NCBI RefSeq assembly: GCF_000165465.1
Contig: NC_017455.1
Coordinates: forward strand, 124,001-188,000
Length of the DNA: 64,000 bases
Source of the DNA: Halanaerobium praevalens DSM 2228
Lineage (GTDB): Bacteria; Bacillota; Halanaerobiia; Halanaerobiales; Halanaerobiaceae
Reading direction: 5' to 3'
The translations under genes were made by a program, and so were the position numbers. Shown here in pieces: positions 1 to 64,000 of this stretch. A model generated the notes under the pieces. It had not been told where the DNA came from, did not search any database, and saw only the letters and a program-made list of their open reading frames with translations. Each line of letters starts with the position of its first letter. The stretch's first letter is position 1.

Positions 1-1245
1 ACTTCCACCGTATTTTTTGCTTGTATGGCTAATGCTTTTTAATCCATATCCATGAAAATCATTATTATTTTTTGTTGTTAAGGGCAAACCTTTTTTGAAA
101 TTAAGCTTGTTTTGATAGTAATTTTCAAATTTTAAAATAATAAAGCCTCTTTTTTGGGAAAGAGTTGTGTGAATTATTCTTTTATCATGATTTTTAATTT
201 TTTTACTAGATTCAATAGCATTATCTAAAGCATTACCGAATATAGAGCAAATGTCTCTAATCTCCATAAAACTTAATAATTTACCATTTATTACTCTTGT
301 AAATTGAATATTATTTTTTTGACAGATTATATTTTTGCTAGTTAAAATAGTATCTAAAACAGAATTTCCAGTATTATTTTGGGCCTCATAGATTTCAATT
401 TCATTTTCTAAAGAATCAAGCCATTTCTTTTTTTTATTATTATCTAAATCTTGTCTTAAAATATTAATTTGATATTTAAGATCATGATATTTCTGGTTAA
501 TTAAATCAATACTATTTCTAGAATTTTTGTATTGGATATATTGATTATTTAAAACATTACTTAAGGCTTCTACCTCTTGTTTTTCTCTTCTTTCACAGCA
601 GTGAATAAAATGGGCATATAATATTGCATACCCTCCAATATCGACCAATGTACGAATTTTAATTATTTCTTGTGGATATTGGCCACTAAAAGGTGTGTTA
701 CTAAATATAAAGCTAATATTGCTAATAAAAAATACTGCTGATCCAATTGAAATAGCGCCTATCAATTCCCAGTTATTAACATTTAATTGAAAATCTTCTT
801 GCAAATAACGCTTCTCTAATTTCCAGCTTAAATATAGAATAAGTATATAAATTAGGCTAAAAAATAAAATTTTTGTATAGTCGGAAGCATTATTTTGAGG
901 CCAAATAAACCAATAGAATTGTCTTTCTAAAGAGGCTATTAATTCAGCCAGTATAAAAGCTCTAACTGAATAATAGGCAGCATCTTTGAAAGTTGTTTTG
1001 GTAGTATAATAGATAAAAGCAAACATTATTATTATAGCAGCAATCATACAAGGTAGCCAGAAAAAAATTGGTAATTTTTTAGTATAAACTAGAAAAGAAG
1101 ATTGAAAAAACAATATAAATAATGAAATTAATATTATTTTTTTAAGTCTAAATTTTTTTGGGAGAATGCTAATATAAATTAAACTTGCTGACCATTCAGC
1201 TAAAGCAGTATAAACTCTAGGGATTTCAAGGATTAGATTTTTCAT
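1..1245 (-). CDS. GHKL sensor histidine kinase, AgrC/LytS-like (C-terminus cut by window edge)
   Basis: Membrane sensor kinase expected to phosphorylate the LytTR regulator encoded just upstream. The reading frame is open from an ATG at 1245 to base 1 with no stop, giving 415 residues. The first about 210 residues hold several hydrophobic segments (about six membrane helices). A coiled region with the phosphoacceptor-like stretch KYHDLKYQI follows. The GHKL ATPase domain then shows the N-box (GNALDNAIESSKK) and a G-box (HGYGLKSI) close to the window edge. The ATG overlaps the regulator stop codon by 4 bases, so the two are translationally coupled. It probably senses a peptide or cell-surface signal, as AgrC-type kinases do, but the ligand is unknown. 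Only the extreme C-terminus is missing. Confidence 0.85.
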   Translation of the reverse strand, partial: MKNLILEIPRVYTALAEWSASLIYISILPKKFRLKKIILISLFILFFQSSFLVYTKKLPIFFWLPCMIAAIIIMFAFIYYTTKTTFKDAAYYSVRAFILAELIASLERQFYWFIWPQNNASDYTKILFFSLIYILILYLSWKLEKRYLQEDFQLNVNNWELIGAISIGSAVFFISNISFIFSNTPFSGQYPQEIIKIRTLVDIGGYAILYAHFIHCCERREKQEVEALSNVLNNQYIQYKNSRNSIDLINQKYHDLKYQINILRQDLDNNKKKKWLDSLENEIEIYEAQNNTGNSVLDTILTSKNIICQKNNIQFTRVINGKLLSFMEIRDICSIFGNALDNAIESSKKIKNHDKRIIHTTLSQKRGFIILKFENYYQNKLNFKKGLPLTTKNNNDFHGYGLKSISHTSKKYGGS

Positions 1246-1952
1246 CTGATAACCTCCCGCATGTAATCTGTGAGAGAATCTAAAAAATCTGCTTTGCGAT
1301 TACGACTAATTAATAATTTTTTATCTTTAACAAAAGTATATTTACCTTTAATACCATCTACATACTTTAAATTAACTAAATAACAGCGGTGACAGCGGAA
1401 AAAACCATGCTTTTTAAGTTTGGATGCTATTTTTTTCATGGTACCAGAAGTAGAATAATCACCATTGCTTGTATGATAAGTTAGGGTATGATTTCTAATC
1501 TCAATATAGTAAATTGCTTCAATATTTATCTTTTTAGCACCATTTTTATTAATTATAGTAATATATTTAGAATTTTTATTGTTTATTTTTTTAATGGCTT
1601 TTTTTAAGCATTGGGTGAAAGAAAAATAACTAATAGGTTTTAAAATATAGTCTAAAGCATTTACTTTATAGCCTTTAATTGCATATTGCGATGTATTTGT
1701 AATAAAAATAATAATAACTTCTTGATCTCTGGATCTAATTTTCTCTGCCGTAGTTATTCCATTCATATGTTTCATTTTAATATCCATAAGTATTAAATCA
1801 AATGTTGCTTTATAATTTTCTGTTATTTGAAAACCATCTGTAAAAAAACTTATTTTAAAATTCAAATCATTTTCTAGTTCATATTTTTTTAGGTATGATT
1901 CTATTTGCTTTAAATAAGTATTATCATCTTCAACAACCGCTATATTTATCAT
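1242..1952 (-). CDS. LytTR-family response regulator
   Basis: Two-component response regulator of 236 residues. The receiver domain (about 1-120) has the acidic pair E8/D9/D10, phospho-acceptor Asp57 in the LMDIKM motif and the conserved Lys in YILKP. The C-terminal part (about 130-232) is a LytTR DNA-binding domain, recognisable from FFRCHRCYLVNL and the terminal ISRNRK motif. It is first in a minus-strand pair with the histidine kinase, with a good Shine-Dalgarno (AAGGAG) upstream of the ATG at 1952. It diverges from the glycan gene cluster. A 9-bp direct repeat in the shared intergenic region is the kind of site LytTR proteins bind, so control of the divergent operon is likely. Confidence 0.9.
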   Translation of the reverse strand: MINIAVVEDDNTYLKQIESYLKKYELENDLNFKISFFTDGFQITENYKATFDLILMDIKMKHMNGITTAEKIRSRDQEVIIIFITNTSQYAIKGYKVNALDYILKPISYFSFTQCLKKAIKKINNKNSKYITIINKNGAKKINIEAIYYIEIRNHTLTYHTSNGDYSTSGTMKKIASKLKKHGFFRCHRCYLVNLKYVDGIKGKYTFVKDKKLLISRNRKADFLDSLTDYMREVIR

Positions 1953-2067
1953 TAAGTATCTCCTTTTTAAATGGATTTTTAATTATAAACTAGATAAAAA
2001 TTTGATTACTTAGTTTTAATTTTAACTCAAATTTGTCTTTCAGTAAAGTTTTAAACTTAAATTTGCA

Positions 2068-2096
2068 ATTCACGAAATTAAAATACGATTCACGAA
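2068..2096 (+). promoter_or_regulatory. Putative LytTR operator: direct repeat attcacgaa x2, plus -10 box
   Basis: The 9-mer attcacgaa occurs at 2068-2076 and again at 2088-2096, exactly 20 bp apart (about two helical turns). The reverse complement ttcgtgaat fits the LytTR half-site pattern ([TA][AC][CA]GTTN[AG][TG]) at 7 of 9 positions. A TATAAT lies at 2127-2132, so the repeats sit just upstream of where the -35 of the 2178 gene would be. This is the usual arrangement for activation by AgrA/ComE/VirR-type regulators. The repeats and spacing are seen in the sequence; the function is inferred. Confidence 0.6.
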
Positions 2097-2177
2097 GTAT
2101 ATCTTTTAATGAAATAATTTAAAAGTTATAATAATTAAAACTAATCAAAAGTATTAATTTAATCTTGAGGTGAAAAA

Positions 2178-4613
2178 ATGAAATATGAAAAAATAATTTC
2201 AAAGCTGACTCTGGAAGAGAAAGCTTCATTACTTTCAGGAAAAGATTTCTGGACAACTAAAGCAATAGAACGTTTAAATATACCAGAATTAACTTTATCA
2301 GATGGCCCATATGGTATTAGACGGCAGGAAGAAGAAGTAGATCATTTAGGTTTGCATTCTGGAACACCTGCAACTTGTTTTCCTACTTCAGCTACAATCG
2401 CTAATAGTTGGAACCAAGATTTGGCAGAAAAAATAGGGGAAAGCTTAGGAAAAGAAGCGATTTCAAAAGAAGTTGATATTGTTTTAGGTCCGGGCTTAAA
2501 TATTAAACGCAGTCCTTTGTGTGGTAGAAATTTTGAATATTTCAGTGAAGATCCTTATTTATCAGGAAAAATAGCTGCTGCTTATATTAGAGGGATTCAG
2601 AGTAATGGAATAGCAGCTTGTCCTAAACATTTTGCTGTTAATAATCAAGAATTATTAAGAATGACAATTAATGCAGTAGTAGATGAGAGGACTCTCAGAG
2701 AAATTTATTTGACTGCTTTTGAAATTGCTGTTAAAGAAGGGAAACCAAAGGCAATAATGACAGCTTATAATCAAATTAATGATGAATATGCCAATGAACA
2801 CTCATATCTTTTAAATGATATTTTAGTTGAGGAATGGGGCTTTGAGGGAATTGTAGTAACTGATTGGGGTGGTAGCAATGACCACCTTAAAGGTGTTAAA
2901 GCTGGTAGTCATTTAGAAATGCCAGGTACAGGCAGAACAAGTGATTTAGAAATAATTAAAGCTGTAAAAAATAATGAACTAGACCTAGAATTACTAGATC
3001 AAAGAGTAAGTGAATTTTTAAATATTGTTTTTAAAATTAAAGAAAATAAAATAAAAAATAATTCAGATTTAAAGCTTGAAGAAAATCATTCTGTTGCTAG
3101 AAAAGCAGCCGAAGATTCAATAGTTTTATTAAAAAATGAAGATAATATTTTACCTTTAGCAGCAGGTTCTAAAGTTGCTGTAATCGGTGATTTTGCAGCT
3201 AAGCCTCGTTATCAAGGGGCAGGATCAAGTATGATTAATCCAACTAAATTAGATAACTCAGTTGATTTAATTAAAGAGAGTTATCTTAATTTCCTAGGTT
3301 ATGAAAAGGGATTTGATCGTTATGGAAAAGAAGATTTGCTTTTAACAGATTCAGCTTGTAATTTAGCTAAAAAAGCTGAGGTTGTTCTTCTTTATTTAGG
3401 TCTTGATGAAAGTACAGAGTCTGAAGGTATTGATAGAAAAAATATGAAAATTAATCAAAACCAAATTAATCTTTTAAAAGATTTAAAAAAACATAATAAA
3501 AATATTATTGTGATCTTAAGTGGTGGTTCAGCAGTAGAAATGAGTTGGATAGAAAATTGTCAAGGATTACTTTATGCTTGTTTACCTGGACAAGCTGGAG
3601 CAGGTGCAATTATTAATATTTTAACTGGTAAAATAAATCCTAGTGGAAAATTAACTGAAAGTTTTCCAATTAAATATTCTGATACACCTGCTTATAATTA
3701 TTTTCCTGGCAGAGAAAAAACAGTTGAACATCGAGAAGCAATATATGTTGGTTATAGATATTATGATAAAGTTGATCAGCAGCTTAAATTCCCCTTTGGT
3801 TATGGCCTAAGTTACACTAATTTTGAATATTCTGAACTTGCAATTAAAAATTCAAAAATTAGCTTTAAGTTGGAAAATATTGGTGAAACTGCTGGTTCTG
3901 AAGTTGTTCAGCTTTATATCGGTTTAAATGATTCAGCTATTTTTAGAGCCAAAAAAGAATTAAAAGGATTTAAAAAAGTATATTTAGAAGCTGGTGAAAA
4001 AAAAGATGTAGTAATTAAAATTGATGATAAAGCCTTTAGATATTTTAATATTAAAAAAAATAAATTTGAAATTGAGTCTGGAAAATATCAGATTTATATT
4101 GGAGCATCTTCTGCTGATATTAGACTTCAAACTAGTTTGAAAATTGAGGGTAATAATATTGAACAAATATATCCTAAAGCTGATTTAATTGATTATTATT
4201 CAGGTAATATTAAGAATATAGATAACCGACAATTTGAGAATATATTGCAGAGAAAAATTCCAAAATCTAGTTGGGATGAAAATCAAAAGTTGAAGCTTAA
4301 TGATTCAGTTTCTCAATTATATTATGCAGATAGTTTAATTGCTAGGTTGATCCATAAGATTCTTATTAAAATTAAAAAGCATTCAGAAAAAAAGGGGAAA
4401 CCCAACCTTAATGTCTTTTATTTATTAAATATGCCTTTTAGAGCAATTTCAAAAATGTCAGGTGGTATGATTAATCGAAAAATGTCAAAAAATATAGTGG
4501 AAATGGTTAATGGAAATTTATTTAGTGGTCTCAAAAATTTTATAAGTAATTGGTTTGAAAAAGAAAAATTAGTTAAAGAACTTCAAAGAAAATTAAATAA
4601 TGATAAGGAGTAG
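2178..4613 (+). CDS. Glycoside hydrolase family 3 (beta-glucosidase type)
   Basis: 811-residue cytoplasmic GH3 enzyme with no signal peptide, expected to remove non-reducing beta-linked sugars from oligosaccharides or glycosides. Domains in order: (beta/alpha)8 catalytic domain (about 1-290) with the substrate-binding KHF at 150-152 and nucleophile Asp229 in the VVTDW motif; GH3 C-terminal alpha/beta sandwich (about 310-510); fibronectin-III-like domain (about 550-650, after FPFGYGLSYTNFEYS); and a C-terminal extension of about 140 residues. The extension contains PFRAISKMSGGM, seen in a subset of Firmicute GH3 enzymes. Start ATG 2178 follows GAGGTG. It is first gene of the cluster behind the putative LytTR operator. 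Substrate cannot be told from sequence. Confidence 0.9.
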   Translation: MKYEKIISKLTLEEKASLLSGKDFWTTKAIERLNIPELTLSDGPYGIRRQEEEVDHLGLHSGTPATCFPTSATIANSWNQDLAEKIGESLGKEAISKEVDIVLGPGLNIKRSPLCGRNFEYFSEDPYLSGKIAAAYIRGIQSNGIAACPKHFAVNNQELLRMTINAVVDERTLREIYLTAFEIAVKEGKPKAIMTAYNQINDEYANEHSYLLNDILVEEWGFEGIVVTDWGGSNDHLKGVKAGSHLEMPGTGRTSDLEIIKAVKNNELDLELLDQRVSEFLNIVFKIKENKIKNNSDLKLEENHSVARKAAEDSIVLLKNEDNILPLAAGSKVAVIGDFAAKPRYQGAGSSMINPTKLDNSVDLIKESYLNFLGYEKGFDRYGKEDLLLTDSACNLAKKAEVVLLYLGLDESTESEGIDRKNMKINQNQINLLKDLKKHNKNIIVILSGGSAVEMSWIENCQGLLYACLPGQAGAGAIINILTGKINPSGKLTESFPIKYSDTPAYNYFPGREKTVEHREAIYVGYRYYDKVDQQLKFPFGYGLSYTNFEYSELAIKNSKISFKLENIGETAGSEVVQLYIGLNDSAIFRAKKELKGFKKVYLEAGEKKDVVIKIDDKAFRYFNIKKNKFEIESGKYQIYIGASSADIRLQTSLKIEGNNIEQIYPKADLIDYYSGNIKNIDNRQFENILQRKIPKSSWDENQKLKLNDSVSQLYYADSLIARLIHKILIKIKKHSEKKGKPNLNVFYLLNMPFRAISKMSGGMINRKMSKNIVEMVNGNLFSGLKNFISNWFEKEKLVKELQRKLNNDKE

Positions 4614-4619
4614 CTAACT

Positions 4620-5129
4620 ATGGAGCTTATACAAGACTTTAAAGACGAACATCCAGATATTTATGAGTTTATAATGTTTAATATTTTTTCTAATATTGCC
4701 ACCATAACGAATTTTGCTGTTTTAAATTTAAGTAAAAGTATTATCTTTCGTTCATTAATGGATGTTAATTTTAATTGGTGGATATTTAATTATTCTGCTG
4801 CAAAGGGTGGACTTGGTGGCTTTTTAGCATTTTTCTTTGCTTATGCTGCAGCTCAGATTGTAAATTTCTTTGTTCAGCGAGAAATAGTATTTAAGTCAGA
4901 GAGTAAATTAAGTACAGGTTTAATACTTTATTTTTTAACAGTTGGTTTTGTTTATATAATTTGTCTTTATGTTCCAACTTTAATTATGGAACCACTAACA
5001 GAAATTTTTGGGAGCTTATTGGCAACTAATATTACTAATGGAGTAAATATTATGATTCAAGTTGCTTTAATTTATCCAATGCTTAAATTTGTAATTATGA
5101 AAGATGACAAAGCAGAAAATAATCTATAA
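4620..5129 (+). CDS. GtrA-like membrane protein
   Basis: 169-residue protein with about four membrane helices. The NFFVQREIVFKS motif near residue 80 is the hallmark of the GtrA/DPMS-type family, small membrane proteins implicated in moving lipid-linked sugars or in glycosylating cell-surface polymers. The ATG at 4620 lies 7 bases after the preceding stop, with AAGGAG inside the end of that gene, so it is translated from the same message. The cluster mates (Glf, GT2, two GH3) point to surface glycan assembly or remodelling. It is somewhat longer at the N-terminus than typical GtrA proteins. The exact substrate is unknown. Confidence 0.75.
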   Translation: MELIQDFKDEHPDIYEFIMFNIFSNIATITNFAVLNLSKSIIFRSLMDVNFNWWIFNYSAAKGGLGGFLAFFFAYAAAQIVNFFVQREIVFKSESKLSTGLILYFLTVGFVYIICLYVPTLIMEPLTEIFGSLLATNITNGVNIMIQVALIYPMLKFVIMKDDKAENNL

Positions 5130-5240
5130 TACTAAAAAATATTAGAATATTAACTTTAGGGTGGTGGTAAATTTAGAGGTTTGAATATTATTAAAAAGTT
5201 GTAAATTTAATTATTATTAAAGTTTAAGGGGAGGATTTAA

Positions 5241-8234
5241 ATGAAAAAAAGATGGTTTAAGTTATTGACAACAATTATTTTACTAGCTATTATAATTGGA
5301 GGGGTTGTTGGATTTATAAATTATAAATTGACAAATTCAACAATAAATATTCGAGAAGATGATTTTGATAGTATGGTTAATGCTCTTAGTCCTTATTTAA
5401 TTACTGCTGGAGCACTAATATTGGTAGTCTTAATAATTTTATTAATTTCTAGAAAGTATTCACAGAAAACTAAAAATTTGATATTAGTACAATCTATTTT
5501 AGCAATTATTTTAATTGTTTTTGTGATTGGAAATTTAATTATTTTTGGTCCTGCCAATAAAATTTTGAATTTGTCTTTAAGCAAAAAATATGCCCTATCT
5601 GAAGCAACAGCTTCTAAGTCAGGGGAGTTAGGAACTAAAATTGTGGAGGAAGGGGTTGTATTATTAAAAAATGAAGGTGAAATTTTACCTTTTAGCTCTA
5701 ACAATAAAAAATTAAATGTTTTTGGCTGGTCAGCAACTAATCCTATTTATGGAGGAACTGGATCAGGGACTATAGATACTTCTAAAACTATATCATTACT
5801 AGATAATTTAAGAGCTACAGGCTATAAAATTAATGAAAATTTAGTTGATTTTTATACTTCTTATAGTTCTTCCCGGCCTATGGTTGGAATGTGGGGTCAA
5901 GATTGGACTATTCCAGAACCTAAACTTGAAGATTATAATTCAGAAGGGATTTTTGAACAGGCAGAATCTTTTTCAGATACAGCTTTGATTGTAATATCTA
6001 GATCTGGTGGTGAAGGAGCTGATTTACCAAGGAGTATTACAGATAGAGATGATTTAAAGCCAGGTGGTATGTTTGGTCAATCTGGAGTTAGATATACTAG
6101 TAACTCTGATGATATAGATATAAATAAACACTATTTAGAATTGAGTCATAGAGAAAAAAATATGATAGAAAGAGTTACTTCTAATTTTAAGGATGTAGTT
6201 GTGATTATAAATTCCGCAAATCCAATGGAGCTTGGTTGGTTAGATGATTATAAGAGCATTAAAGCTGCACTATGGTATCCTGGACCAGGAATCACTGGTT
6301 TTAAAGCCTTGGGTGGAATATTGGATGGGAGTATTAATCCTTCAGGTAAATTACCAGATACTTATGTTTATGATTTATTAAAAACACCTACAAATAATAA
6401 TTATGGTGATTTTACTTATACTAATATGGATAATGTTATTAATAGTGATAATAATGATGAAAAATATGAAGCTCATTTTGTTAACTATGTTGAAAGTATT
6501 TATGTGGGCTATAAGTTTTATGAAACTGCAGCAGCAGAAGGTTTAATTGATTATGAATCTAAAGTACAGTATCCTTTTGGCTATGGTTTATCCTATACTA
6601 GTTTTGAACAGGAAATAGTTGATTTTAATTGGGATAATAACTCAGTTAAACTGGATGTAAAAGTAACTAATACGGGTAAAAGTACAGGTAAAGAAGTGGT
6701 AGAAGTATATTATACACCTCCTTATTATAATGGTGGGATTGAAAAATCAGAAGTCAATTTAATAGAATTTGCTAAAACTAGTAATTTAGCACCTGGTGAA
6801 AGTCAAAGAATAAGTTTAAGCTTTGATTTAGAAGATATGGCTTCCTATGATTATAAGAATTATGAGAGCTATGTTTTAGAAAAAGGAGACTATCAGATAA
6901 GTCTACGCTCGGATTCACATACACTTATAGATTCTCGGACTATAAATATTGATGAAGATTTAATTTATAACGAAGAAAATAATGGTTCACGTTCAGGGGA
7001 TATTGAAGTAGCAACTAATCAATTTGATTATGCTCATGGAAATGTTAACTATCTTAGTCGTGAAGATGGATTTGCTAATTATGAAAAAGCAACTGCAGCA
7101 CCTTCAAATTTTAGCCTAGAAGATAAATTTAAACAGGACTTTTCTGCAATTGCTAATTATAATTTAGAAGCTTATAATGATTCTGAAGCTGAAATGCCTA
7201 TTTTAAAACAAAATAATAATTTAGAAATAAGGGATGTTGCAGGTTTAGATTATAATGATCCAAAATGGGAAAAATTATTAAATCAACTTTCTATTTCAGA
7301 TATGAATAAATTGATTGCCTTGGGTGGTTATTCAACATCTGCTCTTAATTCAATTAATTTACCTAGAACTGTAAGTGCTGATGGGCCAGCTGGGTTAAAT
7401 AATAATTTTAGTGGTCAAAGTGGTACAGGTTTTCCAACTGCTGTTCTTATTGCAGCTACTTGGAATAAAGATTTAGCTTTTGATTTTGGAATTCAAATAG
7501 GAAAAGAAGCAGCAGAAATGCATGTTACAGGTTGGTATGCTCCATCAATGAATATTCATCGTTCGGCTTTCTTAGGACGTAGTTTTGAATACTATTCTGA
7601 AGATCCATATTTATCAGGTTCTATTGCTGCAAAATCAACCAAAGGTGCAGAAGAACAAGGTTTAGTAGCTTATATTAAGCATTTTGCTCTTAATGATCAA
7701 GAACAAAATAGAGATAAAATTTTAGCAACCTGGGCAGATGAACAAGCTATGCGAGAGATCTATTTAAAACCATTTGAAATGTCTGTTAAAGAAGGTGGGG
7801 CAACTGGAGTTATGTCTGCTTTTAATTATATTGGAAATAATTGGGCCGGAACCTCTAGTTCTCTTTTAAATGAAGTATTACGAAAAGAATGGGGATTTAG
7901 AGGTCATGTAATTACAGATTATTTTATGGGAGATAAGTCTACAGGATATATGGATGCTGATCTTGCTATTAGAAATGGAAATGATTTAATGTTATCAACT
8001 ACAGGTGAAAATGGTGCTTATATTGATGACTTAGAAAGTGCAACAAGCATTTCAGCAATGAGGACTGCATCTCATAATATTCTTTATTCAGTTGCTAATT
8101 CTAATGCTATGGATCCTAAAAACTTTGAAATGGAAGCTTGGGTTAAAATAGTCATTATTATTGATATAATAATAGCCTTAATCTTGTTAGCCTTTGAATT
8201 TATTTACTTCAAAAAATATTTAAAGAATAATTAA
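5241..8234 (+). CDS. Membrane-anchored GH3 glycosidase with permuted domain order
   Basis: 997-residue GH3 enzyme whose domains run in reverse of the usual order. Three N-terminal membrane helices (about 8-28, 51-70, 79-100) are followed by the GH3 C-terminal alpha/beta sandwich (from GVVLLKNEGEILPF), then the fibronectin-III-like domain (from YPFGYGLSYTSFE). The catalytic TIM-barrel domain comes last (about 660-960, with IKHFALNDQE and nucleophile Asp893 in VITDYF), and then a final membrane helix (about 968-988). Lys-rich segments at the N-terminus, between helices 2 and 3, and at the C-terminus predict that the enzymatic part is outside. Reversed-domain GH3 enzymes are known from Butyrivibrio and Ruminococcus; the membrane tethering at both ends is the notable point. 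Start ATG 5241 follows GGGGAGG. Confidence 0.88.
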   Translation: MKKRWFKLLTTIILLAIIIGGVVGFINYKLTNSTINIREDDFDSMVNALSPYLITAGALILVVLIILLISRKYSQKTKNLILVQSILAIILIVFVIGNLIIFGPANKILNLSLSKKYALSEATASKSGELGTKIVEEGVVLLKNEGEILPFSSNNKKLNVFGWSATNPIYGGTGSGTIDTSKTISLLDNLRATGYKINENLVDFYTSYSSSRPMVGMWGQDWTIPEPKLEDYNSEGIFEQAESFSDTALIVISRSGGEGADLPRSITDRDDLKPGGMFGQSGVRYTSNSDDIDINKHYLELSHREKNMIERVTSNFKDVVVIINSANPMELGWLDDYKSIKAALWYPGPGITGFKALGGILDGSINPSGKLPDTYVYDLLKTPTNNNYGDFTYTNMDNVINSDNNDEKYEAHFVNYVESIYVGYKFYETAAAEGLIDYESKVQYPFGYGLSYTSFEQEIVDFNWDNNSVKLDVKVTNTGKSTGKEVVEVYYTPPYYNGGIEKSEVNLIEFAKTSNLAPGESQRISLSFDLEDMASYDYKNYESYVLEKGDYQISLRSDSHTLIDSRTINIDEDLIYNEENNGSRSGDIEVATNQFDYAHGNVNYLSREDGFANYEKATAAPSNFSLEDKFKQDFSAIANYNLEAYNDSEAEMPILKQNNNLEIRDVAGLDYNDPKWEKLLNQLSISDMNKLIALGGYSTSALNSINLPRTVSADGPAGLNNNFSGQSGTGFPTAVLIAATWNKDLAFDFGIQIGKEAAEMHVTGWYAPSMNIHRSAFLGRSFEYYSEDPYLSGSIAAKSTKGAEEQGLVAYIKHFALNDQEQNRDKILATWADEQAMREIYLKPFEMSVKEGGATGVMSAFNYIGNNWAGTSSSLLNEVLRKEWGFRGHVITDYFMGDKSTGYMDADLAIRNGNDLMLSTTGENGAYIDDLESATSISAMRTASHNILYSVANSNAMDPKNFEMEAWVKIVIIIDIIIALILLAFEFIYFKKYLKNN

Positions 8235-8294
8235 GACTTAATAAATTTAAGTAAAGAATAATTTAATTAGTAAAAAAATAGAATTTAATCAATA

Positions 8295-8334
8295 ATATTA
8301 GTACTAGTTCATTTAGATGAGCTAGTACTGATAT
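8295..8334 (+). other. Long hairpin between the second GH3 gene and glf
   Basis: An 18-bp near-perfect inverted repeat with a TTAG loop, outer bases atattagtact / agtactgatat. No T-run follows, so it is not a standard terminator. It may be an mRNA processing or stability element that sets relative expression of the upstream glycosidases and the downstream glf-GT2 pair. Confidence 0.4.
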
Positions 8335-8363
8335 AAATAAATTTTAACAGGAGATAGATTTAA

Positions 8364-9515
8364 ATGGAAAACTTTGATGTAGATGTAGTGATAGTTGGTG
8401 CTGGTTTTGCAGGAGCTGTTACAGCAAGAAAGTTAGCAGAAACTGGAAAAAAAGTTTTAGTGTTTGAGCAAAGAAATCATATTGGTGGAAATGCATATGA
8501 TTTTATTAATGATAATTCAATTTTGATTCATCTTTATGGTCCACATATTTTTCATACTAATGATCAAAAAGTATATAATTTTCTTTCACGTTTTACAGAT
8601 TGGAGAGAATATAAGCATCAGGTAGTAGCATCTATTAAAGGGGAAAAAATGTCAATACCTTTTAATTTTGATGTTTTAGAAAAAGTTTTTGAATCTGATT
8701 CTGATTTATTAAAGGAAAAACTTTTGGAGGTATTTAAAAATAGGAAAAAAGTTTTTATTAATGAGCTTTTGGAATTTGATGATCCTGATATTAATAAGAT
8801 AGCGACTTATATTTATGAAAATTATTATTTTTATTATTCAACAAAGCAATGGGGAGAACATTTTTCTAGCCTTGATAATTCAATTTTTAAAAGAGTCCCT
8901 ATTTATTTATCAAAGAAGAATTATTATTTTGAAGATAATTGGCAGCTAATTCCTGCAGCTGGTTATACAAAATTATTTGAAAATATTTTAGATCATGATT
9001 TAATAAATGTGAAGTTAAAAACAGATGGTTTAGATTTTATTTCTTTAAAATCAGGGAAAGTATATTTAAAAGGAGAGCTATTTTCTGGCCCAGTTATTTA
9101 TACTGGCTCACTCGATAAATTATTTAATTATGAGTATGGAAAATTAAAATATAGAACTCTAGACTTTAAATTTGAAAATTATAATAAAAATCATTTTCAG
9201 AATTATGGGGTTGTAAATTATACTTTAGATCAGGATTATACTAGAATAACAGAATATAAATATCTTACTGGTCAAAAATTAAAAAATAAAACCACAATTG
9301 TCAAAGAGTATCCACGTGAATTAGAAAAAGAAACTGATATACCATATTATCCTATTCCTACTAAAGAAAGTAGGGAATTATATTTTAAGTATCAAGAAAA
9401 ATTGATTAACTATCATAATTTTTTCTGTTTAGGTAGATTAGCAGAATATCAATATTATAATATGGATCAAGTAGTTGCTAAAGCATTAAATTTATCAAAT
9501 AAATTAAAGGATTGA
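8364..9515 (+). CDS. glf: UDP-galactopyranose mutase
   Basis: 383-residue flavoenzyme converting UDP-galactopyranose to UDP-galactofuranose, the donor for galactofuranose-containing surface polysaccharides. The N-terminal FAD Rossmann motif VIVGAGFAGA, the FEQRNHIGGNAYD segment, LYGPHIFHTND and the C-terminal YYNMDQVVAKAL are all diagnostic of Glf, and length is normal. Start ATG 8364 is preceded by AGGAG. Its stop is separated by four bases from the start of the glycosyltransferase. Its presence suggests the cluster builds or modifies a galactofuranose-bearing glycan. Confidence 0.95.
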   Translation: MENFDVDVVIVGAGFAGAVTARKLAETGKKVLVFEQRNHIGGNAYDFINDNSILIHLYGPHIFHTNDQKVYNFLSRFTDWREYKHQVVASIKGEKMSIPFNFDVLEKVFESDSDLLKEKLLEVFKNRKKVFINELLEFDDPDINKIATYIYENYYFYYSTKQWGEHFSSLDNSIFKRVPIYLSKKNYYFEDNWQLIPAAGYTKLFENILDHDLINVKLKTDGLDFISLKSGKVYLKGELFSGPVIYTGSLDKLFNYEYGKLKYRTLDFKFENYNKNHFQNYGVVNYTLDQDYTRITEYKYLTGQKLKNKTTIVKEYPRELEKETDIPYYPIPTKESRELYFKYQEKLINYHNFFCLGRLAEYQYYNMDQVVAKALNLSNKLKD

Positions 9516-9519
9516 AAAA

Positions 9520-10542
9520 ATGAAATTAATAACTTTTGTAGTACCTTGTTATAATTCAGCTGAATATTTAGAGAGATGTGTAGAAACTATTTTACCTGGA
9601 GGAAAAGAAATAGAAATAATTTTAGTTAATGATGGCTCTACAGATCAAACTCCAATGATAATTGATGAATATGTTAATAATTATCCTAATTTAATTAAAG
9701 CAGTGCATAAAGAAAATGGTGGTCATGGTGATGCAGTAATGAAGGGCTTAGAAAAAGCAGAAGGTATATATTTTAAAGTAGTTGATTCTGATGATTGGCT
9801 CAAAATTTCTGCTTTAAAAAAGATTATTGATCAGATAAAGATTTTAGAAAAAAAAGATCAGCAGATTGATTTAATAATAAATAATTATGTTTATGAAAAT
9901 CAATTTGATAATACAAGTAAAGTAATGAAATATACAAATGTTTTGCCAGAAAATAAAATTTTTGATTGGAATGCTTGTGGTAAATTTAGAATATCTCAAT
10001 ATTTGATCATGCATGCAGTCATTTATAGAACGGAAATATTAAAAAAAAGTAATTTATTTTTACCAAAACATACTTTTTATGTAGATAATCTGTTTGTATA
10101 TCAACCCTTTCCTTTTGTAGATAATATTTATTATTTTAATTATGATTTATATCGTTACTTTATTGGTAGAGAAGACCAATCTGTGAATGAGGAAGTCATG
10201 ATAAAACAAGTAGATCAGCAGTTAAAAGTAACTGAAATAATGTTAGAAGCATATGATTTAAATGAAGTAAAACAAAAGTCAGAAAAGCTTGCAAAATATA
10301 TGTTAAATCATTTATCAATGTTAGTCTCAATTACATCTATTTTATTATTTTTAGATGGAAGTAAAGAAAAAATTAAGATTCATAAAAGATTATGGCAAAA
10401 AATAAAGAATAATTATCCTAAAATCTATTTTAAAATAAAATATAAATCATTTTTATTTCCTGTTAGTTTTAAAACTAGTGTAGGTAGAAAAATAGCAATT
10501 ATAATTTACAGGATAACTAAAAAAATATATCACTTTAATTAA
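9520..10542 (+). CDS. Family 2 glycosyltransferase
   Basis: 340-residue GT-A fold glycosyltransferase. The nucleotide-sugar binding region is clear: TFVVPCYNSAEYLERCV at the N-terminus, LVNDGSTDQT, and the metal-binding VDSDDWL motif near residue 90. The C-terminal about 100 residues are basic and moderately hydrophobic and probably associate with the membrane. It is coupled to glf and is likely to use UDP-galactofuranose or another activated sugar. Donor and acceptor cannot be assigned. It is the last gene before a strong terminator. Confidence 0.88.
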   Translation: MKLITFVVPCYNSAEYLERCVETILPGGKEIEIILVNDGSTDQTPMIIDEYVNNYPNLIKAVHKENGGHGDAVMKGLEKAEGIYFKVVDSDDWLKISALKKIIDQIKILEKKDQQIDLIINNYVYENQFDNTSKVMKYTNVLPENKIFDWNACGKFRISQYLIMHAVIYRTEILKKSNLFLPKHTFYVDNLFVYQPFPFVDNIYYFNYDLYRYFIGREDQSVNEEVMIKQVDQQLKVTEIMLEAYDLNEVKQKSEKLAKYMLNHLSMLVSITSILLFLDGSKEKIKIHKRLWQKIKNNYPKIYFKIKYKSFLFPVSFKTSVGRKIAIIIYRITKKIYHFN

Positions 10543-10794
10543 TTGATTTAGTTTATTTTCTCTATTTGGACTAATAATGGTTTAACAATTATCTTTTCTA
10601 TTTTAGCAAGCTTATAAAATTTTGTGATATTTTCATTTTTAAAGTTTAGTTAAAATTTATATTTTATATGTATTAAAAAATAGACAATTATTAAAAATAT
10701 GTATATTTTAATATACATAAGAAATAAAAAATGAATATAAAAAATATTTTTTATAATTTTTAAAAAAATATATAGAAATAATTAATTAAAATTT

Positions 10795-10842
10795 AAAGAC
10801 TATAGATACTTATAATTATAAGTATCTATAGTCTTTTTTTTA
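10795..10842 (+). terminator. Rho-independent terminator of the glycan operon
   Basis: A perfect 42-bp palindrome (10795-10836) centred on tataa|ttata with effectively no loop, immediately followed by a T-run. The 10543-10794 stretch before it is extremely AT-rich and shows nothing else recognisable. Confidence 0.85.
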
Positions 10843-10888
10843 TATTATTTTTTAAAAAAAGGTGATGAAATGATTATTTTTTTCTTTT

Positions 10889-10904
10889 AGGTATAATATA
10901 TGCA
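10889..10904 (+). promoter_or_regulatory. Weak candidate -24/-12 (sigma-54) or TATAAT promoter
   Basis: The string aGGtataatatatGCa keeps the GG-N10-GC spacing of sigma-54 promoters and resembles the better site at 17034-17048, but it lacks the leading T and the TTGC. It also contains TATAAT, so an ordinary sigma-A -10 is equally possible. It lies about 50 bp upstream of the coaD-like fragment that heads the CoA-ester operon. Confidence 0.25.
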
Positions 10905-10951
10905 TTTATTATTTAGTGAATATATTATTTATTCCCAAGAGGATATTCTTT

Positions 10952-11200
10952 ATGATTAAAAATGTTTATCTAGTTAAATATGATCCTATAACAATTGTTC
11001 AATTGAATATCATAAGAAGAGCAAATAAATTCGTTAATAAGTTAATTATTAGCATTTATATAAACGAAAATATTAATTTTTGCTTTAGTCCCTTGGAAAG
11101 AAAAAATACAATTAAAAAAGTTGCAAAAGAAGTTAGCTGTGAATATTATGATGGGTTATTAATTAGTTTTATGAAAACGTTTAATTCTAATTTAAATTAG
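10952..11200 (+). pseudogene. CoaD-like N-terminal fragment (degenerate phosphopantetheine adenylyltransferase)
   Basis: An 82-residue reading frame that lines up with the first half of phosphopantetheine adenylyltransferase: YDPITIVQLNIIRRANKF corresponds to the FDPITNGHLDIIERAxKxF region, and FSPLERKNTIKKVAKE to FSLEERVELIKE. It stops before the RGLR segment, so the second half (about 80 residues) is missing. The nucleotidyltransferase signature TNGH is changed to TIVQ, removing the catalytic His. The frame can be extended to a GTG at 10916, but the ATG at 10952 has AAGAGG nine bases upstream. It ends right at the Shine-Dalgarno of maoC. It is a decayed paralogue or a short non-catalytic protein; a real coaD must be elsewhere. 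Confidence 0.65.
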
Positions 11201-11211
11201 GAGTGGGTATA

Positions 11212-11634
11212 ATGAAAAAAGGATTTAGTATCAATGAAATGGAAATAGGACAAGAGGCTAGTTTTTCTAAAACGATTACTGAAGCTGATGTATCTCTTTA
11301 TGCTGGTGTTACAGGTGATTTAAATCCAGCTCATATTAATGAAGAATATGCAAAAAAAACTATATTTAAAGGCAGAATTGCACATGGAATGCTTGGTTCT
11401 GGTTTTATTTCTGCTGTTTTAGGTACAAAATTACCTGGCCCCGGAACAATTTATATTTCTCAAAAAGTTAAATTTACTGCACCAGTTAAAATTGGTGATA
11501 CTGTTACAGCTACAGTTAGAGTTAAGAATAAAAATGAAGAAAAAAACAGAGTTATTATGGATACAATTTGTACTACTCAAGAAGGAAAAGAAGTAATTGT
11601 TGGTGAAGCAGTTTTAATGCCACCAAAGAAATAA
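11212..11634 (+). CDS. MaoC-family (R)-specific enoyl-CoA hydratase
   Basis: 140-residue single hot-dog-fold protein of the MaoC/PhaJ type, hydrating enoyl-CoA to (R)-3-hydroxyacyl-CoA. The catalytic dyad Asp36 and His41 is present in GDLNPAHINEEYA, followed by the hydratase helix GRIAHGMLGSGF. The ATG at 11212 is preferred over the GTG at 11203 because TTAGGAGTGG lies just upstream. It begins the CoA-ester operon together with hbd, crt and bcd. With Crt, which makes the (S) isomer, the cell could handle both stereoisomers of 3-hydroxybutyryl-CoA. Confidence 0.88.
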   Translation: MKKGFSINEMEIGQEASFSKTITEADVSLYAGVTGDLNPAHINEEYAKKTIFKGRIAHGMLGSGFISAVLGTKLPGPGTIYISQKVKFTAPVKIGDTVTATVRVKNKNEEKNRVIMDTICTTQEGKEVIVGEAVLMPPKK

Positions 11635-11659
11635 TTATTTAGTATGTAATAAATGATCA

Positions 11660-11677
11660 ATATTAGTTGACTAATAT
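11660..11677 (+). other. Inverted repeat upstream of hbd
   Basis: atattag-ttga-ctaatat forms an 18-bp hairpin or operator-like palindrome 22 bp before the hbd start. There is no T-run. Could be a regulator site or RNA hairpin; no regulator can be assigned. Confidence 0.3.
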
Positions 11678-11698
11678 CAGAAAGGGGAAGTTTGCGTT

Positions 11699-12541
11699 AT
11701 GAATAAAATTGGTATTTTAGGTGCAGGAACAATGGGAAATGGAATTGCTAATGTTATAGCTAAAAATGAATATCAGGTGATAATGGTAGATATTGATCAA
11801 GAAAATTTAGAAAAAGGCTATAAAAATATTGAAAAAAGCCTCAGTCGTTCTGTTAAAAAAGAAAGAATAACTGAAGCCGAAAAGAAAGCAATTTTAGACC
11901 GAATAGAAACTGCTTCCAAATTAGAGGCCTTAGCAGAGGTAGATTTAGTAATAGAAGCAGTAATTGAAAACTTAGAAATCAAGAAAGATATTTTCAAAAA
12001 ACTTGATCAGATAGTTAAGGATGAGGCTATACTAGCTACTAATACATCTGCTTTAAGTATTACTGAAATTGCAGCTGCCACAGCTAGAAGAGAAAATGTT
12101 ATTGGTATTCACTTTTTTAATCCAGTACCAATGATGAAACTTGTAGAAGTTATTAGAGCTGCTGAAACTTCTGATGCTTGCTATGATAAAGTAGAAGAGC
12201 TTGTAAAATCAATTAATAAAGAAGCAGTTAAAGTCAATGAAGCTCCTGGCTTTGTTGTTAATAGGATTTTAATTCCAATGATTAATGAGGCTGCTTATAT
12301 TTTACAAGAAGGAGTTTCTTCTGCTGAAGATATTGATTTAGCTATGAAATTGGGTGCAAATCATCCAATAGGACCTTTAGCTTTAGCTGATTTAATTGGA
12401 CTTGATGTCTGTTTAGCAATTATGGAAACTCTACATTCAGAACTTGGGGAAGATAAATATCGTCCCTGTCCTTTACTGAAAAAGAAAGTTAGGGCTGAAC
12501 AGTTAGGTAGAAAATCTAAAAAAGGTTTTTATAATTACTAA
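11699..12541 (+). CDS. hbd: 3-hydroxybutyryl-CoA dehydrogenase
   Basis: 280-residue NAD(P)-dependent dehydrogenase interconverting acetoacetyl-CoA and (S)-3-hydroxybutyryl-CoA. The N-terminal dinucleotide fold reads GILGAGTMGNGIA, the catalytic His138 lies in IGIHFFNPVPMMKLVEV, and the C-terminal helical domain has NRILIPMINEAAY and GANHPIGPL. Length is that of clostridial Hbd. Start ATG 11699 follows AAAGGGGAAG. It is one step of the butyryl-CoA pathway encoded by its neighbours (thl, crt, bcd-etfBA). Confidence 0.95.
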   Translation: MNKIGILGAGTMGNGIANVIAKNEYQVIMVDIDQENLEKGYKNIEKSLSRSVKKERITEAEKKAILDRIETASKLEALAEVDLVIEAVIENLEIKKDIFKKLDQIVKDEAILATNTSALSITEIAAATARRENVIGIHFFNPVPMMKLVEVIRAAETSDACYDKVEELVKSINKEAVKVNEAPGFVVNRILIPMINEAAYILQEGVSSAEDIDLAMKLGANHPIGPLALADLIGLDVCLAIMETLHSELGEDKYRPCPLLKKKVRAEQLGRKSKKGFYNY

Positions 12542-12553
12542 AAAGTTAAATAT

Positions 12554-12585
12554 CAGCTGCCCCGAATTTATATTTGGGACAGCTG
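12554..12585 (+). other. Hairpin in hbd-crt gap (attenuator-like)
   Basis: cagctgccccgaat pairs with atttgggacagctg (one mismatch, one G-U) around a TTAT loop. Only TTTCATAAAA follows, so termination would be partial at best. It probably tunes read-through from hbd to crt. Confidence 0.45.
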
Positions 12586-12629
12586 TTTCATAAAAGATTT
12601 AACTAGACAGTCAATTAAGGGAGGCAAAG

Positions 12630-13412
12630 ATGAATTATAATAATTTAATTCTTAACTTTGAAAATGAAATTGCTATTATAAAAATTAATAGACCTAAAGC
12701 TTTAAATGCTTTAAATAAAGAAACTTTAGAAGAGTTAGACCTAGCTATCACTGATTTAGATAAAAACGATAAAATTAAAACAGTTATTATTAGTGGAGAA
12801 GGTAAAAAGGCTTTTGTTGCAGGTGCTGATATATCTGAAATGAAAAGCATGAATGTAAAAGAAGCTAAAGATTTTTCTTTATTAGGTAATCAAGTTTTTA
12901 ACAAAATAGAAAATTCAACTAAAATATTTATTGCAGCAGTTAATGGTTATGCTTTAGGTGGAGGTTGTGAACTTGCTTTAGCTTGTGATATTAGAATTGC
13001 AGCTAAAGGAGCAAAGTTTGGCCAACCAGAAATTAATTTAGGTATTATTCCTGGTTTTGGAGGAACTCAACGTTTAACTAAAGTTATTGGTAAATCCCAA
13101 GCCTTAGAATTGATTTTAACTGGTGATAATATTGATGCTGAAGAAGCTAAAATTTTAAAATTAGTTAATCAGATTGTAGAAGTAGAAGATATTATGGAAA
13201 AGGCAAAATTGATTGCTGAAAAAATAGCTAAGAAATCTGCTCCTATTATTTCTACTGCTAAAGAAGCTGTAAATTTCGCCTTAGAACATCCTTCTGCAGA
13301 AGGAAGTAAATTTGAAGCTAATTTATTTAGTACTTGTTTTAGTACTAAAGATCAAAAAGAAGGTATGCAGGCATTTTTAAATAATAGGAAAGCTGATTTT
13401 AAGAATGAATAA
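12630..13412 (+). CDS. crt: Enoyl-CoA hydratase (crotonase)
   Basis: 260-residue crotonase-fold enzyme dehydrating (S)-3-hydroxybutyryl-CoA to crotonyl-CoA. The oxyanion-hole segment AFVAGADISEM, catalytic Glu114 in GGGCELALACD and Glu134 in GQPEINLGIIPG are all present with the canonical 20-residue spacing. Start ATG 12630 follows GGGAGG. It sits between hbd and the acyl-CoA dehydrogenase, the usual order of the C4 pathway. Confidence 0.94.
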   Translation: MNYNNLILNFENEIAIIKINRPKALNALNKETLEELDLAITDLDKNDKIKTVIISGEGKKAFVAGADISEMKSMNVKEAKDFSLLGNQVFNKIENSTKIFIAAVNGYALGGGCELALACDIRIAAKGAKFGQPEINLGIIPGFGGTQRLTKVIGKSQALELILTGDNIDAEEAKILKLVNQIVEVEDIMEKAKLIAEKIAKKSAPIISTAKEAVNFALEHPSAEGSKFEANLFSTCFSTKDQKEGMQAFLNNRKADFKNE

Positions 13413-13503
13413 ATAAGCTGTAAAGGGATTTAATTGGAAACTTATAAATAATAAATGAAGCTGATAGTAGTAAATAACAAAGTATAAATTTGGAGGTAAA
13501 AAA

Positions 13504-14643
13504 ATGGATTTTAATTTAACTAGTACTCAAGAAATGATACAAAAAGTCGTAAGAGATTTTGCAGAAAATGAAGTAAAGGATATAGCAGCTGAGATAGATG
13601 AAACATGTGAATTTCCACAAGAAAATGTAAACAAGATGGCTGCTGCAGATATGTTAGGAATTCCTTTTCCTGAAAAATATGATGGTTCAGGTGGTGATAC
13701 TTTAAGTTATGTATTAGCTATTGAAGAATTATCAAAAGCTTGTGCTACTCATGGTATTATTTTATCTGCTCATACTTCTTTAGGTGCTCACCCTATTTAT
13801 CAATTTGGAAATGAAGAGCAGAAAGAAAAGTATTTAAAGCCTTTAGCAAGAGGAGATAAATTAGGAGCTTTTGGTTTAACAGAACCAGATGCAGGAACTG
13901 ATGCATCAGCTCAAAAAACAACAGCAGAACTTGATGGTGATGAATATGTTTTAAACGGATCAAAGATATTTATTACTAATGCTGGTGTGGCAGATACATT
14001 TATAGTTTTTGCAATGACTGATAAAAGCAAAGGAACTAGAGGAATTAGTGCCTTTATTGTAGAAAAAGAATATCCAGGATTTTCTGTTGGTAAAAAAGAA
14101 AATAAATTAGGAATTAATGCTTCTGATACAAGAGAGTTAATTTTTAAAGATTGTAGAGTACCTAAAGAAAATTTATTAGGAAAAGAAGGTATGGGCTTTA
14201 AGATTGCAATGGCAACTTTAGATGGAGGAAGAATTGGAGTTGCAGCTCAGGCATTAGGTATTGCTCAAAGAGCTTTAGATGAAACAGTACAATATGTAAA
14301 AGAAAGACAGCAGTTTGGCCGTGCTATCTCTAAATTCCAAGGTTTACAGTGGGAAATTGCAGAGATGGCAACAAAAGTAGAAGCAGCAAGATTATTAGTT
14401 TACAAAGCTGCTAAAACTAAAGATTCAGGTCAAAGATTCTCAAAAGAAGCAGCAATGGCTAAATATTATGCTTCAGAAGCAGCATTTGCTGTTGCAAACA
14501 AAGCTATCCAATTACATGGTGGTTATGGATACATTAAAGAATACCCAGTTGAGCGCTTATTGCGTGATGCAAAAATTACAGAAATTTATGAGGGTACAAC
14601 AGAAGTACAAAAAATGGTAATCGCAGGTTCTTTATTAAATTAA
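13504..14643 (+). CDS. bcd: Acyl-CoA dehydrogenase (butyryl-CoA type)
   Basis: 379-residue FAD enzyme interconverting crotonyl-CoA and butyryl-CoA with EtfAB as electron partner. It has the three-part acyl-CoA dehydrogenase fold: helical N-domain, beta middle domain (FGLTEPDAGTDASAQ), and C-terminal helical domain with QLHGGYGYIKEYPVERLLRD. The catalytic base Glu363 is in the IYEGT motif. Start ATG 13504 follows GGAGG. The direct downstream position of etfB-etfA supports an electron-bifurcating Bcd/Etf complex. Confidence 0.93.
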   Translation: MDFNLTSTQEMIQKVVRDFAENEVKDIAAEIDETCEFPQENVNKMAAADMLGIPFPEKYDGSGGDTLSYVLAIEELSKACATHGIILSAHTSLGAHPIYQFGNEEQKEKYLKPLARGDKLGAFGLTEPDAGTDASAQKTTAELDGDEYVLNGSKIFITNAGVADTFIVFAMTDKSKGTRGISAFIVEKEYPGFSVGKKENKLGINASDTRELIFKDCRVPKENLLGKEGMGFKIAMATLDGGRIGVAAQALGIAQRALDETVQYVKERQQFGRAISKFQGLQWEIAEMATKVEAARLLVYKAAKTKDSGQRFSKEAAMAKYYASEAAFAVANKAIQLHGGYGYIKEYPVERLLRDAKITEIYEGTTEVQKMVIAGSLLN

Positions 14644-14671
14644 TTGGGATTTATAAACAGGAGGTAAAATA

Positions 14672-15460
14672 ATGAATATATTAGTATGTGTAAAACAAGT
14701 ACCAGATACAGATGAAGTTAGAATTGATGAAGAAAACGGAACATTGATTAGAGATGGTGTACCAAGTATTATTAATCCAGAAGATAAAATAGCTTTAGAA
14801 GAAGCAGTTAGATTAAAAGAAGAGCAGGGAGGAAAGGTTACTGTAATTAGTATGGGACCACCTCAGGCAAAAACAGCTCTTTTAGAAGCATATGCAATGG
14901 GAGCAGATGAATGTATTTTAGTATCAGATAGAGCTTTTGCTGGTTCTGATACCTGGGCTACTTCTTATACTTTAGCTCAAGGAATTAAAAATGCAGGTGA
15001 ATTTGATATTATTTTCTGTGGTCGTCAGGCAATTGATGGAGATACAGCGCAAGTTGGACCACAGATAGCTGAAAATCTTGGTATGCCTCAAATCACTTAT
15101 GTTCGTGGTTTAGAAGTAGAAGGTGAAAAAGTTAAAGCTAAAAGAGCTTTAGAGGATGGATATAGTGTTGTAGAAACAAAAATGCCTGTTTTATTAACAG
15201 TTATTGATGGTTTAAATAAACCACGTTATCCTTCTATTAAAAGAGTAGTTGCTGCTTTTAAAAAGGAAGATTGTATTAAAGTATGGTCAACAGATGATTT
15301 TGAAGTTGACATGTCTAAACTAGGACTTGATGCTTCTCCAACTCAGGTATATGATACTTTTGTGCCAACAAATGAGAAAAAAGGAGAATTTTTAGAAGGA
15401 AATGAAAAAGAAAAAGTAGAAAAATTACTAGAAAAATTAAAACTAGAACAGGTATTATAA
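14672..15460 (+). CDS. etfB: Electron transfer flavoprotein, beta subunit
   Basis: 262-residue EtfB. The N-terminus MNILVCVKQVPDTDEVRID and FCGRQAIDGDTAQVGPQIAE are family signatures; the latter binds the second nucleotide (FAD in bifurcating Etf, AMP in others). It forms a heterodimer with the EtfA encoded 20 bp downstream and transfers electrons to or from the acyl-CoA dehydrogenase. AGGAGG precedes the ATG. Confidence 0.94.
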   Translation: MNILVCVKQVPDTDEVRIDEENGTLIRDGVPSIINPEDKIALEEAVRLKEEQGGKVTVISMGPPQAKTALLEAYAMGADECILVSDRAFAGSDTWATSYTLAQGIKNAGEFDIIFCGRQAIDGDTAQVGPQIAENLGMPQITYVRGLEVEGEKVKAKRALEDGYSVVETKMPVLLTVIDGLNKPRYPSIKRVVAAFKKEDCIKVWSTDDFEVDMSKLGLDASPTQVYDTFVPTNEKKGEFLEGNEKEKVEKLLEKLKLEQVL

Positions 15461-15479
15461 TCATAGGAGGAATAGTTGA

Positions 15480-16736
15480 ATGTTAAATATATTTGAAGAT
15501 AAGTGTGTCGGGTGTGGAGTTTGTGTAACTAGCTGTCCATTTGATGCTTTAAAAATGGAAAATGATATAGCAGTTGTTGATACAGAAAAATGTACTATGT
15601 GTGGTATTTGTGTTAAAAAATGTAATTTTGATGCAATGGAAATTGATAAAGAAGAAACAGGTGAAAAACAAGATATCTCTGGTTACAAAGGTGTTTGGGT
15701 ATTAGCTGAGCAGAGAGGTAATAAATTACTAGATGTTTCTTTTGAACTATGTAGTGAAGGAAGAAAATTAGCTGATGAATTAGGTACAAGCTTATCTGTA
15801 ATTGTATTAGGATCAGATGTAAAAGAAGAAGCAAAAGAATTATTTGCTTACAAAGCAGATAATGTATATATTGTGGAAGATGAAGAACTAAAAGATTACA
15901 GAACAGAAACTTATACAGCTGTTATTTGTGACTTAATTAATGAATTTAAACCAGAAATAGTTCTTTTAGGAGCAACTCATAACGGTAGAGACTTAGGACC
16001 TCGTATTTCTGCTCGTTTAGATACAGGTTTAACAGCTGATTGTACAAAACTTGAAATTGATAAAGAAAGAAATATTTTACTTCAAACTAGACCAGCATTT
16101 GGTGGTAACTTAATGGCAACTATTATTTGTCCTGATCACAGACCACAAATGTCTACAGTTAGACCAGGAGTTATGGAAAAAGCTGAGCCAGATCACAGTA
16201 AAACTGGTGAAATTGAAGAGATTGAAGTAGAGATTAATGCTGAAAATGTTAATTCTCAGATTACTGATAGTGGTAAGATAATTAACCTTAAATCAGATTT
16301 ATCAGATATTGATATTTTCACAACAATTAAAGAAATTGTAAAAGAAGCTAAAGCAAGTGTTAATTTAGAAGATGCTGATATTATTGTTTCTGGAGGTAGA
16401 GGTGTAGGTAGTCCAGAAAACTTCGAATTAATAGAAGAATTAGCTACTGTTTTAGGAGGAGAAGTAGGAGCTTCTCGCGCAGTAGTAGATGAAGGTTGGA
16501 TTGAAAAACCACACCAGGTTGGACAAACTGGTAAGACAGTTAAGCCAAAAGTATATTTTGCTTGTGGTATTTCAGGAGCTATCCAGCATAAAGCAGGAAT
16601 GGAAAACTCTAATTTAATTATTGCAATTAATACTGATCAAGATGCTCCAATTTTTGAGATCTGTGACTATGGTCTTGTTGGAGACTTGAAAAAAATTGTA
16701 CCATTACTTAGTAAAGCTTTTGCAGAACTTAAGTAA
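15480..16736 (+). CDS. etfA: Electron transfer flavoprotein, alpha subunit with N-terminal 2x[4Fe-4S] ferredoxin domain
   Basis: 418-residue EtfA carrying a bacterial ferredoxin module at its N-terminus: Cys9, 12, 15, 19 and Cys38, 41, 44, 48 form two CxxCxxCxxxC clusters. The Etf alpha domain follows, with the FAD-binding C-terminal half (VSGGRGVGSPENFELIEELA, QVGQTGKTVKPKVYFACGISGAIQHKAGM). Ferredoxin-fused EtfA is known from bifurcating complexes such as caffeyl-CoA reductase CarE. Here it suggests that NADH-driven crotonyl-CoA reduction is coupled to ferredoxin reduction. Bifurcation itself is inferred. Confidence 0.93.
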   Translation: MLNIFEDKCVGCGVCVTSCPFDALKMENDIAVVDTEKCTMCGICVKKCNFDAMEIDKEETGEKQDISGYKGVWVLAEQRGNKLLDVSFELCSEGRKLADELGTSLSVIVLGSDVKEEAKELFAYKADNVYIVEDEELKDYRTETYTAVICDLINEFKPEIVLLGATHNGRDLGPRISARLDTGLTADCTKLEIDKERNILLQTRPAFGGNLMATIICPDHRPQMSTVRPGVMEKAEPDHSKTGEIEEIEVEINAENVNSQITDSGKIINLKSDLSDIDIFTTIKEIVKEAKASVNLEDADIIVSGGRGVGSPENFELIEELATVLGGEVGASRAVVDEGWIEKPHQVGQTGKTVKPKVYFACGISGAIQHKAGMENSNLIIAINTDQDAPIFEICDYGLVGDLKKIVPLLSKAFAELK

Positions 16737-16768
16737 ATATTAATTATAAATTTAACTTTTAAGAATAA

Positions 16769-16806
16769 GGGCCAGTAAAGTATTTTAATGCTTTATTGGT
16801 CTTTTT
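16769..16806 (+). terminator. Terminator after etfA
   Basis: ggccagtaaagta pairs with tgctttattggtc (some G-U pairs) and is followed by TTTTTATT. It ends the maoC-etfA operon. Confidence 0.8.
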
Positions 16807-16869
16807 ATTATATATTATCTATTTTAAGAACATCATAAAATGAATGAGATCAGTTTAAATAAGAGCTAG

Positions 16870-16889
16870 ATGTAGCATAATCAATACAT
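16870..16889 (+). promoter_or_regulatory. Possible upstream activator site for the sigma-54 promoter
   Basis: atgta-N10-tacat is an inverted repeat about 150 bp upstream of the -24/-12 element, the usual distance for a bacterial enhancer-binding protein. A second candidate, aatcc-N12-ggatt, lies at 16984-17005. Both are short and the choice between them is a guess. The rest of the 16807-17033 gap is AT-rich with nothing else recognised. Confidence 0.25.
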
Positions 16890-17033
16890 AGTGTAGAAAA
16901 AAGCATACAAAATATAAATAATATTTTATGAAATAATTTAATAATTATAAAAAAATATATAAATTAAATTATTATTATCCTTAAATCCTTATTATAACAG
17001 GGATTATAAAAAAATATATATATTTTATACTTT

Positions 17034-17048
17034 TGGTATGATAATTGC
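17034..17048 (+). promoter_or_regulatory. Sigma-54 (-24/-12) promoter of the thl-CoA-transferase-gntP operon
   Basis: TGGtatgataaTTGC keeps the invariant GG and GC separated by exactly 10 bases and matches the TGGCACG-N4-TTGC consensus at its key positions (TGG, G, TTGC). Transcription would start near 17060, about 20 bases before the Shine-Dalgarno of the thiolase. A sigma-54 activator gene lies immediately after this operon (21919), which supports the call. Confidence 0.7.
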
Positions 17049-17091
17049 ACTATATTATAGATGGATAATAAAAAAATGGAGGTTGTTAATA

Positions 17092-18273
17092 ATGAAAGAA
17101 GTTGTAATAGTTAGTGCTTTAAGAACAGCAGTTGGTAGTTTTGGTGGTTATTTCAAAAATGTTTCTGCAGTAAATTTAGGTGCAGATGTGATTAAAAAAG
17201 TTTTAGAAGAAACAAAATTAGATCCAGCCTCAATTGATGAAGTTATTTTAGGTAATGTACTTCAAGCTGGTCTTGGTCAGAATCCAGCTAGACAGGCAGC
17301 AATAAAAGCTGGTATTCCGAAAGAAGTTCCAGCAATGACTGTAAATAAAGTTTGTGGTTCTGGTTTAAAAACAGTAAACTTAGCTGCTCAAGCAATAAAA
17401 GCAGGAGATGGAGAAATCTTTATAGTTGGTGGAATGGAAAATATGAGTCAAGCGCCGTATTTGGATCAAAAAGGGCGTTGGGGGAAAAAAATGGGAGATA
17501 GTAACTCTATAGATGAAATGATAAAAGATGGACTTTGGTGTGCATTTAATGATTATCATATGGGAATTACTGCTGAAAACATTGCTGAAAAATGGAATTT
17601 AAGTCGAAAAGAGCAAGATGAGTTTGCTGCAATGAGTCAGCAGAGAGCTGAAAAAGCAATGGCTGAAAATAAATTTAAAAATGAAATTGTACCTATTATT
17701 ATTCCACAAAGACGTGGAGATGATTTAATAGTTAATAAGGATGAATATCCAAGAAAAGGTGTTACAGTTGATGGTTTGAGCAAATTAAGACCTGCATTTA
17801 AAAAAGATGGAACAGTTACTGCAGGCAATGCTTCTGGAATAAATGATGGAGCTGCAATTTTACTTGTAATGTCTAAAGAGAAAGCTCAAGAATTAAATTT
17901 AGAGATATTAGTAAATATTACTTCTTATGCTTCTGCAGGAGTTGATCCAGCAATTATGGGGACAGGACCTATTCCTGCAACAAGAAAAGCACTTACTAAA
18001 GCTGATCTAAAAATTGATGATTTAGATTTAATAGAAGCAAATGAAGCTTTTGCTTCACAATCATTAGCTGTTATTAAAGAATTAGGACTTGATACTGAAA
18101 AAGTAAATGTAAATGGTGGCTCTATTTCTATTGGACATCCAATAGGTGCAAGTGGAGCTCGAATCTTAGTTACTTTAATTCATGAAATGATTAAAAGAAA
18201 ATCAAAAAAAGGACTAGCAACCCTTTGTATTGGTGGTGGACAAGGAGCAGCTACATTAGTTACACGTGACTAA
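17092..18273 (+). CDS. thlA: Acetyl-CoA C-acetyltransferase (thiolase)
   Basis: 393-residue biosynthetic-type thiolase condensing or cleaving acetoacetyl-CoA. Active-site Cys88 lies in NKVCGSGLK, the catalytic His is in [11 protein letters not shown] and the second Cys in [11 protein letters not shown]. The ATG at 17092 is chosen over the upstream ATG at 17038 because GGAGG is placed correctly and the extra N-terminal residues are not thiolase-like; the sigma-54 promoter also overlaps 17038. First gene of the operon with a CoA-transferase and a GntP permease. Confidence 0.94.
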
Positions 18274-18308
18274 ATAAATTAATTATTAATTAAATGGGGG
18301 GTTATAAA

Positions 18309-19886
18309 ATGCATAAAAATAAGATTATTGATATTAAAAAGGCATTAGATTTAATAAAAGATAATGACACGATTGCTACAAGTGGTTTTGTTGGCTTTGG
18401 TCATGCAGAATATATTACTAAAAGCTTAGAAAAAAAGTATAAAGAAACTTTTAAACCAGAAAATTTAACTTTAGTTTATGCTGCTGGTCAAGGTGATGGT
18501 AAAGATCGAGGTTTAAATCACTTAGCTCATTCTGGTTTGCTTAAAAGAGTTATTGGTGGACATTGGGGTCTAGCTCCTAAATTAGGTAAATTAGTTAATG
18601 AAAACAAAGTTGAAGGATATAATTTGCCTCAAGGAGTAATAAGTCATATGTTTAGAGATACAGCAGCTGGTAAGCCTGGTACAATTACTCATGTTGGATT
18701 AAAAACATTGGTTGATCCAAGGGTACAAGGTGGGAAATTAAATGATATTACAACTGAAGATATTGTTGATTTAATTGAGCTTGATGGAGAAAATTATTTA
18801 AGATATAAGTCAATTCCAATTGATATCGCAATTTTAAGAGGAACAACTGCTGATAAAAAAGGAAATATTTCAATGGAAAAAGAAGCAATGCCATTAGAGT
18901 CACTGTCTATTGCACAAGCTGCTAAAAACTCTGGTGGAAAAGTAATTGTTCAAGTAGAAAGAATTGCTGAAGCAGGGAGTATGGATCCAAATAAAGTTGT
19001 TATTCCAGGGATTTATGTAGATGCTGTTGTGATTTCAAAAGATGAAAAGAATCATATGCAATCCTTTGTAGAACAATATAATCCTTCTTATACTGGTGAG
19101 ACAAAAGTACCACTAGACTCCTTAAAACCTTTACCATTAAATGAAAGGAAAATTATTGCCCGAAGAGCAGCTATGGAATTAGTACCAGATGCCATTGTTA
19201 ATTTAGGTATTGGTATGCCTGAAGGTGTTGCTTCAGTTGCTTCAGAAGAAGGGGCAAGTGATGAAATGAATCTTACTGTTGAGGCTGGACCTGTAGGTGG
19301 TATTCCAGCTGGTGGGTTGAGCTTTGGAGCATCAACAAACCCTGAAGCTATTTTAGACCAGCCTTATCAATTTGATTTCTATGATGGTGGAGGACTGGAT
19401 GTAGCATTTTTAGGTCTAGCACAGGCTGATAAAATTGGTAATGTAAATGTTAGTAAATTTGGTCCTAAAATTGCTGGTGTTGGAGGATTTGTTAATATTA
19501 CGCAAACTGCTAAAAAAGTAATATATTGTGGTACATTTACAGCCGGTGGTCTTAAAGTAGAAGTCGATAATGGTGAGCTAAGGATTAATCAAGAAGGAAA
19601 AATTGTTAAGCTTGTTGATAAAGTTGAACAGATTTCATTCAGTGGAGAATATGCTGTTGAAGAAAATCAAGAAGTAATTTATATTACTGAGAGAGCAGTT
19701 TTTGAACTAACTAAAGAAGGATTAGTACTTAAAGAAATAGCTCCTGGAATAGATATTCAAAAAGATATCTTAGAACAAATGGGTTTTAAGCCAATAATTG
19801 ACGAAGATTGTAAAGTAATGGATAAAAGAATTTTCACAAAAGGATTAATGGATCTAAAAGTTGATATTGAAAAAAATAGAAAATAA
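18309..19886 (+). CDS. Acyl-CoA:acetate CoA-transferase (propionate CoA-transferase/YdiF type)
   Basis: 525-residue family I CoA-transferase with both halves fused in one chain. Catalytic Glu325 sits in [17 protein letters not shown], the position used by propionate CoA-transferase of Clostridium propionicum. The second half carries [15 protein letters not shown]. It would swap CoA between acetyl-CoA and short-chain acids such as acetoacetate, butyrate or 3-hydroxybutyrate. ATG 18309 is used rather than the ATG at 18294, because the GGGGGG Shine-Dalgarno lies between them. The thiolase before it and permease after it suggest uptake and activation of a C4 acid. Confidence 0.9.
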
Positions 19887-19914
19887 TATTATATAATAAA
19901 TAGGAGGAGAAAGT

Positions 19915-21270
19915 ATGTTAGGAGTTCTTGCTATTCTTGCAACGCTAATTGCATTAATGTATTTTGCTTATAAAGGGGTAAGTGTACTTGTTTTAGCACC
20001 AATTTTAGCCATGACAGCAGCTTTGATGGCTGGAGAAGTTCCAGCTTTGCACGCTTTATCAACACAATTCATGCCAGCAGCTGCTGGTTATATTGGAAAA
20101 TATTTTCCAGTATTTTTAGCAGGTGCTATTTTTGGTAAATTAATGGGTGTTTCTGGGGCTGCTACTGCTATTGCAGATTTTATAGCAGAAAAATTTGGAC
20201 CTAAAAGAGCTATTACAGCTATTGTTTTTGCTACAGGTCTTTTAACTTATGGTGGTGTTTCTTTATTTGTTGTTGTATTTGCTATGTATCCAATTGGTGC
20301 TTCTTTATTAAAAAAAGCTGATATTCCAAAGCGTCTTCTTCCTGGAGCTATTGCTTTAGGTGGTTTTACATTTACAATGACTGCTTTACCTGGATCACCT
20401 CAATATATTAACACAATGCCTACAGTCTACTTCGACACTAACATTTATGCTGCACCAATACTGGGCATTATGGCTGGTTTAATTATGTTTTTTGGAGGTG
20501 TAACTTATTTAACTTCTCGAGCGAATAAAATGCAAGAACGAGGAGAAGGTTATGGAGATCATGACGATGCAGATTTACATTTAGAAGATGATAATATTCC
20601 AACTTTTGGACTTGCTATAAGTCCGATAATTATAGTTTTTATTCTTAATTTTATTTTAACAAATTGGTGGTTTGAAAAACCATCTGTTATTGATAAATAT
20701 CAAGCTGTTGGAGGTTCTATTAATGGTACATGGCCTGTTGTCATAGCACTTTCAGTTGCAGTAGTATTTGTATTGATTACAATGAAGCAGTTTATTCCTA
20801 AAAGAAATGAGAAGGTTTTTGCTGGTTCTGTAGGTGCCTTATTACCTATTTTTAATACTGCATCTGAAGTAGGATATGGTGGAGTTATCAAGTCATTAGC
20901 TGCTTTTGCTACAGTAAAGAGCGGAGTAGTAAATTTAGCTATACCATCTATTTTCAAGGTAGGGTTTTCTACTACATTATTAGCAGGTATTGTTGGATCA
21001 GCTTCTGGAGGTACTGCTATTGCACTTGAAGTATTATCAAAAGAATTTTTAGCAATGGGTATTCCTGGGCCAGTAATACATAGAGTAATGGTTGTTGCTG
21101 CTGGTGGTCTAGACAGTTTACCACATTGTGGTGCCGTAATAACTTTATTGTCTGTCTGTCACTTAACTCATAAAGAAAGTTATAAAGATATTGCTTTTAA
21201 TACAATTTTATTGCCAATTGCTTCTTCCGTAATAATTTCATTATTCTATTTAGTAACAGGCATTTATTAG
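19915..21270 (+). CDS. GntP-family permease (possible 3-hydroxybutyrate or short-chain acid transporter)
   Basis: 451-residue integral membrane protein with about twelve hydrophobic segments and the GntP-family features LTYGGVSLFVVVFAMYPIG and GSASGGTAIALEVL. GntP proteins are proton-coupled carriers of gluconate and related hydroxy acids. Members beside CoA-transferase genes, such as Bacillus YxjC next to scoAB, are thought to carry 3-hydroxybutyrate. The gene follows the CoA-transferase by 28 bp with AGGAGG before the ATG, so a C4 hydroxy or keto acid is the best guess for substrate. Confidence 0.85.
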   Translation: MLGVLAILATLIALMYFAYKGVSVLVLAPILAMTAALMAGEVPALHALSTQFMPAAAGYIGKYFPVFLAGAIFGKLMGVSGAATAIADFIAEKFGPKRAITAIVFATGLLTYGGVSLFVVVFAMYPIGASLLKKADIPKRLLPGAIALGGFTFTMTALPGSPQYINTMPTVYFDTNIYAAPILGIMAGLIMFFGGVTYLTSRANKMQERGEGYGDHDDADLHLEDDNIPTFGLAISPIIIVFILNFILTNWWFEKPSVIDKYQAVGGSINGTWPVVIALSVAVVFVLITMKQFIPKRNEKVFAGSVGALLPIFNTASEVGYGGVIKSLAAFATVKSGVVNLAIPSIFKVGFSTTLLAGIVGSASGGTAIALEVLSKEFLAMGIPGPVIHRVMVVAAGGLDSLPHCGAVITLLSVCHLTHKESYKDIAFNTILLPIASSVIISLFYLVTGIY

Positions 21271-21271
21271 G

Positions 21272-21302
21272 AATATTTTATTTATTCAAATATTATTTTT
21301 TT
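21272..21302 (+). terminator. Terminator after gntP
   Basis: aatattt-N9-aaatatt followed by ATTTTTTT directly behind the stop codon. Short, AT-only stem, but well placed. Confidence 0.6.
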
Positions 21303-21918
21303 AATTGTAAAAAAGGAATGAGTTATCTTTTCTAGAATTATTTAATTTATATTCTATAAATCAAATAGAAGAATAAAAAAACAATTTGTTTTCCAAAAAG
21401 TTATAATGATAAATTATATTATCAAGACAATTATTTATATATAAATTGTCTTGAACTTTGATTTTTGATTGATTATATATTTTTTATTTTTTAAAATTTA
21501 TAAAAAATTAGATATTTACTTCTTATAATTTAAGAAGTTGTATAGATCAAGATTGTTTATAATATAATTTAATTATGAGTCAAATTATTTTTAATAGCTT
21601 GTGAATTATATATTTCTTCAAAAAATTTGAAAAAGACATATATAGTCTAGTTAAATTTGAGCAAATTAAAATCAATAAAAAATAAATAGCCCTTAAATTT
21701 TAAATTGTATTAAGTCTTATAAAAATTACTGCTTTTTAAATTTTTATGGGCTTTATTTTTTATTAGTTAAAATTTTTATAATTTAAAAAATATCATTTTA
21801 AATTAATCTAAAATAATATTTTTTATATAATTGTGAAAAAAATAATTATATAAAAATATAATTTATATATAATTAATTCTTTAATTTGTACATTATAAAA
21901 ATAGGAGAGATAAATGAT
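21303..21918. other. 616-bp AT-rich intergenic region with hairpins and possible small RNA
   Basis: No coding frame. It holds a hairpin at 21423-21453 (caagacaat / attgtcttg), a palindrome at 21518-21538 (acttctta / taagaagt), and a terminator-like structure at about 21685-21765. In the last, tagccc pairs with gggct, encloses an ataaaaatt/aatttttat stem, and is followed by TTTATTTTTT. A TTGAAA-N18-TTAAAT stretch lies about 100 bp before that terminator, so a small transcript of roughly 100 nt is possible. The remainder shows nothing recognisable. Confidence 0.35.
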
Positions 21919-23676
21919 ATGAATTTAAATGATTTTAATAGTAAAAAAGATGTTTTTGAGTGGCTTGAATCTATAATTGATTCTATTCATAATTGTATAA
22001 TAGCAATTAATAAACAGGGAAAAATTATTCTAGTTAATAAGGCAAGTGAAAAATTATTAGGGTTTTCTAAAAAAGAATTATTAGATACAGATATCAAAAG
22101 TGTTGTACCAGAATCAAAATTGTTAGAAGTTTTAAATAAAGAAATAAAGCTGATAAGTCAAAGATTAACATTAAGTATAAATAAAAAAGAAATTTATACT
22201 CATAGAACTCCTTTAATTTATAAAGGGGAAATCACAGGTGCATTAGCTGTATTTGAAGAATTAAGTGATATTGATAGGATTAAAAATGAACTTACAAGTA
22301 CTAAAAATGATTTAAATGTATTAAATACAATTTTAAATGAAGCTTATGAAGCAATAGTAATTGTTAATAAAGAAGGATATATAACTAAATTTAATAAAGC
22401 TTATGAAGAATTTCTTGGTTTAAAAGAAAAAGATGTAATTGGTAAATATGTAGCTGATATCATTGAAAATACAAGAATGCATAAAATAATAAATACAGGA
22501 AAAAAAGAAATAGGTTGCATACAAAAAATAGAAGGAAATGAAATGATTTGTAGTAGAATTCCGATTTTTGAAAATGGAGAAATCATTGGTGGAATTGGTA
22601 AAGTTTTATTTAAAGATGTTAAAGAATTAAAGATTTTAACAAAAAGAATAAAAGGTCTCGAAAGTAAATTGAATCATTATAAAAATAAAGTTAAAAAACT
22701 TGAAGAAGCTAAATATTCATTTGATAATATTTTAACTATAAATAAAAATATGAATTATATTAAAAAAATTGCTAAGGATGCTTCATCAAGTAATTCTACA
22801 GTTTTAATTCAAGGTGAAAGTGGTACAGGAAAAGAACTTTTTGCTCATGCTATACATAAATCCAGTCATAGAAAATATGGTCCACTTATTAGGGTGAATT
22901 GTGCTGCAATACCGAAAAATTTATTAGAGTCTGAACTTTTTGGTTATGAAGAGGGATCATTTACTGGAGCCAGTCGTGGTGGAAAAGCTGGAAAATTTGA
23001 GATTGCACAAGGAGGAACTATTTTTCTAGACGAAATTGGTTCGATGCCCAAAGAAATGCAGGCTAAATTGTTAAGAGTGTTACAAGAAAAAGAAGTGCAA
23101 AGAATAGGAAGTAATCATTTAATTGATCTTGATGTAAGAGTAATTGCTGCAACTAATGAGAGGATAGAAGAAGAAGTTAAAAATGGTGATTTTCGTAAAG
23201 ATTTATTTTATAGATTAAATGTCATTAGATTAAATATTCCTCCATTAAGAGATAGAAAAGATGATATACCCTTACTTGCTAAATCAATAATTTCAAAATT
23301 AGCTAAAGAATTAGATTTAAAACATAAAAAATTGTCTGATGAAACTATTAAAAAGCTTAAAGATTATGATTGGCCTGGAAATGTTAGAGAACTTAGAAAT
23401 TTCATGGAAAGATGCTTAAATTATAATAGCGGAGATACTATTTTACCTAAACATTTACCATCTATAATAAGTGATAATATCAATTCAAGAAAAGAAAGAA
23501 CTATAGAATTTGAAAATAACAATTTGTCTGAAGTGGTACAACAGGTTGAGATTGATGTAATAATAAATGCTTTAAAGAAATGTAATGGAAATAAAACTGA
23601 AGCAGCCAAAATATTAGGGATTCATCGCACATCTCTTTATAAAAAAATCGATAAATATAATTTGAATATAAATTAA
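21919..23676 (+). CDS. Sigma-54-dependent transcriptional activator (PAS-PAS-AAA+-Fis)
   Basis: 585-residue enhancer-binding protein. Two PAS domains (about 11-115 and 135-235) are followed by a coiled coil (about 240-265). The AAA+ domain has Walker A GESGTGKE at 299-306, the sigma-54 contact loop GSFTGA at 346-351 (Ser replacing the usual Ala) and Walker B GGTIFLDE near 365-372. A Fis-type helix-turn-helix ends the protein ([22 protein letters not shown]). The ATG at 21919 has GGAGAG nine bases upstream and is preferred over the TTG at 21886. It probably drives the sigma-54 promoter at 17034 in response to a small ligand bound by a PAS domain. Confidence 0.92.
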
Positions 23677-23879
23677 GACAAAAAAATAATTAAATAGATT
23701 AGATTATTTTTGATAACTTATTTTAAAAAAATTAATACATAATCATCTAAAGATATTGATAATTTGAGTAGAATGAATTATATTAAAGCTTTTCAAAATT
23801 ATTAGTTGAGAATCTTAGTTATTAGAATAAAGGAGTAATTGATTTTAGGAAAGCTTAACAAAATTAAGGAGGTAAGATA

Positions 23880-25652
23880 ATGGTTTTTAAAAATTTAAGT
23901 ATAGCAAATAAAATATTTTTACTTATAGGAATGAGTCTATTAATAATGGTATTTATTATGGGATTTGTATTTCATAATGAATTTGAAAATTTAAATAGAC
24001 AAAATAATAAAACAGTGAGTAAATATTTATTAGATTTGGAAAAAGAAAAAGTTAAAAATGCAACAGATACGTCTGCACAATTTTTAGCAGAAGTATTTAA
24101 AAAAGAAGGGGGAAAATTAAGTGAAAACAGACTAAGAAATTTAATTAGAGAGTATAATGATGAAGTTAATTTTGGTGATGAGGGTTATTTTTATATTTAT
24201 AGTTTTAATGGTGATACAATATCTCTTCCTCCTTCTCCAGAATTAGTAGGGACAAATCGTTGGGACTTAAAAACTGGAAAAGGAAAAAAATTACTTCAAA
24301 TTTTATCCAATAAGGCTCAAGCTGGTGGAGGCTTTGTTAATTATTTATATGATAATCCTGATACTAATAAAGAAGAAACAAAAATTGGATATGTTACACC
24401 CATAGGTAATACCGAGTATTTTATAGGAGCTGGAACTTATGAGGGGGCAATAAAAGACCAAAGAGAGGCAGTGGCTAAAGAAGTATCTGTTTTTATTTAT
24501 AACATTGAAATTAAAATGTTAATTTTTGGTTTAATTACAGTTTTTTTATTGGTTATAGTTATTTTCTTTATTTCTAAGTATATTTCCGAAAATATCCATA
24601 CAGTTTTAAAAGGAATGGAGAAAATAGCCAAAGGTGATTTAACTTGTAAGATAAATTTTAAGAGTAAAGATGAAATTGGAAATTTAACTAAAGAGTATAA
24701 TAAAACTGTTAAATCACAAAAAGAAATGATTAATAGTATTAAAGAAGAAATTTCTGAATTAAGCTTTCAAAGTGAAGAATTGGCTTCTTCGGGGGGAGAA
24801 TTATCTAAAATAGCAGATAAAGTTGGAAAATCAATTGAAAATGTTGCTTCAGGTGCTGAAGAACAATCTGCTCAAACAGAAGAAACAAGTACTAATGTAG
24901 CAGAACTATTAAACAAAATTAATAGAACTAGAGAAAAATCAGAAGAAATGTCTAAGGCATCTTATCAAGTCGTTGAAGAAGTAAAGGTAGGTAAAGATTC
25001 AATGAATAATTCTATTGACAAAATAAATAGAGTAAAAGAAAATTCAACAGAAATAGCTATTATCATTAATAATCTCGGAGATTTATCAGAAAAAATTGGG
25101 AAGATAGTTAATTTAATTAATAATATTTCTAAACAAACTAATTTGTTAGCATTGAATGCAGCTATTGAAGCAGCAAGAGCTGGAAAAGCAGGTAGGGGTT
25201 TTTCTGTTGTCGCAGATGAAATAAGAGAATTAGCTGAAGAGTCTGGAAATGCAACAGATAATATTTCTAAATTAATTAATAAAATTCAATCTGGAGTAGA
25301 TAATGCAGTTCAAAAAATGAAAACTACTAAAATAGCAGTTAATGATAGCGTAGAAGTAATTAAAAATACTGGAAGCAACTTTTCTAATATTAATAAAAAA
25401 GTATTTGACTTAACAGAATTAATAACAGAAATTGATAATGAAACTTTTGAAATGAATACTTTAAGTAAAGATGTCGATTACATGATTAATAATGTTGCAT
25501 CTGTTAGTGAGGAGTCTGCTAGTAACGCTGAACAAGTAGCTTCTGCAAGCGAAGAACAAGTATTTTTAACTGAAAAGATTGTTTCAGCAGCATACCAATT
25601 ATCTGAAATGTCTAATAATCTTGAAAATATGATATCTAAGTTTAAACTGTAA
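23880..25652 (+). CDS. Methyl-accepting chemotaxis protein with Cache sensor
   Basis: 590-residue chemoreceptor. Membrane helix 1 (about 10-30) leads into a single-Cache extracellular domain (about 40-200, with [17 protein letters not shown]). Membrane helix 2 (about 210-232) is followed by a HAMP linker. A long coiled coil ends in the signalling hairpin [20 protein letters not shown], which contacts CheA/CheW. Single-Cache receptors often bind small carboxylic acids. It is monocistronic with a strong AAGGAGG site. The ligand is not predictable, though neighbouring C4-acid genes make an organic acid plausible. Confidence 0.93.
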
Positions 25653-25789
25653 TGAAAATAAGTTTAAGTTCATCATTCTATAGATAAGTCAAATTGGGAT
25701 TTAATCACTTTTGTGTTAAACTTATAATGATTAGTTTATTTAAAGCATAAAAGTTTTAATAAGATAAATGTCAATAAAGGAATGATAAA

Positions 25790-26680
25790 ATGAAAATTGA
25801 AAAATTAAAAATATTTATTACTTTAGTTGATCTAGAAAGTTATTCACTGACAGCTGATAAATTTGAAATCAGCCAACCAGCAGTAAGTATGCAGATTAAA
25901 TCATTAGAAGAATATTTTGCTACAAAATTATTTCAAAAAGAAAAAGGACAAATTAATCTTAGTCCAGCTGGCAAAATAGTTTATCAAGAAGCTAAAAAAA
26001 TTATTAAAAGATGGAGTTATTTGGAGCAAAAAGTAGAAAGTAAAAAAAATATGAAACTTAAAAAATTAAAAATTGCTTCTAGTACAATTCCTTCAGAATA
26101 TTTATTACCAGATATAATTTCTAATTTAAATAAGCTGATTGTTGATTTAAAAACAGAGGTTTCAGTTGGTGATAGTAGATCAATGATTAAACTTTTGGAA
26201 GCTGATGAAGTTGATTTGATTATTGTAGGTTCTAAACCTGAAAATAATAGATTTAAAAAATTAAAATTATATGATGATAGTTTAAGTTTAATAGTACCTT
26301 CAGGTAATAAGTTATTAAAAAAAGAAAAAGTATTTTTATCTGATTTACAAGCAGAAAATTTATTAATTAGAGAAGTAGGTTCTGGAACTAGGAAAGCAAC
26401 TCTATTTGCTTTTGAAGAAGCTCAACTTAAGTTAGAAGATTTTAATGTTATTAGCCAGTTAGGTAGTACTGAGGCTATAATTTCGGCAGTAGAATCTGGC
26501 TTAGGGATTTCTTTTATTTCACAAGTAGCAGCTCAAAAAGCCACTACTTGTGGTAGAGTTAAAGAAATTAAAATTCAAAATTTAAATTATTTAAGAGACT
26601 TTTATTTAGCATATAATCAAAATCGCCAAGATGATTTATTAATTAAGCAATTTATAAAAGCAGCTAAACAAAGCTTATAA
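25790..26680 (+). CDS. LysR-family transcriptional regulator
   Basis: 296-residue LysR protein. The N-terminal winged helix-turn-helix (about 1-60) has the motif SYSLTADKFEISQPAVSMQI; the periplasmic-binding-like effector domain covers about 90-290. It converges on the cysteine desulfurase gene and their ends overlap by six bases. Targets could be the neighbouring sulfur/selenium genes (several LysR proteins, such as CysL, act in sulfur metabolism) or be unrelated. No operator was identified. Confidence 0.88.
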   Translation: MKIEKLKIFITLVDLESYSLTADKFEISQPAVSMQIKSLEEYFATKLFQKEKGQINLSPAGKIVYQEAKKIIKRWSYLEQKVESKKNMKLKKLKIASSTIPSEYLLPDIISNLNKLIVDLKTEVSVGDSRSMIKLLEADEVDLIIVGSKPENNRFKKLKLYDDSLSLIVPSGNKLLKKEKVFLSDLQAENLLIREVGSGTRKATLFAFEEAQLKLEDFNVISQLGSTEAIISAVESGLGISFISQVAAQKATTCGRVKEIKIQNLNYLRDFYLAYNQNRQDDLLIKQFIKAAKQSL

Positions 26681-27823
26681 TAATTCTTTTAAAGCATTTA
26701 GAGTATATTCAATTTCTTTTTCTGTATTAAAATAGCCTAAGCTAAAGCGCAAGCTCCCAGCTGGGAAAGTTGACAGAGTTTGGTGAGCTAAAGGTGCACA
26801 GTGTAAGCCTGATCTGGTCATAATATTATATTTATTATCTAATTCATAACTTAGTTGGCCTAAATCCCTCTTACCAGCTGTAATCGAAAAAGTTGGTACC
26901 TGTTCTTTGAGGTTGGCTGGGCCAATTATTTTTATTTCAGGTATTTTTTTCAAACCAGCTAAAAATATTTTGGCTAGTTTTTGTTCATGTGTTCTGATAT
27001 TTTTGATTCCTGTTTCTTGAATAAATTCTACCCCTGCTTTCAAGCCATTAATCCCCATGGTATTCATTGTTCCACTCTCAAATTTATCAGGTAAAAAATT
27101 AGGTTGTTCAGCTAAATCAGATTTGCTACCAGTCCCACCTTCAATTAGAGGCTCTAATTCTGTAGCCATTTTTTTGCTAATTGCAAAACCACCTGTTCCA
27201 GTTGGTCCCATTAGAGCTTTATGGCCTGTAAAGGCCAAAAAATCAGCTTTTAAATTTTCGAAATCAAGCTCATAGATACCAGCTGTCTGAGCTGTATCAA
27301 CTAAATAATAAATATCATATTTAGCTGCAATTTTTCCAACTGCTTTAATTGGCATTAAGGTTCCACTAACATTTGAAGCATGTGTTAAGACAATTAATTT
27401 AGTTTTATCATTAATAGCAGCTTCAATTTGTTCAGGCTTGAGCCTTCCTTTTTTATCACATTTTATGTAATCTACTTTAATTAAATTCTTTTTTTCAAGA
27501 CTTTTTAAGGGTCTTAAAACAGAATTATGTTCCATTGTAGTTGTAATGACATGGTCTCCTGCTTTTAAAATCCCCTTAATCCCCATATTTAAAGCATAAG
27601 TTATATTATGAGTAAAAATTATTTGTTTAATATCCTGAACATTAAAAAGATCTGCTATTTTTTGTCTGGCATCTAAAATTATTCTACCAGCTGCTAAAGA
27701 ATCTTGATAGCCCCCTCTACCTGGACTACAATTAATATTATCATAATAATTTAAAATTGATTCCCTAACTAAATCAGCCTTAATCTTGGTTGTAGCTGCA
27801 TTATCAAGATAAACTTTATCCAT
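26675..27823 (-). CDS. Cysteine desulfurase family protein (EF2568-type)
   Basis: 382-residue class V aminotransferase-fold PLP enzyme. PLP-binding Lys202 lies in LAFTGHKALMGPTG; TMEHNSVLRP and TLMPIKAVGKIA match the cysteine desulfurase family; a candidate catalytic Cys is in SGLHCAPLAHQTL. Proteins of this subgroup (TIGR01977-like) are often encoded beside selD, yedF and DUF3343 genes, as seen here. A role in releasing sulfur or selenium from cysteine or selenocysteine for SelD or for a selenium-dependent hydroxylase is likely. GGGGGG precedes the ATG at 27823. Confidence 0.85.
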   Translation of the reverse strand: MDKVYLDNAATTKIKADLVRESILNYYDNINCSPGRGGYQDSLAAGRIILDARQKIADLFNVQDIKQIIFTHNITYALNMGIKGILKAGDHVITTTMEHNSVLRPLKSLEKKNLIKVDYIKCDKKGRLKPEQIEAAINDKTKLIVLTHASNVSGTLMPIKAVGKIAAKYDIYYLVDTAQTAGIYELDFENLKADFLAFTGHKALMGPTGTGGFAISKKMATELEPLIEGGTGSKSDLAEQPNFLPDKFESGTMNTMGINGLKAGVEFIQETGIKNIRTHEQKLAKIFLAGLKKIPEIKIIGPANLKEQVPTFSITAGKRDLGQLSYELDNKYNIMTRSGLHCAPLAHQTLSTFPAGSLRFSLGYFNTEKEIEYTLNALKELL

Positions 27824-27969
27824 CTTTATTCCCCCCCTGAAGCTTAATTTTACATTTTGAATAAAAAAATTCTTGAGTTCATTATAGGCTTTATTTAGAT
27901 ATTAATCAAGCAATATAATAAAAAATTATAAATATTATAAAAATACTTTATAATTAAAATAAACTGTGC

Positions 27970-27975
27970 TATAAT
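27970..27975 (+). promoter_or_regulatory. -10 element of the selenium/sulfur block
   Basis: tgtgcTATAAT gives a TG-extended -10; ttataa 16 bp upstream is a poor -35. It lies about 50 bp before the yedE coding region. Confidence 0.4.
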
Positions 27976-28023
27976 TTATGTGAAAGAAATCATTACCATG
28001 ATTAAATTTTGGGGGAGATAAAA

Positions 28024-29082
28024 ATTAGTAATAAAAAAAGTATTATCTTAGCTGGGGGATTTATAGGTGTTTTAGGTGGATTATTAGTGGTCTTTGGTAA
28101 TCCAGCTAATATGGGAATTTGCGTAGCTTGCTTTATCCGAGATATTGCTGGTGCGGTTGGATTACATAGAGCAGCAGTTGTTCAAAATATAAGGCCAGAA
28201 ATTATAGGTTTTATTCTGGGAGCTTTTTTGATTGCTCGCAGTACAGGTGAATTTAAAGTTAAAGGAGGTTCCTCACCGATCACAAGATTTGTAATAGCAA
28301 TGTTTGTGATGATTGGAGCTTTGGTATTTTTAGGATGTCCTTTAAGAATGGTGCTTAGATTAGCTGGCGGAGATTGGAACGCAATTGCCGGAATTATAGG
28401 TTTTGCTTTAGGAGTTTTAGCTGGTTCACAGCTGCTTAAAAAGGGTTTTACTTTGGGGAGAAATTATAAAATTAATCAAATAAATGGTTATATCTTACCA
28501 ATTATAGCTGTTGTTTTATTGATTTTTAGAATAGTAAGACCTTCTTTTATAATTTTTAGTGAGAAAGGTCCTGGTGCAAACTATGCATTTTGGGCAGTTG
28601 CACTTGCAGCAGGGATTATTGTTGGAGTCTTAGCTCAAAGAAGTCGGATTTGTATGGCAGGAGGAATTAGAGATCTTTATTTAATCAAAGATTCTCATTT
28701 AATTACTGGTTTTATTTCAATTTTTGTTTTTGCCTTTATAGTAAACTTAATTTTTGGTAATTTTAATCCTGGTTTTGCAGGCCAACCAGCAGCTCACAGT
28801 CAGTGGCTCTGGAATCTTTTAGGCATGTTTTTAACTGGTCTTGGTTCAGTAATGCTTGGAGGTTGTCCACTTCGTCAAACTATTTTGGCAGGTGAAGGTA
28901 ATACTGATTCAGCAGTAGCTTTTGTTGGTTATTTGGTGGGAGCAGCTATTTCTCATAACTTTGGATTGGCTGGATCAGGTAGTGGAGTTTCTATTAATGG
29001 TAGAATAGCTGTAATTATTGGGATTGTAACTTTATTTATAATTGCCTACAGCAGTATTCAATTTAATAAAAAAGCAGCATAA
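28024..29082 (+). CDS. yedE: YedE-family selenium/sulfur transporter (likely ATT start)
   Basis: About 352-residue membrane protein with around nine helices and two YeeE/YedE repeats, each with the motif GCPLR (LGCPLRMVLR, GGCPLRQTIL) plus NMGICVACFIRDIAG and SRICMAGGIRDLYL. This subgroup is associated with selenium metabolism and is proposed to import a reduced selenium or sulfur species. The longest frame starts at TTG 28009, but that codon has no Shine-Dalgarno and would lie on top of one. GGGGGAG at 28011-28017 is ideally placed for an ATT codon at 28024, and that start gives the family's usual N-terminus. A seven-codon ATG frame (27998-28021) overlaps the same site. Confidence 0.85.
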   Translation: MSNKKSIILAGGFIGVLGGLLVVFGNPANMGICVACFIRDIAGAVGLHRAAVVQNIRPEIIGFILGAFLIARSTGEFKVKGGSSPITRFVIAMFVMIGALVFLGCPLRMVLRLAGGDWNAIAGIIGFALGVLAGSQLLKKGFTLGRNYKINQINGYILPIIAVVLLIFRIVRPSFIIFSEKGPGANYAFWAVALAAGIIVGVLAQRSRICMAGGIRDLYLIKDSHLITGFISIFVFAFIVNLIFGNFNPGFAGQPAAHSQWLWNLLGMFLTGLGSVMLGGCPLRQTILAGEGNTDSAVAFVGYLVGAAISHNFGLAGSGSGVSINGRIAVIIGIVTLFIIAYSSIQFNKKAA

Positions 29083-29113
29083 ATATTTTTTTAAAACACT
29101 AAGGAGGAAAACA

Positions 29114-29899
29114 ATGAAAAAACAAAATATAATAGTGGTGGTTGTATTAGCAGTATTATTTTTATCAATTAATGTTATTGGGGCAGCCCAGGTGGGTGCT
29201 GAGGATTTAATAGTTGTAGGTACAGGTGGTAATTACAATCCATGGTGTTTCCAGAAAGATGGTAAATTACAAGGCTTCGAAATTGATGTTTGGCATGAGA
29301 TATCTAAAAGAACAGGTTATGAGGTTGAGTTTAAGATAGCTGAATTTAGTGGGTTAATGGGAATGTTAGATACAAATAAAATTGATACTGTTGCCCATCA
29401 AATGTCTATTACACCAGAAAGAGAAAAAAAATATGTCTTTACTAAACCTTATGCTTATAGTAAATATGATTTTATAGTAAAAAATGATAGTTCTTATCAA
29501 TCTATGGAAGATTTAAAAAATAAGAAAATCGGTGCCTGGTTGGGTGGAAATGGTCAAAGAACTTTAGAAAATTTAGATAAGGAAAAAGAACTTAAATTAA
29601 ATAAAAAATATTACGATGGTGCTCCTTTAGAAAAATTAGTTGAATCTGGAAGACTTGATGCTTGTTGGCAGTCAGCTGTTAAATCTAAATCTGTAATTGA
29701 ACAAGAAAATATGGATTTAAGATTAATGGGTGTGAATACAACTATTGGAACTGAAATTAATGCTTATGCGTTTACCAAAAATAGTAATAATCAAAAGAAA
29801 ATAACTGAAATAAATAAAGCTATTAATGCTATGCATAATGATGGAACATTATCTTTTTTATCAATGAAATGGTTTGATATTGAAACAACTACAAAATAA
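29114..29899 (+). CDS. Amino-acid ABC transporter, substrate-binding protein (family 3)
   Basis: 261-residue extracytoplasmic binding protein with an N-terminal hydrophobic signal sequence (about residues 5-28, no lipobox Cys). The type II binding-protein fold shows GFEIDVWHEISKRTGYEVEF, DTVAHQMSITPEREKKYVFTKPY and LKNKKIGAWLGGNGQ. The ATG at 29114 follows AAGGAGG; a longer frame from 29042 runs back into yedE and is rejected. With the permease and ATPase genes that follow it forms a complete polar-amino-acid importer. Sandwiched between selenium/sulfur genes, cystine, selenocystine or a related compound is the likely substrate. Confidence 0.9.
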   Translation: MKKQNIIVVVVLAVLFLSINVIGAAQVGAEDLIVVGTGGNYNPWCFQKDGKLQGFEIDVWHEISKRTGYEVEFKIAEFSGLMGMLDTNKIDTVAHQMSITPEREKKYVFTKPYAYSKYDFIVKNDSSYQSMEDLKNKKIGAWLGGNGQRTLENLDKEKELKLNKKYYDGAPLEKLVESGRLDACWQSAVKSKSVIEQENMDLRLMGVNTTIGTEINAYAFTKNSNNQKKITEINKAINAMHNDGTLSFLSMKWFDIETTTK

Positions 29900-30046
29900 T
29901 TAGTTGGAACTGCTTGCAATATAAAGGGAGATGGAGCTATTGCTTTAATGTTTACGGGCTTAAATAGAAAGCAGGCTGAATAATTTTATAAATTATTCTT
30001 TTAAATTCAATAATATATATAATAATGAAAGAGGCTGAAAATAATA

Positions 30047-30709
30047 ATGTTTGATATTAATTATGCTATAAATTTATTCCCATTTATGATTAAAAAATTA
30101 AATATAACCTTAAGTATATCTTTGTTAGCATTGATTTTTGGCTTAATAATAGCTTTGATTATTGCCTTTATCTGCAATTGCAAATTTAAAGGCTTATATT
30201 CTTTGGCAAAGATATATGTCTCATTTTTTAGGGGAACACCTTTAATTACTCAATTGTTTTTTCTCTATTTTGGTCTTCCACAAATCATACCTTTTTTTAA
30301 TCGAGTTAATGGTTTTACAATTGCGATAATTGGTCTGAGTCTGAATTCAGGAGCTTATATGTCTGAAGCCATTAGAGGTGCGATTTCATCTATTGATAAA
30401 GGTCAGATGGAAGCTTCTTTGTCTGTTGGGATGAGCTATTTTCAAGCTATGAGAAGAATAATAATGCCTCAAGCTGCCAGAGTAGCAATTCCAACCCTTT
30501 TTAATAGTTTTATTAATATTATAAAAGGAACAGCCTTAACTTTTACAATAGGAGTTACTGAAGTTATGGCTACAGCTAAGATGGAAGGAGCTTCTTCTTA
30601 CAGGTATTTTGAAGCATTTGCAAATGTAATAATAATATATTGGATTGTGGTTCAATTATTTAGCTTTATCCAGCAAAAAATTGAAATAAAGATGAGCAAA
30701 GCATATTAA
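30047..30709 (+). CDS. Amino-acid ABC transporter permease
   Basis: 220-residue HisM/GlnP-type inner-membrane permease with five predicted helices. [21 protein letters not shown] and the EAA loop ([31 protein letters not shown] region) mark the polar-amino-acid family. It is the membrane channel for the binding protein upstream and the ATPase 11 bp downstream. The 147-bp gap before it shows no gene. Confidence 0.92.
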
Positions 30710-30720
30710 GGTGGGTATAT

Positions 30721-31452
30721 ATGATAAAGATTGAAAATCTCTATAAAAAATTTAATGATCTTGAAGTACTAAAAGGAATTAACTTAGAAATTAAAAAAGG
30801 TGAAGTTATTGTAATAATTGGTCCATCAGGTACAGGTAAATCGACACTATTAAGATGCTTAAATTATTTAGAAAGTCCAGATAGTGGGATAATTGAAATT
30901 GGAAATATGAAAATAGATACTGAAAATGTGACTAAACATGAAATTTCTGCACTGAGAAGAAATAGTTCTATGGTTTTTCAAACTTATAATTTATTTAAAA
31001 ACAAAACAGCTTTAGAAAATATAACTGAATCTTTGATTACTGTAAAAAAAATAAATAAACAAAAAGCGGAAAAAATTGGACTAAATATCTTAGACCAGAT
31101 AGGTTTGAGTGATAAGAAAGATAATTATCCTTCTCAACTATCAGGAGGACAGAAACAAAGAATTGGAATTGGAAGAGCTATGGCAGTAAATCCTGAAGTG
31201 ATTTTATTTGATGAACCTACTTCATCCTTGGACCCTGAACTGGTTGGTGAAGTTTTAGATGTCATAAAAGCTCTAGCTGAAAAGAATATGACTATGTTAA
31301 TTGTTACTCATGAAATGGGTTTTGCTAAAGAAGCTGCAGATAGAGTTATTTTTATGGATGAAGGAAAAATAATTGAAGAAACTGAAGCAGATGTAATATT
31401 CGATAGTCCTCAAAATGAAAGAACAAAGAGATTTTTAAATAAAGTTTTATAA
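30721..31452 (+). CDS. Amino-acid ABC transporter ATP-binding protein
   Basis: 243-residue GlnQ-type ATPase. Walker [11 protein letters not shown]-loop VFQTYNLF, signature [16 protein letters not shown], Walker [15 protein letters not shown] and the H-loop [10 protein letters not shown] are all intact. It powers the importer formed with the two preceding gene products. ATG 30721 follows AAGGTGGG at the end of the permease gene. Confidence 0.95.
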
Positions 31453-31533
31453 CTCTAATTTTAAAAAATAAATATAATTCTGGTTATTAAATAGGATTTT
31501 AAGAATTAATAATTAATTTAGGAGGAAATGACA

Positions 31534-31737
31534 ATGAAAAAAGTAGATGCTCGTGGACGTTCTTGTCCTGAACCTGTTGTAATGACAAAAGAAGCATTAG
31601 AAAATAGTCAAGAAGATTTAGAGATACTTGTTGGAGAAGAAGTTGCAAAAGAAAATGTGATTCGTTTTGTCAGAAAATCAGGAGCTGAAGTTGAAGTAAG
31701 TAAAATTGAAGATGGCTATAAGCTAATTGTAAAATAA
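31534..31737 (+). CDS. TusA/SirA-like sulfur-carrier protein
   Basis: 67-residue TusA-fold protein with the conserved Cys in ARGRSCPEPVVMTKEAL. TusA-type proteins carry persulfide (or selenide) from a desulfurase to an acceptor. ATG 31534 is preferred to ATG 31528 because the GGAGG at 31521 leaves only two bases before the latter. It lies between the ABC importer and a DUF169 gene, and pairs logically with the cysteine desulfurase at 26675 and the longer YedF at 35050. Confidence 0.88.
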   Translation: MKKVDARGRSCPEPVVMTKEALENSQEDLEILVGEEVAKENVIRFVRKSGAEVEVSKIEDGYKLIVK

Positions 31738-31794
31738 TAATAAAAAAGTAGATTTTAAAAAGTTAAATCTACTATTGAGGAGGTGATTTACTTA

Positions 31795-32610
31795 ATGAAA
31801 CAAAACTTTGGTTATTCAGAGTTAATAGCAAGAGTAAATTCTGTATTAGAGCTTAAGCGAAATATAGTTGGAGTAAAATTTATTTTTAATAAAGAAGAAT
31901 TTGAAAAATATGGTGGAGCAGATTCTAAGAAAAAAAGATCTTATTGCAGAATGGTAAAAGAAGCAGCAGATGGACAAAAAATTACCGCTGATTTTGATAA
32001 TTTTTCTTGTTTTGCAGGAGCTAGAGCTTTGGGAATTGTAGAATTAGATGAAGCCTATAAATCAGGGGCATATTATGATGGCTGTGGTTTATATCAAGAT
32101 TCGGCTACTGCTAGAGCAGCTACAGATGCCATAGAAATTTGTGAGCATGATCTTTATGGAGTTCAGGTTAAACCCTTAAAAGATTTTAAACAGCGCCCAG
32201 ATATTATAATCATAATCACTAATTCATTTAATGCAATGAGATTAATTCAAGCTTATAGTCATCAATATGGACCATATAAAGAGTTTAAAATGCTGGGTAA
32301 TCAAGCAATCTGTTCTGAATGTACTGCTCAACCTTATAAAAATGATAATATTAGTTTTTCTCTTCTTTGTGCAGGGGCCAGAAAAAGTGGTTTTAAACAA
32401 GAAGAGGTAGGTCTTGGTATCAAATCTGAAAAATTTGAAGCTATAGTAGCTGGACTTTGTGCAACAGTTACTCCTGTTGAAAATAATCAAAACAAAAAAT
32501 TGATTGCAAAAAAGTTGCAAATAAATAAAATTAAGGATGTTAAATTAACTTATAATAAAAATTATGGAGATCAATTAAGACATTATGATTTAGATTTATT
32601 TTTAAGATAG
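31795..32610 (+). CDS. DUF169 family protein
   Basis: 271-residue protein with DUF169-like features: an early Cys in RSYCRMVKEA, NFSCFAGARALGI, GLYQDSATARAA and AICSECTAQPY. The function of the family is not established; its conserved cysteines suggest metal or cofactor binding, and it recurs near redox and selenium genes. ATG 31795 has GAGGAGGTG upstream; an upstream GTG at 31783 lies within that site. The neighbours (TusA-like protein, double-cubane protein with activase) suggest a role in a low-potential redox process. Confidence 0.75.
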   Translation: MKQNFGYSELIARVNSVLELKRNIVGVKFIFNKEEFEKYGGADSKKKRSYCRMVKEAADGQKITADFDNFSCFAGARALGIVELDEAYKSGAYYDGCGLYQDSATARAATDAIEICEHDLYGVQVKPLKDFKQRPDIIIIITNSFNAMRLIQAYSHQYGPYKEFKMLGNQAICSECTAQPYKNDNISFSLLCAGARKSGFKQEEVGLGIKSEKFEAIVAGLCATVTPVENNQNKKLIAKKLQINKIKDVKLTYNKNYGDQLRHYDLDLFLR

Positions 32611-32691
32611 TTAATTTTAATTTAATATTTTACATAGATTAAATTTAAAATAATTTTTTAAATTAAAAAATCTAATTGGGGGTTAATTAAA

Positions 32692-33843
32692 ATGAAAAAT
32701 ATCGAAGAAATTTTAGCTGGTTTAGACGGAGAACTTAAAGGACATGGTCCGATAGCAATGAAAGATATGGTAGAAAAAAAAGGGAAAAATGTTGTAGGTA
32801 CATATTGTGTTTTTACTCCTTATGAAGTAATTAGAGCTGCTGATGCAGTACCTGTAACTTTATGTAGTACTAGCAATGATACTATTGATGAAGCTGAAAA
32901 AGATTTACCAAGAAATTTATGTCCTTTAATTAAATCAAGTTATGGTTTTGCTATTACGGATAAATGTCCCTATTTTCATTTTGCCGATCTGATTGTTGGA
33001 GAAACAACCTGTGATGGTAAAAAGAAAATGTATGAATATTTAGATGAGGTAACTCCAGTTCATGTAATGCAATTACCTCAATCAGCAAAAAGGCAGTCAG
33101 ATTTCGATTTTTGGAAAAAGGAAGTATTAGTTTTAAAAGAAACTTTAGAAGAAAAATTTGAAACTGAAATTACTGAAGAGCGGCTGGCTCAAGAAATAGA
33201 AATTAAAAATGAAGAAAGAAATACCTTGAAAGAATTTTATCAGTTAGCAAAACTAAATCCTTCCCCAATTTATGGAACGGAAATTTTCAAAGTTTTAAAT
33301 ATTTCTAATTATACTTTTGATAAGGAAATTGCTAACAAAAGAACTAAAGCAGTTACAGCAGATATTTTAGAAAGATATAATCAAGGTGAAAAAAGAATTA
33401 GTGAATCTGCACCTCGAATTTTAGTTACTGGTTGTCCAATGGGTAAGGCTACCTTAAAAGTGATTGAAGCAATTGAAAATAATGGCGGTTCTGTAGTTTG
33501 TTTAGAAAACTGTACTGGTTTAAAACCAAATGAAGAAACTGTAGACCCTACTAAAAGTCCAATTGATGCTATTGCAGAAAAATATTTAAATACACCTTGT
33601 TCTTGTATGAGTCCTAATGACAATCGAGTTGATTTAATTAATAGATTAGTCTCAGAATATGAAGTTGATGGTGTAGTAGATATGGTTTTACAGGCTTGTC
33701 ATACTTATAATGTTGAAACAAAAAGAATAAAAGATGAGCTGAAAGGATCAAATACTGCTTATATTAATATTGAAACTGATTATTCTCAGTCAGATACAGG
33801 TCAATTAGAAACTCGTTTAACTGCATTTTTAGAAATGCTTTAG
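32692..33843 (+). CDS. 2-hydroxyacyl-CoA dehydratase D-component family / double-cubane cluster protein
   Basis: 383-residue protein of the HgdB/FldB family, YjiM subgroup. Conserved Cys residues in VGTYCVFTPYE, RNLCPLIKSSYGF, DKCPYFHFADL and GETTCDGKKKMYEYL would ligate an iron-sulfur cluster. Proteins of this subgroup with an adjacent activase bind an [8Fe-9S] double-cubane cluster and reduce small molecules at low potential. There is only one dehydratase-type subunit, unlike the two-subunit 2-hydroxyacyl-CoA dehydratases, and no acyl-CoA gene nearby, so the double-cubane role fits better. The substrate is unknown. GGGGG precedes the ATG. Confidence 0.82.
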   Translation: MKNIEEILAGLDGELKGHGPIAMKDMVEKKGKNVVGTYCVFTPYEVIRAADAVPVTLCSTSNDTIDEAEKDLPRNLCPLIKSSYGFAITDKCPYFHFADLIVGETTCDGKKKMYEYLDEVTPVHVMQLPQSAKRQSDFDFWKKEVLVLKETLEEKFETEITEERLAQEIEIKNEERNTLKEFYQLAKLNPSPIYGTEIFKVLNISNYTFDKEIANKRTKAVTADILERYNQGEKRISESAPRILVTGCPMGKATLKVIEAIENNGGSVVCLENCTGLKPNEETVDPTKSPIDAIAEKYLNTPCSCMSPNDNRVDLINRLVSEYEVDGVVDMVLQACHTYNVETKRIKDELKGSNTAYINIETDYSQSDTGQLETRLTAFLEML

Positions 33844-33855
33844 AGGGGTAATAAA

Positions 33856-34620
33856 ATGTACTATATTGGAATTGATATTGGTTCTGTTGCTTGTAAAGGA
33901 ATTTTATTTAAAAATGGAATTATTGATAAAAGCTTAGCTCCAACTGGTTGGAATCCTCAAAAAAGTGGAGAGCAAACCCTTAATTATTTATTAGAAGCTA
34001 ATAATTTGCAAGCTAAAGATATTAAAGGTGTTGTTGCAACTGGTTATGGTCGAGTTTCACAGAAATTTGCTGATAAGACTGTAACTGAAATAACCTGTCA
34101 TGGTAAAGGTGGCTATTATTTAAATAATGAAATTAGAACAATTGTAGATATTGGAGGCCAAGATAGCAAAGTTATTTCGCTTAATGAAGCTGGACAAGTA
34201 GTTGATTTTGTGATGAATGATAAATGTGCTGCTGGAACTGGCAAATTTTTAGAGATGACAATTAATTCTTTAGAAGAGCAAATTGATAATTTAGATAAGT
34301 TGATTAAGGGTGAAAAAAAAGCAAATATTAGCAGTATGTGTGCTGTTTTTGCAGAATCTGAAATAATTTCTCTTTTAGCAGATGGAGTTTCTAAAAGTGA
34401 AATTGCTGGTGGAATTATAGATTCTATCATTAACCGGATTAATATTTTATTAAGCAAAATAACTTTTAGAGAAAAGGTTCTTTTTACAGGGGGCTTAGCC
34501 CAGAGTCAGGTTATTAAAAATGAACTAAGTAAAAAATTAGATACACAAGTTTTAAGTTATGCAGATTCTCAATTTGCAGGAGCAATTGGTGGAGCTTTAA
34601 TAGCTAGTAATCTGGGATGA
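33856..34620 (+). CDS. Activase ATPase of the dehydratase/double-cubane protein (HgdC/YjiL type)
   Basis: 254-residue ASKHA-fold ATPase that injects electrons into its partner on ATP hydrolysis. Phosphate loop YYIGIDIGSVACKG, the second motif VDIGGQDSKV, and two cysteines (in DKCAAGTGKF and SSMCAVFAESE) that hold the single [4Fe-4S] cluster at the dimer interface are present. It follows the partner gene by 12 bp with GAGGGG before the ATG. The pair forms an ATP-driven low-potential reductase module. Confidence 0.9.
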   Translation: MYYIGIDIGSVACKGILFKNGIIDKSLAPTGWNPQKSGEQTLNYLLEANNLQAKDIKGVVATGYGRVSQKFADKTVTEITCHGKGGYYLNNEIRTIVDIGGQDSKVISLNEAGQVVDFVMNDKCAAGTGKFLEMTINSLEEQIDNLDKLIKGEKKANISSMCAVFAESEIISLLADGVSKSEIAGGIIDSIINRINILLSKITFREKVLFTGGLAQSQVIKNELSKKLDTQVLSYADSQFAGAIGGALIASNLG

Positions 34621-34768
34621 ATTTTAAATTTTGCTTTTATACTTTCTCATTTATGATATAATAAAAAAAGTAAGAAGCCATTAACTTAGCTTGATTTTTA
34701 TAGTTTAATTTAAAAAATAATTTAAGATTTAATTTAAAAAAGTAAATCAGATTAAAGGAGAAATAATA

Positions 34769-35023
34769 TTGGAAACTTATAATTTAATTTTCACTTTTTA
34801 TTCAACTCACCTTGCTTTAGAATTTGAAAATGTTTTAAAAGCAAATCAGATTGATGTTAATATTATTCCAGTCCCGAGACAAATTAGTTCTTCCTGTGGT
34901 CTATCTGGTAAGATTAAATTGCAAGATTTGGAGCAAGTTAAAAAACTAGCTGCTGAAAATAAAATAGAATATGAAGATATTTATCAAGTTAAAGATCAAG
35001 ATTTTAAAAAAATTTCTAATTAA
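34769..35023 (+). CDS. DUF3343 putative Se/S carrier-like protein
   Basis: 84-residue protein, family DUF3343, with the conserved Cys in PVPRQISSSCGLSGKI. The family is regularly found beside yedF, selD and EF2568-type genes and is thought to carry sulfur or selenium, but this has no firm experimental basis that I can cite. TTG start at 34769 with AAAGGAG eight bases upstream. The about 150 bp before it are AT-rich. Confidence 0.82.
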   Translation: METYNLIFTFYSTHLALEFENVLKANQIDVNIIPVPRQISSSCGLSGKIKLQDLEQVKKLAAENKIEYEDIYQVKDQDFKKISN

Positions 35024-35049
35024 AAAATAGTTTAAAGGAGGAGTCGCTA

Positions 35050-35628
35050 ATGAAAGAGATAGATGCTAAAGGACTTGCTTGTCCTAAGCCAGTTGTACTT
35101 GCTAAAAAAGCGATTAATTCGAATCAAGAAGTTTTAGTAATTGTTGATAATCAAACTGCTGCTAATAATTTGAAAAAATTAGCAAAAAAAATGGGAGCAG
35201 AAGTTTCAGTTGTAGAAGAATCAGAGACAGAATTTAAAGTCATGTTTAAAAAATTAAAAACTACTAATCAAGCAGATTCTGAGGTGAATTCTAAGCCCAG
35301 TGCTAAAACATTTTTGATTGCTGCTGATAAAATGGGCACAGGAGAAGCTGAATTAGGTAAAATCTTAATTAAAGGCTTTATCTCTACGATCAAAGAACTT
35401 GAGCCTCTACCACAAAAGATTATTTTTATTAATTCTGGAGTTAAATTAGCTGTAAATGAGGAAATTATTCCTTATTTAAAAGAGCTTATCCAAAAAGAAG
35501 TAGAAATACTTTTATGTGGAACCTGTGTTGATTATTATGGACTGCAAGCAGAAATTGAATTAGGAGAAATTAGTAATATGTACGAAATAGCTTCTGCTTT
35601 AAATACTGATCAAGTTGTAAGAATCTAA
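35050..35628 (+). CDS. yedF: Selenium metabolism protein YedF (TusA-DsrE fusion)
   Basis: 192-residue two-domain protein. Residues 1-75 are a TusA-like domain with Cys11 in GLACPKPVVLAKKA; residues about 90-190 are a DsrE-like domain with CGTCVDYYGL. This YedF architecture tracks with selenium-utilising bacteria and with selD. It could hand selenium to SelD or to a downstream acceptor. AAAGGAGG lies before the ATG, and selD starts 49 bp after its stop. Confidence 0.88.
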   Translation: MKEIDAKGLACPKPVVLAKKAINSNQEVLVIVDNQTAANNLKKLAKKMGAEVSVVEESETEFKVMFKKLKTTNQADSEVNSKPSAKTFLIAADKMGTGEAELGKILIKGFISTIKELEPLPQKIIFINSGVKLAVNEEIIPYLKELIQKEVEILLCGTCVDYYGLQAEIELGEISNMYEIASALNTDQVVRI

Positions 35629-35677
35629 TTTTAATAAATATGATAAAATAAATAATTTACAAAGAGTTGGTGTTAAA

Positions 35678-36718
35678 ATGGAAAAAATAAAATTAACTGA
35701 TTATAGTAAAACTTCTGGTTGAGCAGCTAAAATGGGCCCTCGGGCTTTGGCGCAGGTACTGCGTCACGTTAATTTTCCTGCTGATCCAGAAAAATTGTTA
35801 ATTGGACTTGATAAAGCAGATGATGCTGCTGTTTATAGTTTAACAGATGAACTAGCCTTAATTCAGACTTTAGATTTTTTTACTCCAGTAGTAGATGATC
35901 CCTATTTATTTGGTCAGATTGCTGCAGCTAATGCTTTAAGTGATGTTTATGCTATGGGTGGCAAACCTATTTTGGCGATGAATATAGTTGGCTTTCCTTC
36001 CTGTTTAGAGACTGAGGTCCTCTCTCAAATTTTACAGGGAGGAGCAGATAAAGTTAAAGAAGCAGGTGCCAGTTTATGTGGTGGTCATACAGTTGTAGAT
36101 GAAGAACCTAAATATGGACTTTCAGTTACTGGAACAGTTGCTCCAGCTGATTTACTCAGCAACTCTGGAATTAAAGCAGATGATTTAATCATTTTAACTA
36201 AACCTTTAGGGACTGGAGTTATGATTACAGCCCTTAAAGCAGGATTTGCTAAGAGTGATCAAAGTAATCCAGCAGTGAAATCAATGTTGACTTTAAATAA
36301 TATTGCTTTAGAATATTTTGCTGAATATCAAATCAATGCTTGTACAGATGTAACAGGTTTTGGCCTAATTGGTCATTTGCTTGAGATGTCTGAAAACAGT
36401 AGTTTAGAAATTGAAATTGATGCTCCAGAAATCCCTATTTTTGAGGGCGTTAGAGATTTCGCTGAAACAGGTCTTTTACCGGCTGGTGCTTATAAGAATC
36501 AAGAAAATTATCAGGAATTTGTAGTCGAAGAAGGAAAAAGAGACCAAACTCTTTATGATTTAATGTATGATCCTCAAACTTCAGGTGGACTTTTAATTTC
36601 AGTAGCTGCAGAAGATGCTGCAGAGTTATTAATTGATCTTTATGCTGCAGATATTGAGGCTGCTGTAATTGCTAAAGCTAAAAAAGGTGAAAAAGGTATT
36701 AAAATAAAATGGAATTAA
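35678..36718 (+). CDS. selD: Selenide, water dikinase SelD (selenoprotein)
   Basis: 346-residue enzyme making selenophosphate from selenide and ATP, the donor for Sec-tRNA. The frame begins at ATG 35678 and reads an in-frame TGA at 35720-35722 as Sec15 in the motif TSGUAAKMGP, the catalytic position (Cys or Sec in the family) followed by the essential Lys18. GLDKADDAAVY, LIQTLDFFTPVVDDP and GGHTVVDEEPKYGLS are further SelD signatures. A candidate SECIS hairpin follows the TGA. A caller that stops at TGA would start the gene falsely at 35732. SelD thus depends on its own product, allowing feedback by selenium status. Confidence 0.95.
35720..35764 (+). promoter_or_regulatory. SECIS element in selD
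   Basis: TGA at 35720-35722 is followed 28 bases later by a perfect stem cgcag-gta-ctgcg (35751-35763), which puts G-U-containing apical bases about 33 nt from the UGA, within the bacterial SECIS range bound by SelB. The hairpin is seen; SelB binding is inferred. Confidence 0.6.
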
Positions 36719-36745
36719 ATTATTAAAAAGTAAATTATTTTTTTT

Positions 36746-36785
36746 ATCTCTTAGAGTAGTGAAAACTATTTTAGGAGATTTTTTT
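36746..36785 (+). terminator. Strong terminator after selD
   Basis: A 15-bp stem (atctcttagagtagt / actattttaggagat, with G-U pairs) closed by a GAAA tetraloop and followed by TTTTTTT. It separates the selenium block from the grd operon. Confidence 0.9.
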
Positions 36786-36865
36786 GTTTTGAGAGCTAAT
36801 TGATTTAATAAGGATTCAACTTTTAAAAAACAGAAAATTTAAATAAAAGTAGTAAAAAAAATCAC

Positions 36866-36902
36866 AATCATGATTGACATATAATCATGATTATGCTATT
36901 AT
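36866..36902 (+). promoter_or_regulatory. grdA promoter with duplicated aatcatgatt operator
   Basis: A near-ideal sigma-A promoter: TTGACA (36874-36879), 17-bp spacer, TATTAT (36897-36902) with TG extension. The 10-bp palindrome aatcatgatt occurs twice, at 36866-36875 (overlapping the -35) and 36883-36892 (in the spacer), 17 bp apart. A repressor bound here would block RNA polymerase. The TetR regulator at 41882 is a candidate, but its own upstream region lacks this palindrome. Confidence 0.7.
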
Positions 36903-36948
36903 AAAATTGTGAAAATGATGAAAATAAAGAATAAAGGAGGTGCAACTT

Positions 36949-37419
36949 ATGTTAGAAGGTAAAAAGATCGCTATCTTAGGTGATCGCGATGGTATTCCTG
37001 GGCCAGCAATTGAAGAATGCATGGAAACAACTGGTGCAGATGAAGTCGTTTTTACTACAACTGAGTGCTTTGTCTGAACAAGCGCAGGAGCTATGGACCT
37101 AGAAAATCAGCAGAGAATAAAAGATCTTGCTGATAAACATGGTGCGGAAAATCTAGTTGTTATCTTAGGTGGAGCAGAAGCAGAAGCTTCTGGTTTAGCC
37201 TGTGAAACAGTAACAAATGGAGATCCAACCTTTGCTGGTCCTTTAGCAGGAGTTCCGTTGGGACTCGCGTGTTATCATGTCGTGGAGCCAGAAATCAAAG
37301 CTGAGATTGAGGAAGATGTTTATGAAGAACAAATCAGCATGATGGAAATGGTAATAGATGTTGAAGCTATTGTTGAAGAGGTAAAAACCTATCGCGAGAA
37401 GTATTCAGAGTATATTTAA
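36949..37419 (+). CDS. grdA: Glycine/sarcosine/betaine reductase selenoprotein A
   Basis: 156-residue selenoprotein that carries the carboxymethyl-selenoether intermediate from protein B to protein C. The frame begins at ATG 36949 behind AAAGGAGGTG and reads TGA at 37075-37077 as Sec43 in the redox motif [13 protein letters not shown] (Cys40-x-x-Sec43). The C-terminal part ([22 protein letters not shown] region) matches GrdA. Length is standard. A gene model starting at 37093 would miss the N-terminal third and the active site. Protein A is regenerated by the thioredoxin system, here encoded at 42726-44283. Confidence 0.96.
37075..37096 (+). promoter_or_regulatory. SECIS element in grdA (weak hairpin)
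   Basis: After the TGA, ca-agc-gcagga-gct-atg can fold into a short stem with one bulged A and a loop containing GG. The fold is less convincing than those in selD and grdH, but its position fits a bacterial SECIS. Confidence 0.45.
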
Positions 37420-37473
37420 AACTAAACTCTGATATCAATTGTGATTGAATTATTATGAAAGGGGTGGACCGCG

Positions 37474-38799
37474 GTGAAACTTGAACTCGGAAATTTTAAA
37501 GTTAAAGAAATTGAGTTCGGTACAGAAACTACTTTCAAAAATGGAGTTTTAACTATTAATAAAGAAGAAGCTCTAGAAGTAGTTTTTAAAGATAAACATA
37601 TTACTGAAGCTGACTTAAAAATAGTTAAGCCAGGAGATATGGTACGTCTGGTACCAGTTAAAGAAGCAATTGAACCCCGCTTCCGCGTAGGGGGAGGACC
37701 TGTTTTTCCTGGTGTAACTGGAAAACTTAGTCAAGCAGGAGAAGGTAAAACTCTTTGCTTGAAAGATATGAGTGTTTTAGTTGTAGGAAAACACTGGGGT
37801 GGTTTCCAGGACGGATTAATTGACATGGGAGGAGAAGGAGCCAAATATACTCACTTTTCTTCTTTAAAAAATGTTGTTCTAGTAGCTGATACAGATGAAG
37901 AGTTTGAGCAGCAGGAACAGCAGAAAAAAAATCATGCCCTAAGATGGGCCGGAATGAGATTAGCTGAATATTTAGGTCAAACTGTTAAAGATTTAGAACC
38001 AGAAGCTACAGATACATATGAGCTTGAACCTTTAACAGAAAGAGCAGCAGCTGTCTCTGATTTACCTAATGTAGCTTTAGTGATGCAGCCTCAGTCACAA
38101 ATGGAGGATTCAGGCTATAATACTCTTAATTATGGTTGGGATACAAATCGAATGTTACCAACTTTAATGCATCCTAATGAAATATTAGATGGAGCAATGA
38201 TTTCCGGCAGCTTTATGCCTTGTTCTTCAAAATGGTCAACTTATGATTTTCAGAATTTTCCTTTGATTCGGAGTCTTTATGCAGAACACGGCAAAACAAT
38301 TAACTTTGTTGGTGTGATAATGTCAAACTTAAATGTTGCGCTTGAGCAGAAAGAGCGTTCAGCACTATTTGTAGCCCAAATGGCTAAGTCACTTGGAGTC
38401 GAAGCAGCTATTGTAACAGAAGAAGGATACGGAAATCCAGATGCTGATTATATTGGCTGTCTTGTTGCCTTAGAAGATGCCGGTGTCAAAACAGTTGGTG
38501 TCAGCAATGAAGCAACTGGAAGAGATGGTGGCTCACAGCCATTAGTAACTTTAGATCCTAAAGCAGATGCTTTAGTTTCTACAGGTAATGTATCAGAATT
38601 AATTAAGCTGCCTCCGATGGATGAGGTAATCGGAGAATTAGAAGCCTTAGCTAGAGATGGACTTTCTGGAGGCTGGGCAGATGATGAAATTCTTGGTTCT
38701 TCTGTTAAAGAAGATGGCTCAATTGTGATGGAAAATAATTCAATGTTTTGTGGAGATAGAATTGCTGGTTGGTCTCCGAAAACTATGAAAGAATACTAA
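37474..38799 (+). CDS. grdI: Betaine reductase protein B, proprotein subunit GrdI (GrdE/GrdG family)
   Basis: 441-residue GrdE/G/I-family protein. In this family the chain is cleaved at an internal Cys to give two subunits and a carbonyl group that binds the substrate amine. Cys250 in SGSFMPCSSKWS is the candidate cleavage residue, close to the reported position in GrdE. GTG start at 37474 with GGGGTGG six bases upstream. Betaine specificity is inferred from the partner subunit's sequence and from the adjacent betaine transporter; glycine or sarcosine specificity cannot be excluded by sequence reading alone. Confidence 0.85.
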   Translation: MKLELGNFKVKEIEFGTETTFKNGVLTINKEEALEVVFKDKHITEADLKIVKPGDMVRLVPVKEAIEPRFRVGGGPVFPGVTGKLSQAGEGKTLCLKDMSVLVVGKHWGGFQDGLIDMGGEGAKYTHFSSLKNVVLVADTDEEFEQQEQQKKNHALRWAGMRLAEYLGQTVKDLEPEATDTYELEPLTERAAAVSDLPNVALVMQPQSQMEDSGYNTLNYGWDTNRMLPTLMHPNEILDGAMISGSFMPCSSKWSTYDFQNFPLIRSLYAEHGKTINFVGVIMSNLNVALEQKERSALFVAQMAKSLGVEAAIVTEEGYGNPDADYIGCLVALEDAGVKTVGVSNEATGRDGGSQPLVTLDPKADALVSTGNVSELIKLPPMDEVIGELEALARDGLSGGWADDEILGSSVKEDGSIVMENNSMFCGDRIAGWSPKTMKEY

Positions 38800-38817
38800 A
38801 CCGGGGAGGTGGAATTA

Positions 38818-40137
38818 ATGAAAAAAGCAATTGTATATTTAAACCAGTTTTTTGGTCAAATTGGTGGAGAAGATGTTGCAGATCATGCTCCTGAAATTAG
38901 AGAAGAAAAGGTTGGAGCAGCAATGCTTTATAATCAGTTATTAGAAGCAGAAGTTACTCATACAGTTATTTGTGGAGATAATTTTATGGGAAGTAAGACT
39001 GAAGAAGCTGTAGAAACTATCCTTGATTTTTTAAGGGATTTAGAATTTGATATCTTTTTTGCTGGCCCAGCATTTCAAGCAGGACGTTATGGAATGGCCT
39101 GTGGTGAGATTGGAAAAGCAGTAAAAGAAGAATTTGATGTGCCTGTAATTTCATCAATGAATATTGAAAATCCCGGTGTTGAAGTATTTAAAAAAGATAT
39201 TTATATCTTCCCCGGTGGTCATAGTGCAGCCAAAATGAAAGATGATGTTACTGAAATGACTAAGTTTGGGAATAAGATTCTCAAAGGAGAAGAATTATTG
39301 CCAGCAGAAGAAGAAGGTTATTATACTCGAGGTATTAGACATCAATATTTCTTAGAAGATCAAACTCCAGCTACTGAAAGAGCAATTGAAATGCTGCTTA
39401 AAAAAATTAAAGGAGAAGAATTTACAAGTGAATTACCTATTCCTGAATTAGATCGGGTAGAGATTGCTCCTGCAATTAAAGATTTAAGTAAAGCCGAAAT
39501 TGCTTTAGTTACTTCTGGAGGTATTGTGCCTGTTGATAACCCAGATAAAATTCAATCTGCCTCAGCAACTAGATGGGGTAAATATGAGATTAGTGGTATG
39601 GAAAAATTAGAAAATAGAGAAGCAGAAGCATTTAAAACTATTCATGCTGGTTTTGATCCAGCTGCAGCTGATGCTGATCCAAATGTAGTTGTTCCAGTTG
39701 ATGCAGTGCGTCAATATGAAAAAGAAGGCAAAATTGGTAAATTACATGAATATTTCTATTCAACAGTAGGAACTGGTACTACCCAGGGAGAAGCTGCTAG
39801 AATGGGAAGAGAAATTGCTCAAGAATTACAAGATGCCAATGTTCAAGCAGTAATTTTAACATCCACTTGAGGTACCTGTACACGTTGCGGTGCAACAATG
39901 GTGAAAGAAATTGAAAGAGCTGGTTTTCCAGTTGTTCAGATGGCAAATTTAATTCCTGTAGCAAAAACTGTTGGTGCTAACAGAATAGTTCCAACTATCT
40001 CTATCCCTTATCCACTGGGAGATCCTTCTACAAGTAAGGAAGAACAATGGGATCTTAGATATCATAGAGTTGGAGTAGCTTTAGATTCTCTAACAACTGA
40101 AATCGATGAGCAAACAGTTTTTGAAGTAGAAGTGTAA
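38818..40137 (+). CDS. grdH: Betaine reductase protein B, selenoprotein subunit GrdH (GrdB/GrdF family)
   Basis: 439-residue selenoprotein of the protein B complex. The frame reads TGA at 39868-39870 as Sec351 in the motif STUGTCTRCGATMVKEIERAG, shared by GrdB, GrdF and GrdH. The C-terminal NLIPVAKTVGANRIVPTI and IPYPLGDPSTSKEE resemble the betaine/sarcosine type more than glycine-specific GrdB. ATG 38818 follows GGGGAGGTG. A SECIS hairpin with a GGT loop follows the TGA. Without recoding the gene would appear as two pieces (to 39870, and 39898-40137). It attacks the GrdI-bound substrate and passes the carboxymethyl group to GrdA. Confidence 0.92.
39868..39896 (+). promoter_or_regulatory. SECIS element in grdH
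   Basis: TGA (39868-39870) followed by gttgc-ggt-gcaac (39884-39896), a perfect 5-bp stem with the loop GGT about 19 nt from the UGA, matching the SelB-binding hairpin pattern. Confidence 0.75.
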
Positions 40138-40145
40138 ATATTAAG

Positions 40146-40182
40146 CCCTTAGCCCACCTTAAAAAGTGGGTTAGGGGTCTTT
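40146..40182 (+). terminator. Hairpin terminator between grdH and the BCCT gene
   Basis: cccttagcccac pairs with gtgggttagggg (12 bp) around an 8-base loop, followed by TCTTTAA. The T-tract is weak, so partial read-through into the transporter gene is likely. Confidence 0.7.
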
Positions 40183-40232
40183 AACTAGAATTTAAGTGAA
40201 AAATATAACACATTCTATAAGGGGTGGAGTAG

Positions 40233-41810
40233 ATGGCAAACCGTAAAGATGCATATGGAAATATAATTAAAGAGCGAGGCCGCGAAGTTTTTGTAATTTC
40301 ACTGGTAATTGTTTTTGCAATTGTTATCTGGGGAATTGTAATGCCGGCTAGTTTTAGTAATGTTGCAAATACATTATTTAATTATTTAACAATGAATTTC
40401 GGTTGGTTTTATTTAATCACGATGACCTTATTTGTAGTTTTTTGTATTTGGGTAGCTTTAAGTCAATATGGAACTATTAGGCTGGGAAAACCAGATGAAG
40501 AGCCAGAATTTAGTACTATTTCCTGGTTTGCAATGTTATTTAGTGCAGGTATGGGAGTAGGACTTGTTTTCTGGGGAGTTGCAGAACCTTTAAATCATTT
40601 TGTTAATCCTTTAGGAATGCAGGGTGGAACTGCTGCTGCAGCTGATTTTGCTTTAAAAACTTCATTTTTACACTGGGGACTTCATCCTTGGTCTGCTTAT
40701 GGTGTTTTGGCTTTAGCCTTAGCTTATATGCAGTTTAGGCATGATAAACCTGCTCAAATAAGTAGTGTATTTATTCCTTTAATTGGAGAAGCAAAAGCTA
40801 GAGGACCGATTGGAAAAACTATTGATATTTTAGCTATTTTTGCTACTGTAGCTGGTGTGGCAACTTCTTTAGGAATGGCAACTTTACAGGTTACTAGTGG
40901 TTTGAATTTCCTATTTGGAGTTCCAGAAACTGATCTGATGCGTTTAGTGGTTATTGGAGTTATTACTGTATTATTTATGATTTCTGCAATAACTGGTGTT
41001 GATAAAGGAATTAAATATTTATCTAATGCTAATATTTCACTAGCTGGTTTAATTATGGTTATTTGTTTAATTATAGGTCCAACTGTTTTGATTGTTAATA
41101 ATTTTACTAATACTTTTGGTTTTTATTTTTCAAGTATTGTGCGCGATAGCTTTAAAATTGGTAAAGAAGGCTGGTATGGTGCTTGGAGAATCTTTTACTG
41201 GGCTTGGTGGATAGCTTGGGCACCTTTTGTAGCAACTTTTATTGCTAGAATTTCCCGAGGTAGAACAATTAGAGAATTTATTGGAGGAGTTTTATTTGCT
41301 CCAACCCTTGCCTCTTTTGTTTGGTTTTCAATTTTAGGAACGATGGGTATTGAAACTGGGATGGATGTAGCAAAAGATGCTATAGCAGTAACTGAAACAG
41401 CATTTTTTGAAATAATGCAGTATTATCCTGGTGGAGGTTTAATTTCTATTATAGGGGTTACTCTCTTAATAACTTTCTTTATTACTTCAGCAGATTCAGC
41501 TACTTTTGTTTTGGGAATGTTATCTGATAAAGGTAATCAGAATCCATCTACAAAAATAAAAGTTACTTGGGGTTTTATCCAATCAGGTTTGGCTATTGCT
41601 CTAATGTTATCTGGTGGTTTAGGTATGCTGCAGACTGGTTCAATAGTAGCAGCTTTCCCTTTTGCTTTTATTATGATCTTTGCTATGATAGCAATGATTA
41701 AAGCTTTAAAAGCTGATTTAAAAGTAGATGGGGTAGTAGATATTAATAAAGTAGCAGAAGCTTCAATTGATCATATGGATGAAGATAAATTAGAAACAGA
41801 AGCAGGCTAA
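40233..41810 (+). CDS. BCCT-family glycine betaine transporter
   Basis: 525-residue transporter with twelve predicted helices. The BCCT signatures FSAGMGVGLVFWGVAEPLNHF (helix 3, sodium and betaine site) and FYWAWWIAWAPFVATFIARISRGRTIREF (aromatic box and family motif) are present. Proteins of this family take up glycine betaine, choline or carnitine with sodium or protons. Between the betaine-reductase B genes and the remaining grd genes it most likely imports betaine as electron acceptor, and perhaps also as osmolyte. The acidic C-terminal tail is short compared with osmosensing BetP. GGGGTGG precedes the ATG. Confidence 0.93.
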   Translation: MANRKDAYGNIIKERGREVFVISLVIVFAIVIWGIVMPASFSNVANTLFNYLTMNFGWFYLITMTLFVVFCIWVALSQYGTIRLGKPDEEPEFSTISWFAMLFSAGMGVGLVFWGVAEPLNHFVNPLGMQGGTAAAADFALKTSFLHWGLHPWSAYGVLALALAYMQFRHDKPAQISSVFIPLIGEAKARGPIGKTIDILAIFATVAGVATSLGMATLQVTSGLNFLFGVPETDLMRLVVIGVITVLFMISAITGVDKGIKYLSNANISLAGLIMVICLIIGPTVLIVNNFTNTFGFYFSSIVRDSFKIGKEGWYGAWRIFYWAWWIAWAPFVATFIARISRGRTIREFIGGVLFAPTLASFVWFSILGTMGIETGMDVAKDAIAVTETAFFEIMQYYPGGGLISIIGVTLLITFFITSADSATFVLGMLSDKGNQNPSTKIKVTWGFIQSGLAIALMLSGGLGMLQTGSIVAAFPFAFIMIFAMIAMIKALKADLKVDGVVDINKVAEASIDHMDEDKLETEAG

Positions 41811-41854
41811 ATGATAAAGTTAAATGCTTTAAATTGGGAATTAAAATTAAAAAT

Positions 41855-41871
41855 CCCGGCTTTTTGCCGGG
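41855..41871. terminator. Bidirectional terminator between BCCT and tetR genes
   Basis: cccggc-ttttt-gccggg flanked by aaat and gattt, lying between convergent genes. T-tracts are short on both sides, but the GC-rich stem stands out in this AT-rich DNA. Confidence 0.65.
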
Positions 41872-41881
41872 TGATTTCCAA

Positions 41882-42556
41882 TTATTTTTGTTGACAGTAG
41901 ATCGCATTTTCGACAATTGATTTTATTTGAGCTGTAATAATTTCTAAAGCTTGAGTACTACTATATTCTATTCTTTGATTAACCATTAAAGTTAACATAC
42001 CGTGGTAAATATAAGTAATCATTTTGTCCATTTCCCTGGCTGTTTTTTGACTAAGATAATTTTTGTTGATTAGTGGTTGAGAAGCAATAGCAGCTCGATG
42101 AGATAGATCAGGATCTGAAAGCATTGGCATTAAGTCAGCAGGTGGAGTACCTAGTTTTTCAGGAAAAAGATTAAAATATTTTTCCATTAAAATTTCTGGG
42201 TTATCACCAATATTGTCGGTAAAGATTGCATAATAAATTTTTGGGTTTTCAAATGAATATTTACAAAAACATTCCCACATTTTTATAAAGCGCTCAATTT
42301 CATCTTCAGCTTTTGCTATGTATTCTGGCATTGCCTGACTATATTCACCTAAAAAATCAAGTGAAGCAAAAAAGATTAACTGTCTGCAATTATCAAAGTA
42401 GTTATAGATAGTAGCACTATTATAACCAGCTTTTTTGGCAACACCTCTAATTGTTACTTGTTCTATACCATCTTTTTCAATTAAATCACGAGTTGCTTCA
42501 ATAAATATTTTGAGCATTCTTTTTTTCTTAATATCTTTACTGTCAAAATCAATCAT
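41882..42556 (-). CDS. TetR-family regulator
   Basis: 224-residue TetR protein. The N-terminal helix-turn-helix (about 20-60) has VTIRGVAKKAGYNSATIYNYF, typical of TetR. The C-terminal ligand-binding domain is helical and unassigned. It is transcribed against the BCCT gene and diverges from the thioredoxin reductase gene. A 15-bp palindrome (42639-42653) in the divergent gap is its best candidate operator. It may control the grd genes in response to substrate or redox state. Confidence 0.9.
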   Translation of the reverse strand: MIDFDSKDIKKKRMLKIFIEATRDLIEKDGIEQVTIRGVAKKAGYNSATIYNYFDNCRQLIFFASLDFLGEYSQAMPEYIAKAEDEIERFIKMWECFCKYSFENPKIYYAIFTDNIGDNPEILMEKYFNLFPEKLGTPPADLMPMLSDPDLSHRAAIASQPLINKNYLSQKTAREMDKMITYIYHGMLTLMVNQRIEYSSTQALEIITAQIKSIVENAIYCQQK

Positions 42557-42638
42557 CTTAATTACACATCCTTAAAAATATTTTGAAAGCTAAATATTCT
42601 GTACTTAAGGATACAACAGCTTTTAAAAAAATGCAAGC

Positions 42639-42653
42639 AGCATAAAACATGCT
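42639..42653. promoter_or_regulatory. Candidate TetR operator
   Basis: agcat-aaaac-atgct is a 15-bp palindrome between the divergent tetR and trxB genes. A second inverted repeat, atccttaa ... ttaaggat (42568-42575 and 42605-42612), lies closer to tetR. Either could be the autoregulatory site. Confidence 0.4.
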
Positions 42654-42725
42654 TTAAGTCTAACTTATTTATATTTTAATTTAAATTTAGTTATTAAAAA
42701 AATTAATTATTTGAGGAGGCAAAAT

Positions 42726-43931
42726 ATGAGTGAAAAATATGATTTAATAATAATTGGTGGTGGACCAGCGGGAATTTCGGCCGCAATTTATGGTTCTCGT
42801 TCTAGATTGAAAACCTTAGTTTTAGAAGCTAAAAGAAAAACTGGTGGTCAGCCAAGTACATATCATGATATGGAAAATTATCCTGGAGTGCCAGAGACTA
42901 CTGCTTCTGAATTAATGGATAATTTTAAAACTCATGCTGAAAAATTTGGGACTGAATTTAAAAGAGGGGAAGTAGAAGCTATAGAAGTTAATGGTTTCGA
43001 AAAAGTTATTAAATCTAAAAAAGGAAAAGAGTATAGGGCTAAAAGTATTGTAATAGCTACAGGTGCTGAGCCAAGAAAATTAGGAATTAAAGGAGAAGAA
43101 GAATTTAAAGGTAAAGGAGTATCTTATTGTGCTACCTGTGATGCAGATTTATTTACTGATTTAGACATTGTAGTTGTTGGAAATGGTAATTCAGCTGTAG
43201 AAGAAGCTATTTATTTAACTAAATTTGTAAATAAACTGACAATGATTGTCATCCATGATGAAGGAGTAATGGATGCCGAAAAAATTCTGCAGGAACAGGC
43301 AATGGAAAATGAGAAAATTGATTTTGTCTGGAATTCTACTTTAGAAGAAATAAAAGGAGAAGGTCTGGTCGAAAAGGCTGTTGTTAAAAATATTAAAACT
43401 GGTCAAAAATCTGAAATTGATTGTAATGGAGTTTTCTTCTTTGTCGGCCGCGTTCCTAGTACAGACTTTTTAGAAGGCGTTGTAGATTTAACTGAACATG
43501 GTTATATTAAAACAACAAAACAAATGGAAACAAATCAGCCAGGTATTTATGCAGTTGGTGATGTGCGGGATAAAGTTGTGCGTCAGGTAATAACTGCAGC
43601 AGGTGATGGTGCAACAGCAGCTGTGATGGCTCAAGGCTATATTGAAGAAGAAGAATACTGGCAGAATAATGTTGTTCAGGCTGAAAAGCCAACTATAGTA
43701 GCTTTTTGGAGTGTAACTGATCAAAATAGTTTAGATATTGTAAGTCAATTAGAAAATATGGAACTAGAAGCTAAAGGCTATAAGTTTATCAAAATAGATA
43801 CTTATAAAAATAGATTAATTTCTAATAGATATCAAATTGAAGAAATCCCAACAGTACTTAAACTTGAAGCTGGTAAAGTTGCTTCAAAATTAGTTAAACC
43901 TGGAAAAGAAGAAATTGAAGCAATTATATAA
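42726..43931 (+). CDS. trxB: Thioredoxin reductase with fused C-terminal thioredoxin-like domain lacking CxxC
   Basis: 401-residue flavoprotein. Residues 1-310 are a complete thioredoxin reductase: FAD motif IIGGGPAGISAAIYG, redox pair Cys135/Cys138 in SYCATCDADL, NADPH motif VVGNGNSAVEEAIYL and the C-terminal VYAVGDVRDK. Residues about 315-401 look like a thioredoxin fold (VAFWSVTDQNSLD, EEIPTVLKLEAGK with the cis-Pro), but the CxxC is replaced by VTDQ, so this domain cannot do disulfide exchange. It may dock the partner thioredoxin or protein A. ATG 42726 follows GAGGAGG. It supplies electrons to the grd system via the next gene. Confidence 0.9.
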   Translation: MSEKYDLIIIGGGPAGISAAIYGSRSRLKTLVLEAKRKTGGQPSTYHDMENYPGVPETTASELMDNFKTHAEKFGTEFKRGEVEAIEVNGFEKVIKSKKGKEYRAKSIVIATGAEPRKLGIKGEEEFKGKGVSYCATCDADLFTDLDIVVVGNGNSAVEEAIYLTKFVNKLTMIVIHDEGVMDAEKILQEQAMENEKIDFVWNSTLEEIKGEGLVEKAVVKNIKTGQKSEIDCNGVFFFVGRVPSTDFLEGVVDLTEHGYIKTTKQMETNQPGIYAVGDVRDKVVRQVITAAGDGATAAVMAQGYIEEEEYWQNNVVQAEKPTIVAFWSVTDQNSLDIVSQLENMELEAKGYKFIKIDTYKNRLISNRYQIEEIPTVLKLEAGKVASKLVKPGKEEIEAII

Positions 43932-43965
43932 AAAAGATTATATAAAAATCTAAGGAGGAATAAAA

Positions 43966-44283
43966 ATGATTGAATTAACTAAAGAAAATTTTGAAGAAGA
44001 AGTTCTGAACTGTGAAGGTAAGGTAGTTGTTGATTTTTGGAGTGAAAGCTGTGATGTTTGCTTAGAGATTATGCCTGATGTTAAAGAATTAGCAGAAGAA
44101 TTTGCTGCTGATTTTAAATTTGCTAAATTAGATATCAAAGGTAATAGAAGACTGGCTATTGGTCAGCAAGTTTTAGGTCTACCTTCAATTGTATTTTATG
44201 AAAATGGAGAAAAAGTTGAGCATTTAAGTGGAGAAGACTTAGAAGTTGAAGATATTAGAAAAGAATTAGAGGCAAGAGCATAA
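43966..44283 (+). CDS. Thioredoxin with atypical CDVC active site
   Basis: 105-residue thioredoxin. VVVDFWSESCDVCLEIMP carries Cys29 and Cys32 in a CDVC motif rather than CGPC, and the cis-Pro is in VLGLPSIVFY. Thioredoxins that serve glycine-type reductases are known to depart from CGPC. Position right after trxB and before grdC-grdD indicates that it reduces selenoprotein A after each cycle. The changed residues should alter its redox potential. AAGGAGG precedes the ATG. Confidence 0.9.
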   Translation: MIELTKENFEEEVLNCEGKVVVDFWSESCDVCLEIMPDVKELAEEFAADFKFAKLDIKGNRRLAIGQQVLGLPSIVFYENGEKVEHLSGEDLEVEDIRKELEARA

Positions 44284-44295
44284 TTTAGATTTTCA

Positions 44296-44335
44296 TCTAC
44301 CCCAAATGACTATACTTTGGGGTAGAGTGTTTTTT
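44296..44335 (+). terminator. Terminator between thioredoxin gene and grdC
   Basis: tctaccccaaa pairs with tttggggtaga (11 bp) and is followed, after AGTG, by TTTTTT. Partial termination may set a lower level of grdCD than of the trx genes. Confidence 0.85.
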
Positions 44336-44357
44336 AAAAAATTTGGAGGTGAGTTTA

Positions 44358-45899
44358 ATGGATTTTCCAGTAATTAAAGGTTCAGGTTATGTTTTAGTAC
44401 ATACACCTAATATTTTAAAAGAAGGCGGCTCTACTCAGACAACAACTAGGGCCAAAAATCCTGAAGCAGAATATTTAAAGAACTTGGATGATCACTTAAG
44501 AACTTTTACAGAAGTAGTCGGATATGCACCAAATCAAGTTTATATCGGTAATATTTTACCAGATAAATTAACAGAAATCGAAAAACCATGGTATGCTAAA
44601 GAAAATTTTGTAGAAGAAGAAAGATTTGGTAAACTAGGTGAAATTATGCCTGAAGCTGAATTTTATGCTTTGATTAAACATGTTGATGTTTTTGATTTAG
44701 TTAAATTAAGCTCAGAATTTATTCAAGAAATTGAGCCTCAGCTAGCTGAACATCCTATTTTAAAAGAAATGGAGATTGAGCTTGGTACAGGAGAAGAAAG
44801 CTCTGAACTGGAGTCCTTATTAGAAAATGAGGCAGAACCACTTTATTTAAATAATAAACTAATTGGTTGTGTCAAAAGAGCACACGAAAGTGATGTCAAT
44901 TTAAATGCCCATACTATTTTAGAAAACTTAGTTGCCAAAGCATCTGCTGTTTTAGCAGTTAAAAATTTAGCTTTTAAAAATGATATTGATTTAAATGATG
45001 TTGACTATCTACTTGAATGCTCTGAAGAAGCATGTGGAGATATTAATCAGCGTGGTGGAGGTAACTTTGCTAAAGCAATAGCAGAAATGGCTGGTTGTGA
45101 AAATGCTAATGGCTCAGATGTTAGAAGTTTCTGTGCAGCTCCAGCTCATGCAATAGTTAATGCAGCAGCTTTAGTTAAAGCTGGAATTTATGACAATGTA
45201 GTAGTCGCAGCAGGTGGATCAGTGGCCAAATTAGGGATGAATGGCAAAGACCATATTAAAAAAGAAATGCCTGTTTTAGAAGATACTCTGGGTGGATTTG
45301 CAGTTTTAGTTTCTAAAAATGATGGACTAAGCCCAGTGATTAGAACTGATATTATTGGCCGTCATAAAGTGGGGACAGGTTCTTCTCCTCAGGCAGTAAT
45401 TAGTTCTTTAGTAACTGATCCTTTAGATGAAAATGATTTAAATATTAAAGATATCGATAAGTATTCTGTAGAAATGCAGAATCCAGAAGTTACAAAACCA
45501 GCTGGTGCAGGAGATGTTCCAGAATCTAATTATAAAATGATTGCTGCTTTAGGAGTTAAACGCGGTGATTTAGAAAGAAAAGAACTGATGAACTTTGTTA
45601 AAGCACATGGAATGCCTGGATTTGCTCCAACTCAGGGCCATATTCCTTCAGGAGTACCCTTTATTGGTCCAGCAGCTAAAATGATGGCAGCAGGTCAGCT
45701 AAAAAAAGCAATGATTATTGGTAAAGGGAGTCTATTTTTAGGTAGAATGACAAATCAGTTTGATGGAGTTTCTTTTGTAATTGAAAAGAATTCCGGAGTA
45801 GAGGCAAAAACAGAAAGTGTAAGTGATAAAGAAATCAAAAATATGATCGCCGGTGCTATGCGCCAGATGGCAGATAATCTTCTCGGCGAAACCGAGTGA
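44358..45899 (+). CDS. grdC: Glycine/sarcosine/betaine reductase protein C, beta subunit
   Basis: 513-residue GrdC, one of the two subunits of protein C, which takes the acetyl group from carboxymethylated GrdA and releases acetyl phosphate. The protein resembles thiolase/FabH-like enzymes in GGNFAKAIAEMAGCENANGSD and RSFCAAPAHAIVNAAALV. Length matches known GrdC. ATG 44358 follows GGAGGTG; the TTG at 44343 lies within that site. grdD starts 10 bp after its stop. Confidence 0.94.
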   Translation: MDFPVIKGSGYVLVHTPNILKEGGSTQTTTRAKNPEAEYLKNLDDHLRTFTEVVGYAPNQVYIGNILPDKLTEIEKPWYAKENFVEEERFGKLGEIMPEAEFYALIKHVDVFDLVKLSSEFIQEIEPQLAEHPILKEMEIELGTGEESSELESLLENEAEPLYLNNKLIGCVKRAHESDVNLNAHTILENLVAKASAVLAVKNLAFKNDIDLNDVDYLLECSEEACGDINQRGGGNFAKAIAEMAGCENANGSDVRSFCAAPAHAIVNAAALVKAGIYDNVVVAAGGSVAKLGMNGKDHIKKEMPVLEDTLGGFAVLVSKNDGLSPVIRTDIIGRHKVGTGSSPQAVISSLVTDPLDENDLNIKDIDKYSVEMQNPEVTKPAGAGDVPESNYKMIAALGVKRGDLERKELMNFVKAHGMPGFAPTQGHIPSGVPFIGPAAKMMAAGQLKKAMIIGKGSLFLGRMTNQFDGVSFVIEKNSGVEAKTESVSDKEIKNMIAGAMRQMADNLLGETE

Positions 45900-45909
45900 G
45901 GTGGATAAA

Positions 45910-47049
45910 ATGACAAAGAATGTAAAAGAAAGAGTTGCCGGAGTTTTTAATGAGGTGGCAGCAGCGATGGAGACAGGTCAGTTTGGTCAAAAAAAGAAAA
46001 TTGGCCTAACTTTACTTGATAGTGAACATGGAGTAGATGAACTAAAAAAAGCTGCTCAGCTGGCTGAAAACAAATATAATGATTTAGAAGTAGATTTAAT
46101 TGGTTGTGAGGAAGATAAATGCAGTTGTCTGGCAGATGCTCATTCAATAATGGATCAAAAATTAGAAAATGAGGAGCTTGATGCTGCAGTTACCTTACAT
46201 TATAACTTTCCTTTAGGAGTGTCTACAGTTGGTAGAGTTATTACTCCTGGGCAGGGAAAAGAAATGTTAATTGCTACTACCACAGGCACTACTGCAACTG
46301 ATCGAGTTCCAGCAATGCTCAAAAATACAATTTATGGGATTGCAGCTGCTAAAGCTTTAGGGATTGAAAAACCAACAGTAGGAATTTTAAATGTAGAAGG
46401 GGCCAGACTGGTAGAAAAAAATCTGCAGAAGTTAAAGGCAAATGGTTATCAGTTTGAATTTGCAACTTCTGTTAGAGCAGATGGTGGTTCAGTGATGAGA
46501 GGTAATGATCTGCTTTTAGGAACTCCCGATATTATGGTAACTGATACTCTGACTGGAAATATGTTGATGAAAGTATTTTCTGCCTTTAATACAGGTGGCC
46601 AGTACGAAGCAGTGGGTTATGGTTATGGACCAGGAGTTGGAGAAGATTATGATAAATTAATCGGGATTATTTCTCGGGCTTCAGGTGCTCCAGTAATTGC
46701 TAAGGCGCTAAAATTTATGGCAGAGGTAGCTCAGGGTAATTTATTGGAGCTGACTAAAACTGAATTAAAAGCAGCTAAAAAAGCTGGTTTAAATGACTTA
46801 ATTGCTGAGCTAAAAGCTAAAAATTCAGCTGTAAAAGAGGAAAAAGTTAAAAAACCAGAAAAGAAAGTAACAGATGAAGAAATCTCAGGTATAGATATCT
46901 TAGAAATTGAAGCTGCTAAAGAAAGTCTCTGGCAGCAGGATATTTATGCAGAAACAGGTATGGGTTGTACAGGACCTGTAATTTTAATTGCTGAAGCTGA
47001 TGAAGCCAAGGCAAGAAAAAAACTGCAAAAGGCAGGTTTTATTGAATAA
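45910..47049 (+). CDS. grdD: Glycine/sarcosine/betaine reductase protein C, alpha subunit
   Basis: 379-residue GrdD. It belongs to the FabH/PlsX-like group and carries the conserved C-terminal Cys353 in TGMGCTGPVILIA, corresponding to the acetyl-accepting Cys359 reported for the Eubacterium acidaminophilum protein. Other markers are TVGRVITPGQGKEMLIATT and GYGYGPGVGEDYDKLIG. ATG 45910 follows GAGGTGG; a longer frame runs back into grdC. Together with GrdC it yields acetyl phosphate, used for ATP by acetate kinase, which is not in this window. Confidence 0.94.
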   Translation: MTKNVKERVAGVFNEVAAAMETGQFGQKKKIGLTLLDSEHGVDELKKAAQLAENKYNDLEVDLIGCEEDKCSCLADAHSIMDQKLENEELDAAVTLHYNFPLGVSTVGRVITPGQGKEMLIATTTGTTATDRVPAMLKNTIYGIAAAKALGIEKPTVGILNVEGARLVEKNLQKLKANGYQFEFATSVRADGGSVMRGNDLLLGTPDIMVTDTLTGNMLMKVFSAFNTGGQYEAVGYGYGPGVGEDYDKLIGIISRASGAPVIAKALKFMAEVAQGNLLELTKTELKAAKKAGLNDLIAELKAKNSAVKEEKVKKPEKKVTDEEISGIDILEIEAAKESLWQQDIYAETGMGCTGPVILIAEADEAKARKKLQKAGFIE

Positions 47050-47104
47050 CTGATTTCTTAGATCTTATTTTAGCAATTTGCTTTAATAAGTGTTTTATAA
47101 AAAT

Positions 47105-47157
47105 CGGAAAGAGTCTGTTTCAAAATAATAATTGAAACAGACTCATATTTCCGTTTT
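47105..47157 (+). terminator. Terminator after grdD
   Basis: gagtctgtttca / tgaaacagactc is a perfect 12-bp stem, extended by cggaaa / tttccg, followed by TTTTATT. It closes the grd region. Confidence 0.85.
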
Positions 47158-47199
47158 ATTAGCCAAATTATTTAACTACATATTTTGCATTATTTTTGA

Positions 47200-47603
47200 C
47201 ATCCTCCCCGCCCGTTCGCAAAGCTTAGGACCGAGGATTCCTTAAAGGAACTTTCACCGAAACTCTTTTTTTGTATTACGAAATTCTAGTTTCAATATTA
47301 GCCAGCGAGCCCATTTCAATAACCCTACATTTGTGATACGCATAGTTGGGTTAGCATTAGGCTATCGAGGCCTTCACGAGGTTGTCTGCTGATTAAATGC
47401 CAGTCCATTTCTGGTAGGCAAGTGCACTGAAACTCTCTTTGTAGTTGCGTATTGATAGTTTCAGTATTAGGTCATCGAGACCGTCATGACGCAAACTTCA
47501 GGCTGTGCCATCAGCCCTCCTGAGATAGCCGACTATGCATTCTAATAGCATATTCCTAGCACTATTGCTAATATAGGCACTCAGGCACTTAGACTATTAC
47601 CAT
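47200..47603 (-). ncRNA. Right-end region of the IS element with probable omega RNA (reRNA) and three hairpin modules
   Basis: The 400 bp downstream of tnpB is noncoding but highly structured. A 66-bp module occurs at 47247-47312 and 47417-47482, each a gaaact ... agtttc hairpin followed by attag..tcgag.cc. A third related module (about 47320-47372) keeps the loop and tail but has the stem aaccc / gggtt. TnpB proteins use an RNA from this location whose 3' end at the element border carries the guide. Guide-encoding DNA would be the minus-strand flank just beyond about 47200. Confidence 0.6.
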
Positions 47604-48692
47604 CTAAGCAGATTGTTGTTCTAAATATTTATTAGCTATATTACGACTTGCATTTAAATCAGAGTGGATATGATTACCACACTCACAAGAGTATAGATTA
47701 GCTTTGCGGTTAGATTTTTTAACTTTAGCACATCTAGAACAACTCTGGGAAGTGTACTTTGGATTTATATATTCCACCTTCATCCCAGCTAATTCAGCTT
47801 TGTATTCAATAAACTGTTGAAGTTGATAAAAAGTCCAGCTATGGATGTTTCTATCAGCTCTATTAAGACTCTTAGCAGTATTTCGGATATTCTCTAGATT
47901 CTCCATAATTATAGAACCAACTTGCTTTTGCACAGCAAAATTAATAAGCTGGCGACTAATTTTATGGTTTAAATCAGTCATCCATCTCTGCTCTTTGTCA
48001 TTAATATTTTTAATAGCTTTATTTTTTTTAGATTGACCCAGTTTTTTTCTTAACATACGATACTTTTTGCGGATAAAACCTGCCTGTTTACCATTGTAGA
48101 ATTGGCGATTAATCTCTTTGCCTTGAGGAGTTTTAACACTAGCAACTGCTAATTGGCGAAGCCCTATATCAATTCCCATTAAATTAGAGTTAGTGGTTTT
48201 TTTATCAGCAATTTTAATTGTTACAGCAAAATACCATTTACCTCTCTTGTAGAAGAGACTGGCTTTACCCAATTTGCAGCCACTATCGATATGCTGCCGC
48301 AGTTCTTCAAACCTTTCAGTCTGCTTAACAGGAAAAGCGAATCTTTTGCATTTGCTGGTATAAAGCGGAATTGAAATTATATGATGATCAATCTTATAAT
48401 TTTGATTATTATAGCAAATAGGTTGATTCTCTTTAAACTCTATATTTTCTTTTTTAGAGTTAGACTTTAAAAACTGTTTATAGAGTGCTTTAACTTCTCT
48501 AATATTCTGATTTTTAACAGCAGAGGGAAGGTTAAGCTCTTTAAAATCAGCAGAACTCAAGTTAATTTCTCCTGTTTTAAGTTTTGCAGCAATAGCCTGA
48601 CGATTCTTAACTACTTCTACAATGTTATTTAAGAATATATTTTCTTTTCTTTTAGTTGGTTTTAACAACTCTAAAATATAGGTTAGCTGCAT
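47604..48692 (-). CDS. tnpB: RNA-guided endonuclease TnpB
   Basis: 362-residue TnpB, the RNA-guided nuclease ancestral to Cas12. RuvC catalytic residues Asp175 (LMGIDIGLRQLAV), Glu264 (IIMENLENIR) and Asp345 (HIHSDLNASRN) are present, with the zinc-binding Cys318, 321, 336 and 338. The ATG at 48692 has AAAGGTG upstream; a GTG at 48701 that overlaps the tnpA stop is the alternative. Nothing indicates decay. It probably promotes retention of the element by cutting the vacated donor site. Confidence 0.93.
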   Translation of the reverse strand: MQLTYILELLKPTKRKENIFLNNIVEVVKNRQAIAAKLKTGEINLSSADFKELNLPSAVKNQNIREVKALYKQFLKSNSKKENIEFKENQPICYNNQNYKIDHHIISIPLYTSKCKRFAFPVKQTERFEELRQHIDSGCKLGKASLFYKRGKWYFAVTIKIADKKTTNSNLMGIDIGLRQLAVASVKTPQGKEINRQFYNGKQAGFIRKKYRMLRKKLGQSKKNKAIKNINDKEQRWMTDLNHKISRQLINFAVQKQVGSIIMENLENIRNTAKSLNRADRNIHSWTFYQLQQFIEYKAELAGMKVEYINPKYTSQSCSRCAKVKKSNRKANLYSCECGNHIHSDLNASRNIANKYLEQQSA

Positions 48693-48697
48693 ATTAA

Positions 48698-49087
48698 TCA
48701 CCTTTGATTTTCAATGTAGTGTTGGATAGTTTCAGAACTCACATTACCTGCAGTAGCTACAAAATATGCTCTAGTCCAAATAGAACCTTTAATATTCAAC
48801 TCTGGAAAGTGCTTTGATATTCTCCCTCCAGTAGTACCTTTAATGATATTCATTAGCTTACTGGGAGAATACTTAGGCAAAGCTGATATAAAAAGGTGTA
48901 TATGATCTGGCATTATTTCAGTAGCCAATACTTCAAATTTATGCTTATCAGCTAATTCATTGATAGTATCTAAGGTTAATTGTTTAATTTTAGGATTATC
49001 TAAAATATGTTTTCTATATTTAGGAATCCATATAAAATGATAATTTAAAAGAAACTTTGCATGTCTTGTGTTTTTATAGGTATTCAT
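48698..49087 (-). CDS. tnpA: IS200/IS605 Y1 transposase TnpA
   Basis: 129-residue single-strand transposase with the HUH motif His62-Ile-His64 in PDHIHLFISALP and the catalytic Tyr124 near the C-terminus (SSETIQHYIENQ). It excises and inserts single-stranded DNA as a circle. AGGAG precedes the ATG at 49087. A promoter TTGAAA-N18-TATAAT lies upstream on the minus strand (49120-49150). Length is slightly below the usual 130-155 but all motifs are present. Confidence 0.93.
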   Translation of the reverse strand: MNTYKNTRHAKFLLNYHFIWIPKYRKHILDNPKIKQLTLDTINELADKHKFEVLATEIMPDHIHLFISALPKYSPSKLMNIIKGTTGGRISKHFPELNIKGSIWTRAYFVATAGNVSSETIQHYIENQR

Positions 49088-49200
49088 TATTAAAATCTCC
49101 TAAATGTTAGCTGTTAAACACATTATATCATAAACATATGTTTATTTTCAAGAACATATTATACAAAATTTTAATTTCCACATTGACTAAAAATTAAAAT

Positions 49201-49246
49201 AGCTGATTCATCCCCGCCCATTATCATAGGCGAGGCTTTCTCAGCT
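49201..49246 (-). repeat. Left-end hairpin of the IS element
   Basis: agctga (49201) pairs with tcagct (49246), and ccccgcc with ggcgagg (one mismatch), enclosing an AT loop. Subterminal hairpins of this kind are the DNA structures recognised by TnpA. Confidence 0.55.
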
Positions 49247-49365
49247 ATAATTCGGTAATTATTTCTACAATATTAGTTACAATTAAAGAAAATAAAAACT
49301 TTAAATTCAAATAAACTTAAAGCAAATAGCAAAATTTCTTCTAGATCTATTATTTCAACATATTT

Positions 49366-49464
49366 GGGAGTGGCTATATCCATGGTGGATATCCTGGACT
49401 TCAAATCCAGTGGCAGGCAGGCGGACCTGTCTGTGGTGGGTTCGATTCCCACACATTCCCGCCA
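49366..49464 (+). tRNA. selC: tRNA-Sec (anticodon TCA)
   Basis: 99-nt tRNA with anticodon TCA at 49401-49403 in the ctgga-ct-TCA-aa-tccag arm. It has an extended D-stem (tatcc-atggt-ggata), a long variable arm (caggcagg-cgga-cctgtctg), the T-arm gtggg-ttcgatt-cccac and an encoded CCA. The long acceptor plus variable arm are typical of selenocysteine tRNA. It decodes the UGA in grdA, grdH and selD. selA and selB are not in this window. The flanking sequence (49247-49365) shows nothing else. Confidence 0.96.
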
Positions 49465-49515
49465 AATTTTATTTTTTATATTTTATAATAATTTCGCTAT
49501 TTACTTTAGATAGAA

Positions 49516-49977
49516 TTATTTATTCTTTCCTTTTTTTCTAAATAAATCAATAAACTCATTTTTATTTTTGGCTTCAATTAATTTTGTTCTAAAATTATTG
49601 TCTCTTAACAAGCTAACTAAAGTAGAAACCAATTTTAAATATTGAGGAGAATAGCCTTCATAATCTGCTACCATAAAAATTAATTTTACTTTTTGACCAT
49701 CTAAACTATTATATTTAAGTCCATTTTTTACCCGAGCAACTGCTAAAGAAAGTTCTTTGACAGTTTTGCTTTTACCATGTGGAACAGCAATTTGACGTCC
49801 AAAACCAGTACTTCCTTCTTTTTCTCGCTTGAAAATTTTGTTTAAAAAATCTGTTTCTGACTTAATCTTATTTTCTTTTTTAAACATCTGCACCATTTTG
49901 CTTAAAGCATCTTCTTTGTTAACTGGATTAAAATCTAAATTAATCAAATCTTCAGACAAAAACTCTTCTATTTGCAT
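49516..49977 (-). CDS. PTS EIIA domain protein (fructose/mannitol, PtsN type)
   Basis: 153-residue EIIA type-2 protein. The phospho-acceptor His67 is in FGRQIAVPHGKSKTV, with EIIA motifs LIFMVADYEGYSPQYLKLVS. It stands alone with no EIIB or EIIC, so it may be regulatory (PtsN-like) or serve a remote transporter. GGAGG lies upstream of the ATG at 49977. No obvious link to the selenium genes. Confidence 0.9.
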   Translation of the reverse strand: MQIEEFLSEDLINLDFNPVNKEDALSKMVQMFKKENKIKSETDFLNKIFKREKEGSTGFGRQIAVPHGKSKTVKELSLAVARVKNGLKYNSLDGQKVKLIFMVADYEGYSPQYLKLVSTLVSLLRDNNFRTKLIEAKNKNEFIDLFRKKGKNK

Positions 49978-50086
49978 TTATTTGGCCTCCTCTGCTTATT
50001 ATAAATTATATAATAATTTTAAACTCTTTGCCAATTAATTAGCTTAAGAACAAAATCTCCTTTGGTATAATTTCCTAGACATTAAA

Positions 50087-50112
50087 AACCCCCCATATTT
50101 AAATGGAGGGTT
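50087..50112 (-). terminator. Terminator of pdxST
   Basis: On the minus strand aaccctccat pairs with atggggggtt (one mismatch) and is followed by TTTTA, just after the pdxT stop. Confidence 0.8.
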
Positions 50113-50138
50113 GGACTAATTCTATATAGCATAGATTA

Positions 50139-50726
50139 TTAAGAAGCTATATTTTTTATTTTATCAACAAAATATTGATGAAAAATTGTACTAGTTGTTA
50201 ATTCAGGATGAAAAGAAGTTCCAATTAGATACTTGGTTTCTACTGCCAAAATTTTGTTATCCTTTTGATATAAAATTTCAACATCTGGACCAATTTCTTT
50301 GATTAGTGGTGCTCTAATATAAACTAATTCTTGTGTTTGTTCAGAGACTTTAGGAATTACATCCTTTTCAATAAAGCTATTGAGTTGACTACCAAAAGCA
50401 TTTCTTTGAACTTTAATATTAAGTAATTCCAATTGTTCTTTTTCTTCTCCTTCAACTTCTTGGGCCATTAAAATTAAGCCAGCACAACTTCCCCAGATTA
50501 TGTTTTTTTGTTGGTGAAAATTTTTGAGAGCTGCTGAAAAATTATATTCTTTAATCAGTTTTCTCATAGTAGTACTTTCACCACCAGGAATAATTAGTCC
50601 TTTACAGTCAGCCAAAGCTGTTGGTTTTTTAATAGCTTTTGCTTTAACACCTCTAATTTGATTTAAATGATTTAAATGTTCAGCTACTCCACCTTGCAGT
50701 GCTAAAACTCCAATTGTAACTTCCAT
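50139..50726 (-). CDS. pdxT: Pyridoxal 5'-phosphate synthase glutaminase subunit
   Basis: 195-residue class I glutamine amidotransferase delivering ammonia to PdxS. Nucleophile Cys81 is in IWGSCAGLILMAQE, the His-Glu pair in TSFHPELT, and GLIIPGGEST is a family motif. The ATG at 50726 matches the family start (MEVTIGVLALQGG); the longer frame overlaps pdxS. pdxS ends one base before this ATG, so translation is coupled. Confidence 0.95.
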   Translation of the reverse strand: MEVTIGVLALQGGVAEHLNHLNQIRGVKAKAIKKPTALADCKGLIIPGGESTTMRKLIKEYNFSAALKNFHQQKNIIWGSCAGLILMAQEVEGEEKEQLELLNIKVQRNAFGSQLNSFIEKDVIPKVSEQTQELVYIRAPLIKEIGPDVEILYQKDNKILAVETKYLIGTSFHPELTTSTIFHQYFVDKIKNIAS

Positions 50727-50727
50727 T

Positions 50728-51606
50728 TTACCAGCCCCGATCAGCCATTTTTTCGGCATCTGTTAAACCATTAATATCAATACCAGACATTGCTTTACCA
50801 AGATTTTCAGATGCTTCAGCAATGATTTTTGGATCATCAAAATGAGTTGTTGCTTTGACAATTGCAGCTGCTCTTTTAACAGGATTACCAGAACGGAAAA
50901 TACCTGAACCAACAAAGACACCATCACAACCTAACTGCATCATTAAAGCAGCATCTGCTGGTGTTGCAATACCTCCGGCAGCAAAATTAACTACTGGTAA
51001 TTTTCCGTTTTCAGCAGCATATTCTACTAATGCAAAAGGAGCCTGCATATCTTTGGCTGCTGTCATTAATTCTTCACTATCTAAAGTAGTTAATCTCTTA
51101 ATTTGGGAATTAATTTTTCGCATATGGCGTACTGCTTCAACTACATTACCAGTCCCAGCTTCTCCTTTAGTTCTAATCATTGCTGCTCCTTCACCAATTC
51201 TTCTTAAAGCTTCACCTAAATTGGTGGCTCCACAAACAAAAGGAATCTCAAATTTTCTTTTATCAATATGAAAAGCTTCATCAGCTGGAGTTAAAACTTC
51301 ACTTTCATCAATATAATCAATTTCTAAAGATTCTAATATTTGAGCTTCTACAAAATGTCCAATTCTAACTTTAGCCATTACTGGAATTGATACGGTTTCT
51401 ACAATTTCTTTAATCATTTCTGGATCAGACATTCTAGCAATTCCACCTTCTTTGCGAATATCAGCTGGAACTTTTTCTAGGGCCATCACAGCAACTGCAC
51501 CTGCTTCTTCGGCAATTTTTGCCTCTTCAGCAGTGGTTACATCCATAATAACTCCACCTTTTAACATTTGAGCTAAGTTTTTGTTTAGACGATATTTTTC
51601 TGACAT
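50728..51606 (-). CDS. pdxS: Pyridoxal 5'-phosphate synthase subunit
   Basis: 292-residue PdxS making PLP from ribose 5-phosphate, glyceraldehyde 3-phosphate and ammonia. The N-terminal [17 protein letters not shown], Lys79 in VMAKVRIGH (the first-intermediate lysine) and the phosphate site [15 protein letters not shown] are all characteristic. AGGAGGAG precedes the ATG. It is divergent from the PdxR-type regulator across an array of repeats likely to be its operator. PLP is used by the cysteine desulfurase and by SelA, among others. Confidence 0.97.
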
Positions 51607-51645
51607 AAATATTCTCCTCCTGATTGATTAATTTTAATTGTAATG

Positions 51646-51763
51646 ATACAATATAAGTAAATAGCTTGATTTATGTTTTTTACTAATACAATTATAGAAT
51701 AAAACAATACAAAATGTCAAATTATAATACAATATTTTTTTATTTATTTCGTACTAATACAAT
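51646..51763. promoter_or_regulatory. PdxR/MocR operator array: five ATACAA repeats
   Basis: atacaa occurs five times in direct orientation, beginning at 51646, 51686, 51707, 51727 and 51757. Spacings are 40, 21, 20 and 30 bp, all close to multiples of a helical turn, so the sites face one side of the DNA. The longer tactaatacaat is exact at 51681-51692 and 51752-51763. MocR-type regulators bind such direct repeats, and the array covers the divergent pdxS-pdxR promoter region. Confidence 0.7.
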
Positions 51764-51784
51764 TTTAAAGGTGAGGTGGAAAAA

Positions 51785-53227
51785 ATGCTTGATCTTAATT
51801 TAGATGCAGCAAGTAATTCTGCTCTTTATATCCAACTTTATAAAAAATTAAAAAATAAAATACAAAATGATTTAGAAGCTAATACAAAATTACCACCAAT
51901 TAGAAAACTAGCAACAGCAGTTGGAGTAAATCCAGCTACAGTTGTTAAAGCATATGATATGTTAGCAAATGAAGAGATAATTTATAAGAAAGTAGGTAGT
52001 GGAAGCTTTGTGGCCCCAACTAAGAAGATAGTTGAAACTAAAAATCGGCATGATATGTTGAAACATGGTCAAATTAAATTAGCAGAAAGTATTAACTTTG
52101 CTAGTGCAACTCCTAGTAATGATTTATTTCCTGTAGCAGATTTTAAATATGCTATTAATCAGGTATTAGAGCGTGATCAGGGTGAAGCTTTTAGTTATCA
52201 AAAAAGCCAGGGCTTTTTAGCTTTGAGAAAATCTATTCAAAAATATTTTGCTCAGCAAGGTATTAATTCTGCTTTAAAACAGATTCAGGTTGTTTCAGGT
52301 GCACAGCAGGCTATTGATATTATAAGTAAAATAATGTTAGATTATGGAGATCAAATTATAGTTGAAGATCCCACTTATTTTGGAGCTTTACAGGCCTTTA
52401 ATTCTCGAAAAGCAGCAATAAAAAGTATTAAAATGGAGCAGGATGGAGCTGATTTAGAAGCAATGGAAGCATATTTAAAGAAAAATAGAATAAAGTTTTT
52501 CTTTACTATGCAAAACTTTCAAAATCCAACTGGTGTTAACTGGAGTCAAGCTAAACAGCAGCAGCTTTTAGATTTAGCTGAAAAATATGATTTTTATATT
52601 ATTGAAGATGATATTTTGTCTGATCTGTATTATACTGCAGAAAAAAGTAGTATTTTAAAAGAATATGATAAGCAGGATAGAGTTATTTATATTAAAAGCT
52701 TTTCTAAAGTTTTTATGCCTGGTTTAAGGCTAGCTTTTATTATTTTGCCAGAGAGATTATTAGCTCAAATTTTAGAGGCCAAATATGCAACTGATATTTC
52801 GAGCGGTGGTTTAACTCAAAGAGCTTTTGATTACTATTTAAGGGCTGGTTTATTAGATAAGCATATTGAATTACAGCGGAATTTATTCAAAAAAAGATTT
52901 GAAATAATGAAGGCGGAATTAAAAAAAGAGCTGGCTGAGGCAGTGGAAATAGTTTTTCCAACAAAAGGAGGCCTTTATCTATGGCTAAAATTTGTTAAAA
53001 ATGTAGATAGTAAAAAATTGTATCAGCAGGCAGTTGCCAAAGGACTTGTTTTTTCTCCTGGTTATCTATTTTCTTTAAACTCAGATTTTGGAAATCATTT
53101 AAGATTAAGTTTTGCCGCAGTTGACAGTCAAGAAATAAAAAGAGGAGTCCAAATTTTAAAAGAGATATATTTAAATCATGCTCACTTAAATCAAAAAACT
53201 GAGCAGGAATATAGTCCTTTAATTTAA
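51785..53227 (+). CDS. pdxR: PdxR-type GntR/MocR transcriptional regulator
   Basis: 480-residue MocR-family regulator: GntR winged helix (about 1-75, LPPIRKLATAVGVNPATVVKAY) joined to a class I aminotransferase-fold domain (about 110-460) with the PLP-binding Lys in YIKSFSKVFMPGLRL. The divergent pdxST genes indicate that it senses PLP and controls PLP synthesis. ATG 51785 follows GAGGTGG; the GTG at 51776 lies within that site. The repeat array upstream is its probable operator. Confidence 0.93.
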   Translation: MLDLNLDAASNSALYIQLYKKLKNKIQNDLEANTKLPPIRKLATAVGVNPATVVKAYDMLANEEIIYKKVGSGSFVAPTKKIVETKNRHDMLKHGQIKLAESINFASATPSNDLFPVADFKYAINQVLERDQGEAFSYQKSQGFLALRKSIQKYFAQQGINSALKQIQVVSGAQQAIDIISKIMLDYGDQIIVEDPTYFGALQAFNSRKAAIKSIKMEQDGADLEAMEAYLKKNRIKFFFTMQNFQNPTGVNWSQAKQQQLLDLAEKYDFYIIEDDILSDLYYTAEKSSILKEYDKQDRVIYIKSFSKVFMPGLRLAFIILPERLLAQILEAKYATDISSGGLTQRAFDYYLRAGLLDKHIELQRNLFKKRFEIMKAELKKELAEAVEIVFPTKGGLYLWLKFVKNVDSKKLYQQAVAKGLVFSPGYLFSLNSDFGNHLRLSFAAVDSQEIKRGVQILKEIYLNHAHLNQKTEQEYSPLI

Positions 53228-53321
53228 TTTAAAGGAGTTTAGAAAATTAAAAATAAATCTAACTTGACTTTAAAAAATCATTCTGTTAAGATGAAATTGT
53301 AAATTAAAAATTAAATTTGTA

Positions 53322-53389
53322 CCTCATATAATAGTGGGAATATGGCCCACAAGTCTCTACCGGATACCGTAAATAGTCCGACTATGAGG
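53322..53389 (+). promoter_or_regulatory. Guanine (purine-class) riboswitch aptamer
   Basis: P1 is cctcata / tatgagg. P2 gtggg / cccac has the loop aatatgg; the core strand gtctctacc follows; P3 carries the loop ccgtaaat; and the J3/1 strand ccgactatg has C at the discriminating position (guanine rather than adenine, position 74). All core residues of the purine aptamer are present. It lies upstream of the de novo purine operon in tandem with a ykkC-class aptamer. Confidence 0.92.
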
Positions 53390-53392
53390 GAA

Positions 53393-53546
53393 GTGTACCT
53401 AGGTTCCCGCAGTATAAGGGTGATAATTCTAGTTCTTTCGTTTGTGAAAAGACTATAACTATAAATCTTTAGCAAGCGCTGGCTGGTCCGAGCGGTACAG
53501 ATATTGTTATATTACACCGAAGGGATAAAAGCCCAGGCGGGGAGGT
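53393..53546 (+). promoter_or_regulatory. ykkC-class riboswitch, PRPP type by context
   Basis: The conserved ykkC landmarks appear in order: cctaggttcccg (from 53398), gctggtccgagcgg (about 53482-53495), and acaccgaagggataaaagccc (ending 53534). A ykkC RNA directly downstream of a guanine aptamer and ahead of purine synthesis genes matches the described tandem guanine-PRPP riboswitch. PRPP specificity is assigned from this context; ppGpp is the alternative ligand of the nearest subtype. Confidence 0.82.
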
Positions 53547-53592
53547 TCTACTCATTCCAAAAAGTAGAGTCTTCCTACCTGGGCTATTTTTA
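53530..53592 (+). terminator. Regulated terminator of the purine riboswitch
   Basis: agcccagg (53530-53537) pairs with cctgggct (53578-53585), enclosing further pairs, followed by ATTTTTATTT. The 5' arm overlaps the gggataaaagccc element of the ykkC aptamer, so ligand binding there would prevent terminator formation and turn the operon on. Confidence 0.88.
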
Positions 53593-53652
53593 TTTATATA
53601 TTGGTACCTGGTTAAAGTACATAAAATCACAAAGTGAATTGGAGTGGATATA

Positions 53653-54924
53653 ATGAACATCCTTCTTATTGGCAGTGGTGGTAGAGAACATGCTCTTGCC
53701 TGGAAATTAGCTCAAAGTAAAAAAGTAAAAGAATTATATATAGCAGCTGGTAATCCTGGTACTGCTCAATATGGTCAAAATCTAAACTTTGATCAAAATA
53801 ATCAGAAAGCACTATTAGAATTTGCCTTAAAAGAAAAAATTGATATTACAGTAGTTGGACCAGAGGCACCACTAGCAGCAGGAATTGTTGATCTTTTTGA
53901 AAAACATGGACTTCAAGTTTTTGGCCCAAATCAGAGTGCGGCTCGGCTGGAGAGTTCTAAAACTTTTGCTAAAAATTTAATGCAGAAATATCAGATTCCA
54001 ACTGCAGAATATAAAAGTTTTAAAGAAGCTGAAAAGGCAGCAGCTTATATTAGAGAAAAAGGAGCTCCAATAGTAGTTAAAGCTTCAGGCTTAGCAGCAG
54101 GTAAAGGGGTAATTGTTGCTCAAACAGAAGCAGAAGCTTTAAAAGCAGTTAAAACAATTATGAAAGATGAAAAATTTGGAAAAGCAGGTGAAAAAGTAGT
54201 TATTGAAGAATTTTTAAGCGGAGAAGAAGCAACTATTCTTGCTTTTTGTGATGGCCAGACTATAATACCTATGCTTGCTTCTCAAGATCATAAAGCCGCT
54301 TATGATGGTGGCAGTGGACCAAATACTGGTGGAATGGGCGCTTATGCTCCGGCTCCTGTAGTCACTGAACAAGTTAAAACTTATTTTAAAAATGAAATTA
54401 TGGAACCAACACTCAAAGCCCTTCAGCAAGAAAAACTAAATTTTAAGGGAATTATCTATTTTGGCTTGATGATTAAAGCAGGTAAAGCTAAGGTATTAGA
54501 ATATAATGTGCGTTTTGGTGATCCAGAAGCACAAGTAATATTACCTTTATTAAAAACAGATTTAGTAGATATTATAGAAGCAGTTATTAATTGTAATCTA
54601 GCTCAGACTGAAATTAATTGGAAAAATAAAAAAGCAGTTGCAGTGGTAATGGCCTCAGCTGGTTATCCCTTAAATCACAAAAAAGGTAAAGAAATTAGAG
54701 GGCTTAAAGCAGCAGCAAAATCTGAGGATTTAATTGTTTTTCAAGCAGGAACAAAATTTGCAGCAGAAAAAATTTTAACAGCTGGTGGTCGAGTTCTGGC
54801 AGTTACTGCTTTAGGTAATGATTTTGCTAAAGTTATAGAAAAGGCATATGCAGGTGTAGCCAAAATTGATTTTGAAGGTTTTCAGATTCGCAATGATATT
54901 GGCCAAAAAGCACTTGCAAAATAA
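53653..54924 (+). CDS. purD: Phosphoribosylamine-glycine ligase
   Basis: 423-residue ATP-grasp GAR synthetase, step 2 of purine synthesis. MNILLIGSGGREHALAWKL starts the chain, and the ATP-grasp motif region SQDHKAAYDGGSGPNTGG and NVRFGDPEAQVILPLL are diagnostic. ATG 53653 with GGAGTGG upstream is preferred over GTG 53644. First gene behind the tandem riboswitch. The order purD-K-E-B-C-F-M-N-H is unusual for Firmicutes, where purD is generally last. Confidence 0.96.
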   Translation: MNILLIGSGGREHALAWKLAQSKKVKELYIAAGNPGTAQYGQNLNFDQNNQKALLEFALKEKIDITVVGPEAPLAAGIVDLFEKHGLQVFGPNQSAARLESSKTFAKNLMQKYQIPTAEYKSFKEAEKAAAYIREKGAPIVVKASGLAAGKGVIVAQTEAEALKAVKTIMKDEKFGKAGEKVVIEEFLSGEEATILAFCDGQTIIPMLASQDHKAAYDGGSGPNTGGMGAYAPAPVVTEQVKTYFKNEIMEPTLKALQQEKLNFKGIIYFGLMIKAGKAKVLEYNVRFGDPEAQVILPLLKTDLVDIIEAVINCNLAQTEINWKNKKAVAVVMASAGYPLNHKKGKEIRGLKAAAKSEDLIVFQAGTKFAAEKILTAGGRVLAVTALGNDFAKVIEKAYAGVAKIDFEGFQIRNDIGQKALAK

Positions 54925-54945
54925 ATTTAAGCTGGAGGTTATAAA

Positions 54946-56109
54946 TTGAAATTTAAAGATAAAACCAAACAAAAAATTGGGATTATTGGTGGGGGCCAAT
55001 TAGGAAAAATGATGATTTTGGCAGCTAAAAAAATGGGATTTTATATTACAATTTTAGATCCCAGCAAAGATTGTCCAGCTCACAGTATAGCTGATCAACA
55101 TTTGATTGCTGACTTTGATGATAGCCAGGCAGTTAAAAAATTGGCTCAAAAATCAGATTTAATAACTTATGAATTTGAACATATAAATGTTGAAATTTTA
55201 AAAAAACTGCAAGCTGCAGCTTATCAAGTTTATCCAACTGCCCATAGTTTAGAAATTATTCAGGATAAATATCAGCAAAAAAAAATTTTAAAAGAAAATC
55301 AAATAGCTGTTCCAGACTTTAAAAAAGTTGATAGTCCAGCAGCAATTAAAGCAAAAGCTAAAGAATTTGGCTATCCTCTCATGCTAAAAAGCTGTAGAGG
55401 TGGTTATGATGGTAAAGGTAATTTTTTGCTCAAAAATGAGGCAGAAGTCGAGGCTGGATTTAAAGCCTTAGGAGCTGGAAAAAAATCGTTAATGTTGGAA
55501 GAATTTATCCCTTTTAAAAAAGAGATTTCAGTTATTGCTGCTCGTTCTCTTACAGGAGAGATGAAGGTTTATCCTATAGGAGAAAATGAACATCGAGAAA
55601 ATATACTTTACCAGACAAAAGTGCCAGCTCAAATTTCTGCTAAATTAAAAAAAAGAGCAAAAGAATTGGCTCAAGCAGTACTTCAGCTTTTTGAAGGAAT
55701 AGGAATTTTTTGTGTAGAAATGTTTGTTACAGAAGCTGAGCAGCTTTTAGTAAATGAAATTGCTCCTAGACCCCATAATTCAGGCCATTATACAATTGAG
55801 GCTTGTCTAACCTCTCAGTTTGAACAGCATATTAGAGCTATTACAGGTTTACCTTTAGGAGCCACTAATTTAATTAGACCAGCAGTAATGCATAATATTT
55901 TAGGTAGTGGTCAAAGCGGAAAGGCCCAATTAATTGGTTTAGATTTAGCTTTAGCTTTAGAGGGAGTTAAAGTTCATATTTATCAAAAGTCAATTTCTAG
56001 ACCAGGTCGTAAAATGGGCCATCTAACTGTGACAGCAGCTAAATTAGAAAAAGCAGCAGCAAATGCTTTGAAAGCAAGTCAGTTAATAGAGATTAAAGGA
56101 AAGCCTTAA
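54946..56109 (+). CDS. purK: 5-(carboxyamino)imidazole ribonucleotide synthase
   Basis: 387-residue ATP-grasp enzyme carboxylating AIR with bicarbonate and ATP. IGIIGGGQLGKMMILAAKKMG and SCRGGYDGKGNF are PurK signatures, with NEIAPRPHNSGHYTIEAC near the C-terminus. TTG start at 54946 behind GGAGG. It works with PurE, encoded 95 bp downstream. Confidence 0.95.
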   Translation: MKFKDKTKQKIGIIGGGQLGKMMILAAKKMGFYITILDPSKDCPAHSIADQHLIADFDDSQAVKKLAQKSDLITYEFEHINVEILKKLQAAAYQVYPTAHSLEIIQDKYQQKKILKENQIAVPDFKKVDSPAAIKAKAKEFGYPLMLKSCRGGYDGKGNFLLKNEAEVEAGFKALGAGKKSLMLEEFIPFKKEISVIAARSLTGEMKVYPIGENEHRENILYQTKVPAQISAKLKKRAKELAQAVLQLFEGIGIFCVEMFVTEAEQLLVNEIAPRPHNSGHYTIEACLTSQFEQHIRAITGLPLGATNLIRPAVMHNILGSGQSGKAQLIGLDLALALEGVKVHIYQKSISRPGRKMGHLTVTAAKLEKAAANALKASQLIEIKGKP

Positions 56110-56204
56110 AATTAATTTTTTTAAGATAAATTTTATTTTAAAAAATTAAATTATTAAAAAATTAGTCAAAGTTAAGCTATTTAAAAATTAGGAGGTAAAA
56201 TTTT

Positions 56205-56735
56205 ATGCAAGCTAAAATAGGAATAATTATGGGTAGTGATTCTGATCTACCAGTAATGAAAGAGGCAGCAGAAATTTTAGATCATTTTAAAATAGAATAT
56301 GAGTTAACAGTTGTTTCAGCTCACAGGACTCCAAAAAGATTAAATGATTATGCTCAAACAGCAGCCGCAAAAGGTTTGAAAGTAATTATAGCTGGAGCAG
56401 GCGGAGCAGCTCATTTACCTGGTATGGTTGCAGCAGTAAGCAACTTACCTGTAATTGGAGTTCCAATCAAAACTTCAAAGCTAAGTGGACTTGATTCACT
56501 TTATTCAATTGTACAGATGCCACCAGGAGTACCAGTAGCAACAGTAGCAATTAATGGAGCTCAAAATGCAGCTCTACTAGCAGTTCAAATCCTAGCTTTA
56601 AATAATCAAGACTTAGAGCAAAAACAGCAGGAATACCGCCAAGAAATGGAAGCTAAAGTTTTAAAAACAGCAGCTAAATTAGAAGAACAGGGTTATCAAA
56701 ACTACCTTGAAAGGAGCGCAAAATTTGCAGACTAG
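56205..56735 (+). CDS. purE: N5-carboxyaminoimidazole ribonucleotide mutase
   Basis: 176-residue class I PurE, converting N5-CAIR to [34 protein letters not shown] and [14 protein letters not shown] are all family motifs. AGGAGG precedes ATG 56205. Its last codons overlap the purB start (TTG 56725). Confidence 0.96.
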
Positions 56736-58134
56736 AGATATTTTTGCCAATATAAGTCCACTTGATCATCGTTACTCTAGAGATGAAGATGATTATGCTG
56801 AAATTAGTAAATATCTTTCTGAAAAAGCAACAATTGCTTTGCAAGCAGAAGTTGAATTAGCTTTAATTAAAGTATTAGCTGCAAGAGGTCTGGCACCTCA
56901 AACAGCTCCAGCAGAAGTTGAAAAAGCAATTGCAGAATTGACCACAGCAGAAGTTTATGCAGAAGAAGCAAAGACTAAACATAATATTAGAGCTTTAGTT
57001 AACTGTCTGCAAAAAAAAGTTAGTAAAAAATGCCGTCCGTTTTTACACTTTACAGCAACTTCTTATGATATTGTAGATACAGCTAATTCCCTTCGCTATC
57101 AAAAAACTGCTAGAGAATTAATTTTACCTAGGTTAAAAAAATTACATAAAAGCTGGGCAGAAATTGCCTTTAGAGAAAAAGATAGGGTTCAAATTGGAAG
57201 GACACATGGTCAGCATGCCGTTCCCATTACTTTTGGTTTTACTATTGCTGAATATGTAGCCCGTTTAGGTGAAAGAATAGAGGAAATTGAAGCTAAAACA
57301 GATAAATTAGTCGGAAAATTTGCAGGAGCAGTTGGTGCTTATAATGCTAGTAGTATTTTTTTTGATGATCCAGAAGCGTTTGAAAAAGAAGTTTTAGCTG
57401 AACTAGGTTTAAAAGCAGGAGAACATTCAACTCAAATAGTTCAAGCAGAGCCAATGACAGATTTTGTTCACACTTTAGTGTCAACTTTTAGTGTGCTGGC
57501 AGCTTTTGCTGATGATATGCGTCAGCTGCAGCGCTCAGAAATTGCAGAAATAGGAGAATTTTTTGCTAAAGATCAGGTTGGTTCTTCAACAATGCCTCAT
57601 AAAAGAAATCCAATTAATTATGAAAATGTAAAAAGTTTATGGAAAGCTTTTATGCCCCAGATGACAACAGTTTATTTAGATCAATTATCTGAACATCAAA
57701 GAGATTTAACTAATTCAGCTTCTTCACGTTTTATTCCAGAATTAATAACGGCTCTACTTTCTGCAGTATCTAGATTAACTAGAGTTAGTTCTAAAATGGT
57801 AGTAGATCAAAAAAATATGCAAAAAAACTTTGAGCAGAATAAGAAAATGATTGTAGCTGAACCATTATATATTCTTTTGGCAGCAGCTGGTCATCCTGAT
57901 GCACATGAGGCAGTACGTAAATTAACTTTAGAAGCTCAAAAAACAGATCTTTCTTTAAAAGAACTAGTTGCTCAAAGCAAAGAATTAAAGGGTTATTGGG
58001 AAAATTTTAGAGACTTACAAAAAGAAATAATTTTAAAACCAGAAAAATATACTGGTATAGCAGCTCAGAAAACAGAAAAAATAGTAAAAAATTGGCAGAA
58101 AAAATTTGCTTATGAACTTCAACTGGAGGTTTAA
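56725..58134 (+). CDS. purB: Adenylosuccinate lyase
   Basis: 469-residue fumarase/aspartase superfamily enzyme acting on SAICAR and adenylosuccinate. The signature [18 protein letters not shown] and [14 protein letters not shown] are present. The likely start is TTG 56725, with AAGGAG eight bases upstream, rather than TTG 56707; it overlaps the purE stop by 11 bases. Serves both the IMP branch and AMP formation. Confidence 0.94.
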
Positions 58135-58138
58135 TCAA

Positions 58139-58858
58139 ATGGAAAAAAAAGAAATGCTTTATGAAGGTAAAGCTAAACAGCTTTTTGCAACTGAAGTTAC
58201 TGATCAACTAATTGTTCATTTTAAAGATGATGCAACTGCTTTCAATGGTCAAAAAAAGGGGCAGATTAAAGAAAAAGGTAAAATTAATAATAAAATAACT
58301 AATTTCTTTTTTAAGCTTTTAGAAGCTGAAGGGATTAAAACTCATTTAATTAGAGAACTAAATCAGACTGATTCTCTGGTAAAAAAAGTTAAGATTATTC
58401 CCTTAGAAGTTGTAATGCGTAATCTGGCAGCTGGCAGTTTAGCTAAAAGAATTGGTTTTACAGAAGGTAAATTACTGAGACAGCCAGTAATCGAATTTTA
58501 TTACAAAGATGATCAGCTGGGTGATCCCTTAATCAATATCTCACACATTGAACTACTAAAACTTGCTGAACATCAGGAATTAGAAAAGCTAATCGCCTTA
58601 AGTCATAAAATAAATTATATTTTAAGCAAATTTTTAAAAGCACGCAAAATAGATTTAGTTGACTTTAAACTTGAATTTGGAAAAACAGCAAGTGGAGAAA
58701 TAATTTTAGCAGATGAAATCACCCCTGATACCTGTCGTTTTTGGGATAGTCAAACTAAAGAAAAACTAGACAAAGATCGTTTTCGCCGTGATCTAGGCAA
58801 TGTAGAAGCAGCTTATCAAGAAATGTATCAGCGAATTACTGGTCAAAAGTGGCAATAA
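58139..58858 (+). CDS. purC: SAICAR synthetase
   Basis: 239-residue phosphoribosylaminoimidazole-succinocarboxamide synthase. LYEGKAKQLFATEV at the N-terminus, PLEVVMRNLAAGSLAKRIG and ADEITPDTCRFWDS are diagnostic. ATG 58139 follows CTGGAGGT at the end of purB; a longer frame from 58106 overlaps purB and is rejected. Confidence 0.96.
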   Translation: MEKKEMLYEGKAKQLFATEVTDQLIVHFKDDATAFNGQKKGQIKEKGKINNKITNFFFKLLEAEGIKTHLIRELNQTDSLVKKVKIIPLEVVMRNLAAGSLAKRIGFTEGKLLRQPVIEFYYKDDQLGDPLINISHIELLKLAEHQELEKLIALSHKINYILSKFLKARKIDLVDFKLEFGKTASGEIILADEITPDTCRFWDSQTKEKLDKDRFRRDLGNVEAAYQEMYQRITGQKWQ

Positions 58859-58883
58859 ATTTAGCTTTTCAGGGAGGTAAGTG

Positions 58884-60362
58884 ATGAGAAAAAATTGTAA
58901 TTTCTCTAAACAAAATTCAAATTATAATAATCAGAGCCCAGCTGCTTTAGAAAAAAAGCAATCTAAGTTGCTGGCAGATAAAATGACCGAAGAATGTGGA
59001 GTATTTGGAATTTTTAATGCTAATGGTGAGAGTAGTGCAGCCGAATTAAGTTATTATGGCTTAATTGCTCTTCAGCATCGAGGCCAAGAAAGTGCTGGTA
59101 TTTGTGCTAATTATCAAGGTGAATTTAATTTGCATAAAGGTATGGGTTTAGTAGAAAGCGTTTTTGAAAAAGAAGATATAAAAAATTTAAAAGGTGAAAT
59201 GGCAATTGGTCATGTTCGCTATTCAACTAGTGGCTCAAGTAAATTAGCTAATGCACAACCTATTTTAATTAATAGTATGAAAGGAGATTTGGCTTTAGCC
59301 CATAATGGTAATCTAGCAAATGGAGCTGAGTTAAGAAATAACTTAGAAAGTAATGGTTCTATTTTTCATTCTACTTTAGATACAGAAGTAATTGCTCATT
59401 TAGTTGCGCGCTCTTTTGAAGATAATATAGTAGAGGCTTTAAGCCAAAGTTTACATCAGCTTAAAGGAGCTTTTTCTTTAGTAGCAATGACTAAAGATCA
59501 GTTAATTGCTATTAGAGATCCAAGTGGTTTTAGACCACTTTCACTTGGCAAATTAAATAATATTTATGTTGTGGCTTCAGAAAGTTGTGCCTTTGATATT
59601 ATTGGGGCTGAATTTGTACGAGATATAGAACCAGGTGAAATAGTAGTTATTGATCAAACAGGAATTAAAAGCAGATCTTATAGCAGTCAAAATAAAACAA
59701 GTCTTTGTGTTTTTGAGTATATATATTTTGCTAGACCTGATAGTAAAATAGCAGGCCAAAATGTTTTATTAGCCCGGAAAGAGATGGGAAAACAGCTGGC
59801 CCGCGAAATGGATGTTGAAGCAGATATTGTAGTTCCGGTTCCAGATTCGGGTATAGCTGCAGCTTTGGGTTTTGCTGCAGAATCTGGAATTCCATATGCT
59901 CAGGGTATTTTGAGAAATCGTTATATGGGAAGGACTTTTATTCAGCCAACTCAAGCAATTAGAGATCTAAAAGTTAGACTTAAATTATCACCAATTAAAG
60001 AAATTATTAAAGATCAAAGAGTGGTACTGATAGATGATTCAATTGTCAGAGGAACAACAAGCAAACAAATTATTGGACGGATTAAAGAAGCAGGAGCTAA
60101 AGAAGTTCATCTAGCTATTTCATCTCCTCCAGTAGAACATCCTTGCTATTTTGGACTTGATACTTCTCGTCGGCAGGAATTAATAGCTAGTAGAAATTCT
60201 ATTGCAGAAATAGCTAAAATTATTGGTGCTGATAGTCTTCATTATTTGAGTCAGGCTGGAATGCTCAAATCTATTCAGACTGAAGTTAAACTTGGTTTTT
60301 GTACAGCCTGTTTTGATGGAGATTATCCAATAGAGAGTCGTTACTTAACAGAGGAGGAATAA
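58884..60362 (+). CDS. purF: Amidophosphoribosyltransferase with long propeptide
   Basis: 492-residue enzyme making phosphoribosylamine from PRPP and glutamine, the first step. The N-terminal Ntn domain has the nucleophile Cys38 in MTEECGVFGIF, preceded by a 37-residue segment; Bacillus PurF has an 11-residue propeptide. The PRPP loop is VVLIDDSIVRGTTSKQI. Cysteines in SLCVFEY, EHPCYFGLD and LGFCTACFDG fit the oxygen-sensitive [4Fe-4S] type. ATG 58884 follows AGGGAGG. A Met two residues into the MTEEC motif lacks a ribosome binding site. Confidence 0.94.
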   Translation: MRKNCNFSKQNSNYNNQSPAALEKKQSKLLADKMTEECGVFGIFNANGESSAAELSYYGLIALQHRGQESAGICANYQGEFNLHKGMGLVESVFEKEDIKNLKGEMAIGHVRYSTSGSSKLANAQPILINSMKGDLALAHNGNLANGAELRNNLESNGSIFHSTLDTEVIAHLVARSFEDNIVEALSQSLHQLKGAFSLVAMTKDQLIAIRDPSGFRPLSLGKLNNIYVVASESCAFDIIGAEFVRDIEPGEIVVIDQTGIKSRSYSSQNKTSLCVFEYIYFARPDSKIAGQNVLLARKEMGKQLAREMDVEADIVVPVPDSGIAAALGFAAESGIPYAQGILRNRYMGRTFIQPTQAIRDLKVRLKLSPIKEIIKDQRVVLIDDSIVRGTTSKQIIGRIKEAGAKEVHLAISSPPVEHPCYFGLDTSRRQELIASRNSIAEIAKIIGADSLHYLSQAGMLKSIQTEVKLGFCTACFDGDYPIESRYLTEEE

Positions 60363-60364
60363 AT

Positions 60365-61399
60365 GTGGGTTTAGATTACAAAAAATCTGGAGTAGATATA
60401 GATGCTGGTAAAAAAGCAGTTGAGATGATCAAAAAAGATGTAGAATCAACTTTTGGACCAGAAGTAATGACTGGTTTGGGAGGTTTTGGTGGCCTTTTTA
60501 AAGCTGATTTAACTAATTATAAAAATCCTGTTTTAGTTTCAGGCACAGATGGAGTTGGAACAAAACTTAAATTAGCTTTTAAGCTGGATATTCATCAGAC
60601 AATTGGAATTGATTTAGTTGCAATGTCAGTTAATGATATCCTGGCTCAGGGAGCCAAACCCTTATTTTTCTTGGATTATTTGGCAACCGGAAAACTTGAA
60701 CCCCAAAAAGCAGCTGAGATTATTAAAGGAATTGCAGCTGGTTGTAAAGAAGCTGGTGCTGCTTTAATTGGGGGAGAAACTGCTGAGATGGCAGGCTTTT
60801 ACCAAGCTGGAGAATATGATCTGGCAGGTTTTGCAGTGGGCATAGTTGATCAGCAAGAAATGATTACTGGAGCTGAAATTAAGGCAGGAGATTTAATTAT
60901 TGGCCTTAAATCAAATGGTCTACACAGCAATGGTTTTAGTCTGGCCCGGGCTGCACTTTTTGAAAAAGCTAATTTTGATTATAGGGCTGAGGTTGAGGGT
61001 CTAGAAAATAATTTAGGTCAAGAACTATTAAAACCAACTAAAATTTATGTTAAAACCGTGCTGGCCCTTTTAGAAAAATTCAAGCTCAAAGGTATAGCAC
61101 ATATTACAGGTGGTGGTTTAATAGAAAATTTACCACGCATTTTACCAAGAGGGCTCAAAGCTGAAATCTCAAAAAATAGCTGGCAGCCGCAGAAAATTTT
61201 TAGTTTAATTAAAAAAGCAGGAGAAATTACAGAAAAAGAAATGTATAGAACTTTTAATATGGGAATTGGAATGACCTTAGTTATTGCTAAGGAAGATAAA
61301 GATAAAGTATTAGCGGAATTAGAAAAAATGGGAGAACAGGCTTGTCTAATTGGTGAAATCAGTAAAGCAGCTGGTGAGCAGCCGCTCCAACTAAAATAA
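60365..61399 (+). CDS. purM: Phosphoribosylformylglycinamidine cyclo-ligase
   Basis: 344-residue AIR synthetase. LDYKKSGVDIDAGKKAVEMI starts the chain, with VLVSGTDGVGTKLKLAF, GGETAEMAGFYQAGEYDLAG and HITGGGLIENLPRI as family motifs. Starts at GTG 60365, two bases inside an out-of-frame ATG, with GAGGAGG upstream. Immediately follows purF. Confidence 0.96.
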   Translation: MGLDYKKSGVDIDAGKKAVEMIKKDVESTFGPEVMTGLGGFGGLFKADLTNYKNPVLVSGTDGVGTKLKLAFKLDIHQTIGIDLVAMSVNDILAQGAKPLFFLDYLATGKLEPQKAAEIIKGIAAGCKEAGAALIGGETAEMAGFYQAGEYDLAGFAVGIVDQQEMITGAEIKAGDLIIGLKSNGLHSNGFSLARAALFEKANFDYRAEVEGLENNLGQELLKPTKIYVKTVLALLEKFKLKGIAHITGGGLIENLPRILPRGLKAEISKNSWQPQKIFSLIKKAGEITEKEMYRTFNMGIGMTLVIAKEDKDKVLAELEKMGEQACLIGEISKAAGEQPLQLK

Positions 61400-61412
61400 A
61401 GAAGGTGTAAAA

Positions 61413-62036
61413 ATGCTTAAAATAGCTGTTTTTGCCTCAGGTAGAGGCTCAAACTTTCAGGCAATAATTGATCAGATAAAAAGAGCTAAAATTCCAGCTG
61501 AAATTAAATTTTTACTTAGTGATCAAAAAAATGCTGGTGCTTTAAAAAAGGCAGAAAAAGAGGGGATAAACTCAACTTTTATTGATCCAGCTCAATTTGA
61601 GACTGAGCTTGCTTATGAAAAAAAATTAGTTAGTTTGTTAAAAGAAGCTCAGGTTGAACTTATTGTTTTAGCTGGATATATGAGAATCTTGTCTCCCTTT
61701 TTTGTTAAAAAATTTAAAAAGCAAATAATTAATATTCATCCTTCACTTTTACCTGCTTTTAAAGGTCTTGCTGCTCAAAAACAGGCTGTTGATTATGGAG
61801 TGAAATATAGTGGCTGTACTGTTCATTATGTTGATCAGGGGATGGATACTGGCCCAATAATTAAACAGGCAGTAGTAAAAGTTAAGCCAGAAGATAGTGC
61901 TGCTGATCTGGCAGCTAGAATTTTAAAAAAAGAACATCAGATTTATCCAGAAGTAATTAAATTAATTGCCGAATCTAAATTAAAAATTGAGGGTAGAAAA
62001 GTTAAAATTTTAAAGGAGGAACAGAGTCTTGGCTAA
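61413..62036 (+). CDS. purN: Phosphoribosylglycinamide formyltransferase
   Basis: 207-residue GAR transformylase using 10-formyl-tetrahydrofolate. FASGRGSNFQAIID is the phosphate-binding start, and the catalytic His is in NIHPSLLPAFKGLAAQKQAV with Asp in HYVDQGMDTGPII. Overlaps the purH start by 8 bases. Confidence 0.96.
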   Translation: MLKIAVFASGRGSNFQAIIDQIKRAKIPAEIKFLLSDQKNAGALKKAEKEGINSTFIDPAQFETELAYEKKLVSLLKEAQVELIVLAGYMRILSPFFVKKFKKQIINIHPSLLPAFKGLAAQKQAVDYGVKYSGCTVHYVDQGMDTGPIIKQAVVKVKPEDSAADLAARILKKEHQIYPEVIKLIAESKLKIEGRKVKILKEEQSLG

Positions 62037-63603
62037 AATTAAAAGAGCATTAATTAGTGTTTACAACAAAGATGGAATTATAGAACTGGCAGCTGCTTTA
62101 AAAAAATTCGGAATAGAAATAATTTCAACTGGTGGTACAGCTAAACTCTTAAAAGAAAATAAAATTAAAGTTAAAGAAGTAGAAGAGCTAACTAAATTTC
62201 CAGAAATGATGGATGGCCGTGTTAAAACTTTAGACCCTGCTATCCATGCTGGTATTTTGGCAGTTAGAGATAATGAGCAGCATTTAAAAGAAATCACAGC
62301 TCAGAAGATAGAACCTATTGACCTTGTTGTCTGTAATCTCTATCCATTTGCTAAAACAATTGCTAAAGCAGATGTGACTTTGGCAGAGGCAGTAGAAAAT
62401 ATTGATATCGGTGGCCCAACAATGATTCGCTCAGCTGCTAAAAATAATAATGATGTAGGAGTTGTAGTTGACCCAGCTGATTATGATCAACTTTTAGCTC
62501 AACTGAAATTAGGAAATGGTGCTTTAACTAAGTCGCAAAAATTAAAATTAGCTTATAAAGCTTTTCAGCATACAGCAGAATATGATCAGAAAATACAAAA
62601 ATATTTAAGAAAAATTGTATTTAAATCTAAAACAGAAAAAATGCCTGAAATGATTTCGGATCATTATGATAAAAAAGCTGATCTTCGTTATGGAGAAAAC
62701 CCTCATCAAAAAGCAGCTTTCTACTTAGAAAAAGAACAGCATGAGGCTTCAATTTCTAATGCTGAGCAGCTGCATGGTAAAGGAATGTCTTTTAATAATA
62801 TTAATGATACAGATGGTGCTTTAGAGTTAGTTAAAGAATTTGAAACTAAAGCAACAGCAGCAGTAATTAAACATGCAAATCCTTGTGGAATAGCAGCTGC
62901 TGACAATTTAAAAGAAGCTTTTATTAAGGCACATGCTGGTGATCCTCTTTCTGCTTTTGGTTCAATTGTGGCTGTTAATCAAAAAATTGATTTAGCAACA
63001 GCGGTAGAAATTGCAGACCAGGATAAATTTATTGAAGTTGTGATTGCACCTGACTATGAGCCTGAGGCTTTAAAGATTTTAAAAGAGCGCTCTAAAAAAA
63101 TGCGTATTTTAAAGACTGGAGCACTTTATCGAAATCAAGCTCAACCAGGATATAGTATGAAAAAAGTAAGAGGTGGACTTTTAGTTCAAACTAGAGATTT
63201 GGCTCAAACAACTGCTGAAGACTTAGAAGTGGTAACTGAAAAAAAGCCGACTAAAGCTCAGATTAAAGATTTATTATTTTCTTGGAAAGTAGTAAAACAT
63301 GTTAAATCAAATGCAATTGTAATGGCTAAAGATGAGATGGCTGTTGGGATTGGAGCAGGTCAAATGAGTCGAGTTGATTCGATGATTATTGCTGGTCGTA
63401 AAGCTGATGGGAGACAAAAAGATGGAGTTGCAGCTTCTGATGCTTTTTTTCCTTTTCCAGATGCTATAGAAAAAGCAGCAAAAATGGGTATTAAAGCAAT
63501 AATTCAGCCAGGAGGTTCGATTAGAGATAAAGAAGTAATTGAAGCCTGTAATAAATTTCAGCTGGCAATGGTCTTTACTGGGAAAAGACATTTTAGACAC
63601 TAG
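62029..63603 (+). CDS. purH: AICAR transformylase / IMP cyclohydrolase
   Basis: 524-residue bifunctional enzyme finishing IMP synthesis. The N-terminal MGS-like IMP cyclohydrolase domain (about 1-200) has ISTGGTAKLLKE and PEMMDGRVKTLDPAIHAG. The C-terminal AICAR transformylase domain has LRYGENPHQKAAFY, KHANPCGIAAA and the end QPGGSIRDKEVIEAC. TTG start at 62029 with AAAGGAGG upstream. Last gene of the operon. Confidence 0.96.
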   Translation: MAKIKRALISVYNKDGIIELAAALKKFGIEIISTGGTAKLLKENKIKVKEVEELTKFPEMMDGRVKTLDPAIHAGILAVRDNEQHLKEITAQKIEPIDLVVCNLYPFAKTIAKADVTLAEAVENIDIGGPTMIRSAAKNNNDVGVVVDPADYDQLLAQLKLGNGALTKSQKLKLAYKAFQHTAEYDQKIQKYLRKIVFKSKTEKMPEMISDHYDKKADLRYGENPHQKAAFYLEKEQHEASISNAEQLHGKGMSFNNINDTDGALELVKEFETKATAAVIKHANPCGIAAADNLKEAFIKAHAGDPLSAFGSIVAVNQKIDLATAVEIADQDKFIEVVIAPDYEPEALKILKERSKKMRILKTGALYRNQAQPGYSMKKVRGGLLVQTRDLAQTTAEDLEVVTEKKPTKAQIKDLLFSWKVVKHVKSNAIVMAKDEMAVGIGAGQMSRVDSMIIAGRKADGRQKDGVAASDAFFPFPDAIEKAAKMGIKAIIQPGGSIRDKEVIEACNKFQLAMVFTGKRHFRH

Positions 63604-63612
63604 AAATAAGCT

Positions 63613-63652
63613 TAAAGGATAATCATTTTAATGATTATCCTTTATTTTTTTG
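63613..63652 (+). terminator. Terminator of the purine operon
   Basis: aaaggataatcatt pairs perfectly with aatgattatccttt, loop of two bases, followed by ATTTTTTT. Confidence 0.9.
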
Positions 63653-63740
63653 TATAGAATTTAATTTTAACTAGCTAAATAAAGGTTTTTAAAGCTGAAT
63701 ATCGAAATTAGAAAGTAACAGTAAAATAATATTTTAATAA

Positions 63741-63822
63741 AAGCAAAACAATTGAAAAATTGTGACGCAAAGATCTGAATCTAAAGCTAAATTAGCAATG
63801 ATTGTCAGATTCACCTCAGGAT
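63741..63822 (+). promoter_or_regulatory. c-di-GMP-I (GEMM-I) riboswitch aptamer
   Basis: Landmarks match the GEMM-I class in order: a GCAAA lead-in (63743), hairpin caatt-GAAA-aattg with the GAAA tetraloop, then the strictly conserved gACGCAAAG (63764-63772), then CTAAA (63781-63785), a short gcta-aat-tagc hairpin, and the pairing strand ttgtcagattcacc. This parallels the Vibrio Vc2 RNA. A terminator follows directly. Confidence 0.85.
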
Positions 63823-63823
63823 T

Positions 63824-63856
63824 AATAGCCAGTGCATTTTTTTCTGGCTATTTTTG
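63824..63856 (+). terminator. Terminator of the c-di-GMP riboswitch
   Basis: aatagccag pairs with ctggctatt around a T-rich loop, followed by TTT. It is the expected expression platform between the aptamer and the gene at 63987. The remaining 63857-63986 leader is AT-rich with nothing else recognised. Confidence 0.8.
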
Positions 63857-63986
63857 CTATTTAACTATAGTATATTAAACAGATAGTTTTACTAATGATT
63901 CTTTTACCAATAGATTTGAAAATAACTTAAATTTTTAATTTTTGAACTAGGAACTTTAATATAAAAAAGTTTAAGGGAGGTTAGTT

Positions 63987-64000
63987 TTGAAAAAAATATT
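63987..64000 (+). CDS. 5' end of a gene controlled by c-di-GMP (cut by window edge)
   Basis: TTG at 63987 with AAGGGAGG at 63973-63980 begins a frame encoding M-K-K-I before the window ends. Identity cannot be told. Its leader carries the c-di-GMP-I riboswitch and terminator, so a surface, adhesion, motility or signalling product is plausible. Confidence 0.5.

Follow-up and report, generated by a model that had tools for sequence, protein, structure and literature searches.

How does Halanaerobium praevalens DSM 2228 supply selenium to SelD, and what do the genes packed around selD contribute? The question arises from a stretch of 64,000 nucleotides (the window; NC_017455.1, positions 124,001 to 188,000), in which an ABC importer, a double-cubane cluster protein (DCCP) with its activase and a DUF169 protein lie among known selenium genes. 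To our knowledge, the double-cubane protein has no known substrate. The locus offers concrete candidates for that substrate and for a selenium importer, as prokaryotes have so far yielded no importer specific for selenium (PMC13188914; PMC11097638). On balance, we lean towards a selenium-acquisition locus that feeds SelD, beside selenium-demanding betaine reductase genes downstream of SelD, a reading whose biochemistry draws on gene context.

Gene content of the selenium block

A preliminary description had counted ten genes at 26675-36718. The block itself was confirmed, as every family named there was found by profile search, but the interval holds 12 genes, and a LysR-type regulator outside those limits also belongs to the block (Table 1). 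The desulfurase missed the SclA cut-off (NF040779, 456.5 versus 525) and passed the broader TIGR01977. The block is more than a chance assembly, because its gene set comes back in related and unrelated genomes.

Table 1. Features of the selenium block and its flanks, with positions in the window
Feature	Position	Strand	Evidence
LysR_Se regulator, convergent with sclA	25790..26680	+	NF040786 "selenium metabolism-associated LysR", 270 bits versus cut-off 250
EF2568/SclA-type PLP desulfurase (selenocysteine lyase-like)	26675..27823	-	TIGR01977, 484 bits > 377
Divergent promoter region, conserved	27869..28015	.	Alignment of four Halanaerobium loci; promoter-like site
YedE family putative selenium transporter, start codon uncertain	28009..29082	+	TIGR04112, 490 bits > 200
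Polar amino-acid substrate-binding protein, cystine-type by close matches	29114..29899	+	PF00497, 124 bits
ABC permease (YecS/TcyL-like)	30047..30709	+	Best family PRK15100 cystine permease, 199/300 bits
ABC ATPase (TcyN-like)	30721..31452	+	Best family PRK11264, 332/406 bits
TusA-like carrier, stand-alone	31528..31737	+	PF01206, 65 bits; closest NCBIfam family is the N-terminal part of YedF
DUF169 protein, importer-associated subgroup	31783..32610	+	PF02596, 187.9 bits versus gathering cut-off 27; tree
Double-cubane-cluster reductase (DCCP/YjiM-like)	32692..33843	+	NF040772, 526.5 bits versus curated cut-off 350
Activase (YjiL-like ASKHA ATPase)	33856..34620	+	TIGR00241, 255 bits > 125
DUF3343 Se/S carrier-like	34769..35023	+	PF11823, 88 bits
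YedF (TusA and DsrE domains)	35050..35628	+	TIGR03527, 200 bits > 110
SelD, predicted selenoprotein, UGA at 35720-35722	35678..36718	+	TIGR00476, 389 bits; frame open with TGA as Sec
grdA promoter	36866..36902	+	Two AATCATGATT palindromes, one each side of the -35
grdA selenoprotein, first gene of the downstream betaine reductase block	36940..37419	+	NF040748, 273 bits

The genome decodes selenocysteine, judging by a tRNA-Sec at 49366, selA elsewhere in the genome, and the UGA-containing genes selD, grdA and grdB, whose frames were read with TGA as Sec. One TGA was present in nearly all SelD sequences over the cut-off in a 150-genome sample. An Rfam search of selD found no SECIS, and the hairpin after the selD UGA was not exceptional (z -1.26).

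Clustered selenium genes were described by Lin et al. 2015, for example in Slackia heliotrinireducens (PMC5322559). YedE, YedF, LysR_Se, DUF3343, a Sec lyase, a SirA-like protein and SelD are common to those clusters and the block, and the SelD-dependent gene set of that study (YedE, YedF, DUF3343, LysR_Se and a Sec lyase-like protein) is present here over cut-off, the lyase in TIGR01977. The partners in Table 1 of Lin et al. 2015 include a DUF169 protein, an activase and two "2-hydroxyglutaryl-CoA dehydratase subunits"; only that table mentions DUF169 and the reductase, and the text uses neither of the terms ABC transporter and Halanaerobium (PMC5322559). DCCP, activase, a TusA-like protein and DUF169 have been listed in earlier papers as YedE/YedF partners. 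DCCP has also been provisionally linked to selenium in type I mlp gene clusters, which, like the block, hold DCCP and its reductase, a Sec lyase, sel and grd genes in one neighborhood (PMC10418091). The block differs in its cassette of YedE and a cystine-type ABC importer, and a profile search found no UROD-type methyltransferase, corrinoid protein or RACo/Ram activator among its genes, so that it is not a type I mlp cluster. A methyltransferase/corrinoid cluster occupies the same slot in a relative (G174, L137).

A conserved promoter with exchangeable uptake genes

Aligned across four Halanaerobium loci, the promoter on the sclA side had a mean column identity of 71%. Conserved features include an AT-rich box (27926-27944), a -10 TATAAT (27970-27975) and an imperfect palindrome, AATCAT-TACC-ATGATT, at 27988-28003. 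Shared ancestry explains part of this conservation, because it was observed inside one genus. The genes behind the promoter vary between loci and comprise YedE with a cystine-type ABC importer, ECF/TudS-like genes, or methyltransferases with a methionine-type ABC importer. By sequence, the constant core consists of the SclA-type desulfurase, DCCP, activase, DUF3343, YedF and usually SelD, and the uptake cassette is exchangeable. One conserved Halanaerobium promoter with differing uptake genes behind it is new here. As relatives swap the importer and keep the rest, what the cassettes import can be compared between sister species, H. saccharolyticum being one with a different cassette.

Within the evidence for the grdA promoter, TAATCATGATTA has exactly one occurrence in the 2.31 Mb genome. 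A regulator acting on the palindrome shared with grdA would match selenium supply to demand. A search for LysR-type T-N11-A operators in this AT-rich DNA returned several candidates, all of them weak and none decisive.

The importer resembles a cystine system

The E. coli cystine system TcyJ-TcyL-TcyN (FliY-YecS-YecC) was the best match of the permease and the ATPase and the second best of the substrate-binding protein, whose nearest solved chain was 9d5w. Unlike that system, the H. praevalens importer is linked to selenium genes, and its scores all fell below the equivalog cut-offs (PRK11260, 129/312; PRK15100, 199/300; PRK11264, 332/406). These matches suggest only that it works like a cystine ABC importer.

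The cystine-type importer was found with DCCP in two further arrangements, with the gene order rearranged. It lies between DCCP and activase, followed by selA, selB, SclA and SelD (L139, L140), or together with DCCP/activase, a PatB C-S lyase, selA and selB (L142). The same importer block occurs without DUF169 in G171. Selenium depletion in Methanococcus maripaludis raised YedE (+5.3 log2), an amino-acid ABC permease (+3.9) and TusA/D (+4.5), and Sdm methyltransferases were also up (PMC11097638).

DCCP and its activase recur with selenium genes

An alignment of 357 residues between DCCP and the solved chain 6eno shows that both have the Cys motifs YCVF, RNLCP, CPYF, TTCDG, CSCMSPN and QACH, and a cluster is predicted. 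It is 54% identical to E. coli YjiM. The activase, which begins 12 bp downstream, matched the solved activators 4eht and 1hux and the DCCP partner 7yyl_E. We take 6eno/7yyl to be the double-cubane cluster protein of Jeoung and Dobbek 2018. That protein and E. coli YjiM/YjiL are of the same family as the H. praevalens DCCP, with the same cysteine motifs and a partner activase. What sets the H. praevalens DCCP apart is its place in a selenium locus that also holds carriers and SelD; E. coli YjiM is not known to lie within a selenium cluster.

Our survey covered 150 genomes of the phylum, with 53 DCCP carriers and 68 DCCP neighborhoods, and 14 control genomes. SelD was present in 52 of the 53 carriers versus 53 of the 97 others (Fisher p about 1e-9; 105/150 overall) and, at the level of the class, in 11/11 DCCP genomes. 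Among the 14 controls, only E. coli and M. jannaschii had both DCCP and SelD over the cut-off. A selenium marker lay within 10 kb in 27/68 DCCP neighborhoods, spread over 15 of 35 family codes, and at least two markers in 16/68; control loci had a marker in 2/38. The other 41/68 DCCP loci had no selenium marker within 10 kb. Selenium-linked DCCPs fall into two distant regions of the DCCP tree, and their commonest selenium neighbors are DUF3343, SclA, YedE and YedF.

Selenium genes adjoin DCCP/activase in unrelated families, and the linkage is not a peculiarity of this lineage, which the preliminary description had named as grounds for refuting it. The locus that it outlined, with importer, carriers, SelD and a recurrent DCCP/activase pair, is borne out by profile searches and neighborhoods. 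Its view that the DCCP link had gone undescribed is not, as the association already appears in Table 1 of Lin et al. 2015 and in PMC10418091; this half of the finding is not new.

A DUF169 subgroup beside importers

An importer lay within 3.5 kb in 8/9 other loci of the window's DUF169 subgroup versus 2/43 other DUF169 loci, a contrast that the probe set favors. MetQ- and SsuA-type importers also adjoin DUF169. This link to sulfur/selenium-type importers appears to be new, and the locus gives DUF169 a genomic context. Confinement to one lineage fits partly: within the class, a close relative occurs in only 3/59 genomes, all three in selenium loci, and outside Halanaerobium independent cases were found with YedE/SclA/LysR_Se in G414 (L183) and in a methyl-selenide-type cluster of Acetoanaerobium (L157). 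As a query against the genome contigs, the single DUF169 protein led to one locus only.

AlphaFold2 predicted the fold of DUF169, which has two invariant cysteines, with a pLDDT of 91.8. Against the PDB, Foldseek gave no match to this model at E <= 0.001, and phmmer found no homologue (best E 0.99). We tentatively suggest, as a possibility rather than an expectation, that the subgroup is a new kind of cytosolic cysteine protein, of a fold absent from solved structures, that takes Se/S from compounds brought in by importers of several unrelated kinds and, in Halanaerobium, lies within the exchangeable selenium-uptake cassettes behind one conserved promoter. The DUF169 family as a whole was rejected as a selenium marker, given several SelD-negative carriers and markers in 2/38 neighborhoods outside the subgroup.

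A proposed route to SelD and its alternatives

In the proposed pathway, YedE and the cystine-type importer would take selenium in, the likeliest form being selenocystine or some other selenium compound of the cysteine type, and DUF169 would act as a cytosolic, cysteine-rich importer partner that handles it. The SclA-like enzyme may then remove selenium as perselenide, to be carried bound to cysteine by TusA, DUF3343 and YedF. ATP-driven DCCP would give the very low-potential electrons that reduce oxidised or carrier-bound selenium to selenide, which SelD would convert to selenophosphate. What the importer, DUF169 and DCCP act on is guessed from their gene context.

The same genes might instead form a sulfur locus, in which cystine is imported, sulfur passes by way of the desulfurase, TusA and carriers to Fe-S clusters and thiolation, and SelD, YedE and YedF are neighbors with sulfur-like chemistry. 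The permease and ATPase, and nearly the substrate-binding protein, match the cystine system best, and the locus would also suit a cell that takes up cystine simply to meet its sulfur needs; the PatB C-S lyase next to the importer in L142 and the MetQ- and SsuA-type importers beside DUF169 point the same way. We consider this unlikely, since the families of YedE (TIGR04112), LysR_Se and YedF go with SelD organisms (PMC5322559), DCCP is almost never seen without SelD, and the same gene types answer selenium depletion in M. maripaludis.

Two further explanations concern DCCP, which in our preferred reading reduces selenium on its way to SelD. By ATP-driven electron transfer, DCCP/activase might restore activity to a selenoenzyme or corrinoid protein that has been oxidised or damaged, rather than reduce a free or carrier-bound selenium compound; relatives of the activase supply dehydratases and reductases with electrons, a corrinoid methyltransferase cluster precedes DCCP in L137/L138, and a grd selenoprotein operon lies downstream. 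This is less likely still, as DCCP also occurs in two organisms not known to possess glycine/betaine reductase, E. coli and M. jannaschii, both of which have SelD, and the commonest selenium neighbors of DCCP belong to the delivery side, not to one particular selenoenzyme. A substrate unrelated to selenium, with DCCP and SelD co-occurring since both mark anaerobes, would suit the majority of DCCP loci that have no selenium neighbors. It strikes us as the most improbable: 45/150 genomes had no SelD over the cut-off, DCCP was present in only one of those (81% complete), and DCCP adjoins SclA/DUF3343 in unrelated families.

Gene content of the selenium locus

The preliminary description had proposed a ten-gene selenium block. 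Profile matches support every gene at 26675-36718, confirming the observation, and revise its size: twelve genes are present, plus a LysR gene. The block leads into betaine reductase genes. Based on its in-frame UGA, SelD is itself a predicted selenoprotein, and tRNA-Sec in the window together with selA elsewhere in the same genome indicates that a selenocysteine system is present.

The double-cubane-cluster reductase (DCCP) scores 526 bits against NF040772 (cut-off 350), shares 54% identity with E. coli YjiM, and can be aligned to the solved double-cubane protein 6eno, with cysteine motifs in common. Its YjiL-like activase matches solved activators, among them the DCCP partner 7yyl_E. The importer's SBP, permease, and ATPase are cystine-system-like, all below equivalog cut-offs.

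Features of the selenium locus and its surroundings (window positions)
Feature	Position	Remarks
Selenium-type LysR	25790-26680	convergent; NF040786; counted into block
SelD	start 35678	UGA 35720-35722 read through
grdA		UGA-containing; betaine reductase region
grdB-like genes	SECIS_4 match at 39871	UGA-containing; betaine reductase region
BCCT-like transporter gene		after grdB-like genes; recognized by eye
TrxB, TrxA, component C		after BCCT-like gene; betaine reductase region
TnpB-like gene, small upstream ORF	47604-49087	IS200/IS605-type; few hundred bases before tRNA-Sec
tRNA-Sec	49366	
Purine riboswitch	53304-53404	Rfam
c-di-GMP-I riboswitch	63732-63818	Rfam

Several Halanaerobiaceae genomes carry a second selenium locus (SelD with YedF and DUF3343, often the EF2568-type desulfurase SclA) apart from the DCCP locus (L146-L150, L152). 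In genome G172, all that the grd-linked copy retains is a fragment of SelD (L002, near 16.3 kb).

Linkage of DCCP to selenium

In the 150-genome Bacillota sample, 53 genomes encode DCCP and 105 a SelD that passes its cut-off. All but one of the DCCP genomes (52/53) are also SelD carriers (p ~1e-9), and the lone exception is 81% complete. Within Halanaerobiia, SelD accompanied DCCP in 11/11 genomes versus 30/48 of the others, and among 14 control genomes, E. coli and M. jannaschii were the two that passed the cut-offs, each for both proteins. A selenium marker lay within 10 kb in 27/68 DCCP neighborhoods (15/35 family codes; at least two markers in 16/68), compared with only 2/38 control DUF169 loci. 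On the DCCP tree, a well-supported set with a marker in 11/11 members is separated from the Halanaerobiaceae set by the deepest split. Co-occurrence, neighborhood counts, and tree spread thus make the linkage broad, extending beyond one lineage to two sides of the tree. The association is already known: in Lin et al. 2015 (PMC5322559), the STRING partners given for YedE, YedF, DUF3343, or LysR_Se include the dehydratase-like subunit and the activase, and PMC10418091 termed DCCP provisionally linked to selenium.

Conserved promoter and exchanged cassettes

The slot between sclA and DCCP varies in content among the four Halanaerobium loci compared.

Content of the sclA-DCCP slot
Locus	Content
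Window	YedE, cystine-type ABC, TusA, DUF169
G171 (L139)	YedE, same ABC as window, dicarboxylate-type symporter, TusA, two unrelated-looking genes; without DUF169
G172 (L002)	ECF S component CD3073, TudS-like CD3072, C-GCAxxG-C-C protein, SLAC1 channel, DUF169
G174 (L137/L138)	G172-type ECF/TudS set, then UROD methyltransferases, corrinoid protein, RACo, methionine-type ABC, DUF169

The sclA-side promoter region stays similar across the four loci (71% mean column identity), with the -10 element and its flanks nearly identical in the alignment. What is new here is the arrangement of apparently exchangeable cassettes behind a conserved predicted promoter, next to a constant core. The palindrome AATCATGATT lies 3' of the -10 element in three of four loci and is imperfect in the window; two copies flank the grdA -35 element, one on each side, and TAATCATGATTA occurs exactly once in the entire genome (2,309,262 bases, one contig), at grdA. 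We infer a common regulator for the two promoters, with LysR_Se as candidate.

The four-gene ECF/TudS set (TudS-like member, a desulfidase) recurs at L002:7181-9861, L137:4902-7532, and L140:6872-9515, adjoining DCCP and selenium genes; it possibly serves salvage of selenium- or sulfur-substituted nucleobases.

A proposed selenium pathway

In G175 (L140), the same importer separates DCCP from its activase, and selA, selB, SclA, and SelD come next; in G194 (L142), also with selA and selB, the importer lies between two DCCP/activase pairs, beside a PatB C-S lyase (509 bits). Retention with DCCP despite reordering argues for joint function, and the lyase for a putative cysteine-type substrate. 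Under selenium depletion, M. maripaludis upregulates YedE, TusA/D, the Sdm methyltransferases, and an amino-acid ABC permease that carries the annotation YecS, the types of module that also make up the loci described here; knockouts there pinned down no transporter (PMC11097638).

The pathway proposed earlier is plausible and partly supported. Gene identities, linkage, and promoter conservation are established; we infer all substrates and the step order. In the best reading, a cysteine-type selenium compound would be imported, an SclA-like enzyme would strip its selenium, cysteines of TusA, DUF3343, and YedF would carry it, DCCP would perform an ATP-driven low-potential reduction, and SelD would make selenophosphate for the adjoining selenoproteins. 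Rival readings are that the locus serves sulfur nutrition, that DCCP reactivates selenoenzymes or corrinoids, or that DCCP functions independently of selenium.

DUF169 subgroup

The DUF169 family overall is not tied to selenium, and we rejected it as a selenium marker. The window's DUF169 protein is part of a small subgroup found in 3/59 Halanaerobiia genomes, within selenium loci in 3/3; further members occur in G014, G076, G264, G343, G423, G414, and, by tblastn (35% identity), Acetoanaerobium noterae. An importer part (MetNIQ, SsuABC, or ECF type) lay within 3.5 kb in 8/9 nonwindow subgroup loci examined versus 2/43 other DUF169 loci, a comparison biased because probe proteins were taken from window and subgroup neighborhoods. 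Outside Halanaerobium, two members adjoin selenium or methyl-selenide genes: G414 (L183; MetNIQ, DUF3343/TusA, YedE, SclA, and LysR_Se at 312 bits) and A. noterae (L157; SsuABC, CobW, and a methyltransferase/corrinoid/RACo cluster). SelD was present in 9/9 subgroup genomes checked (G000, G014, G076, G172, G174, G264, G343, G414, and G423), barely above the phylum rate.

Across 34 DUF169 proteins, two cysteine positions never vary; within the subgroup, this holds for four. The AlphaFold2 model of the window protein (pLDDT 91.8, pTM 0.89) matched no solved structure by Foldseek at E <= 0.001. The putative importer association of this subgroup is a new addition, as is its predicted fold, for which the PDB search gave no counterpart.

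In another DUF169 subgroup (L032, L034-L037), the proteins carry at their C terminus a ferredoxin-like, two-cluster extension with CxxCxxxCP motifs, and the neighboring genes form a conserved set of their own. In family f25, DUF169 closes an ECF transporter operon (CbiQ, double ATPase, and PF09819 component; L182:7199-11318, L181). The A. noterae replicon NZ_CP154629.1 (2.63 Mb; L157, L158) is labeled a plasmid and is chromosome-like by size and gene content.

Follow-up and report, generated by a model that had tools for sequence, protein, structure and literature searches.

A predicted tandem guanine–PRPP riboswitch upstream of the purDKEBCFMNH operon of Halanaerobium praevalens

Introduction

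Guanine–PRPP tandem riboswitches, of which 192 are listed in the literature (PMC9481103), place a guanine aptamer directly in front of a ykkC-class aptamer for PRPP. According to the original description, guanine causes transcription termination in the assayed homologues while PRPP prevents termination and overrides guanine, the published logic of the gate being IMPLY with an off state only in the presence of guanine and absence of PRPP, and the two aptamers are spaced by 5-7 nt (PMC5912903). Two nucleotides are diagnostic for the ykkC subtypes: position 49 is A in guanidine-I and a pyrimidine in the subtypes 2a (ppGpp) and 2b (PRPP), and position 96 is G in >97% of the PRPP aptamers, while ppGpp aptamers have A, C or U there or lack the base. 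A G96A change swaps specificity about 40,000-fold (PMC6031431). From a single example, the Thermoanaerobacter mathranii sequence, mutual exclusion of the guanine P1 helix and the PRPP P0 helix has been proposed (PMC6031431).

In Halanaerobium praevalens, the genome of which is a single contig of 2,309,262 bases, a tandem guanine–PRPP riboswitch with a shared expression platform very probably controls transcription of purDKEBCFMNH. The locus (Table 1) is located in the window, the whole stretch of 64,000 nucleotides that was analysed.

Results

Table 1. Features of the tandem switch and the pur operon (positions in the window)
Feature	Position	Strand	Basis
Candidate sigma-70 promoter, TTGACT-17-TAAGAT, TG before the -10 hexamer	53264..53292	+	consensus match only
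Guanine (purine) riboswitch aptamer, P1 5' strand to P1 3' strand	53322..53389	+	RF00167
Shared strand UAUGAGGGAAG, guanine P1 3' strand and PRPP P0 5' strand	53383..53393	+	partner matching, 16 distinct strands
ykkC-class aptamer, PRPP subtype 2b (predicted), P1 arm with long extension (about 53414-53480)	53393..53560	+	subtype covariance models and diagnostic bases
Intrinsic terminator, 21-bp stem, U-rich tail, common to both aptamers	53531..53592	+	folding
P0 3' strand (around GUUCUACUCAU), also within terminator 5' arm	53546..53556	+	strand-pairing analysis
purD	53653..54924	+	TIGR00877, 549.8 bits
purK	54946..56109	+	TIGR01161
purE	56205..56735	+	TIGR01162
purB	56707..58134	+	TIGR00928, 318 bits, just under the 326 cut-off
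purC	58106..58858	+	TIGR00081
purF	58881..60362	+	TIGR01134
purM	60365..61399	+	TIGR00878
purN	61413..62036	+	TIGR00639
purH	62029..63603	+	TIGR00355
Terminator-like hairpin closing the operon	63613..63644	+	14-bp stem, then T-run

The Rfam Purine family RF00167 matches positions 53304-53404 with 84.4 bits (gathering 37 bits; E 9e-14 in a window-wide search). As read from the alignment, the J3/1 specificity base at 53382 is C and not U (context GACUAUGAGG), which we take to be the guanine-type base in the purine riboswitch family. We infer that the first aptamer of the tandem is of the guanine type, with guanine as the predicted ligand. Several tandem guanine aptamers among the loci L013, L014, L022, L024 and L005 possess GCC, GUC or GGC at J3/1 instead of GACUA, and in some aptamers of this set L3 (CCUUAAA) is deviant as well. 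Just one other purine aptamer is found in the genome, a single one 5' of a permease-like gene (L155, 1722-3374, genome position 338221 onward; NCS2 type by eye). A similar permease is encoded downstream of a full tandem guanine–PRPP switch in genome G019 (L200), an association which the available part of the 2018 paper does not name (PMC5912903).

With the guanine P1 ending at 53389 and the PRPP P1 starting at 53394, the gap between the aptamers is 4-5 nt, which is close to the published spacing. Rfam 15 reports the ykkC part solely as a sub-threshold match to Guanidine-I (RF00442; 53388-53541; 41.8 bits and E 2.6e-6 when 381 nt were searched with permissive thresholds; gathering 63 bits), and own subtype models were therefore built. 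These models are of similar size and derive from different training sets, with 17 sequences from outside the genus Halanaerobium for the PRPP subtype and six sequences located 5' of ilvE or a 2-isopropylmalate/citramalate-synthase-like gene for the ppGpp subtype. The ykkC part scores 72.7 bits (E 1.4e-20) on the PRPP model (2b), 48.8 bits on the ppGpp model (2a) and 41.8 bits on Guanidine-I, whereby the margin between PRPP and ppGpp is only approximate because the alignment of the six ppGpp sequences has flaws towards the 3' end, with the diagnostic bases in agreement. As a control, the Priestia megaterium tandem (L054), which is homologous to the B. megaterium codA RNA validated by experiment, reaches 81.7 bits on the PRPP versus 33.4 bits on the ppGpp model. 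The ppGpp controls, which stand in the ilvE or 2-isopropylmalate/citramalate-synthase-like context and are the ppGpp training sequences, without exception reach their higher score with the ppGpp model, and guanidine-type controls obtain about 40 bits on each of the PRPP and ppGpp models and 82-95 bits on the Guanidine-I model of Rfam.

Position 49 is C, a pyrimidine (CCGAG-C-GG; CCGAGCGG), and position 96, located by aligning the sequence to the G96A change described in the literature, is the G after GCCCA (GCCCA-G-GCGGG; GCCCAGGCGGG); this G is invariant in the 17 PRPP sequences and A or absent in the ilvE-type controls. The two ends of the aptamer can form a P0 helix (AUGAG..GAA with UUC.A.CUCAU; duplex -7.0 kcal/mol), and the purine biosynthesis gene context fits the PRPP class. 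The assignment of the ykkC part to PRPP subtype 2b is thus supported by models and bases alike, with PRPP binding predicted.

Both aptamers have one terminator only. The hairpin 53531-53585 with its U-tract folds with -32.4 kcal/mol (z -5.97), which none of 200 shuffles matched; it has a loop of 10 nt and was missed by an automated terminator scan, being revealed by direct folding. The 3' part of the ykkC RNA serves as its 5' arm, which starts in the GCCC of the conserved GGGATAAAAGCCC and includes the P0 3' strand. Three candidate promoter sites were found versus 1.5 expected by shuffling.

The shared strand pairs with CCUCAUA (53322-53328) in guanine P1 and with UUC.A.CUCAU just past the ykkC core in P0. 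Among 71 extracted tandem loci with 16 distinct shared strands, cognate partners were compared with permuted partners in 20000 permutations: guanine P1 has -7.83 kcal/mol with cognate versus -4.88 kcal/mol with permuted partners (0/20000 as good) and P0 -8.12 versus -6.36 kcal/mol (40/20000 as good), in tests that count related strands as independent and from which the choice of one sequence per distinct strand removes kinship only partly. The shared strand is matched to both partners and therefore supports the published strand competition, by which guanine P1 and PRPP P0 would be mutually exclusive. Thermodynamic folding, which includes no ligand or tertiary energies, gives -89.3 kcal/mol for the full-length minimum, -83.6 kcal/mol with guanine P1 enforced and -66.2 kcal/mol with the PRPP state enforced; the bound aptamer folds are not favoured by free-RNA folding, which counts against the explanation, as does the long extension of the ykkC P1 arm.

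In the proposed mechanism, binding of guanine would lock guanine P1, which captures UAUGAGGGAAG, such that the PRPP aptamer could not close P0. With P0 open, the 3' part of the PRPP aptamer (GCCC... GGUUCUACUC) would enter the terminator and transcription would stop. Binding of PRPP, on the other hand, would close P0 and P3 using the same strands, whereby guanine P1 would be broken and the terminator blocked, and transcription would continue even with guanine present. The net logic would be IMPLY, off only at high guanine combined with low PRPP.

Different readings of the ykkC part and of the coupling between the aptamers have to be weighed against this mechanism. If the ykkC part were a ppGpp (2a) aptamer, the element would be a guanine–ppGpp switch, and indeed 48.8 bits are obtained even with the ppGpp model; the PRPP model is nevertheless better by 23.9 bits, a margin to be read as approximate, a G follows GCCCA where ppGpp aptamers carry A or lack a base, and the neighbouring genes are those of purine biosynthesis, whereas the ppGpp controls precede branched-chain amino acid genes. 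We consider this reading extremely unlikely. A guanidine-I riboswitch has in its favour that RF00442 is the sole ykkC-type family of Rfam 15 to report the ykkC part, yet with a score well short of the gathering threshold and of the guanidine-type controls, with C after CCGAG where guanidine-I has A, with a P0 helix that guanidine-I does not possess and with guanidine genes not found nearby, its probability is close to nil.

Two aptamers acting independently (NOT A AND B), without competition for a strand, would be consistent with the in-line probing of the codA homologue, in which each aptamer folds alone (PMC5912903). Against independence stand the presence of just a single terminator, the double use of the guanine P1 3' strand as P0 5' strand and the partner-specific matching throughout the family, and we regard it as exceedingly improbable. 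The preferred reading therefore remains the guanine–PRPP tandem with strand competition. Its two aptamers, their terminator, the bases that discriminate the subtypes and the strand common to guanine P1 and P0 are established at the level of sequence, while we infer ligand binding and gene control by the H. praevalens RNA.

A preliminary description had claimed a complete guanine aptamer, a ykkC-class RNA directly after it and a terminator with the 5' arm overlapping the ykkC element, all of which is borne out by the Rfam and PRPP-model scores, the C at 53382 and the location of GCCC in the arm. Its PRPP-type identity agrees with the subtype scores and with C49 and G96, and the covariance-model check it had itself set beforehand found a ykkC fold with neither the ppGpp nor the guanidine subtype as the best. 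Equally, the match to a described two-input guanine/PRPP gate holds here by sequence, the class and its IMPLY logic having been published (PMC5912903).

The nine pur genes were named by NCBIfam; none of purL, purQ and purS is in the operon. A purL-like gene (1282-aa frame, G000:C1:1974166-1976109, L187) is located about 1.8 Mb away, and the operon therefore does not comprise the whole purine pathway; no Rfam riboswitch is present in the stretch fetched around this gene (1,974 kb). Of the full nine-gene operon announced earlier, the nine genes stand, but the word full does not. In each of the ten Halanaerobium genomes compared (nine others and H. praevalens), purDKEBCFMNH follows the tandem, so that control of nine genes, which had been called striking, is normal in the genus; this order is also present in some other Halanaerobiales. 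Several other genomes have a purC–purF gap with room for more genes, and at one locus (L199) purQ/purL-like frames follow purC.

In addition, another exchange of strands might have arisen in Halanaerobium. The leader AUUUGUACC (53315-53323), which overlaps the guanine P1 5' strand, is complementary to GGUACAGAU (53494-53502), the 3' strand of the PRPP-aptamer P1. For the majority of the genus this pairing amounts to -11.9 kcal/mol; it is retained within Halanaerobium, is seldom seen elsewhere and forms part of the minimum-energy structure of the full-length free H. praevalens RNA. In partition-function folding, the number of expected pairs ranges from 0 to 8.3 among the 13 genus members, with a mean of 1.76 compared with 0.08 in the others, and is about 0.3 for the H. 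praevalens switch itself; with the RNA ending ahead of the terminator, pairing is close to zero. If used, the exchange would disable both aptamers without ligands and move the gate from 'on by default' in the direction of 'off unless PRPP'. It is a weak lead because the folding is inconsistent, the flank AT-rich and the species related, and we judge it very unlikely.

Further elements are located in the window. A selenocysteine tRNA (49366-49460, +; 66.9 bits) and a SECIS_4 element (39871-39908, +; 57.8 bits) belong to a selenoprotein gene cluster, probably for glycine/betaine reductase, with thioredoxin and thioredoxin-reductase-like genes (42711-44283; named by eye) close by. An IS200/IS605-type element (47604-49087, -) encodes TnpB (NF040570, 192.8 bits) next to a small TnpA-like transposase. 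At 50139-53227, pdxS and pdxT (by eye) on the minus strand and a divergent MocR-type regulator matching PdxR (343.7 bits) form a putative pyridoxal phosphate synthesis unit. Just 3' of the pur operon, a c-di-GMP-I riboswitch aptamer (63732-63818, +; 59.9 bits) precedes genes for a 666-aa response-regulator/GGDEF-like and an EAL-like protein (domains by eye), and c-di-GMP possibly controls its own turnover through this aptamer.

Discussion

The switch of H. praevalens is an ordinary, well-preserved and already known member of a class published in 2018, and as architecture, ligands and logic of the homologues were published in that year, little is new. The sequence would place the de novo purine operon of a halophilic anaerobe under an all-RNA two-input gate, an arrangement that is widespread in the order. 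A mechanism that had been put forward on the basis of one example gains comparative support, across 16 distinct sequences, from the partner-matching test.

Compared with the Bacillus (Priestia) megaterium codA tandem and its relatives (PMC5912903), the order of the aptamers, the short spacing, the purine-related genes, the single terminator overlapping the PRPP aptamer and the conserved ACACCGAAGGGATAAAAGCCCAGGCGGG core are alike. Unlike the codA tandem, the H. praevalens switch precedes the nine-gene pur operon and not codA, its ykkC P1 arm is about 60 nt longer and its P0 3' strand reads GGUUCUACUC, as in other Halanaerobiales, with an additional bulged base. With the PRPP aptamer of T. mathranii, seen in crystal structure 6CK5, it shares G96, the pyrimidine at position 49, the P0 helix and the mutual exclusivity of P0 and guanine P1 (PMC6031431), whereas the longer P0 potential and the long P1 arm set it apart. 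The wild-type T. mathranii aptamer binds PRPP about 50-fold more tightly than ppGpp. The ppGpp riboswitch (ykkC 2a) has the scaffold and many bases in common with the H. praevalens RNA, but lacks G96 and controls branched-chain amino acid genes, while the Guanidine-I riboswitch (RF00442) shares the ykkC scaffold and differs by having no P0, an A at position 49 and the 3' end CCCGGGAG.
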